A DNA stretch of 34,873 nt from Dehalococcoidales bacterium (GTDB lineage: Bacteria > Chloroflexota > Dehalococcoidia > Dehalococcoidales > UBA5627). Shown here piece by piece: positions 1 to 34,873 of this stretch. Under the pieces are notes generated by a model, which was not told the DNA's origin, did not search any database, and was given only the letters and a program-made list of their open reading frames with translations. How positions within the stretch are numbered: position 1 is the stretch's first letter; every line of letters starts with the position of its first letter. A program made the translations under genes and the position numbers. Location of the stretch: NCBI GenBank assembly GCA_028707255.1, contig JAQTUQ010000014.1, positions 1 to 34,873 on the forward strand, read 5' to 3'.

Positions 1-1098
1 ATTTTCTAAAATCGACATCGATACCGCAGTATATTGTTGATTACGCCCGCCGATGCCGCAATTTCGGGGCAGTACGGGAGTCGTTTCACCACCCATAATC
101 CGGGCATCGTATTCCCAGTATTTACCGTTTAATATTTCGAAGGATCTGTTTACTGCAACCGCCGTTGTTTCTCCTTTTTGTTGTGATGTGATGATAAAGG
201 GATTGAATCCCAATTCCATAGACTTATATTTCATCGCATCGAGAGCCGGCTTGCTGTCGGCAATAATAAAGTTATCGCAGTTATCGAGGTGTTTCGGCGT
301 TTCCGGAAGTTTGCCTTCGGCTCCGTTGCGAAGCAATGCGATTACATTCGACGGCAATTCATCGATAAGATTGTACTTTTCCAGAACCGCAAGAGCATCC
401 TGATAAGTAGTAAAATCCGCATACGTCGGACCGGATGCTATCGTCGAAAGGTCGTTGCCGATAACATCGGATATTATCAGCGTTATTACGCGGGCAGGTG
501 CGAAAAAGCGTCCCAGCCAACCCCCCTTTATGCGTGATAGATGTTTGCGAACCGTATTTATTTCGACGATTTCCGCCCCGCACGACAGCAGTTTAGCGGT
601 AACGCATTGTTTATCGGCAAGCGTAATGCCTTCCGCCGGATAAGGCATCAGCGCCGAAGCGCCGCCCGAAAGCAGGCAAATAACCGTATCGCACTCGTTG
701 ATTTTATACCCTTCTTTCAATGCGAGCATTTCTTTAACCGCCAGCTCTCCCCTGCTGTCGGGGATAGGATGCCCGGCAGAAACCACTTTTATCCTTTCGG
801 TGTCGAAATCCGAGCTTTTATCGATAACCAGACCGTCGGTAAAAATTGATTCGGGGAGGATTGTTTCGATGGCTTCAGCCATTCTTCCGCCGGCCTTTCC
901 GCTGCCGATGACGAAGATGCGTTTGCCGGAGTTGTAAAAGCGGCCATTGACCGCTAACATACCATGACCAGGGTAATACGAAAGCGCCTTCGGAAGAACA
1001 TTAGAGGGTAAAACCGCTTCGATTCCGCATTCCAGTATCTCTATGGCATACCGGCGTAAAGTCGTAGAACCGATTTCCGCGCTGTTTTTAATTATCAT
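1..1098 (-). CDS. Glycerate 2-kinase, MOFRL/DUF4147 family (partial, C-terminus missing)
   Basis: This gene reads leftward and runs off the window, leaving about 366 residues of a family that is usually about 420-450. The family phosphorylates glycerate to 2-phosphoglycerate with ATP in the cytosol. The N-terminus (MIIKNSAEIGSTTLRRYA) fits the family's usual opening. It is followed by the glycine-rich stretch IGSGKAGGRMAEA, the segment VVSAGHPIPDSRG, LLSGGASALMP, and later GGETT and GIGGRNQQ. These are hallmarks of the glycerate kinase fold. The ATG at 1098 is the only canonical start in frame before an upstream stop, and its ribosome site is weak. The missing part would hold the end of the MOFRL domain. 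The next gene to the right is divergent, about 555 bases away. The family call is firm; the physiological substrate is inferred from the family. Confidence 0.88.
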   Translation of the reverse strand, partial: MIIKNSAEIGSTTLRRYAIEILECGIEAVLPSNVLPKALSYYPGHGMLAVNGRFYNSGKRIFVIGSGKAGGRMAEAIETILPESIFTDGLVIDKSSDFDTERIKVVSAGHPIPDSRGELAVKEMLALKEGYKINECDTVICLLSGGASALMPYPAEGITLADKQCVTAKLLSCGAEIVEINTVRKHLSRIKGGWLGRFFAPARVITLIISDVIGNDLSTIASGPTYADFTTYQDALAVLEKYNLIDELPSNVIALLRNGAEGKLPETPKHLDNCDNFIIADSKPALDAMKYKSMELGFNPFIITSQQKGETTAVAVNRSFEILNGKYWEYDARIMGGETTPVLPRNCGIGGRNQQYTAVSMSILEN

Positions 1099-1653
1099 CG
1101 AAGCTACTTTAACAGAATTATAATCAAGGAGGCAAGAGGATGTTAAGGTTAAAAATCATTTTCCCAAAACATGACTTTTTCTGCTCGTTGCCCATTTCCC
1201 GATATATCGGAACTCAGAGCAAGCAAACAAGATTTATATTAACCTAGCCGTTAGTACTGAGCCTGTCGAAGGAAGCGGCAATCTCTACCGTACGATTTTT
1301 GTAATAGCTGCGCTTTAAGAATACAAAGTATTTCATTTTATATGCGGGGCAGGGTAATTATATTGTATTGCAGGGATTGCTTCGCCTCAACAAGTTGTGG
1401 CTTGCTACGATAATTTAAGCACTGTCATTCTGGAGGGAGTGCTAACGCCCGAAGAATCCTGGGGGAGGGGCATTCTCTTTTATCCCCCTGCCCAAGATAC
1501 TTCGTCCCGATAAATCGGAACTCCGGTATGACAAATAATCGATAGCAATGATGATAGCAAAGGAAACAAATCTTGACACAAACCTGATCCAGCCTTTACT
1601 ATTAGTCATATACAACCGCACCGTACGTATAGAAAAATTGTATAGACAAAACA
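1099..1653. repeat. Gene-free region with degenerate dispersed repeats
   Basis: No convincing gene was found. The stretch holds several short repeat pieces that recur elsewhere in the window. GAGCCTGTCGAA at 1259-1270 recurs inverted at 8839-8850. GCAATCTCTACCG near 1278-1290 recurs near 8554-8566. A 36-base unit at 1424-1459 beginning GTCATTCTGGAG recurs inverted at 8737-8771. CCCGATAWATCGGAACTC occurs twice, at 1198-1215 and 1506-1523, with one mismatch. These look like decayed copies of a small non-coding repeat family. Confidence 0.6.
1573..1602 (+). promoter_or_regulatory. Sigma-70-like promoter for the metallophosphoesterase gene
   Basis: A perfect -35 TTGACA at 1573-1578 is followed, after 18 bases, by TACTAT at 1597-1602 (four of six matches to the -10 consensus). 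It lies about 50 bases before the ATG at 1654. The prediction is by eye only. Confidence 0.5.
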
Positions 1654-3060
1654 ATGACTTATATTAAAAAACACGTACCTGAAATCATAGCCCTTATCGG
1701 GGCTGTTTTCATTATCGCCTTCTTCATATGGGCTTTCAGTCAGCACGCAACTATCGGGCTTTTCCGCGTCAACGGTTTCTTCAAAATGGTATTTATCGCA
1801 TTCGGAATATTCGGACTCGTACTTTTAATTCTCGGATTGTCTTACCTATGCATTAAAACAAGAAAAAATACCGCCGGAGTGAGATGGTTCTCCGTATTAA
1901 TCATAATACTGGCGTTGCCTGCAATAATTATTCCCCCTGTAGCGTTTTCATATTTAAGCGGAATATTCTCTCCTGCATTCATAGATACACCGCCGCAACT
2001 GCTTCTAAGCGGTAATACCGGCGATTACGGCGTTCCTGATATGGCTGTTTATTTTACCACCGCCGAGGCTGTTTCAGGTTATACGCTAACATGGGGAGAT
2101 AATAACGGGACCACCACTCTTACAGAAGATAATAAAACCAAACAGCACCTTTTCATTTTAAGCAATCTGAAACCGGATATCCGCTATTTTTATCGTGTTA
2201 ACGACGAAGCCGGCACTTATTTTTCAACACCGTCAATCGAAGGTCAGCTACGTTTTGCAATTGCCAGTGACGCCCATTACGGTTCGGCAAATTCACGCAA
2301 CGACCTAACATCCTATATGCTGGCGGAAATTGCTGACCCCGATAATGGTTTCGATATGTTTTTCTTTATCGGCGACCTGGTCGAATACGGCTTTAACGAC
2401 AACGAATGGGACGAAGCTTTGCGCTCTTTCAATACAGCTGCTTCGACTATTCCCATCCGCTACGCTGCCGGCAATCACGATACCCTATTTTCCGGTCTGA
2501 ATAATTACCTCAATTATTGCGCTCCGCAAGGATTGGATTCGAATGCTGAATCGCGTCTGTGGTACAGGATTGATGTCGGCAATGTTCATTTTCTGGTACT
2601 GGACGTAGAATGGAGCGCCGAAACTTATACCGGAGCCCAGGCTGAATGGCTGGAGCAACAATTGAAAAGTATTCCACAAGAGGATTGGACAATTGTTTTA
2701 AGCCATGGCTTTTACTACGCTTCGGGTATTTATTCTCACGGTTGGAAATGGTATGACAATCAGGAAACCATAAACAGTATAACCCCCCTCTTTGATGAAT
2801 ATAAAGTAGACCTGGTATGTTCGGGGCATGTACACAATGCAGAGCTGCTGGAAGAAAACGGAGTTAAATATGCCGTCTGCGGCGCTTTTGGCGGGTTACC
2901 GGACCCCGAACGCACATACACTTCCCCGGCGAGCATCTGGTATGCCAGCGGCCAATACGCTTTTCTGGACATTGTTTTGGATGGAGAGCAGTGCACGCTG
3001 ACATTCCGTAATTCCGATTTCGAAGCCCTATATACTGCGACAATCAATAACAACCAATAG
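1654..3060 (+). CDS. Membrane-anchored calcineurin-like metallophosphoesterase with purple-acid-phosphatase-type N-domain
   Basis: The 468-residue protein starts with about three membrane helices (roughly 8-28, 42-66, 76-98). A fibronectin-like domain of the purple acid phosphatase N-terminal type follows (about 110-195, with LSNLKPDIRYFYRV). The rest is a metallophosphoesterase domain. All the metal-binding signatures are present: D206-x-H208 (SDAH), G-D241 (IGDLVEYG), GN274-H275-D276, H351 (SHGFYY) and GH392-V-H394. The family hydrolyses phosphomono- or diesters using a di-metal centre. The helices suggest a membrane-tethered enzyme whose catalytic domain is probably outside, but topology is inferred. 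It stands alone, with its own promoter-like sequence and a small cupin gene downstream. The substrate cannot be read from sequence. Confidence 0.88.
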   Translation: MTYIKKHVPEIIALIGAVFIIAFFIWAFSQHATIGLFRVNGFFKMVFIAFGIFGLVLLILGLSYLCIKTRKNTAGVRWFSVLIIILALPAIIIPPVAFSYLSGIFSPAFIDTPPQLLLSGNTGDYGVPDMAVYFTTAEAVSGYTLTWGDNNGTTTLTEDNKTKQHLFILSNLKPDIRYFYRVNDEAGTYFSTPSIEGQLRFAIASDAHYGSANSRNDLTSYMLAEIADPDNGFDMFFFIGDLVEYGFNDNEWDEALRSFNTAASTIPIRYAAGNHDTLFSGLNNYLNYCAPQGLDSNAESRLWYRIDVGNVHFLVLDVEWSAETYTGAQAEWLEQQLKSIPQEDWTIVLSHGFYYASGIYSHGWKWYDNQETINSITPLFDEYKVDLVCSGHVHNAELLEENGVKYAVCGAFGGLPDPERTYTSPASIWYASGQYAFLDIVLDGEQCTLTFRNSDFEALYTATINNNQ

Positions 3061-3114
3061 AAATACTTCTTATCAAACGTGTAAATCTTTCATTTATCCC
3101 GATTAAAATATCTT

Positions 3115-3144
3115 TTTGCCCATCCTCCGAATTAAATGTATAAT
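3115..3144 (+). promoter_or_regulatory. Promoter-like sequence before the cupin gene
   Basis: A consensus -10 TATAAT at 3139-3144 is preceded at 18 bases by TTTGCC (3115-3120), a weak -35. A ribosome site AAAGGAG lies about 7 bases before the ATG at 3183. Confidence 0.45.
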
Positions 3145-3182
3145 CTGTTCCGTAAATATCTCTGTTTCGAAAGGAGAATAAG

Positions 3183-3530
3183 ATGTACATTACCGATTTA
3201 TCCAAAATCGAAAGAGTTATCCCAAAAATGGAAGGAGCCAAGGATATTATCAAACAGGTTCCCCTATCGAAAAACGACGGCGCTCCGCTATTCTCTTTTC
3301 GTGTATTTACCATCGAACCGGGAGGAAATACCCCTTTCCATGAACACCCCTTCGAGCATATGAATTATGTTATCAAAGGCAAGGGGGTGCTTGTCATGAA
3401 AGACAGTGAACATACTGTTAAAGAAGGCGACTTTGCGCTGGTTCTCCCGGGGGAGAAACACCAGTACAAAAACACATCAGAAAATGACGACTTCATTATG
3501 ATTTGTGCCGTGCCCAAAGAATACGAATAG
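3183..3530 (+). CDS. Small single-domain cupin protein
   Basis: The protein has 115 residues, a typical length for a one-domain cupin. Cupin motif 1 is clear: after EPGGNTPF come H53, H55 and E58, then a glycine turn (VIKGKG). Motif 2 is GDFALVLPGEKHQYKN, with the last metal ligand His. These ligands normally hold Fe, Mn, Zn or Ni in a small beta-barrel. The start is fixed by the ribosome site CGAAAGGAG about 7 bases upstream of ATG. It appears to be transcribed from its own promoter, with no partner gene that indicates a substrate. Single-domain cupins range from isomerases to ligand-binding proteins, so no specific reaction is assigned. Confidence 0.85.
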   Translation: MYITDLSKIERVIPKMEGAKDIIKQVPLSKNDGAPLFSFRVFTIEPGGNTPFHEHPFEHMNYVIKGKGVLVMKDSEHTVKEGDFALVLPGEKHQYKNTSENDDFIMICAVPKEYE

Positions 3531-3682
3531 CACTATTTAGTTTGAATGACTGATTATTATAAATATCTTTTCTATCCTTGAAGAAAGCTCCTTTTAAACA
3601 GGGCATGTGATTTCATCATTCAGGCACAGCAGCCTTGACAGTAAACAGCCTTAGTGATATTATTTCGTTGAATTGGCGTTCA

Positions 3683-4306
3683 ATGAAAACAGTACTATAT
3701 AAACGTAATTCCAGAAAATCGCAGATGGAAAAGCGGAAGCTTCTCCTAATGGATACCGCTCTATTGATGTTTGCCGAGGGAGGTTTCGCCAGGACTACGG
3801 TGAAAGACATCGCCACCAGCGCCGGCATATCGAACGGCCTGATGTATCACTATTTCCCGAGTAAAGAAAAATTACTGGAAGCGGCGATTGAAAAACACAG
3901 CTTTTTACCCCACCTGAGGGTAATTTTAAAAGGAACGGAAGAACCCTGCCGCGAGGTCTTAAAAAAAATTGCCGCCAGGTTCTCGGATATACTGAAGCAG
4001 GAAAATAACTCCATCAGGATACTTTTACAGGAAGGCCATTCGAACGCTGAGGTAAAAAAGGTCTGGGATAGCTTATCGAGTGAAGGCTCCCTGATATTGC
4101 AGCAGTATTTATCATCCAGAATAGCCGCAGGAGAACTGAAACCGCATAATACCGAGGTTACCGCCCGCTGTCTTTTTTCCATTCTATTTATGTTCAGTTT
4201 TACCAGGGATATATTTAAATCGAGTAATCTCAGCGACAGCCAGTTTATTGAGGAATCCATAGACAGTATATTAAACGGAATACAGAAGAACAACAATCAT
4301 GATTAG
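3683..4306 (+). CDS. TetR/AcrR family transcriptional regulator
   Basis: An N-terminal TetR DNA-binding domain is plain: LLMDTALLMFAEGGFARTTV, then KDIATSAGISNGLMYHYF and PSKEKLLEAAIE, the standard helix-turn-helix with the tyrosine-phenylalanine end. The C-terminal half is the usual variable ligand-binding helical domain. Three in-frame ATGs are possible (3635, 3683, 3725). I chose 3683 because it leaves a short basic lead before the helix-turn-helix, as is common; none has a strong ribosome site. It ends 45 bases before the three activase-related genes on the same strand, so it probably controls them, sensing a CoA ester or aromatic effector. The effector is inference. Confidence 0.85.
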   Translation: MKTVLYKRNSRKSQMEKRKLLLMDTALLMFAEGGFARTTVKDIATSAGISNGLMYHYFPSKEKLLEAAIEKHSFLPHLRVILKGTEEPCREVLKKIAARFSDILKQENNSIRILLQEGHSNAEVKKVWDSLSSEGSLILQQYLSSRIAAGELKPHNTEVTARCLFSILFMFSFTRDIFKSSNLSDSQFIEESIDSILNGIQKNNNHD

Positions 4307-4351
4307 AGATTTTCACAGTTTATTTAATATCACGATTCAGGGGAAGCGGAT

Positions 4352-5356
4352 ATGACCTGTAAAGTGGGTATTCCCAGGGCGCTGCTCTACTATAAGTATT
4401 TTCCGATGTGGAGAGCTTTTCTGGAAAAGCTCGGCGCTGAAATTGTCGTGTCTGAAAACACCAATCAGAAGCTGATTTCACAAGGTGCCTCGCTGGTCGT
4501 TTCGGATACCTGTCTGCCCGTTAAGGTATTTATCGGGCATGTTCTTTCTTTAAGCGATAAATGCGATAAGCTCCTGATTCCCGTGGTACGCAGCACCGCC
4601 GAAAAAGTCTATAATTGTTCGAGATTTCTGGCCTTACCCGACCTGGCTAAAGCGGTAGTGCCCGGAGTTCCGCCGATACTGGAAATAGAATTCGATTATA
4701 GCCGCGGCACAGGCTATTTATACCGGCAGATTTATTCCCTGGGCAAAAACTTTACATTAAACCCGTTCAAGATTAAAGAAGCTGCCGAGTACGCATGGGA
4801 AACGCATCGGAGGTATCACGACATTACGGTTCAACATCACCTTACAAGAATAGAGGCTATCGATTTGCTGCATAACGATAAAATGCTCGAAATAAAAGAA
4901 AGTAAAAATGATGGTTTGACAATCGGCATTGCCGGACATCCTTACGTATTGCACGACGAACAGGTCAGCCATAACCTTATAAAAAGACTGCGTGCGGACG
5001 GAATAACCGTTTTAACCCCCGAAATGGCTCCCGAAGCCCCCGACTCAAACGGTAACGGGCATACGCAATTTGCCGGACTGGCTAAAAACTACTGGGAATC
5101 CGAGGAAGATGTGGTGGGAGCCGGCGATTATTATACCCGTATCAAGGTTGACGGTATCATAGGTATCATGGCTTTTGCCTGCGGGCCGGATTCAATGATG
5201 ATGAACCTTGTGCAAAGACAGGCACGTTCCGCAAATATCCCCTTTATGTCATTGACTGTTGAGGAACATACGGCAGAAGCCGGCGTTGTCACCAGACTGG
5301 AAGCGTTTCTGGATATGATTCACAGAGCAAAGAGAAGGAACGAACAATGCGTATAA
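4352..5356 (+). CDS. Acyl-CoA dehydratase activase-related protein, DUF2229 type (first of two)
   Basis: The 334-residue protein opens with VGIPRALLYYKYFPMWRAF, the typical start of DUF2229 proteins. These occur either as parts of the very large (about 1400-residue) CoA-enzyme activases or, as here, as separate genes. Conserved cysteines lie in SDTCLPVK, NCSRFL and FACGPDS, and could bind an iron-sulfur cluster. The mid-part is divergent and the C-terminal part is again typical (TVEEHTAEAGVVTRLEAFLDM). The gene follows the TetR gene, and its last ten bases overlap the next gene, implying translational coupling. A role in ATP-driven electron transfer to a 2-hydroxyacyl-CoA dehydratase-like enzyme is inferred from the family and the neighbouring ATPase. 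Confidence 0.82.
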   Translation: MTCKVGIPRALLYYKYFPMWRAFLEKLGAEIVVSENTNQKLISQGASLVVSDTCLPVKVFIGHVLSLSDKCDKLLIPVVRSTAEKVYNCSRFLALPDLAKAVVPGVPPILEIEFDYSRGTGYLYRQIYSLGKNFTLNPFKIKEAAEYAWETHRRYHDITVQHHLTRIEAIDLLHNDKMLEIKESKNDGLTIGIAGHPYVLHDEQVSHNLIKRLRADGITVLTPEMAPEAPDSNGNGHTQFAGLAKNYWESEEDVVGAGDYYTRIKVDGIIGIMAFACGPDSMMMNLVQRQARSANIPFMSLTVEEHTAEAGVVTRLEAFLDMIHRAKRRNEQCV

Positions 5357-6429
5357 CATTCCCTCATATCGGCAATGCTTATATAGCCGTTAAAGCCATG
5401 CTCGACCCGCTGGGCGTCGATTATGTCGTACCGCCGAAATGCAATAAGCGGACTCTCTCTCTGGCGACCAAATACTCGCCCGAGGGTGTTTGCATTCCGT
5501 TCAAACTAAATCTGGGTAATATGATAGAAGCGGTGGAACTGGGAGCAGACCACATCTTGAACGTAACCGGACACGGCACCTGCCGCATGGGCTATTATTT
5601 CAAAGTGCAGGAACAAATCCTGCGCGATATGGGTTATGATGTAACGATGATGCTTACCGGCCTGTCAGAGCATAAGTTGAGAGGTTTTTTAAATCTGCTC
5701 AGAAGCGTATCCAACAACGCTCCCTGGACTAAAATCATTTCCTCCTTTGCTTTCGGTATAGCCAAGATGACGGCACTGGATGATATAGAAATCATGGCCA
5801 ATAATATGCGCGCTATCGAAAAAGTCAAGGGAACAGCCACGCCCATCTATCGTAAAGGCTTGCAGGCTATCGATGACGCCGCTGACTACCGCTCGTTAAA
5901 GGAAGTAGTAAAAGAATGCGGCGAAAAACTTTCCGAAATTGAGATAATTCCCGATTATAAACCGCTGAAAATACTGGTCGTCGGCGAAATTTACGTTGTA
6001 CTTGATCCGTTTGCCAATATGGACGTGGAACTGGAACTTGGTAAACTGGGTGTGATTACCAACCGCAGCCTCTACCTGTCAAGGTGGGTCAAGAAAGGAT
6101 TGTTCTTCAATCCGCTGGGAATCGACCAGTGGCGCGATGTCCATAAAGCCGCCATGCCCTATCTAAAACGCGATATCGGCGGCGACGGCTGGGAAACGGT
6201 CGGTGAAAAGGTTATCAGCAGCGGTCACTATGACGGAATGGTACACCTGGCTCCCTTTACCTGCATGCCGGAGGGAACAGCCCAGTGTATAATGCCTTCG
6301 ACAAGAGAGGATTTGCCGGTACTGGCGATTTACTGCGACGAACAAACCTCTAAAGCCGGAATGCTTACCAGACTGGAAGCGTTTACAGATATGATATTAA
6401 TGAAAAAAACCGGATGCTTAAGCCGTTAA
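5347..6429 (+). CDS. Acyl-CoA dehydratase activase-related protein, DUF2229-like (second of two)
   Basis: The 360-residue protein resembles another segment of the large CoA-enzyme activases. It opens with ITFPHIGNAYIAVKAMLDPL and has cysteine motifs PPKCNK, EGVCIPFKLN, GHGTCRMGYY, FTCMPEGTAQC and YCDEQTS. The FTCMPE motif parallels FACGPD in the preceding protein, and both end in a similar EQTSKAGMLTRLEAF / EEHTAEAGVVTRLEAF stretch, so the two genes are probably ancient relatives. The ATG at 5347 overlaps the upstream gene end and has AGAAGGAA just before it. A coupled operon with the ATPase gene 11 bases downstream is clear. The function is probably to bind a cluster and work with the ATPase as an electron activator. 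No direct evidence names the target enzyme. Confidence 0.8.
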   Translation: MRITFPHIGNAYIAVKAMLDPLGVDYVVPPKCNKRTLSLATKYSPEGVCIPFKLNLGNMIEAVELGADHILNVTGHGTCRMGYYFKVQEQILRDMGYDVTMMLTGLSEHKLRGFLNLLRSVSNNAPWTKIISSFAFGIAKMTALDDIEIMANNMRAIEKVKGTATPIYRKGLQAIDDAADYRSLKEVVKECGEKLSEIEIIPDYKPLKILVVGEIYVVLDPFANMDVELELGKLGVITNRSLYLSRWVKKGLFFNPLGIDQWRDVHKAAMPYLKRDIGGDGWETVGEKVISSGHYDGMVHLAPFTCMPEGTAQCIMPSTREDLPVLAIYCDEQTSKAGMLTRLEAFTDMILMKKTGCLSR

Positions 6430-6440
6430 CTGGAGGAGCA

Positions 6441-7445
6441 ATGCAAAAAAAGGTATTTCTTGGAATAGACGTCGGTTCGGTAACTACAAAGTGCGCTTTA
6501 ATGAGCGAGAATATGGAACTCATTGCTCATCGCTATATACCCACCAGCGGTAAACCCATTATTCAGATACAGAAATTAATGCGCGAAATCAGCTCCGAGA
6601 TTCCCTCGGATTGTGAAATCGGCAGTGCTGGAACCACCGGCAGCGCAAGGTATCTTGCCGGAGAAATTATCGGGGCGGATGTTATAAAAAACGAGATAAC
6701 CGCCCATGCCGTAGCCGCCACCCACTTCTATCCCGATGTCAGGACAATTTTGGAAATCGGCGGGCAGGATAGCAAGATTATCATTATACGCGATGGGATA
6801 GTGACTGACTTCGGTATGAATACGGTATGCGCCGCCGGTACCGGCAGCTTTTTAGACCATCAGGCATTGAGACTGGGTATCAGCATCAATGAATTTGCAT
6901 CCGAAGCCATGAAAAGCAAAAACCCGGTTCGCATTGCCGGACGCTGCACCGTTTTTGCCGAATCCGATATGATTCACAAGCAGCAGATGGGGCACAGCAC
7001 ACCGGATATTTTATATGGATTGTGTCAGGCGCTGGTGCGCAATTATATAAACAACGTCGGACTGGGGAAGACTATCGAGAAACCGATTATCTTCCAGGGC
7101 GGAGTCGCCTTCAACCGGGCTATCGTGCGCGCTTTCGAGGAAGAACTGGGAACTGAAATAATGGTACCCGAACACCACGAAGTAATGGGAGCTATCGGCG
7201 CTGCCATAATCGCATGGGAAAACTATAACGCTACCGGAAAAAAGACGCATTTTAAGGGCTTCGCTATCAGCGATATCAGTTATGAAACATCGACATTCAC
7301 CTGCAAAGGTTGCCCCAACCAGTGCGAGATTGCTCAACTTAAGCTTGGAGACAGGGTTTTAGCGCGCTGGGGTGGAAGATGTGAAAAATGGGAGTATATC
7401 TCCAACATTAAAGAAAGTCCGGAAGATGCGGCTGTTACAGGATAA
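6441..7445 (+). CDS. Acyl-CoA dehydratase activase, BcrAD/BadFG ATPase family
   Basis: This is an ASKHA-fold ATPase like HgdC, which uses ATP to push an electron into 2-hydroxyacyl-CoA dehydratases, or BcrA/D of benzoyl-CoA reductase. Visible motifs are the phosphate-1 loop FLGIDVGSVTTKCALM, GSAGTTGSARYLAG, ILEIGGQDSKI, and NTVCAAGTGSFLDHQALRLG with the cluster-binding cysteine. The second cluster cysteine lies in AGRCTVFAESDM, followed by FQGGVAFNRAIVRAFE. A C-terminal tail with CKGCPNQC and GGRCEKW adds four more cysteines, typical of the copies linked to DUF2229 proteins. The start at 6441 is chosen over an upstream ATG at 6414 because GGAGGA sits 3 bases before it and the family begins at KVFLGID. 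It is the last gene of the TetR-led operon. Confidence 0.88.
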   Translation: MQKKVFLGIDVGSVTTKCALMSENMELIAHRYIPTSGKPIIQIQKLMREISSEIPSDCEIGSAGTTGSARYLAGEIIGADVIKNEITAHAVAATHFYPDVRTILEIGGQDSKIIIIRDGIVTDFGMNTVCAAGTGSFLDHQALRLGISINEFASEAMKSKNPVRIAGRCTVFAESDMIHKQQMGHSTPDILYGLCQALVRNYINNVGLGKTIEKPIIFQGGVAFNRAIVRAFEEELGTEIMVPEHHEVMGAIGAAIIAWENYNATGKKTHFKGFAISDISYETSTFTCKGCPNQCEIAQLKLGDRVLARWGGRCEKWEYISNIKESPEDAAVTG

Positions 7446-7806
7446 GACGAGCTATTAATGCATAATTTCTTTTATACAGGCTAAACAAACCTGTAATTGA
7501 TTATTCCCTCTTTGCTATATAATTACCATCTTACGGTTTTTCCCGATTTATATATACCTCAGGAAGAGAGTGCATTATGTTCATCACTGTCCGGATTATA
7601 CATCCATACTCCGATATGTATCAAAAATATTACGTATAAAAAATGATTTTTCATGTCTGACAATATATTTTACAGAAGAATAACAATTTTGTAATCATTT
7701 TACCTACACAAGACTAGACTTTTTTATTACATATATGGTAGTATATCTGTGTATCTTTCATTATTTCTCCTTTTAATATATTAATTGTTTTCCAGGAAGG
7801 GGCATT
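7446..7806. other. AT-rich gene-free stretch
   Basis: No gene is supported here. The last part carries a good ribosome site (AGGAAGGGG, about 7791-7800) belonging to the broken dehydrogenase gene downstream. A possible weak promoter lies before it (TAGACT near 7715, TAGTAT near 7739). Confidence 0.4.
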
Positions 7807-7996
7807 ATGGAAATGCCAAAACTTCAGGGCAAGGTTGCCGTGGAAGGAGCTAAGGTAATTGCCGCAGATATTAATCAGGACTCTTTAAATTCAGTGGTTG
7901 ATGAAATCTGCACTGCCTGAGGAAAGGTAAAAGCGATAATTGCCGATGTAACCAAAAAAGCAGGCGTCCGAAACATAATTGACAAAATTGTATCGA
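7807..7996 (+). pseudogene. Short-chain dehydrogenase/reductase remnant
   Basis: Starting at an ATG with a good ribosome site, the reading gives MEMPKLQGKVAV, then directly EGAKVIAADINQDSLNSVV and DEICTA, then a TGA at 7918-7920. Reading on in the same frame gives GKVKAIIADVTKKAGVRNII, then DKIV. This is the beginning of a classical short-chain dehydrogenase (Rossmann strand 1, strand 2 with its acidic residue, and the DVT motif at strand 3). The whole glycine-rich cofactor loop after GKVAV is deleted, a stop interrupts it, and the catalytic Tyr-Lys half is missing. It cannot encode a working enzyme. Confidence 0.78.
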
Positions 7997-8012
7997 ACCT
8001 GATTCGATATAT

Positions 8013-8044
8013 AAAAGGGGATGGTATATAACCCATCCCCTTTT
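8013..8044. terminator. Strong bidirectional hairpin terminator
   Basis: A perfect 12-base-pair inverted repeat, AAAAGGGGATGG (8013-8024) and CCATCCCCTTTT (8033-8044), with an 8-base loop. It has the A-tract/T-tract layout of an intrinsic terminator that can work from both sides. It would end transcripts of the broken dehydrogenase region on the plus strand and of rnpB on the minus strand. Confidence 0.8.
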
Positions 8045-8115
8045 CCGTTTAAACGAATTTGTTCTATTGATTTACGGAACAAATTTCGATGCCCGAAAAT
8101 AATGCTGACTCGCGA

Positions 8116-8470
8116 GGCTAAGTAAACCTGTAAGCCGAGTTCTGTATCTCCCGATATAATCGGAAAACGGTGACCATCTATCTAGGCTTGATGTTACCAT
8201 CAGGCTCAAGCGACCAACCCGGGGACAGACCGGGCTTCTTTATCCCCCTATTCGGTCTTGCTCCGGATGGGGTTTGCACGGCCAGCCGGTCACCCGGCTG
8301 CCGGTGAGCTCTTACCTCACCATTTCACCCTTGCCGCGATTACTCGGGCGGTATGTTTCTGTTGCACTTTCCGTAGGGTTACCCCTCCTGGGTGTTACCC
8401 AGCATCCTGCCCGGAGGAGCTCGGACTTTCCTCCCCGATAAATCAGGGCGGTCACCCGGTTTACTTAGCC
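8116..8470 (-). ncRNA. rnpB: RNase P RNA, bacterial class A
   Basis: This is the catalytic RNA that matures the 5' ends of tRNAs. Read on the minus strand, the conserved landmarks appear in order: GAGGAAAGTCCGAGCTCC, ACAGAAACATACC, GGTAAGAGCTCACCGG, GTGCAAACCCCATCCGGAGC followed by AAGACCGAATAG, AGATAGATGGTCACC, and GATACAGAACTCGGCTTA. The two ends form helix P1: GGCTAAGTAAACC (8458-8470, read in reverse complement) pairs with GGTTTACTTAGCC at the 3' end (8116-8128), which sets the boundaries at about 355 bases. A promoter fits exactly upstream and a hairpin terminator lies 72 bases downstream. Loss of this gene would be lethal, so it marks a core chromosomal region. Confidence 0.97.
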
Positions 8471-8477
8471 CAACTAT

Positions 8478-8506
8478 ACTCTAGTATAGAAATGAGCAAT
8501 AGTCAA
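8478..8506 (-). promoter_or_regulatory. rnpB promoter
   Basis: On the minus strand, TTGACT (8501-8506) and TAGAGT (8478-8483) are separated by exactly 17 bases. The first base of the P1 helix of rnpB (8470) lies 8 bases beyond the -10, where a transcript would start. Confidence 0.7.
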
Positions 8507-8886
8507 ACGAATCATACTGTCATTGCGAAAACTCCACAGGAGGATGAAGCAATCTCTACCGATGAACATAATGATGGCTTGCTCTTTACAGACTATCGGT
8601 AACATTTTAATATTATATGTGGAGCGGTGAATATAAAATATTTAAACCATCCCCCAAGCAACTGTGTTAAATCAGCTGGCATAACTCCAGGGACGACGCT
8701 CTCTTAAAATAGCATTCAGGATAACTAATAACTTGCGCATTCTTCGGTCGTTGCACTCTCTCCAGAATGACAATTTAGAAATGCTTTTGCGAGGCATCCG
8801 CAGGAGGAAGTGAGACAAAAATAGTAAAGCCTCTATGGTTCGACAGGCTCACCACGAGCGGCGACGGTTCCAAATTTAAGATAAAA
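8507..8886. repeat. Gene-free region with dispersed repeat copies
   Basis: The gap between rnpB and RNase H holds several repeat pieces and no supported gene. GTCATTGCGA...GCAATCTCTACC lies at 8519-8560. The 35-base unit at 8737-8771 is the inverted partner of the copy at 1424-1459. TTCGACAGGCTC at 8839-8850 is the inverted partner of 1259-1270. Confidence 0.6.
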
Positions 8887-9282
8887 TTATTCGTATGCCT
8901 TATTCGCCAGGGCATCCGCCTCGCTGTTTTGCTCGCGAGGAATGTGTCTTACCTTAAAAGATTCGAAGCGCGCAGACAGTTCTTTAACCTTTTGAAAAAG
9001 GGGTTGCAGCGTATCTTTTTTTACGCGGTATCTGCCGGTGAGTTGAAAAACCACCAGCTCGGAATCCGAATTCAGTTCCACCTGTTTGGCTCCCAGCTTG
9101 ACTGCCTGCTCAAGCGCGACAATAATTGCTTTATATTCGGCCTGATTGTTGGTAGTAATACCGATTGCCTGTGAAACAGACTTTAATAAATTGCCTTTTT
9201 CATCTTTAATGGTTATCCCGATAGCCGCCTGCCCGGGGTTTCCGCGGGAAGCCCCATCCGTATGAATAATTACTTTATTTAT
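8887..9282 (-). CDS. rnhA: Ribonuclease HI-like protein (non-canonical ATA start proposed)
   Basis: The translation reads (M)NKVIIHTDGASRGNPGQAAI and on to the end ADALANKAYE, 131 residues, normal for the short bacterial RNase HI-like family. The four catalytic acids are visible: Asp in HTDGAS, Glu in NNQAEYKA, Asp in LNSDSEL and Asp in NSEADALA. It would cleave RNA in RNA-DNA hybrids. There is no ATG, GTG or TTG between the in-frame TAA at 9298-9300 and the first catalytic Asp. The ATA at 9280-9282 stands where the family has ATG and is preceded by AAGGACGG. The gene follows the zinc-ribbon gene by 25 bases. Either an ATA start is used or the base is a mutation or sequencing error. Confidence 0.85.
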   Translation of the reverse strand: MNKVIIHTDGASRGNPGQAAIGITIKDEKGNLLKSVSQAIGITTNNQAEYKAIIVALEQAVKLGAKQVELNSDSELVVFQLTGRYRVKKDTLQPLFQKVKELSARFESFKVRHIPREQNSEADALANKAYE

Positions 9283-9307
9283 GGCCTTAAACCGTCCTTA
9301 ATCAAAA

Positions 9308-10003
9308 TTAAGCCAGGTAAAGAATACGATGGCAACTGCTGCATTCGACTACCTGCCCTGTCCGCACTCTTTGCAGCTCAGCCGTTGACAGGGATATGCG
9401 ACAGCCACAGCACATTCCCTGCTCTATTTTTGAGACCGCCAAACCCTTCTTCACCTTAAGCTGATTATAGTAGTCAAGTATTTCAGGTTCGATTGCGGCC
9501 ACCATCGCTTCCCTTTTTTCTTTGAGTTTCGAAATTGATGTTTTCAATCGTTGTGCTTCATCGATCAAGGCGGCATGTTCGTTGCGCCATTCGGATTCTA
9601 TCGCCTTAAAACAAATTGTCTGCGCTGACTGCTCCGCCGTAACTGTCTCAATTTGAGCCATAATTTCCAGCGCCCCATCTTCCTGCTGTTTGCGCTGTGA
9701 TTCCATGTTTTTTACATCCTGCTGCAGATTGGTAAGTTCTTTTGGATTATTGATACGTCCACTGTATAAATCATCATTGGATTTTTTCAGTTTCGCCTCG
9801 ATATCATCTATCGTCCAATCGATTTCCTGCTGCTTTTTCTTCAGCTCTTCCAGCTTGTTATGAATGGAAAACAGTTTGGAACGTGCCGCAGATAACTTTT
9901 CATTTTCCCCCAGCTTTTTGAGACAGGCATTCAGGGTCTTTATTAAAGACTCGATTTCAACTTCCACTTCCTGTAATTGATATAACATTTGAACGGTAAT
10001 CAT
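9308..10003 (-). CDS. C4-type zinc-ribbon coiled-coil protein (DUF164/CT398-like)
   Basis: The protein has 231 residues. About 180 N-terminal residues form a long antiparallel coiled coil (VEVEIESLIKTLNACLKKLG and many later heptads). They are followed by a zinc ribbon with two Cys pairs, MCCGCRISL and ECSSCHRIL, at the C-terminus. The family is widespread and conserved next to RNase H and often rnpB in several phyla, as here, but its role is not well defined; nucleic-acid or protein scaffolding has been proposed. The start ATG at 10003 has AGGGG about 7 bases upstream. The RNase H gene follows after 25 bases on the same strand, so the two are likely co-transcribed. Confidence 0.85.
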   Translation of the reverse strand: MITVQMLYQLQEVEVEIESLIKTLNACLKKLGENEKLSAARSKLFSIHNKLEELKKKQQEIDWTIDDIEAKLKKSNDDLYSGRINNPKELTNLQQDVKNMESQRKQQEDGALEIMAQIETVTAEQSAQTICFKAIESEWRNEHAALIDEAQRLKTSISKLKEKREAMVAAIEPEILDYYNQLKVKKGLAVSKIEQGMCCGCRISLSTAELQRVRTGQVVECSSCHRILYLA

Positions 10004-10160
10004 GATATTACCCCTATTTTATAGTTATATCCCGATAATATCAATCCTTTATATTTTTTGGTCGATTTCGGACTGATTAACTTTGCAAACCGGATGACTA
10101 AAAAAGGAATCCACTTATATCTAATTCATAAGGGGTTTGAAAATCACCAAAAATTTGTTA

Positions 10161-11315
10161 TTAGTCGATATTACCGTTAAGATAATCCACAGCCCATTGT
10201 ACCAGTTCATCTCCCGTCAAATCCGTTACAAAATCGGGAGTGATACCGGCACTTTCAATCAGATTGCCGTTGGGAGTAAACCACCTGGCAGTCGTTAGAT
10301 ATAAACCTCCGCCATTGGGAAGTGCATACATAACGTTGACACTACCCTTGCCGTAGGTGGTCGTTCCGGCAATTATTGCCCTGTCGTGATCCTGTAATGC
10401 ACCTGATAATGCCTCGCTGGCACTGGCGCTGTATCCGTTAACCAGTACTACTAAGGGCAGGTCTGTGGTAACACTTTGTTTATTGGCGTCATATTCCCTG
10501 GTACTGCCGTCATTTTCTCTGACTGTAAGAATATTGCCCTCGGAATAAAAACAACTGGCAACATTTATTAACGTATTCAAAAGTCCACCAAGATTATTAC
10601 GCAGGTCCAGTACAATACCGGTGGCACCGGCATCAATAACGTCTTTTAATAGCTTACTGAATTCTTCGTCGGTATCCTGCGAAAACCGGTCGATGATAAT
10701 ATAGGCAATTGTTCCAATCATTTCGGAGTATACACTGGGAACATCTATTTCGGCCCGCATAACGATAATATCCACCGGTTGGGAAGCATCCGAATGCAGT
10801 ATCTGCAGGGTTACCGGAGTACCTTCCTCTCCGCGTACCCTTATTATTAACTCGGCAAATGACATCCCTTCAGTGGTAATACCATCGACAGCGAGTATAA
10901 TATCCCCCGCCAGTAATCCGGACTGGGCCGCAGGTGAATTGTCATATATGCTGACAATTACAAAATTCCCTTCGATTAAAGACGCCACAACACCGATACC
11001 GCTATAACTGCCGGATGTTTCTTCGGCATCTTTTGCATATGCCTCGGGGTCCAGGTATGCTGAATGATTGTCATCAAGGTATTCGAGCATCCCTTCTATG
11101 GCATACTGGCTCAATAATTCGTAATCAATGGAGTCGTTCTCAACATAGTAAGCATTGATTTTATTCCAGGCTTCTTCGATGCTGGCCAAATAAGGGTCTT
11201 CCGTCTGGGGGACATTCTCCTGCTCCAGCCCCATATAATAACCGGTCTGAAAACACACGCCCATAGCCAGCGCTATGGACAAACAGATTAATATTATTTT
11301 TATTTCTTTGGACAT
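10161..11315 (-). CDS. S41 family carboxyl-terminal processing protease (CtpA-like)
   Basis: The 384-residue protein has an N-terminal membrane anchor or uncleaved signal (about 6-24, IILICLSIALAMGVCF). A helical lead with DYELLSQYAIEGMLEYLDD and a PDZ domain follow (about 100-180, YSGIGVVASL to LQIL). The S41 core has the catalytic pair Ser298 (middle Ser of NGYSASASEAL) and Lys323 (TTYGKGSVN), spaced by 25 as in E. coli Prc. It cleaves exported proteins at their C-terminal ends outside the membrane. GAGAGG stands about 8 bases before the ATG at 11315. The length and layout are normal. It follows the DegV gene on the same strand after a 130-base gap, and its substrate is unknown. Confidence 0.92.
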   Translation of the reverse strand: MSKEIKIILICLSIALAMGVCFQTGYYMGLEQENVPQTEDPYLASIEEAWNKINAYYVENDSIDYELLSQYAIEGMLEYLDDNHSAYLDPEAYAKDAEETSGSYSGIGVVASLIEGNFVIVSIYDNSPAAQSGLLAGDIILAVDGITTEGMSFAELIIRVRGEEGTPVTLQILHSDASQPVDIIVMRAEIDVPSVYSEMIGTIAYIIIDRFSQDTDEEFSKLLKDVIDAGATGIVLDLRNNLGGLLNTLINVASCFYSEGNILTVRENDGSTREYDANKQSVTTDLPLVVLVNGYSASASEALSGALQDHDRAIIAGTTTYGKGSVNVMYALPNGGGLYLTTARWFTPNGNLIESAGITPDFVTDLTGDELVQWAVDYLNGNID

Positions 11316-11389
11316 AGGGTTTACCTCTCATTAGTGAATGAAATCCGCCGCCCTCCGGCGAAAATAAAGAAAATGCCGGAATACGACTT

Positions 11390-11404
11390 TATCATATTAT
11401 GATA
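11390..11404. promoter_or_regulatory. Short palindrome between DegV and the S41 protease gene
   Basis: TATCATA-T-TATGATA has perfect 7-base arms around one base. It lies in the gap in front of the protease gene and could be an operator. No functional evidence supports this. Confidence 0.25.
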
Positions 11405-11445
11405 CAACAAAATCAGGGAAGAAGTATAAAGAGGTAAACGGATTA

Positions 11446-12315
11446 TCAGGATATCTCTTCGAAAACTGACGCAGGAGCATAAACCACGCCTATCATACTG
11501 GGACCGGGGTGTGCTCCGAGAGCCACAGAGATGCTCCCTGTCGGAAGCCAGGTACATTTGAATATTTTATCTATCATATCCCGTAATACGTTTGCACTTT
11601 CGGGATTATAAGTATGCATTACCTGTACTCTTAAAGCGCTTCCAGGTTGATGCTGTTTGGCAATTAAATCAACTATTCCCGCAATAGCGCGTTCGAAGGT
11701 TATCGCCTGACCGAGTTGAATATAAGTGCCCCTTTCCTTTTCAACCCCGATAAACGGCTTTATATTCAATACAGATGCTATCAATCCCTTTATATGGCTG
11801 ATACGCCCGCCGTGGATAAGATATTTCAATTCTTTTAAGGTATAAACTATTTCCGTAGCGTCGCCGATGCGTTTCAGTAAATCCAAAATCTTTTCCTTGG
11901 GCCAGCCTTTTTTTATCGCCCTGGCGGCCGCTTCCACCTGCCAGCCGGAAGCAACGGATAGCGTTTTGGTATCGACATGTGTAATATTGGCTTCGGGAAC
12001 CATTCTGGCAGCCACCTGTGCCGCATTCAGCGTTCCGCTTAAACCGGAGCTCATGTGTATCGAAAGTATCTCAGGGTCTTCTTTAGCCAGGTTTCGATAA
12101 ATATTTACGAAATCACCCGGCGAAGGCTGAGAGGTTTTAGGCAAACCTTTGCTGCCCGCCAGTAGAGGATAAAACTCCTGCGGTTTAATATCCACCCCAT
12201 CGCGATACGTTTTTCCGTCAAGTGTTATGTTAAGAGGTACCACATTAATCCTTAACTCTTTCATCTGCTCAGAAGACATGAAAACATCGGTGCCGCTATC
12301 TGTTACTATCTGCAA
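11446..12315 (-). CDS. DegV family fatty-acid-binding protein
   Basis: The 289-residue protein opens with QIVTDSGTDV and has the DegV landmarks VVPLNITLDGKTYRDGVDI, KTSQPSPGDFVNIY, IHMSSGLSGTLNAAQ, VDTKTLSVASGWQV and LIHGGRISHIKG. The family binds a fatty acid between two domains; in Firmicutes such proteins (FakB) present fatty acids to the kinase FakA. No fakA is visible here. I place the start at the TTG 12313-12315, which has AAGGAG 7 bases upstream and fits the family's N-terminus, rather than the ATG at 12348, which would put the ribosome site inside the gene. The next gene downstream is the S41 protease. Confidence 0.9.
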   Translation of the reverse strand: MQIVTDSGTDVFMSSEQMKELRINVVPLNITLDGKTYRDGVDIKPQEFYPLLAGSKGLPKTSQPSPGDFVNIYRNLAKEDPEILSIHMSSGLSGTLNAAQVAARMVPEANITHVDTKTLSVASGWQVEAAARAIKKGWPKEKILDLLKRIGDATEIVYTLKELKYLIHGGRISHIKGLIASVLNIKPFIGVEKERGTYIQLGQAITFERAIAGIVDLIAKQHQPGSALRVQVMHTYNPESANVLRDMIDKIFKCTWLPTGSISVALGAHPGPSMIGVVYAPASVFEEIS

Positions 12316-12560
12316 ATCATTTCTCCTTATTTTATTGACCAACGACAAATTTAGAAGCGAAGAAGTAATTCAGGCCGGAGTACTGGGTATTTATAAGCGT
12401 ATAAACGGAAAGAAATAAGGGATTTCTATTATGGGAGCCCTTTTACAATTCATTTCCAGACTTCGCTACTCTAACCTGATTCTAACATAGTATGCCATAC
12501 CTTAATAATATAGGTTAAGACCAGTTTTATCAAGAAAAAAGAAAATATCTTTTATGTCAA

Positions 12561-13001
12561 TTACACATCCAGCAATTCGAAACCGGACTTTTTATCTTCG
12601 GCGCGAATAGCAGTCGTTCCCAGTATCTCGTAGATAAATACTTCCCCCACCAGCCAGGTATTTACACCCGGTCTTAGACAACCCGTCGTCGTCTTCCCCG
12701 CCCTTCCCAGTGCGGCATGCATATGAACAACGGGTTTCCCGTTTTTATCCGGGGCAATCGACCCTGCGCTGACGACTTCGTGTGCCCCATCCAGAGGAAC
12801 CAGCATCGCTTCCGGAGGCATTTCATCCGATTTACGCGGCCCCACCACAACCTGCCCACCTCCTATACCGCCGACCATTATTATCTGCCCGACTAAAATA
12901 TTATTATCCCGGGCAAATTTCTCGATACACATGGGAAGCATATCACCGTCCTCAAGCCTTATAATAAATACCCTGCCGATTTTTCCTTCGGTTGCTTTCA
13001 T
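12561..13001 (-). CDS. PPC/DUF296 domain protein
   Basis: The 146-residue protein consists of one PPC (DUF296) domain: KIGRVFIIRLEDGDMLPMCI, VGQIIMVGGIGGGQVVVG, VSAGSIAPDKNGKP, VHMHAALGRAGKTTTG, and a final YEILGTTAIRAED. The HMHAALG segment carries the conserved histidines seen in bacterial members, probably metal-binding. In plants the domain is linked to AT-hooks, while bacterial copies stand alone as trimers of unknown role. I prefer the ATG at 13001 because GGAGG lies 5 bases upstream; a TTG 12 bases earlier would include that site. It is a single gene, separated by about 245 bases from the DegV start and divergent from the large secreted protein gene. Confidence 0.87.
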   Translation of the reverse strand: MKATEGKIGRVFIIRLEDGDMLPMCIEKFARDNNILVGQIIMVGGIGGGQVVVGPRKSDEMPPEAMLVPLDGAHEVVSAGSIAPDKNGKPVVHMHAALGRAGKTTTGCLRPGVNTWLVGEVFIYEILGTTAIRAEDKKSGFELLDV

Positions 13002-13288
13002 ATCATCCTCCAATCCATGAAGATAACTCCCTAAACTTTAACAATACATCACACATATATCAAGTCTAGTTATATAACATGTGAGAGAACCAAACTGACT
13101 ACGAACCTTGAAAGATATCAAGGAAATGAGTAGAATGTCAGTCATATATTTTAATAAAATAAAGGAAGGCCGTGAAAAAATCCAGTATATCAATTATGTT
13201 AAGCCAGTCGAATTAAAAAATACTTGTTATCTATTGGGGGTACTGCCTGGGGATACTAAAAAACACTGTTACTCCATCTAAAAACATA

Positions 13289-13317
13289 TTGACAACCCCT
13301 ATCCCCTGTGTTAGATT
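13289..13317 (+). promoter_or_regulatory. Promoter for the gingipain-like gene pair
   Basis: A perfect TTGACA (13289-13294) is followed after 17 bases by TAGATT (13312-13317). The ATG of the large protease gene is about 50 bases further on. The remaining gene-free sequence back to 13002 shows nothing else that can be supported. Confidence 0.55.
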
Positions 13318-13368
13318 TAGTTCGTTAAAATCGATGCCTGATTTGTAGTCTTCAACAGATAGGCTGCA

Positions 13369-16300
13369 ATGCGTTTATTCAATAATCAAATAATCCGGCA
13401 CCATCTTCTTAAACATAAGTCATTACAAACATCCACAGCGTTTTTAATTACAGTTATCCTCCTGATATCAATCTGCCCCGCCGGTACGTTTATTCAGTCG
13501 ATATCTGCTGCCAACGATACTTTTTATGATTTTATCTCCGAGGCGACTTCCGTCACCTGGACGAGCGGCTCCGGACCCCTGTCATTCCCCGGCAGTGAAA
13601 GCGACTCAAGCGGTTTTGCCTGTTATAAAAACAATATCGAACTGGAAGATGGCAATATCGAAGCCCTGGTTCTGGAAACCCACCCTCAATGGGTATCTGA
13701 TGGCTGGATAATGGGGAGATATCCTCAGTTAACACTCCCTGAAAACGCAGAGTTGAACATCAGGGTTGGATTTATTAAAGGAGCTGTCGCCAGCGACGGG
13801 GTAACTTTTGAAGTTTTATTTGAAGAGGGACAAACACGGCAAACCATTATCAGCCGCTACTCAACCTATGACGGGAAAATGGATTCCGTGACCCAGAACC
13901 TCGATGCACTGGCAGGCAGAAGCGGGCGTTTTATTCTGTATGTAAAAGCGGGAAAGAGTTCCGGGCAGGACTGGGCTGTCTGGGCAGAAGCTAAAATCGA
14001 TATCGTTTCACAGACGCTGCCCGACCTGGTTGTAGATAAAATAGAATGCACAGCGGATAACAAATTAAGTGTTACGGTTAAAAATATCGGTATCGGGCCG
14101 CTACCAGATTACTGGACGGCCGATGCCGATGTGTATTTCGATAATATCAAACAGGGCTTTTTTAGCCTGGTTAATGCGGCTGATAATATTAACGGGGGCA
14201 TAGAAGAGCCGGGAGGGGCGTCGATTTATGTACTCGGCTGGCAAATTAATGCAATAACCGATGTAACCGTAACAGTAGATTCTACTAACCTGATTAACGA
14301 ATCGAACGAACAGAACAATAAGGCTGAAAAAACATTAACTCCTTTTATTACGACAACCGTGACTACCGAGACTACAAAAACGATAACAACACAGATTACC
14401 ACTACCTCGCAAACCACCTGGCAAACAACGACTCAGACTCAAACAACGATTACCCAACCGGGACTGACAATAATATCAGGTCCTGTCGTCAGCGATATTA
14501 GCGAAACTGCTGCCGCAATTTCATGGGAAACTTCACAAGAAGCCGACAGCCGGGTGCTGTACGATACCTTTGCCGGCAAATTCAGCTTACAGGTTGAACA
14601 GGATAAGCCGGTAACTTTGCACTCGATAACACTGACAGGACTATACTCCGGCACCAGTTATAACTTTGTTGTCTATTCATCGGATATAACGGGCAATGAA
14701 ACAAGCAGTAAAAGCTTCCGCTTTACAACCAAAACGACTACGGATAAGCAGGTACCCCATCTATCACTTAATCTTCCCGACAATCTAGCGGGGCAGCCGC
14801 TTATTAAAGCAGATGCAACCGACGATGGTAAAATTGACAGGGTCGTTTTCTATCTGAACGGCATACCGGTATTTACGGACTACTCGGCGCCGTTCGAATG
14901 GCATTGCGACACATCCGGACTGGCTGAGGGAATCAATGAATTCGGGGCAAGGGCGTTTGATTCCTCCGGAAACTATGCTGAAGATATCAGAAATGGTGAT
15001 TTGCAACGCAGATTCGCCGCACAGTTATCGCCGATGCATGTACATATAACTTCACCTGAAGAAGGGGAAGGAATATTTTCGGTAATTCATTCCAATTTTG
15101 AAGTGAGTAATGACTATGGATTTAAATGGAGGTATTACCGGGTACGGGTGGATGGCATAGTAGAATATGAACACACCTGGAGGGAACCGGTCGATTTGCC
15201 GTATAGATATAACTCTAGCCTCCGAGATATAGAACTAACCTATGGTGAGCATATATATGAAATCAGTGCAGAAGATGAATACGGCAATTGGGGCACCGAT
15301 ACGCTGCGATTCATCTGGCTGGAACCGCCTATCATATTAGCCACCAGGGACGTAACACGTATAGATAACTATTTCCGAGTAACCTTGAACCTTTACAATA
15401 GTGGTGAGGTCGATGCCGAGGGCATCAGAGTAACCGATACCAGTCATGGTTACCAGTGCGCCGAAGGCGTCTATATGCTGGATGCAGACCCGCGCTATGC
15501 CGGACTGTACGCCCCCGGCAATGTTATAAACGATGCTGACATGTATTGGAAAAGCACCATCGAATTTACTATAGACAGAAGCATTCAACCCGGGGAAACG
15601 AGAAGTATAAGCTACTATGTGGTTCCGATTATGGTAGACCCGCACCAGGCAGATACCTTTCTAGGCTCTTTTTACTGTATCGGTTCCAAATTGCACCTTC
15701 ACTACTATGCTGAAAAATCGGGAGCAGGAGTGGATATATTCGAGGCGGATCACTACATCGGCTGGAGTGATTCTGCTGAAAGGTCTGCCGCACTGGAAGC
15801 TGCTGATTACCTCATTCTGACATGTCCGACAAATCTGTTAAACCGCTATGATATTGATGATGTAGGCAGGCTGCTGGCCACTTCTGCCCGTTTAGCCCAA
15901 TTCAATCGTGGGGTATTCGGTTATGTTTCTTCATCACGCGTGGCAGAAGGCGGATGGAGTGTAAAAGATGTTATCCGCAGCAGAAGCAGCTGGGCGCGGA
16001 GGTTGTGCCCTAACTGGGCGGAAGGCGCCGGCTTCCTGTTGATAATAGGTGAGAAAGATGTCATTCCGGCATTCGATATACCCGGGTTGCATCAAGTAGA
16101 CCCCGATGGAGTGGTTCGCGATACCGATTATCCCTATTCGGATACTTACGGTGACGACCATTTTCCGGAACTTACTGTCGGCAGGATTATCGGAGAAACC
16201 GCAGAGGATATGATTATACCTATAAGAACCAGCCTTGACTATAATAACGGATTAAAGAGCTTCAGCCGTGACAGCGGTAGCGCGTTGCTTGTTAGCGGAC

Positions 16301-17124
16301 CCGAATTCGGTGAGGGCTTTGCTAACTATGCTATATATATAGGGAGCATTCTTGAAAGTCAGGGTTTAGATGCCGAATATGTCCTCGGTGAATACTATAC
16401 GTATGAGACGGAACTTTTGCGTGAAGCGCTGGTTCTGCGAGGAGACTTTACCTGCATTGCAGAACCCGGGCATATTTTACATGAGGGAACCGCCTGTGGG
16501 GGTACTCATCCACCGACTGATTTAGCGGTTCTCAGAACTATGATTACTGTTGAAGAAGCCCTTGAAATTCATTATAACAGCGGATTGATGGGGGATTATA
16601 CTATCTACGATACAATCTGCGATGCAGGCGATGCTCGCGGAGAGGATGTTAAAAACAATGCGTATGGGAAAAATATTATTTATTGGTTCGGACATGGTGG
16701 ACCGGGCGGTTGGGCATGGGTGCTGGATGATTTCATCGGCAGTTGCGGAAGTACAGACCTTTATATCGGCGGTGAGTATAATTCGACCATTACTCCTATT
16801 AATTTCGGTAACTCCTGCCCTGTTGTATTTGCAGCGTCCTGTTTGACCGGAGCTTATGACAGGCAAGCGGGGCGTAGCATAGCACGCGCATTTCTAAGAT
16901 ACGGTGCAGGTATCTACATAGGCAATGTAGAGGTACAGGGACTGGGTGCCTGTCAGGAAATGCCGTTGGCCTTCTTCAGAAACTTCTGGAACAGCCGCTA
17001 TGTATATCCGGCAGAGGCATTGAAGGACCTGAAATATCAACTGGTAAGAACCAGTTACGCAAGACGCAGTTGGGATATCTATGAAATGAACCTGTACGGC
17101 GACCCCAAATTCGGAGCCTGGTAA
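13369..17124 (+). CDS. Secreted multi-domain protein with C-terminal gingipain-like (C25) cysteine protease
   Basis: The 1251-residue protein has a signal sequence (about 20-48, TAFLITVILLISICPAGTF) and an N-terminal beta domain (about 50-215). Next come a CARDB-like domain (220-325, PDLVVDKIECTADN), a Thr-rich linker (326-364) and a fibronectin III domain (365-455). Two Ig-like segments (457-650) and another beta stretch precede a C-terminal C25-type peptidase domain (about 805-1251). In the last, His1109 (WFGHGGPGGW) and Cys1158 (FAASCLTGAYD) match the catalytic pair of gingipains, and NPGLHQ-like and VGRI segments (PELTVGRIIG) also fit. Gingipains carry their own propeptide at the N-terminus; none is recognisable here. 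A propeptide-like protein is encoded 4 bases downstream. The enzyme probably acts outside the cell. A structural role for the beta domains is likely but inferred. Confidence 0.82.
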   Translation: MRLFNNQIIRHHLLKHKSLQTSTAFLITVILLISICPAGTFIQSISAANDTFYDFISEATSVTWTSGSGPLSFPGSESDSSGFACYKNNIELEDGNIEALVLETHPQWVSDGWIMGRYPQLTLPENAELNIRVGFIKGAVASDGVTFEVLFEEGQTRQTIISRYSTYDGKMDSVTQNLDALAGRSGRFILYVKAGKSSGQDWAVWAEAKIDIVSQTLPDLVVDKIECTADNKLSVTVKNIGIGPLPDYWTADADVYFDNIKQGFFSLVNAADNINGGIEEPGGASIYVLGWQINAITDVTVTVDSTNLINESNEQNNKAEKTLTPFITTTVTTETTKTITTQITTTSQTTWQTTTQTQTTITQPGLTIISGPVVSDISETAAAISWETSQEADSRVLYDTFAGKFSLQVEQDKPVTLHSITLTGLYSGTSYNFVVYSSDITGNETSSKSFRFTTKTTTDKQVPHLSLNLPDNLAGQPLIKADATDDGKIDRVVFYLNGIPVFTDYSAPFEWHCDTSGLAEGINEFGARAFDSSGNYAEDIRNGDLQRRFAAQLSPMHVHITSPEEGEGIFSVIHSNFEVSNDYGFKWRYYRVRVDGIVEYEHTWREPVDLPYRYNSSLRDIELTYGEHIYEISAEDEYGNWGTDTLRFIWLEPPIILATRDVTRIDNYFRVTLNLYNSGEVDAEGIRVTDTSHGYQCAEGVYMLDADPRYAGLYAPGNVINDADMYWKSTIEFTIDRSIQPGETRSISYYVVPIMVDPHQADTFLGSFYCIGSKLHLHYYAEKSGAGVDIFEADHYIGWSDSAERSAALEAADYLILTCPTNLLNRYDIDDVGRLLATSARLAQFNRGVFGYVSSSRVAEGGWSVKDVIRSRSSWARRLCPNWAEGAGFLLIIGEKDVIPAFDIPGLHQVDPDGVVRDTDYPYSDTYGDDHFPELTVGRIIGETAEDMIIPIRTSLDYNNGLKSFSRDSGSALLVSGPEFGEGFANYAIYIGSILESQGLDAEYVLGEYYTYETELLREALVLRGDFTCIAEPGHILHEGTACGGTHPPTDLAVLRTMITVEEALEIHYNSGLMGDYTIYDTICDAGDARGEDVKNNAYGKNIIYWFGHGGPGGWAWVLDDFIGSCGSTDLYIGGEYNSTITPINFGNSCPVVFAASCLTGAYDRQAGRSIARAFLRYGAGIYIGNVEVQGLGACQEMPLAFFRNFWNSRYVYPAEALKDLKYQLVRTSYARRSWDIYEMNLYGDPKFGAW

Positions 17125-17128
17125 GATT

Positions 17129-18118
17129 ATGTTTAAAAAAATAGCCGTGATTATTGTTGTTTTAATCCTCATATTAACCGGTAATCTGTACATTTCTGCC
17201 AATTCCGCATTGTATGTTGAATTCGAAGTGCCTGAATATACAATCATTGAAACAGGCGGTTATGATTATATCGATATTCCCGGAGGCGATGTTCTCCTGG
17301 GCGAGGAAGGAAGCCCCAGAATTCCTTACTACTCATATTCCGTTGAATATGAATATAACTATGCAATTCAGGATGTAATTCTCAATGAGCGGACATCTGC
17401 CGAAACTAATGTCGGATTTAACCTGCCTATGGTAATACAGCAATGGACTATTACAAAATCCGTAGAACCCAAAACAGGTTGGTATCCCGATATCGATTTC
17501 GAATGGGAAATAGTTCACAATGCGGACGGGAGTAATAGTTTAGATATAGTTGTATATCCTGTTAAATATAATCCGCAGACAAAAGAACTCCTATTTTACC
17601 GTCATTATTCATTCATGGTGGATTATATACTAACTGAAGTCGAGATTCTCAGTTTTAAGACTGATAAACCAACCTATCAATGCGGAGAAAAAGTAGAAAT
17701 CAACGCTGAAATATCAAATGCCGGTAATGCACAGGATTTATATATGGATGTGATTATCAGGTTATATGGTTCAGACAATTACGTTGATAGCCTTGAAATA
17801 AGACAGCTTAAAAATGTAACCGGCAATTGCTCGGTCAATACCCAGTGGGATAGTAGAGCTATCGAACCCGGTAATTATTATGCGGAAATGATTTTAACCG
17901 ATATCGAGGGTAATATAATTGCCAGTAAAAATGAGGGTTTCGCGCTAAGCCAATTTTCATCAACTTCAACCACTCAGACGGATTCCACATCAGCAGAGGA
18001 TAAGAATTCGATATTAGACTGGCTAAAAGATTCCATAATCTGGATTATCGGTGTTTTTATAGCTGTTATACTTTTAGTTATTATAATAATTGTTTTAAAG
18101 CATAAGTCTAAGCATTGA
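17129..18118 (+). CDS. Membrane-anchored gingipain-propeptide-like protein
   Basis: The 329-residue protein has a signal sequence (1-25) and a domain (about 28-165) with YIDIPGGDVLLGEEGSPRIP at its front and YPVKYNPQTKELLFYRHYSF at its end. These match the layout of the C25 propeptide: G-x-P-x-x-P near the start, and P-x-x-Y-N-P-x-T-K-x-L before the final strand. A second beta domain follows (168-270, FKTDKPTYQCGEKVEINAEI), then a Ser/Thr-rich linker (272-292), one C-terminal membrane helix (about 297-324) and a basic tail. It starts 4 bases after the protease gene, so translation is surely coupled. I infer that it holds, folds or inhibits the protease at the cell surface. The propeptide likeness is by eye. 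Confidence 0.72.
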   Translation: MFKKIAVIIVVLILILTGNLYISANSALYVEFEVPEYTIIETGGYDYIDIPGGDVLLGEEGSPRIPYYSYSVEYEYNYAIQDVILNERTSAETNVGFNLPMVIQQWTITKSVEPKTGWYPDIDFEWEIVHNADGSNSLDIVVYPVKYNPQTKELLFYRHYSFMVDYILTEVEILSFKTDKPTYQCGEKVEINAEISNAGNAQDLYMDVIIRLYGSDNYVDSLEIRQLKNVTGNCSVNTQWDSRAIEPGNYYAEMILTDIEGNIIASKNEGFALSQFSSTSTTQTDSTSAEDKNSILDWLKDSIIWIIGVFIAVILLVIIIIVLKHKSKH

Positions 18119-18641
18119 AAAAATAGGATACAAATAGCATAAAACTTTTTTCAACGACTTTCTTAGATTGTTAAATGTAGTGATATGCATACTGTTCCCC
18201 ATCAACAGATGTGCATTAAAATGGGTAGAGTATGGCTGAAAAATTCGACAGCATTTTTGACGCTAATGAAAATCGACGTGTCCCAAATGATATTACTAAA
18301 ATCATCAAGCGTTGTTAAAACAACATAAAAAACATCCGGAGCATGAAATCCTGATAACGTTATTTACCGTTTAAACAATCTTGGCAGCAAGTGTAAAGCT
18401 TTCAGATAATGCAGAAAGTAACTTTTCAAGCGATAGTTTGGTAGCAACTCTACCTATATAAATGAGCAAAAAGACAAATACATAGATTAAAACTATAAGT
18501 TAACAACTGGTAATGTCATTGGGGAGCATGTCATCAGAGACCTGTTTAAATTATTCCATAGGGTGCATGTATAAGAGTTTACTCCTAAAACATATCGTCT
18601 TAATTTTGAAATTCCTTCCTTTTATATTACAATAAAAAATA
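18119..18641. other. AT-rich gene-free region with a possible decayed reading frame
   Basis: No intact gene is supported. A short reading frame at 18232-18318 (MAEKFDSIFDANENRR...) is 28 codons long. Beyond it, one frame reads on through stops (KHPEHEILITLFTV, then LAASVKLSDNAE) in a coding-like way up to about 18460. This may be a gene remnant. Nothing familiar is recognised in it. Confidence 0.3.
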
Positions 18642-21600
18642 ATGAATAATTATACGAGTCAATTAAACATAATAATATTGCGATTTTTTTTATTATCAAT
18701 ATTCGCCTTATTGTTATTTATTCCATCGTTTCTATTCCCCAATATTATAATACATGCGAATTCAACATCTATTTACCCAAACATAGTATTTTCTAGGTTG
18801 GATAAAAATCCGTTGTTATCAAGTAATCCTGTATATACAATTCTAAATGATAGCTACGGATACATGTGGTTTGGAGGAAGAGCAGGTTTATTTAAATACG
18901 ATGGTATAAAAGTAAATAGAATTGAAGCTATCGGCAATAGTGTCGTAAGGTCTATTTTTGAAGACAGTAAGGGGCTTTTATGGGTTGCAACTGAGAGTGG
19001 ATTATACGTTTATAATCACGGAACAAAAAGCGTTAATACATATCTTAACAATCCCAATGATTCTTTGAGTATTAGCAGTAATAATGTCTGGTCTGTTTGT
19101 GAAGATAACAGTGGAATAATATGGATAGGTACTAATAATGGGTTAAACTCATTTGACAAAGAAACAGAGATTTTTGAGGTGTATTTAAATGAACCAGATA
19201 ATATTGACAGTATTAGTGATGATACGATACGGGTTGTATATAAAGACAGCAGAGGGGCATTATGGATAGGAACAAATGAAGGAATTAATACTCTGGACGA
19301 AAAAACTGGAGTGTTTACCAATTACATTCACAATCCAATTATTACCAGTGACCATACTGTTTGGGATATATTTGAAGACAGCAAAGGGATATTATGGATA
19401 GCAACAAATGAAGGACTGAACTCCTTTGATAGAGAAACGGCGATTTTTACAAATTATGTTAATAATCCTGATAATTATACCAGTATCAGCAACAATATTA
19501 TTTGGGACATTTATGAAGATAACAATGGGATATTATGGATTGGTACAAATGAAGGACTGAACTCCTTTGATAGAGAATCAAAGACATTTACAAGATACAC
19601 TAGTAATATCAATAATTCATCCAGTATAGGTAATAATATTGTCAGAGCAATTCACATGGGACACCAAGACATATTATGGTTAGGAACAAGAGCAGGGGTT
19701 TATTATATCGACCCCACAAAACAATACTTTAATTACTACTACGATGATATGATTAAAGATAACGGTATTAGAGCTATCGATATATCAGGTGATATAAGTA
19801 TTCTAGGAACCAGCACGAGTATTATCTGGTTTAATTTTAAGAATAATCAAGTAGAACGTTATTTTCACTATTACTTAATAAGCGATATAAGAAATGCTAT
19901 TACCGATAGTGTTTACATTGATCCGTCAGGCACTTTATGGGTAGGAACCGATTATATCGGATTATTAAAAATTGATATGGGAACGGGAGACTATAAAATA
20001 TATTCTCATGACAAAGGGAATCCGAACAGTCTAATTGACGGCTGGATCTTTTCGTTATCTTACAGTATTGAACAGGAATTGTTGTGGATCGGCACTAATC
20101 AAGGCCTTTGTAGCTTCAATGTTACGGATAACAAATTTACGAGGTATAAACACGATTCTTCAAATCCTTCAAGTATTAGCAGTAATAACATTAATGTAGT
20201 TTATTGTACTGAAGACGGAAGAATATGGATAGGCACTGATCAGGGATTGGACAGATTTGATTCAGATACTGGTGAGTTCATACATTACTTAAAAGAACCT
20301 GGTAGCCAAATGGATTTTATAGAGAATCAAGTCGAGAGCATATATGAAGACAGCAATAACAACTTATGGATAGGTACTATCAACGGGCTTTTCCGATACA
20401 ATCCTCAAGCGGGTAACTTCATATTATATACTAAGGCCGACGGATTACCTGATAATCATATTTTAGGAATCATAGAAGACAATGAGGGCAATATATGGTG
20501 TACCACAAATCACTCTCTCACTAAATTGTCCCCTGAATTGAATATTATTATAAACTATAGTGATGACGATGGGCTACGCGGTCACGTTAATTATCGTAAT
20601 TCTATATCTAAAAATCATGAGGGGTATATTTTTGTTGGTAATCCCAACGGATTGTTTTCATTTAAGCCTGAGCAAATACAACATAGTTATTACTTTCCAC
20701 CGTTAGTGATAAATGATTTTTCCCTGATAAATGAAAAATCAATATATTTTGACAAACCTGTTGAAGAACTTGATGAAATTACTCTATCGTATTCGAATAA
20801 CTCTTTTGTGATAGACTTTGTTGCCTTGGACTATAGTTCCCAGCTTGATGGCAAGTATGCTTATATGCTTGCAGGGTTTGACTCTGTATGGCAATACTGT
20901 GGTCCTGATGACAGTTTTGCTAAATATACTAACATTCCTAAAGGTGAATATAATTTCATAGTGATTGCATCTAATAGCGATGGCGTTTGGAATACTGAAG
21001 GGACGGTGTTAAAAATTATCGTTACACCACCTTTTTGGCAGGAGTGGTGGTTTATATTAATATTGGTAGTATTAACATTAATTGCAGTTGCAGAACTAGT
21101 AAAAATTAGAACTCGTGTCTTAAGTATGCATGCTGTAAAACTGGAGAATCAAGTTGAGGACAGAACTTTACAATTAGCCCTGAAATCCCACCATTTGGAA
21201 GATGAATTGGAACAAAGAGCAGCTTTCTCAAGGGCATTGGTACATGAGTTGAAAACACCGTTGACGGCAGTATTGGCTGCCAGCAGTTTATTATTTTCAG
21301 AACTCAAGGATGAACCACATAGAAGCCTGGCAAAACATTTAAATGAAAGCGCTTATGATTTAGATGGTAGAATGAATGAGTTGTTCGATCTTTCAAAAGG
21401 GGAACTCGGATTACTCAGGATTGAGCGTAAACCGACAGATATAATAAAGCTTTTAACGAATGTGATCGAAATAAGTAAACATGAAGCCAACAGGAAAAAA
21501 CAAAGCATAATGCTGTTAAATGAATCATTACCATTGCCTTTAATAGATATTGATGAAAGCCGTATACGTCAAGTTGTCTTTAATCTCCTGGATAATGCCA

Positions 21601-21887
21601 TAAAGTTTACACCAGAGGGGGGTAGTATAACTGTTGACGTGGAAATAAATAGTTCTGATATAATCATTAAAATTAATGATACAGGCATTGGAATGACACA
21701 GGCAGAGTTGTCGAATATATTTAATAGCTATCGTAGTTCGGAAAAACACAAAGGAAATTTGAGCGGGCTAGGTCTAGGATTATCTCTATCGAAAATGTTT
21801 ATAGAGCTTCACGGTGGTCGCATATGGGCTGAAAGTGAAGAGGAAAAAGGAAGCACCTTCTTTTTTTCAATCCCGTTTTCTACCTAG
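18642..21887 (+). CDS. Propeller-type sensor histidine kinase (Reg_prop, Y_Y_Y, HisKA, HATPase)
   Basis: The 1081-residue protein has an N-terminal signal/membrane helix (about 10-35). About a dozen two-component propeller repeats follow, with the motif LWIGTNEGLNSFD and close variants (about 60-680), enough for two seven-bladed propellers. A Y_Y_Y domain (about 710-800, YAYMLAGFDSVWQY), a membrane helix (about 806-826) and a short coiled coil come next. The kinase core has phospho-acceptor His868 (LVHELKTPLTAV), the N box NLLDNAIKFTP, DTGIGM and GLGLGLSL. There is no receiver or HTH attached, unlike the common Bacteroidetes hybrids. The sensor part should face outside and bind a ligand. The response regulator gene follows after 31 bases. 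Base composition is clearly AT-rich compared with the genes before 18 kb. Confidence 0.92.
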   Translation: MNNYTSQLNIIILRFFLLSIFALLLFIPSFLFPNIIIHANSTSIYPNIVFSRLDKNPLLSSNPVYTILNDSYGYMWFGGRAGLFKYDGIKVNRIEAIGNSVVRSIFEDSKGLLWVATESGLYVYNHGTKSVNTYLNNPNDSLSISSNNVWSVCEDNSGIIWIGTNNGLNSFDKETEIFEVYLNEPDNIDSISDDTIRVVYKDSRGALWIGTNEGINTLDEKTGVFTNYIHNPIITSDHTVWDIFEDSKGILWIATNEGLNSFDRETAIFTNYVNNPDNYTSISNNIIWDIYEDNNGILWIGTNEGLNSFDRESKTFTRYTSNINNSSSIGNNIVRAIHMGHQDILWLGTRAGVYYIDPTKQYFNYYYDDMIKDNGIRAIDISGDISILGTSTSIIWFNFKNNQVERYFHYYLISDIRNAITDSVYIDPSGTLWVGTDYIGLLKIDMGTGDYKIYSHDKGNPNSLIDGWIFSLSYSIEQELLWIGTNQGLCSFNVTDNKFTRYKHDSSNPSSISSNNINVVYCTEDGRIWIGTDQGLDRFDSDTGEFIHYLKEPGSQMDFIENQVESIYEDSNNNLWIGTINGLFRYNPQAGNFILYTKADGLPDNHILGIIEDNEGNIWCTTNHSLTKLSPELNIIINYSDDDGLRGHVNYRNSISKNHEGYIFVGNPNGLFSFKPEQIQHSYYFPPLVINDFSLINEKSIYFDKPVEELDEITLSYSNNSFVIDFVALDYSSQLDGKYAYMLAGFDSVWQYCGPDDSFAKYTNIPKGEYNFIVIASNSDGVWNTEGTVLKIIVTPPFWQEWWFILILVVLTLIAVAELVKIRTRVLSMHAVKLENQVEDRTLQLALKSHHLEDELEQRAAFSRALVHELKTPLTAVLAASSLLFSELKDEPHRSLAKHLNESAYDLDGRMNELFDLSKGELGLLRIERKPTDIIKLLTNVIEISKHEANRKKQSIMLLNESLPLPLIDIDESRIRQVVFNLLDNAIKFTPEGGSITVDVEINSSDIIIKINDTGIGMTQAELSNIFNSYRSSEKHKGNLSGLGLGLSLSKMFIELHGGRIWAESEEEKGSTFFFSIPFST

Positions 21888-21918
21888 TTATTTATTAATA
21901 TGACCGCGGGGGAGAATA

Positions 21919-22608
21919 ATGAAAGTATTAATAATAGAAGACGATAAAAGGATAACCGATATTGTTTCCTTGGCTTTTCAAATACGTTGGCCTGAAGCAA
22001 AACTAATTATTGCACATGATGGAGAAACAGGAATCGGATTGGTAGAAAAGGAATCGCCAGATATAGTTATATTAGATCTGGGACTTCCCGATATAAGTGG
22101 ATTTGAAGTACTCAAAGCCATCAGGTTGTTTTCATCTATTCCGGTATTAATCCTGACTGTAATGAATGAAAGGGAAAATATTATTAAAGGATTAGAACTT
22201 GGGGCTGATGGTTATATGGTAAAACCATTTGATCAACTAGAAATGCTTGCCAGAGTACAGGCTATATTAAGAAGAACAAATCTTATAATTGATGAAGTCC
22301 CGATAAAAATTGGTTCCCTGAGTTTCGGGCCCTCTTTAAGTAAATTAACGTATAAAGATAAATATATTGATATCACACGCGTTGAAGGAATCATTCTTTA
22401 TAATTTAATGAAAAATGCCGGTAATGTTCTAACGTATTCAAAATTATGTAAATGCATTTGGGGTGACGAATACTCAGGTTGTATTGAAAGTATCAGAGTA
22501 CATATAACGCGTTTACGTACAAAGATTGAAGAAGAGCCGAATAAACCTAGAATTATATGTACCAAAGTTGGTATTGGGTACTATATAGACGAAAAATCGA
22601 TTGAATAA
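21919..22608 (+). CDS. OmpR/PhoB family response regulator
   Basis: The 229-residue protein has a receiver domain with E7-D8, phospho-acceptor Asp53 (IVILDLGLPDISG), the switch Thr in LILTVMNE and Lys in MVKPFD. A winged-helix DNA-binding domain follows (about 130-225, SIRVHITRLRTKIEEEPNKP and GIGYYIDE). GGGGGAG lies about 7 bases before the ATG. It is the partner of the upstream kinase and is followed by a terminator, so the two form a complete operon. OmpR-type regulators bind tandem direct repeats with 10-11-base spacing. Such an array begins about 110 bases downstream of this gene, ahead of the receiver-like gene and the molybdoenzyme operon, which makes those the likely targets (inference). 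Confidence 0.93.
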   Translation: MKVLIIEDDKRITDIVSLAFQIRWPEAKLIIAHDGETGIGLVEKESPDIVILDLGLPDISGFEVLKAIRLFSSIPVLILTVMNERENIIKGLELGADGYMVKPFDQLEMLARVQAILRRTNLIIDEVPIKIGSLSFGPSLSKLTYKDKYIDITRVEGIILYNLMKNAGNVLTYSKLCKCIWGDEYSGCIESIRVHITRLRTKIEEEPNKPRIICTKVGIGYYIDEKSIE

Positions 22609-22639
22609 ACAATCTGGATTTCTTTTCCAGAATAGTTAT

Positions 22640-22670
22640 AAAAACCGAAACGAGTTTGTTTCGGTTTTTT
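22640..22670 (+). terminator. Rho-independent terminator after the two-component operon
   Basis: The inverted repeat AAAAACCGAAAC (22640-22651) / GTTTCGGTTTTT, with a 6-base loop (GAGTTT), ends in a run of six T at 22665-22670. It lies 32 bases after the response regulator stop. Confidence 0.85.
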
Positions 22671-22718
22671 GCTTTGTTTTCTTGGAAAATAATATAAATA
22701 ACACCGCATTTTAAAATC

Positions 22719-22788
22719 TTAATATATTCTTAATACTAATTTATTATGATTTTAATACTATTCGTCTGTCATTAATCCTCTCTTAATT
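22719..22788 (+). promoter_or_regulatory. 11-base-spaced TTAATA direct-repeat array (putative response-regulator sites)
   Basis: TTAATA occurs at 22719, 22730 and 22752, with TTATTA at 22741, so four hexamers lie in register every 11 bases. A second pair, TTAATC at 22772 and TTAATT at 22783, is again 11 apart. This is the geometry of PhoB/OmpR-type operators. It sits between the terminator of the sensor operon and the receiver-like gene. Confidence 0.5.
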
Positions 22789-22810
22789 TCAATTTGTTAT
22801 CCTAAGGAAC

Positions 22811-22844
22811 GAAACTATAGTTACGTTTTAAGGATGATAGTTTC
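22811..22844. promoter_or_regulatory. Inverted repeat before the receiver-like gene
   Basis: GAAACTAT (22811-22818) and ATAGTTTC (22837-22844) form a perfect 8-base inverted repeat around 18 bases. They could form a hairpin in the leader or an operator about 70 bases before the next start codon. Confidence 0.3.
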
Positions 22845-22911
22845 AGCATAACTAATGTCTTAAAAAACTACTTGGCTTAGATCATTATCGCTTGATAAGG
22901 AAGATTTGCAT

Positions 22912-23367
22912 ATGGAAATCCTTATAGCAAATAAAGACTCTGACTTAACAATGGATTTAAGCCTGACTTTTAATCGATTGACGCCGGATTGGAAGGTAAC
23001 CATCGTCGATTCCGGTATAGAATGCATGGAAAAATTAAAACAAGGCAACTGCCGTGATGCCATTATTTTAGGAATGCAATTATCTGATACGTCCGGTTTA
23101 GATTTGCTTGCGCAAATCCGTGACGACTCTGATATTCCTGTAATATTTATATCCAATGATAAAAACACCGACCTTCTAGTACAGGTTTTTGATGCCGGCG
23201 CAAATGATTTTATTGTAAAACCGTTCAATGATGAATTATTTATTGCCAGCTTAAAAGCAGTTATCAGAAGAAGAATATGGGATATTCCGATAAAAGGATT
23301 TAATTTAATGCATAAGTATAAACAAGGAATTGGTTGCCAGTCTTCATTAGGGAAATCTGATAATTGA
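22912..23367 (+). CDS. Degenerate stand-alone receiver-domain protein (pseudo-receiver)
   Basis: The 151-residue protein has the receiver fold through its length: EILIANKDSDL, DAIILGMQLSDTSGLDLLAQ, IPVIFISNDKN, GANDFIVKPFNDE. The position of the phospho-acceptor Asp is Gly54 (IILGMQ), and the acidic pair that binds magnesium is replaced by Asn7-Lys8. The Lys of VKPF is kept. It therefore cannot be phosphorylated in the usual way. There is no DNA-binding domain, only about 30 extra residues after the receiver. The ATG at 22912 has AAGGAAG 8 bases upstream and is preferred to a TTG 6 bases earlier. It lies between the sensor operon and the molybdoenzyme genes, so it may be a constitutive or protein-binding regulator of them. 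Confidence 0.82.
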   Translation: MEILIANKDSDLTMDLSLTFNRLTPDWKVTIVDSGIECMEKLKQGNCRDAIILGMQLSDTSGLDLLAQIRDDSDIPVIFISNDKNTDLLVQVFDAGANDFIVKPFNDELFIASLKAVIRRRIWDIPIKGFNLMHKYKQGIGCQSSLGKSDN

Positions 23368-23430
23368 ATCTCGTTATTTACTAAACAATTAAGTTGTAGA
23401 TATCAAAAATTGGGATTAAAAACGGAGGTG

Positions 23431-23487
23431 ATGCCTATTAAACATTTATCATTGTTTAAACAAATCTATGAAAGGAGAAAAAATTGA
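23431..23487 (+). CDS. Possible 18-residue leader peptide
   Basis: A short frame (MPIKHLSLFKQIYERRKN) begins right after a near-perfect ribosome site GGAGGTGAT (23424-23432) and ends with a TGA that overlaps the TTG start of the molybdoenzyme gene. The spacing from the site to this ATG is only 2 bases, which is short, so translation is uncertain. If real, it would couple translation into the large subunit. Confidence 0.25.
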   Translation: MPIKHLSLFKQIYERRKN

Positions 23488-26477
23488 AAGAAGAAAAAGA
23501 AAAATTAATTTCAAATGAAGAAGGGAAACAAGCCGGAGAAGTTTCCAGGCGTGATTTTCTTGTCGGTGCCGGTACGGTAGTTGTCGGTACTGCCGTGGGT
23601 GCCGGCATGCTTTCCGGTTGTAGCGGAGGCGAAACCACCAAGACTGTTGAGACGACCAAAACAGTTGAAAAGACTGTTACAACCACTGTCGGCGGTGCGG
23701 GAGCTACGGTAACCGAAACCAAAACAGTTGGTGCGGGTGAGACAGTTACTGCAACTGCAACCAAGACCGTAACTCAGCCGGGTGGCGGGGGTTTGGAGCC
23801 GTGGCAGGAACCGGAGACACCATTCCCAGGAGCTTATGGCACCGATTCTAATCAGGCATGCATAGCCGATGTTAAAAACGGGAAAATAGTCAGAATCAGG
23901 CCATTTAACTGGGATTATGACGTTTCTGAAGAGGATTTGAAAGCTGCTGAGTGGGAATTTACCGCTCATGGAAAAACCTATAAGTCATTTAGAAGATCGC
24001 ATTCCAGTTGGTTTTCTATGGCATATAAGAAACGCATTTACTCACCGGCCAGGATTCTATTCCCCGTACAGCGAGTTGACTGGGAACCGGGTGGTGACCC
24101 GGATAAAATTAATGCCCAGAATCGTGGTATCAGTAAATACAAGAGAATCTCCTGGGATACTGCTGCAACTTTAATAGCCAGTGAAATAAAAAGGGTACAG
24201 GATAAATACGGAGTATTTTCCTGTTTGTTCGCTGAAACCCCGGCACACAGGGAAACCAAGGTTGTTCACTGGCCCGGAAATATTCAGGGTCGTATGTTAG
24301 GTGGAGCAGTACCCGGAGAGGCCATGTTCAGTGAACAGGTAAGAAATGCTGATAGCTGGGAGGGTTATTTCTGGGGTTTGAAATGGTTAGCCGGAGAAGG
24401 AAATGTAGGTGCGGTAACACCTTCCACTAACAACATACTTGATGTAGCCGAAAATTGCGAAATGGTTGTAATTCAGGGTTGCGACAGGATAGTTACCGGT
24501 AAAGCAGCCTCATGTGGAACACTCAATTTCCTGCATAAGCTTGGAACCATAAAACATGTTTATCTGGCGCCTGATTGCAACTATCAAAATGCGGCTTATC
24601 CCGGTAAATGGATACCGATTCTTCCAAATACAGATATAGCATTATCGTATGCTATTGTTTATACCTGGTTGGTAGAAGATACATGGGATAAGGAATATGT
24701 GGATACTCATGTTGTCGGTATGGAATATATACGGGATTATGCCATGGGTGATGTTGATGGTGTGGCAAAAACACCGGAATGGGCATCTAAAAGAACCGGC
24801 ATCCCTGAATGGACAATTAAAGCGCTCGCCAGAGCATGGGCAAAATACAGAACAACAGCCGGACATGGTACAGGAGGTCATGTAAGAGGCCCTTACTCTC
24901 ATGAAGAAGGCAGGATGACCGGCGTGCTTATGGGTATGCAGGGGCTTGGGAAACCGGGTCAGCAATGGTGGGGCGGATTTGGTGGCGCCAGTCCCAGTCG
25001 CAGCGCAGATACAAGTGTCGGTTCTGCCCGAACCCCCGGCAGAGCGTGCAGACAGGTACGCAATGTCAGGTCGAAGCAGTTTATTCCCAAGACGCTGGTA
25101 AGCCCGGCTATACTTGACCATGGTTTTGATAAGCCGATGAGTTGGTATGGGCATACGGCAAATGCGGAAATGAGGCCGGACCAGTTGATTAAATTCACCT
25201 ATCCGATACCGCAGGCAGATGGTGGCGCTGAAATACATCTTTTCTGGAATGATAAACCCTGCAACATCGGCTGCTGGAATGCCGGACATAAATTGATTGA
25301 GGCATTTAGAAGCCCCAAACTGGAGGCTTTCTTCACTCAGCATCAATGGATGTCTGGAGATTGTGTATTTGCTGACATCATCCTTCCGATCAATACCGCA
25401 GCAGAGGAAGATGACCTGTGTAATGCTACGGGCGACCAGAGCGCGGTATTTTACAAACCGAGAGCCATTGAACCGTTAGGAGAATCAAAGAGCGATTATG
25501 AAGCAACCCTTGAAGTAGCTTATAAGCTACAGGAATTCGGCGGCAGATACGCGAAGGCCGTTGAAAACCTCACTGAAGGCATGGATTTCGACGCTCTTAT
25601 CAGATACGGGTATGAAGGCACTCAAATGGCTAAAACAATACCGTGGGAAGAATTCCAGAAAAAATCCTATCTGTTGGCGCCGGTTAATCCAAAATGGCAG
25701 GAATCTGCTCCAGGTTTACGCAGATTCTACGAAGACCCGGTTAAATACCCAAGAGACTTACCTTCCGGTAAGCTGGAGTTTTATTCCCAAGTGTTAGCTG
25801 ATAACTTCCCCGATGATAAAGAAAGGCCTCCTTATCCCCAGTATGTAATCGGTGGTCCCAATCCGAATTGGGAAGTTAATGATACAGGTTGGATGCATGA
25901 TGAAAGTCTCGATGTTGAAAACGGAGCCGAAAGATGCAAGCAATATCCGTTCCTTTTACAAACCAACCACCCGCGTTGGCGTGTACATGTCCAGTGCGAC
26001 GATATCCCCTGGTTCAGGGAAGTTGATACATGTAAGATGAAAGGGCCTGATGGATATATGTATGAACCCCTGTGGATTAATCCGATTGATGCTGAAAAAT
26101 TGGGGATAAGACACGGTGACATTGTAAAAATCTTCAATGAGAGGGGTATTGACCTCGGAGCGGCATATGTTAGCCAGAGAATTATACCCGGAGCAGTTTA
26201 CCAGGACCATGGAGCCAGGGAAGACTTCGTTTCCAGTTGGCCTCATGAATGCATCAACAGAGGCGGAACAAACCAGCAAATATCACCTCTACCGGGTGTC
26301 TCCAGAAATTGCTGGGGCATGGCTTCACAGGCGTTCCTGGTAGGTGTGGAAAAGCTTGATCCGGCTGAGATGGAGCAGTGGAGGACTCAACATCCCCATG
26401 CATTCGAATGGTCTAAAAATTGGGACCCATATGTGGGTTATACTTTCCAAGACTGGTTAGAACAGGGAGGTGCCTAA
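23484..26477 (+). CDS. Tat-exported molybdopterin enzyme, large subunit, pyrogallol-phloroglucinol transhydroxylase (AthL)-like
   Basis: The 997-residue protein starts with a Tat motif, SRRDFLVGAG, and a lipobox-like LSGC, then a Thr/Val-rich stalk (TTKTVETTKTVEKTVTTT and more, to about residue 100). The catalytic part is a DMSO-reductase-family molybdopterin fold: RISWDTAATLIASEIKRVQD, RNADSWEGYFWG, YLAPDCNYQNAAYPGKWIPI, LPNTDIALSYAIVYTW, TPEWASKRTGIPEWTIKALA and RGPYSHEEGRMTGV. These segments closely resemble AthL. As in AthL there is no N-terminal four-cysteine iron-sulfur motif, and Asp290-Ser291 (ADSWEG) aligns with the Asp-Ser that supplies the molybdenum ligand. The start is TTG with GAAAGGAG upstream. 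The reaction is unknown: it may be a hydroxyl transfer or a reduction of an aromatic compound. Export and lipid anchoring are not part of the known cytosolic transhydroxylase. Confidence 0.85.
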   Translation: MKEEKEKLISNEEGKQAGEVSRRDFLVGAGTVVVGTAVGAGMLSGCSGGETTKTVETTKTVEKTVTTTVGGAGATVTETKTVGAGETVTATATKTVTQPGGGGLEPWQEPETPFPGAYGTDSNQACIADVKNGKIVRIRPFNWDYDVSEEDLKAAEWEFTAHGKTYKSFRRSHSSWFSMAYKKRIYSPARILFPVQRVDWEPGGDPDKINAQNRGISKYKRISWDTAATLIASEIKRVQDKYGVFSCLFAETPAHRETKVVHWPGNIQGRMLGGAVPGEAMFSEQVRNADSWEGYFWGLKWLAGEGNVGAVTPSTNNILDVAENCEMVVIQGCDRIVTGKAASCGTLNFLHKLGTIKHVYLAPDCNYQNAAYPGKWIPILPNTDIALSYAIVYTWLVEDTWDKEYVDTHVVGMEYIRDYAMGDVDGVAKTPEWASKRTGIPEWTIKALARAWAKYRTTAGHGTGGHVRGPYSHEEGRMTGVLMGMQGLGKPGQQWWGGFGGASPSRSADTSVGSARTPGRACRQVRNVRSKQFIPKTLVSPAILDHGFDKPMSWYGHTANAEMRPDQLIKFTYPIPQADGGAEIHLFWNDKPCNIGCWNAGHKLIEAFRSPKLEAFFTQHQWMSGDCVFADIILPINTAAEEDDLCNATGDQSAVFYKPRAIEPLGESKSDYEATLEVAYKLQEFGGRYAKAVENLTEGMDFDALIRYGYEGTQMAKTIPWEEFQKKSYLLAPVNPKWQESAPGLRRFYEDPVKYPRDLPSGKLEFYSQVLADNFPDDKERPPYPQYVIGGPNPNWEVNDTGWMHDESLDVENGAERCKQYPFLLQTNHPRWRVHVQCDDIPWFREVDTCKMKGPDGYMYEPLWINPIDAEKLGIRHGDIVKIFNERGIDLGAAYVSQRIIPGAVYQDHGAREDFVSSWPHECINRGGTNQQISPLPGVSRNCWGMASQAFLVGVEKLDPAEMEQWRTQHPHAFEWSKNWDPYVGYTFQDWLEQGGA

Positions 26478-27293
26478 ATGAAAGCTATTGTTTTTAATGT
26501 TTTACAATGCGTCGGTTGTTATTCCTGTCAGATTGGCTGCAAGGACGAACACTGCGGAAATGACTGGATGCCCTATGCCAGACCCCAACCTGAAACAGGG
26601 CAATTCTGGATGAAGTTAAGAGAATTCGAACGAGGGGCAACTCCACAGGTTAAAGTATCCTATACACCAGTTCCCTGTATGCACTGTGACGATGCGCCAT
26701 GCATGGAAGCCTGCTTGACAGAGGGCGCAATAATCAAGAGGGCTGATGGTCTGGTTATCATTGACCCAATAAAATGCAGTGGTTGCCAACTTTGTATAAC
26801 CGCTTGTCCCTATGGAGCTATATTTTACAATTCCGGGCTTCAAATCGCCCAGAAATGTACGGGTTGCGCACATCTTATAGACAGAGGTTGGCCTATCAAG
26901 GAACCCAGATGTATCAATAACTGCCCCGGTGATGTAGGCGCCTTTGGTGAAGAATCCGAACTAGCCAGTGAGATCGCACAGGCTGAGAAACTTGAGCCTA
27001 ACTTCGGCGAAACTCCAAAAGTAAGAGTATACTATAAAGGCTTACCCAAGAGGTTCATCGCAGGTTGCGTATATAATCCGGCTACAAAAGATGTGGTTAT
27101 CGGAGCCACATGCACTGTCAGTGGCGCTGCAGGAAATACAAGTGCTGCGACAGATGATTTCGGGGACTTTTGGTTTGAAGGCTTGTCGAAAGGTACTTTT
27201 ACTCTAACGATAAGCGGGGATGGTAAAACCAAAACGATAACTGGCGATACTACAGAAAAAGATGTCGCCTTAGGTGACATCGCACTCACCTAA
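26478..27293 (+). CDS. Four-cluster-type ferredoxin subunit with C-terminal beta domain (AthS-like)
   Basis: The 271-residue protein starts immediately after the large subunit stop with GGGAGGTGCC before its ATG. Cysteine motifs in order are CVGCYSCQIGCKDEHC, CMHCDDAPCMEAC, CSGCQLCITACPYGA and CTGCAH...CINNCPGDV, the pattern of DmsB/NrfC-type electron-transfer subunits. The last 75 residues (YNPATKDVVIGATCTVSGAA, then FWFEGLSKGTFTLTISGD) form a carboxypeptidase-regulatory or transthyretin-like beta domain. The same build, ferredoxin part plus C-terminal beta barrel, is known for the small subunit of pyrogallol transhydroxylase, which supports the assignment of the pair. It has no signal peptide and would leave the cell with the Tat-carrying partner. 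It passes electrons between the large subunit and the membrane. Confidence 0.88.
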   Translation: MKAIVFNVLQCVGCYSCQIGCKDEHCGNDWMPYARPQPETGQFWMKLREFERGATPQVKVSYTPVPCMHCDDAPCMEACLTEGAIIKRADGLVIIDPIKCSGCQLCITACPYGAIFYNSGLQIAQKCTGCAHLIDRGWPIKEPRCINNCPGDVGAFGEESELASEIAQAEKLEPNFGETPKVRVYYKGLPKRFIAGCVYNPATKDVVIGATCTVSGAAGNTSAATDDFGDFWFEGLSKGTFTLTISGDGKTKTITGDTTEKDVALGDIALT

Positions 27294-27315
27294 AAAAGTA
27301 ATTTAATAGTGCGAA

Positions 27316-27362
27316 AATATAGGGGTGAGTATTAACTGATGCAAGCAACTCACCCCTATATT
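27316..27362 (+). other. Long intra-operon hairpin
   Basis: AATATAGGGGTGAGT (27316-27330) and ACTCACCCCTATATT (27348-27362) form a perfect 15-base-pair stem with a 17-base loop between the ferredoxin and membrane subunit genes. No T run follows, so it is more likely a processing or stability element, or a leaky terminator that lowers expression of the membrane gene. Confidence 0.6.
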
Positions 27363-27387
27363 ACAAAAAAGAAAGGATAAAAATACA

Positions 27388-27960
27388 ATGGGAAATGCTA
27401 GAGTCTGGATATTCCGTTTTTTGATTTTAGCTGTCAGCGCTTTTTTGGTTTGGACATGGTTACAGCCCTGGTGGGAGTTATACATCCGCGAAGCATCTTT
27501 CTACATGCAAATCCGCCCTTGGGGACTTTCACACAATCTGGGAAACTATATTGTCTATTTACCTGGTGCTGAAATGCCTGCTTTTTTTGCTCCAATAATG
27601 TGGACATATCTGGGATTAGCTGTCGCAGCCTTATTTTATAGTATGTTTGTAAAAGACAAGAAGTTTAATATCTGGAAATTACGTTTTAACCTGCCAACCT
27701 TTATAATCGGACTTGTCGGAATATCTTATATTGTAGTCGTTATTACCGCTGTCATAGTTGCCTATATAAGGACCGCTGATTTTGGTGTATTGTTGATAGG
27801 ACACACTTATATTGAATTAGGTGAATTTCCTGTCGGAGCCAACGGCATAGCAGACCTTCAACAAGGCTACTGGATGGCATGTGCAGCTGGTCCTTTGTTA
27901 CTAATACTGGCAATATTGCGAAATATAATTATAGGTAGAAAAAAAGGCCAAATAGAGTAA
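27388..27960 (+). CDS. Four-helix membrane protein, probable membrane partner of the molybdoenzyme
   Basis: The 190-residue protein has about four membrane segments (8-28, 67-88, 108-135, 163-183). The first loop carries WTWLQPWWELYIRE and IRPWGLSHNLGNYI. I do not recognise it as NrfD, DmsC or a cytochrome b; only one histidine in the first loop and one in the third look suited to binding a cofactor. GAAAGGAT lies about 9 bases before the ATG, and the gene follows the ferredoxin gene after 94 bases containing a hairpin. By position it should tie the exported enzyme to the membrane quinone pool or act as its anchor. That role is inferred from context only. Confidence 0.7.
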   Translation: MGNARVWIFRFLILAVSAFLVWTWLQPWWELYIREASFYMQIRPWGLSHNLGNYIVYLPGAEMPAFFAPIMWTYLGLAVAALFYSMFVKDKKFNIWKLRFNLPTFIIGLVGISYIVVVITAVIVAYIRTADFGVLLIGHTYIELGEFPVGANGIADLQQGYWMACAAGPLLLILAILRNIIIGRKKGQIE

Positions 27961-28281
27961 AGACGGGAATTATTTCTTATTCAAGGTGCTCTGCTGGGTT
28001 TAAAGTATTTATACCCTATAAGGGTTGAAGCTTACCCAGCAGGCAGCTTGCGTAAAAAAATATTCAAAGATAGTTATCAGGTAGACTATATTGACTCGTT
28101 ATAAGTTATAAGATATAAACAAGTTATATATAGAATTACACCGAAATCATCATATTTTTTATATTAGACCTTTATATAGACAATCTAAAACCAAATTTAA
28201 AATATTAATTACGGCCGTGGGAAGTAAAAATTTATTTTGTCGGTTTTTTAAATAAATAATTTCAGTACAGTCTAGCAGGAG
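27961..28281. other. Gene-free region with a two-arm RNA-like structure
   Basis: A possible folded element spans 27982-28050. The outer stem is CTGCTGGGT (27991-27999) with ACCCAGCAG (28034-28042), extended by CAAG/CTTG and GCT/AGC, and an inner hairpin ACCCT-ATA-AGGGT lies at 28013-28025. No T-run follows, so it is not a standard terminator. The remaining sequence is AT-rich with repeated GTTATA-like pieces (28100-28135) and probably contains the promoter of the next operon, which I cannot place. Confidence 0.4.
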
Positions 28282-28980
28282 GTGACAGAATTGACGGAAT
28301 TAAAAAAAACAAATGATGCAACATCTCTCCAAGGAAAATTTGACGCAGATGTTAAGGAGTGTCTTGATAAGCCAATCCAGGAAGCTATAGGTAGTGATAA
28401 AATCCGTATTTTGAGACATAATTTTGCCGAAGTGTCAGTAGATGATGGTATTCGTGGGACTTCTGTATGTGTTGATCTGGCTATACAAAATGTTTCTGAA
28501 TTAACTATTGCCAGCGCTACGTTTAAAGCTCATTTTTACGATATGGAAGGTAATATTTTAGATTCAGTCGAGCACAAGGTAATAGAACTGGAACCGAATG
28601 TGAGCCGGCTGATACATATCAAAACGTCAATTACTGAATATGAAAAAATCATTCAGATTATAGGCTATAAGGTTATAGTAACAAAGCTCAAAACAGTTAA
28701 TGAAGAGAAAGTCCATTTACGGCGCCATGAAATAAGGACGATTGAAACCGGTGAAGAAGTAACAGGGATTGTAAAGAATATTAGCGGCATGAAAACTGAC
28801 GCTACAATTATTGCTAATTTCTATAATTATAAAGAAGAGAATATTGGCAACAAAGTTGTTCTTTTAAAAAATATTGAACCCAATTCTATAAAAAAATTTC
28901 ATTTCATATTTAAACCGGAAGAAGGTGATACTGTAAGCAGTTGTAGTCTTTTTGTTAGCGACATTGAAGAATGTGAATAG
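28282..28980 (+). CDS. Cytosolic protein with two tandem FxLYD-like beta domains
   Basis: The 232-residue protein has no signal sequence. After about 40 residues, two similar immunoglobulin-like units follow: one at 45-130 (CVDLAIQNVSELTIASATFK, then AHFYDMEGNILDSVEH), the other at 135-225 (VTGIVKNISGMKTDATIIAN, then FYNYKEENIG). The pattern N-x-S plus A-x-x-x-A-x-F-Y-D-x-E-G-x-I resembles FxLYD domains, which are usually secreted; here they appear to be inside the cell. The start is TTG with AGGAGGTG 6 bases upstream. A three-domain relative lies at 32750-33766 on the other strand, each next to a related histidine-rich membrane gene. Function unknown. It may be a scaffold for the neighbouring membrane protein. 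Confidence 0.75.
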   Translation: MTELTELKKTNDATSLQGKFDADVKECLDKPIQEAIGSDKIRILRHNFAEVSVDDGIRGTSVCVDLAIQNVSELTIASATFKAHFYDMEGNILDSVEHKVIELEPNVSRLIHIKTSITEYEKIIQIIGYKVIVTKLKTVNEEKVHLRRHEIRTIETGEEVTGIVKNISGMKTDATIIANFYNYKEENIGNKVVLLKNIEPNSIKKFHFIFKPEEGDTVSSCSLFVSDIEECE

Positions 28981-29017
28981 TAATGATGTAGTAACCTGAT
29001 ATTGAGAGATAGCCGAG

Positions 29018-29773
29018 ATGAACGAACAGGATAATTTCCATTTAATGATTAATCGGACGACTGCATATTTGGGACCAACAGGTATCAAGCGGGAAAAGTT
29101 TTGTATTGATTATATGCAAAAAAAACTGGAAGTATTTAATGGATTACGCCAAAAGCAAAATGAAATAGTCTTAAATAAATCCGAGACCATTAGTTGCCGC
29201 GAGTCATGTTCCCATTGTTGTATGTTAATGGTTAGCGCCTCTATACAGGAGGTAGAACTAATTGTTTATTATCTTTATAAAAACGAGGAAGTCTTTAATG
29301 CATTTATAAAAACATATCCCTTGTGGATATCTAAAATTCATAATGCCGGAGGTCTTTTAAAAAACCTCCCAGAATTCAATAATCAATCTAAAAACGATAA
29401 ATCTACAGAACAAGAAACCGTGTACGACATGTTTAGCAATCGTATCATATTCGCAAAACAAAAAATATACTGTCCTTTTCTATACAACGGCAAGTGCTCT
29501 ATTTACGAGGTGCGTCCTTTTTTCTGTGCTGGATATATTGCAACCAGTCCATGCGAATGGTGTAATCCGATGCATCCTGACTACAATAAAAAGAAAACAT
29601 ATCAAACTTTTAATATCGATTTAGCTGATGATCATTCATTTTATACAGGAAATCTTGGTAAGCGCGTTTGGTCTTTTATGCCTTTAATGGTTTACGAAAC
29701 ATTAAGATACGGAACAGAAGCTTTGTATAAGATGCAGATTTTTACGCTTGAAGAAAAAACTGAGCAAGTTTAA
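29018..29773 (+). CDS. YkgJ family cysteine-cluster protein
   Basis: The 251-residue protein has the YkgJ signature: CRESCSHCC (a C-x3-C-x2-CC cluster) at about 64-72, then CPFLYNGKCSIYEVRPFFC and SPCEWC later. These eight or so cysteines are thought to bind zinc or an iron-sulfur cluster; the family has no settled biochemical role. The rest is helical and charged. It begins 37 bases after the FxLYD-like gene and is followed by the histidine-rich membrane gene, so it is probably in one operon. The AT-rich composition matches its neighbours. YkgJ-like proteins near radical SAM enzymes and respiratory genes may serve in maturation, but that is only suggestion here. Confidence 0.82.
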   Translation: MNEQDNFHLMINRTTAYLGPTGIKREKFCIDYMQKKLEVFNGLRQKQNEIVLNKSETISCRESCSHCCMLMVSASIQEVELIVYYLYKNEEVFNAFIKTYPLWISKIHNAGGLLKNLPEFNNQSKNDKSTEQETVYDMFSNRIIFAKQKIYCPFLYNGKCSIYEVRPFFCAGYIATSPCEWCNPMHPDYNKKKTYQTFNIDLADDHSFYTGNLGKRVWSFMPLMVYETLRYGTEALYKMQIFTLEEKTEQV

Positions 29774-29825
29774 TAGCTGAACCAAATAAGATATAAGTTA
29801 TTTCTTTTGTAGTGGGGAGATAAGT

Positions 29826-30443
29826 ACGAAAATCAAAGTAAACAAATTTGTTAATTATGCTATGGCTCTATTTCTGGTTTATTTATTAATAGGAGTATCT
29901 ATCTCCAGTTACATCCTATGGTTTGTATTACCCAGAGGGATAGGCTTACATGGTTATTCGTATTGTCACCTATACGGAACGGGTCTAATGGGCAATTATT
30001 ATTCAGCTTTTGGACTAACCAGATATATTTGGGTAGAAGTTCATTCTTGGTTATCGATTGCATTAGCAATTTTAATTTTTATACACATAATTCTTCATAT
30101 TAACTGGATATATGAGACAGTAAAAAGAATAAAAAGTTACATTCTTAAAAAACAAGGTCTTATCATAGAGCGATATCTTGCTTCTATCATATTGTTTATT
30201 CTGTTTAGTTTTGAAATAGTTTCCGGCTTTATTATATGGCTGATTATGCCAAGGGGGGTTGAGGATTATTATGCAATGACCAGCGGTATCGGAAGAACCT
30301 TCTGGGGATTACAAAGAAATATCTGGGTGGATATTCACGCATGGATTGCTGTAATAATAGTTTCGTTTGTCATTATACATTTAATAATGCACTGGAGATG
30401 GATAGTAGGTGTAATAAAAGGAAATAACAAAGTTACAGTATGA
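29826..30443 (+). CDS. Histidine-rich four-helix membrane protein, DUF4405/cytochrome b-like (first copy)
   Basis: The protein is about 205 residues with four membrane helices and an internal repeat. Each half has a W-x-x-P-R-G turn (LWFVLPRG; IWLIMPRG), then IWV-E/D-x-H (IWVEVHSWL; IWVDIHAWI), then IH-x-I-x-H (FIHIILH; VIHLIMHW). These paired histidines are like those that hold b-type haem in DUF4405 and related proteins. The first canonical start is ATG 29862. The relative at 33825-34436 begins earlier, and a frame-matched ACG at 29826, 6 bases after GGGGAG, would give MKIKVNKFVNYAM; I therefore place the start there with caution. It lies between the YkgJ gene and the radical SAM gene. A quinone- or electron-transfer role is inferred. 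Confidence 0.78.
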   Translation, partial: TKIKVNKFVNYAMALFLVYLLIGVSISSYILWFVLPRGIGLHGYSYCHLYGTGLMGNYYSAFGLTRYIWVEVHSWLSIALAILIFIHIILHINWIYETVKRIKSYILKKQGLIIERYLASIILFILFSFEIVSGFIIWLIMPRGVEDYYAMTSGIGRTFWGLQRNIWVDIHAWIAVIIVSFVIIHLIMHWRWIVGVIKGNNKVTV

Positions 30444-30492
30444 CAGCAATATCAAATGCTTTATAATATCATTTCGGGAGGTCAGTAACTTT

Positions 30493-32142
30493 ATGGATTA
30501 CGATGTTATATTAATACATCCACCGGCTATTTACGATTTCAGGAGAAAATCTATTTTCCCTGGAGCTCTTGGCTCCACTGTTGAGCGCATACAATACACA
30601 AAAGTACCAATAGGTATGCTTAGCATCGCCGATTATATAGATAGGCACGGCTACAAGGTTATTGTAGACAATCTGGCCGATCGTATGGTTAGTAATAAGT
30701 CTTTTAATGCTGAGGAGCATATAAAGAATGCCTCGGCAAAAATATTTGCCATAGGTTTACACTGGCAACATCACTCTCAAGGTGCGATAGCAGTGGCCAA
30801 ATTATGTAAACAATTTCATCCTGATTCGCTTGTTATCCTTGGTGGTCTTACATCCACTTACTTTCACGAGGAAATTATAAATAAATACCATTTTATTGAT
30901 GCAGTAATTCGCGGTGAAGCTGAAAAACCATTATTAGAATTTATCAAAGCTTATCAAAAGACGGGTCAACTTACGGCAACACCCAATTTAACCTACAGGG
31001 ATAATTCTGGTGAAATACTGATAACCCCTCTTATGGAAACATGTGACAAACTAGATGAGTATGAGTTTACACGATTCGACTTATTAGAGCCCAAAACATC
31101 TATTTTTTCTACCGGCCCCAGATGGGGGCTAACCATTTGTAGGGGTTGTATTTATAACTGCACCATTTGCGGAGGCTCAGCTTATACCTATAAGAAATAT
31201 CTCGGAAGAAAGAAACCGGCCTTTAGAAGCCCACAAAAGATTGTAGATGATATAAGAAAACTCAGCAAACAAGGTATAAGGTTCGTAGGTCTTTATCAGG
31301 ACCCTCGGATGGGCGGAGAAACTTATTGGAGAGGACTCATATCATCAATTAAAAACAGTAAACTTGATATAGATGGACTTACAATGGATATTTTTGCTCC
31401 GGTTAGTGAAGAATTCGCAAAAGAGGTTGCAAGTATTGGAAAACCTGTAAAGTTTTTTATTTGTCCAGACTCCGGATCCTGTGATGTGCGAAAATTACAG
31501 GGGAGAGGTTATTCAAACGAAGATTTACTCAATACAGCAAAACTTTGTTATCAAAATGATATTATGATAACGTTTTTTTTCTCAGATGGACTGTCAGGCG
31601 AAACCCCAGAAACAATTATTGAAACCAGAAATATCATCGACCAGCTATGCTTGTTACAACAGGAGGCCATGGAAAAAGGAATCATCCATAGTAAATATGC
31701 TGATTTAGTAGAAGTACCTATAATAGGGCCGATAATGCTGGATCCCGGCTCCCTGGCATTTGATTTCCCCCAAGATTACGGATATAAGTTATCTTTTAAT
31801 ACACTTGAAGAGTACGTAAAAACTCTATCATTGCCTTCCTGGCATCAGTGGTTAAATCATGAAACGAATACAACTGATAGAAATGAGTTGGTAGAACGTA
31901 TTCTCGAATCAGCAGAGTACTCCATTGCTCAAAAAAAGAAATTTGGCATGTACAGTGAGCTTAAGGCTTATTTAGATATGATGTTAACTAAGGCTGATAG
32001 GGATATGGTTAAAGAGATAAACCGTATAATGAAATTCCCAGATGATGAACGAATAGCCATGCTCAAATCACTAAGAGAACAACTTACTTTGTTTGATTCA
32101 TACCTGGGGTCTTTACTTTGCGCTGAGCAATCAAGCAAATAA
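30493..32142 (+). CDS. Radical SAM protein with N-terminal B12-binding-type domain
   Basis: The 549-residue protein opens with YDVILIHPPAIYDFRRKSIF, the usual start of B12-binding radical SAM enzymes (BchE/PhpK/HpnJ type). The B12-like Rossmann part reaches about residue 155 (LVILGGLTSTYFHEE, AVIRGEAEKPLLEF). The radical SAM core has the cluster motif C219-x3-C223-x2-C226 (CIYNCTICGG), and RFVGLYQDPRMGG and FFICPDSGSCD are later strands. The C-terminal 180 residues include helical parts without a familiar domain. FGGGAGGTC-like sequence is before the ATG. It belongs to the operon after the histidine-rich membrane gene. The reaction is unknown. It could modify a lipid, quinone or cofactor used by the neighbouring membrane proteins, which is inference only. 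Confidence 0.85.
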   Translation: MDYDVILIHPPAIYDFRRKSIFPGALGSTVERIQYTKVPIGMLSIADYIDRHGYKVIVDNLADRMVSNKSFNAEEHIKNASAKIFAIGLHWQHHSQGAIAVAKLCKQFHPDSLVILGGLTSTYFHEEIINKYHFIDAVIRGEAEKPLLEFIKAYQKTGQLTATPNLTYRDNSGEILITPLMETCDKLDEYEFTRFDLLEPKTSIFSTGPRWGLTICRGCIYNCTICGGSAYTYKKYLGRKKPAFRSPQKIVDDIRKLSKQGIRFVGLYQDPRMGGETYWRGLISSIKNSKLDIDGLTMDIFAPVSEEFAKEVASIGKPVKFFICPDSGSCDVRKLQGRGYSNEDLLNTAKLCYQNDIMITFFFSDGLSGETPETIIETRNIIDQLCLLQQEAMEKGIIHSKYADLVEVPIIGPIMLDPGSLAFDFPQDYGYKLSFNTLEEYVKTLSLPSWHQWLNHETNTTDRNELVERILESAEYSIAQKKKFGMYSELKAYLDMMLTKADRDMVKEINRIMKFPDDERIAMLKSLREQLTLFDSYLGSLLCAEQSSK

Positions 32143-32366
32143 AATGTAGTAGATGAGACATCATCTGGTGCTCAATATTTTATCCGCTGGATTCTAAGCC
32201 GTATTGATACTAATAATGGGGCAAGGTCAATGTCAGATTAAGTCTAGACTACTAAACATGATATACTTTACGAAAAATGGAACAACTGCCTTCTTATCTT
32301 CAAGATATTCTGTAAAAAATTCATTATTCTTTAAAAGTCCAATATGTTATGGACTCTTACAAAATA
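32143..32366. other. Gene-free stretch before a promoter
   Basis: The 224 AT-rich bases hold no supported gene. A promoter for the next gene follows directly. Confidence 0.4.
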
Positions 32367-32395
32367 TTGACAATTTTACACACCGGCAGTATGAT
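32367..32395 (+). promoter_or_regulatory. Strong sigma-70-like promoter
   Basis: TTGACA (32367-32372), a 17-base spacer and TATGAT (32390-32395) are nearly consensus. The membrane protein start codon is about 95 bases downstream. Confidence 0.65.
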
Positions 32396-32489
32396 GACCG
32401 ATATTGGGAGTAAGAAATAATAAACCTGCTGTTTTGGGATAATCGCCATTTGAATAAAGATAAGTGAACCGAATAGTGGATTGAATAAT

Positions 32490-33044
32490 ATGGTAAGAGC
32501 TGGTATGTTTCTGGGGCTTTTGGGGTCGTTATCTTTCATAGTTTTCCTATTAGTTTTAACATTAGATAGTAGAAATAGTTATAACCTGCTATTGATTACT
32601 GCCGTGTTACCGTTCCTATTTCTACTATATTCACAAAAAAACCCTTTTATTGGGGGTATACTGTTAATTACTATTGGCATAGCCGCTGTCATTATTGATT
32701 GTAATGTTACAATTGGAGTAATTGGATGGGTAATTGGCCAGGGTTTAGGTTATACGATATTTTTTGTTACCATGCCATTGACAATATCGGGTATTCTTTT
32801 TATTCTATCTGTAATATCAAAGGTATATGTCTTAACTTTTTCCCCTTCTGGTGTATTAAAAATAAACTGGAATTTTCTAGTTGTGTTCGGTTCAACATTT
32901 CTAATACGGATAACTTGCGTTCCGATTTTTTCTTTATTAAGATTTTTGAAAGTGGCTATTAATACGGCATCTGTCTTAATATCACTAATATTTTTAATGA
33001 TACCTTCAATTTCTTCGGAGCCTGATTTATTTGTTTTTGCCTGA
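32490..33044 (+). CDS. Small membrane protein with an unusual antisense-overlapping tail
   Basis: The reading frame gives 184 residues. The first about 110 residues look real: four membrane helices (6-26, 32-45, 51-75, 80-110) with GYTIFFVTMPLTISGILFIL at the end, like small uncharacterised membrane proteins that usually stop just after ISGILF. The remaining about 70 residues run antisense to the end of the convergent beta-domain gene (overlap 32750-33044) and have no recognisable feature. I suspect the natural stop has been lost by a deletion that joined the tails of two convergent genes. An ATG at 32490 is chosen (TTG at 32481 is the alternative). A strong promoter lies upstream. Function unknown. 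Confidence 0.55.
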   Translation: MVRAGMFLGLLGSLSFIVFLLVLTLDSRNSYNLLLITAVLPFLFLLYSQKNPFIGGILLITIGIAAVIIDCNVTIGVIGWVIGQGLGYTIFFVTMPLTISGILFILSVISKVYVLTFSPSGVLKINWNFLVVFGSTFLIRITCVPIFSLLRFLKVAINTASVLISLIFLMIPSISSEPDLFVFA

Positions 33045-33766
33045 TGTCTAACAAGCTGTATTTTCTCGATATCGGTAGTTATAGTTTTAAGTAGTTTAAC
33101 GTTATAACTCTTAGCTTCAATATCTTTAAAATTATTCGAATATATTAAAACGGAGCGGCTTTTTCCCGCCTTTAAGTCTGTTTCAATATGCTCAAATACA
33201 TCTAAAATTTCACCTTCAGCATCATAGAAAGTAACTTCAAATAAAGCTGTTGCAATTGTTACATTCGAGATATTGCGTACGGCAATTTCAAGCACACTCT
33301 TCTGACCAATTCTTTCAAAATAGCTATCAGAAGCTATTGGTAGAAAAGAATGGTTCAATATTTGAATGTATTCATTATCCGTAACTAAAGGCGATGGTGG
33401 AGCGCATATTTCTACTATATTAACAGAATAATTCTTAATAGCAATCCCGCCTTTTTTCGATCCTATAATTAGCGGGTATTCTTTGTTTTTTACCAGGTTT
33501 TTTATTACATGCTCAATTGTTTCTATGACATCTCCATTCGTGTCATAGAAAACAATATTAAATGTGACCTTGCCAATATCTGACTCGGAGACATTTTTCA
33601 AATACAAACTTACCCCGTTAATACTTAAATTATCTCCAGATTCTTTCAAGAAAACTGGTTTGCTAATAATCTCTATTTGATTATTGATATTGGAATTATT
33701 TAAATTAATGACTTTTTCAATTCCATAGATGTTTACTTCCCCGGATGACTCTTTTCCCTGACTCAA
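32750..33766 (-). CDS. Cytosolic protein with three tandem FxLYD-like beta domains
   Basis: The 338-residue relative of the protein at 28282-28980 has three repeat units: about 30-115 (ISKPVFLKESGDNLSINGVS, VTFNIVFYDTNGDVI), 135-225 (LEIAVRNISNVTIATALFEV, TFYDAEGEILDVFEHIE) and 230-318 (IEGIIKNISDIKTDAVLIAT, FKNLNKEKIG). No signal sequence is seen. The TTG start at 33766 has AGGAGGAGAGG 3-12 bases upstream. Relative to the two-domain copy, the C-terminus is about 15 residues longer, running into the convergent membrane gene. It follows the second histidine-rich membrane gene after 58 bases. The role is unknown. Keeping the same partner gene in both places suggests the two products work together. 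Confidence 0.75.
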   Translation of the reverse strand: MSQGKESSGEVNIYGIEKVINLNNSNINNQIEIISKPVFLKESGDNLSINGVSLYLKNVSESDIGKVTFNIVFYDTNGDVIETIEHVIKNLVKNKEYPLIIGSKKGGIAIKNYSVNIVEICAPPSPLVTDNEYIQILNHSFLPIASDSYFERIGQKSVLEIAVRNISNVTIATALFEVTFYDAEGEILDVFEHIETDLKAGKSRSVLIYSNNFKDIEAKSYNVKLLKTITTDIEKIQLVRHQAKTNKSGSEEIEGIIKNISDIKTDAVLIATFKNLNKEKIGTQVIRIRNVEPNTTRKFQFIFNTPEGEKVKTYTFDITDRIKRIPDIVNGMVTKNIV

Positions 33767-33824
33767 TGTCCTCTCCTCCTGAAATTTAATTTTAATAGTA
33801 CCAAATGAGGTTTTATTATTTCTT

Positions 33825-34873: not shown

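Follow-up and report, generated by a model that had tools for sequence, protein, structure and literature searches.

A stretch of Dehalococcoidales DNA 34,873 nucleotides long (hereafter the window) encodes a large catalytic subunit (L), a small iron-sulfur subunit (S) and a membrane protein (M). We interpret them, with about an even chance of being right, as a surface respiratory oxidoreductase of the kin of AthL, the large subunit of pyrogallol-phloroglucinol transhydroxylase, and of RhL of resorcinol hydroxylase, the reaction of which, we infer, is probably the reduction of a hydroxylated substrate.

Organization of the locus and its copies

Intact open reading frames on one strand encode L, S and M. 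The features of the window are as follows.

18642..21887, + strand: sensor histidine kinase with an extracytoplasmic Reg_prop/Y_Y_Y sensor (Pfam Reg_prop, Y_Y_Y, HisKA, HATPase_c)
21919..22608, + strand: OmpR-type response regulator (Response_reg and Trans_reg_C)
22906..23367, + strand: stand-alone receiver protein, encoded immediately before L (Response_reg only)
23484..26477, + strand: L, large catalytic subunit of the AthL sister clade, putative Tat lipoprotein (motifs, Pfam, phmmer, tree, fold)
23547..23621, + strand: Tat RRDFL motif to lipobox Cys, L residues 22-46
23622..23786, + strand: Thr/Val-rich stalk, L residues 47-101 (T or V in 28 of 55 residues)
24246..24248, + strand: His255, equivalent to AthL His144, invariant in the sequence alignment
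24351..24356, + strand: Asp290-Ser291, aligned with AthL Asp174-Ser175 (Ser is the Mo ligand)
26478..27293, + strand: S, small subunit with 16 Cys for four [4Fe-4S] clusters and a C-terminal beta domain, without signal peptide
27388..27960, + strand: M, membrane subunit with four transmembrane helices and a predicted claudin-like fold
29862..30443, + strand: DUF4405/cytochrome b561-like membrane protein, downstream (PF14358 1.5e-18, PF01292 1e-5)
30493..32142, + strand: B12-binding radical SAM protein, a conserved neighbour (TIGR04190, 363 bits, below the cut-off of 500)

The start codon of L is TTG, with AAAGGAG 5' of it. The leader, with RRDFL at residues 22-26 and the lipobox LSGC ending in Cys46, is kept in five other exported copies (six with the window copy). 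Threonine and valine make up 51% of the 55-residue stalk versus 10.6% (about 11%) of L elsewhere. The Tat motif, the lipobox and the stalk described in the first-pass annotation were thus all located. From these signals, L is apparently exported and lipid-anchored, and TatC is present in the genome; a transhydroxylase proper, in contrast, would be expected in the cytoplasm. TatC was not found in another genome, G017 (88% complete), although G017 carries exported copies.

Four full exported copies are encoded in the genome of the window, and two-component genes adjoin every one of them. A histidine kinase lies upstream of exported L also at C33, C66 and C19 of this genome and at C98 of G017, the other five exported copies all have a receiver-like gene ahead of L, and the order histidine kinase, response regulator, receiver was found ahead of five of the six. 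A survey of Tat-type AthL relatives and their neighbours, as proposed in the first-pass annotation, found exported copies with two-component genes and M: in the search of the order, leader-bearing matches beyond the window were confined to its own genome and G017, and many other close relatives of L begin at about residue 117-130, without a leader. The features of L, S and M do not stem from chance. L-S paralogues or orthologues keep this gene order at other sites of the genome and in a second Dehalococcoidales family. Genes similar to the radical SAM gene lie downstream of M at C33 and at C98 of G017. A further DUF4405 match was found at 33825-34436 of the window, and a similar-looking open reading frame in C33.

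Relationship and active site of the large subunit

Among PDB sequences, AthL (4v4c_A) was the best phmmer match of L (1e-79) and TorA the second (3.7e-42); the Pfam family AhtL-like_1st scored narrowly above its cut-off (27.4 vs 27.0). The model of L matched AthL in Foldseek (5.7e-56) and with a VIA Z of 32.8 over 779 residues, to which the structural Z of TorA/DorA (30-32) is close. In trees built without RhL and without any catechol dehydroxylase sequence, L grouped with AthL against TorA, BisC and DmsA (support 99/97; 98/93 for L and AthL in the second tree). Sequence, tree and fold therefore agree on the kinship with AthL noted at first reading. L, however, lies in a sister clade of the true AthL clade (both clades 100/100), which excludes its membership of the latter. 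Support for a single origin of the exported copies was low (80/46 in the first tree, 68/35 in the second). Thiosulfate, polysulfide, arsenate and formate enzymes were rejected as identities of L, their sequence matches being weaker and their structural Z 22-23.

The Asp-Ser pair already recognized at first reading aligns with that of AthL, and His144 and Asp174-Ser175-Trp176 of AthL are all kept in L. The WEG motif is also kept, whereas TorA and DmsA have neither this motif nor the histidine. Agreement with the AthL active site is nevertheless partial, as Tyr152, Arg153 and Tyr404, which we take to be substrate-pocket residues of AthL, are replaced by W, P and S (the alignment being uncertain near Tyr404). 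Since these residues are not kept, pyrogallol is not likely to be the substrate of L. The column of AthL Asp174 reads D, D, Y, T, V and C in the six exported copies; the C19 copy has no DSWE motif, and its Mo ligand may have changed. Of the earlier proposal that the transhydroxylase scaffold had been recruited, the kinship with AthL stands, while the position in the sister clade and the loss of most of the substrate pocket speak against a closer identity.

The small subunit

S matches AthS (3e-53) over residues 4-269, including the C-terminal CarboxypepD_reg-type domain, so that the AthS-like build assigned earlier extends along the whole length. All 16 cluster Cys are present in the six exported S copies and in DmsB. 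In contrast, the Cys at positions 79, 100, 103 and 106 are missing from AthS and from all five small subunits of the AthL clade (clade A) tested, which come from bacteria with an Fe-S-type S. The loss of these four Cys would leave one [4Fe-4S] cluster fewer, and the retention of all 16 in exported S argues for a redox enzyme. Most cytosolic sister-clade small subunits tested also have four intact clusters, which are thus not specific to export.

S therefore corresponds to the four-cluster electron-transfer subunit, as in DmsB, that is expected of a respiratory complex iron-sulfur molybdoenzyme. The grouping with AthL, the Asp-Ser pair with His144, the lack of an N-terminal cluster and the two-domain small subunit place the enzyme among the AthL/RhL kin; the marks of a transhydroxylase proper, namely a position in the AthL clade, the pocket residues and the reduced Cys set of the small subunit, are absent.

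The membrane protein

The AF2 model of M (pLDDT 77.7) has four helices, in keeping with the four-helix membrane gene annotated after S, and M lies downstream of S in all five AthL-type L-S loci with enough sequence. The model matches the claudin fold over its whole length (Z 10.8 over 155 residues; Foldseek 2.6e-3), although a Z of this size can arise by chance between helical bundles. M would share four transmembrane helices and outer-face beta strands with claudins, TARPs, GARLH and DUOXA1; it is, however, bacterial and has no detectable sequence relation to them. Claudins have a conserved pair of Cys in their first outer loop, whereas the M alignment contains no conserved Cys column.

No Pfam or NCBIfam family scored above threshold for M, with scattered weak matches (PRA1, DUF4064 and DoxD, for example), and its assignment to a known family, RdhB included, was rejected. 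M did not match the known quinol-linked membrane subunits of the DmsC, NarI or NrfD type. As no conserved His for heme was found in the alignment, M was also rejected as a heme b subunit. M occurs in 8 of the 156 genomes of the order and in 2 of the 393 genomes of the class sample, both of them Dehalococcoidales; none was found on plasmids. In other families of the order, M follows exported xanthine-oxidase-type enzymes unrelated to L, an association missed by the first-pass annotation. M therefore looks like a shared membrane module of exported molybdoenzymes.

Whether M carries electrons is evenly balanced against its being a mere anchor or assembly factor, with electrons delivered by another carrier. 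The lack of conserved His or Cys, the pairing with enzymes of two unrelated types, of which one brings a FAD subunit of its own, and the structural resemblance to TARPs and DUOXA1, which are accessory subunits, all agree with an anchor; the lipid-anchor signal of L, on the other hand, would make a second plain anchor partly redundant. This question concerns M only and is compatible with a respiratory role of the complex.

Proposed function and alternative interpretations

We propose that L pairs with S in a molybdo-bis-MGD/iron-sulfur heterodimer, which would fold in the cytoplasm and be exported as a unit via Tat, guided by the L signal. The lipidated Cys and the stalk would then tether L to the membrane on its outer side, where L would dock on M, presumably a four-helix protein that has a beta sheet outside the cytoplasm and lacks a conserved heme His. 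The genome encodes an exported Ni-Fe hydrogenase (Tat small subunit, large subunit and cytochrome b) and menA-like and ubiE-like genes. Electrons from outside-facing H2 oxidation could thus pass through hydrogenase, cytochrome b and probably menaquinone, and then through the four clusters of S to Mo, where a hydroxylated, perhaps aromatic, extracellular substrate would be reduced by dehydroxylation or deoxygenation. Hydroxylation, feeding electrons in, would be the second choice of direction. A dedicated two-component system may activate each copy. The electron path has a gap between quinone and S, as M lacks heme ligands and is no known quinol-oxidising subunit; the DUF4405 protein could fill it. 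An aromatic substrate is plausible, since catabolic clusters of aromatic type contain cytosolic members of the sister clade. The respiratory or surface role suggested at first reading gains support from the 16-Cys S, the hydrogenase and the menA/ubiE-like genes. Redox use of the scaffold, however, has a precedent in the broader family, resorcinol hydroxylase (PMC10100899).

The same precedent bears on a reaction in the opposite direction, in which an exported resorcinol-hydroxylase-like enzyme would oxidise an extracellular phenolic compound and pass electrons via S to the membrane as a donor module. Resorcinol hydroxylase belongs to the same Ser-ligated family (PMC10100899), the 16-Cys S fits either direction, and hydroxylation from water requires an electron sink. 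Its product, however, would form outside the cell, no genes for product use were seen near the four exported copies, no BKACE gene was found in the genome, and the exported hydrogenase is already a dedicated donor module; we regard this direction as rather unlikely. An oxo-transfer reductase for S-oxides, N-oxides or other small oxidised compounds, AthL-like in looks only and with a merely historical aromatic link, would account for the loss of most phenol-pocket residues and for the closeness of TorA/DorA, which rank next in relationship, share the Ser ligand and have a Z only slightly below that of AthL. It is nonetheless unlikely, given the histidine and WEG motif that TorA and DmsA lack, and the closest cytosolic relatives of L, among which is a cluster that holds BKACE, CoA-transferase-like and thiolase-like genes. 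Very improbable is an exported true transhydroxylase that converts pyrogallol-like compounds before uptake without a net redox change. In its favour are AthL as the closest enzyme of solved structure, and His144 and Asp-Ser-Trp in the window copy; against it stand the sister-clade position, the three lost pocket residues, the variable Asp174 column, the Cys still present in S and the lack of BKACE.

Comparison with known systems

The preferred reading, a surface reductase, can be compared with known enzymes. L/S resemble AthL/AthS of Pelobacter acidigallici (4v4c) in fold, in both subunits end to end, in the Ser ligand, His144 and Trp176, and in lacking an N-terminal cluster motif. They differ in clade, Tat lipoprotein signals, membrane partner, the four-cluster rather than reduced Cys set, the missing Tyr152, Arg153 and Tyr404, and a genome without BKACE. 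According to PMC10100899, RhL/RhS of Azoarcus anaerobius belong to the same Ser-ligated kin group but are cytoplasmic; they catalyse a net redox reaction, as is proposed for L/S. The catechol dehydroxylases Dadh, Cadh and Hcdh of Eggerthella lenta follow a similar plan, with a Tat-exported Mo subunit, a 4Fe-4S subunit and a putative membrane anchor, and are nearest to acetylene hydratase, away from AthL (PMC7028382). L, in contrast, groups with AthL. Its identity as a catechol dehydroxylase of the acetylene hydratase branch was rejected, since residues 110-185 contain one Cys only, and hence no N-terminal [4Fe-4S] Cys motif, and acetylene hydratase gave phmmer 1.3e-4 vs 1e-79 for AthL and Z 22.7 vs 32.8.

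RdhA/RdhB of Dehalococcoidales are also alike in having a Tat-exported terminal enzyme, a small membrane partner, an expansion of paralogues and adjacent two-component systems (PMC13390414); Dehalogenimonas rdhA loci of validated function adjoin such a system (PMC13390414). The catalytic proteins are, however, unrelated (corrinoid vs Mo), M has no RdhB match, and no reductive dehalogenase (RdhA) gene was found in the genome of the window.

Significance

Exported AthL relatives and M appear to be undescribed so far; a literature search gave no publication on the former or on bacterial claudin folds. Pyrogallol hydroxytransferase genes in sediment Chloroflexi have been interpreted as a sign that aromatic compounds are degraded (PMC3971608, PMC4959651). 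If our proposal is true, a branch that is exported, has four clusters and comes with regulators and a membrane partner of its own would instead be a respiratory system, which would change the reading of such genomes. It could be the second case after the catechol dehydroxylases, and from another branch, of a Mo enzyme of the superfamily turned into an exported enzyme for hydroxylated compounds. M would provide a test of how exported molybdoenzymes that have neither a heme subunit nor one of NrfD type join the membrane. More tentatively, M may be the founder of a claudin-fold family in bacteria, used as a common dock or electron gate by exported molybdoenzymes from two unrelated superfamilies, the DMSO reductase and xanthine oxidase types. 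With it, a small Dehalococcoidales-like group might respire hydroxylated compounds at the cell surface, not organohalides, expanding the AthL scaffold as its relatives expanded RdhA.

Gene organization and export signals

The three genes are arranged as follows.
23484-26477, forward strand: large subunit (L), 997 aa
26478-27293, forward strand: small subunit (S), 271 aa
27388-27960, forward strand: membrane protein (M), 190 aa

L starts at a TTG codon with a good ribosome site upstream and has no N-terminal cluster motif. The Tat motif, lipobox and Thr/Val stalk ascribed to L in the first-pass annotation were confirmed: RRDFL occupies residues 22-26, Cys46 closes the lipobox, and Thr and Val together make up 51% of the 55-residue stalk but 11% of the remainder of L. 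The first base of S directly follows the L stop codon, and a gap of about 95 bases separates S from M. S has no signal peptide, which fits passage through Tat as the cargo of L; TatC is present in the host genome (a 1.64 Mb draft, 98% complete).

Six exported copies were compared: that in the window, three on other contigs of the same genome (C33, C66, C19) and two in genome G017 (C98, C153). In the window and on C33, C66, C19 and C98, L is preceded by genes for a histidine kinase, an OmpR regulator and a free-standing receiver; on C153 the receiver lies 5' of L, and the kinase is farther upstream on the opposite strand. Since Dehalogenimonas rdhAB loci of validated function adjoin two-component systems (PMC13390414), this is the layout that regulated terminal enzymes have in this order.

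B12-binding radical SAM genes (TIGR04190-like) recur 3' of L-S-M (window 30493-32142; loci L035:6473-9832 and L039:10086-10326). A second set on the reverse strand (window 32750-34729), with a DUF4405 cytochrome b561-like protein, is like neighbours of other exported copies. Contig C35 of the host genome encodes a UGSC-family selenoprotein with a Tat-lipobox leader resembling that of L (L095:2681-4663; in-frame TGA giving the motif UGSC; PF24696, 3e-29; two-component regulator upstream). At the end of this contig, a Tat-lipobox-stalk protein interrupted by the contig end (L095:4754-5038) is possibly a fifth exported copy in this genome.

Relationship to the transhydroxylase

The closest solved proteins to L and S are the large and small subunits of pyrogallol-phloroglucinol transhydroxylase, AthL (1e-79) and AthS (3e-53). 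When modelled with AF2 (mean pLDDT 69), L again matched AthL best (Foldseek 5.7e-56; VIA Z 32.8, 2.6 Å, 779 residues), with DMSO reductase nearly equal (VIA Z 32.1), rows differing by 1 Z or less being tied. In a 47-row tree that included TorA, BisC and DmsA, AthL fell inside clade A and L inside clade B (support 100/100 each), the latter with cytosolic proteins from Dehalococcoidales-like genomes, Actinomycetota and Sporomusa. The two clades were united against TorA, BisC and DmsA (99/97), and again in a second tree with leaders removed (98/93). The proposed kinship with AthL thus held at this level, but L lies outside the clade of AthL itself. The six exported L proteins form long branches; their leaders are nearly identical, despite weak support for a single origin (80/46; 68/35 in the second tree).

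Clade A and clade B genes are adjacent and divergent on three Actinomycetota contigs (L007, L010, L011), with a thiolase-like gene near. Clade A relatives also occur in aerobic Proteobacteria (L068:4545-8359, a Salipiger abyssi plasmid; L066; L067).

Active site and iron-sulfur ligands

Residues were numbered by alignment with AthL. His144 is conserved in all clade A and B rows and is lacking in TorA and DmsA. Of the six exported copies, all but C19 conserve Ser175 and Trp176; in C19, TTSAG replaces the DSWEG stretch. Position 174 is Asp in the window and C33, whereas the remaining four carry Tyr, Thr, Val and Cys there. No clade B protein has the AthL substrate-pocket residues (2004 crystal structure) Tyr152, Arg153 and Tyr404. 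The suggested active-site match therefore extends to His144, Asp174, Ser175 and Trp176 of L and fails at these three residues. Judged from the alignments, the core of the chemistry appears common with AthL, and the pocket of L does not appear to be that for pyrogallol.

All six exported S proteins retain 16 cluster Cys, the same as DmsB. Four of these (window S positions 79, 100, 103 and 106) are missing in AthS and in all five clade A small subunits tested from Actinomycetota and Dehalococcoidales-like genomes, so that ligands for three clusters remain. The clade A small subunit of Salipiger lacks the same four and others, and so has lost many cluster Cys in all. Most cytosolic clade B small subunits tested have 16 Cys, Sporomusa lacking the full set. 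In the branch that apparently works outside the cell the electron wire is thus kept intact, which speaks against an electron-neutral reaction.

The membrane protein M

M lies 3' of S at all five loci with enough sequence, the C66 contig being too short to judge, and its model (pLDDT 77.7) shows four TM helices, as first described, with outer beta strands. A survey of 156 genomes from the order turned up M in 8. In G051, G412 and G413 it lies 3' of another exported enzyme, of xanthine-oxidase type (families checked for G051), comprising a [2Fe-2S] subunit, a xanthine-oxidase-type Mo subunit and an FAD subunit; the [2Fe-2S] subunit carries Tat motif, lipobox and Thr/Val stalk (seen in three of four loci).
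L049:5362-10185 (G051): xanthine-oxidase-type set with M
L054:107-1745 (G366): FAD-type subunit alone left between the contig end and M
L059:7036-11697 (G412): xanthine-oxidase-type set with M
L060:3206-7867 (G413): xanthine-oxidase-type set with M

From this gene order, the partners of M are predicted to be exported Mo enzymes from two unrelated superfamilies. In G381 (L058) the contig ends ahead of any M partner; a Tat reductive dehalogenase lies near the M gene (L058:6412-7866; PF13486, 6e-26). ThiF-, acyl-carrier-, FabF- and FabG-like genes, possibly a biosynthetic cluster, occur near the xanthine-oxidase-type loci and beside M in L058.

The 50 best VIA matches of the M model are all claudin/TARP/GARLH/GSG1L/CaV-gamma/DUOXA1-type structures. 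The top match reaches Z 10.8 over 155 of 190 residues, a value that helical bundles can reach by chance, and neither a sequence relation to claudins nor a Cys pair in support of homology was found. We therefore describe M as probably claudin-like in fold, not as a claudin. Several of these matches belong to larger membrane complexes as accessory subunits; this would fit the role proposed below but proves nothing.

Proposed function

Gene content suggests a catabolic role for the cytosolic relatives but not for the exported proteins. BKACE is presumably the family of the triacetate acetoacetate-lyase of phloroglucinol breakdown. Two BKACE genes occur in genome G009, which encodes cytosolic enzymes of both clades; one of the two lies in the cluster of the clade B enzyme, beside CoA-transferase-like and thiolase-like genes. 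No BKACE gene was found in the window's genome. The breakdown pathway with this lyase is described in PMC10470551. Three window genes (4352-7445) resemble, by eye, 2-hydroxyacyl-CoA dehydratase/activase-type proteins. Pyrogallol hydroxytransferase genes of sediment Chloroflexi (PMC3971608) and of a marine Dehalococcoidia cell (PMC4959651) were reported as catabolic, and the portions of these papers covered say nothing of their being exported or having a partner in the membrane. The Tat/Fe-S/anchor plan of L-S-M recurs in catechol dehydroxylases, which, unlike L, group apart from AthL (PMC7028382). In the literature searched, which included a minority of subscription papers, neither AthL relatives with export signals nor M were found described.

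The host genome encodes a Tat-exported Ni-Fe hydrogenase (small subunit, large subunit, cytochrome b) adjoining Rnf-like genes, so assigned from reading of the sequences, and adjacent menA-like and ubiE-like genes; no match to a reductive dehalogenase was found in it. Of the main rivals, a true transhydroxylase is very improbable and the least likely. We consider an exported hydroxylase unlikely, and an oxo-transfer reductase distinctly unlikely. The best reading, to which we give about an even chance, is a surface-displayed respiratory oxidoreductase. L and S would form a complex docked on M at the cell surface and would receive electrons from H2 oxidation outside the cell and from quinol, directly or via another carrier, in the direction of reduction of a hydroxylated compound. 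The pocket varies from one exported copy to another, which fits diverging substrates.
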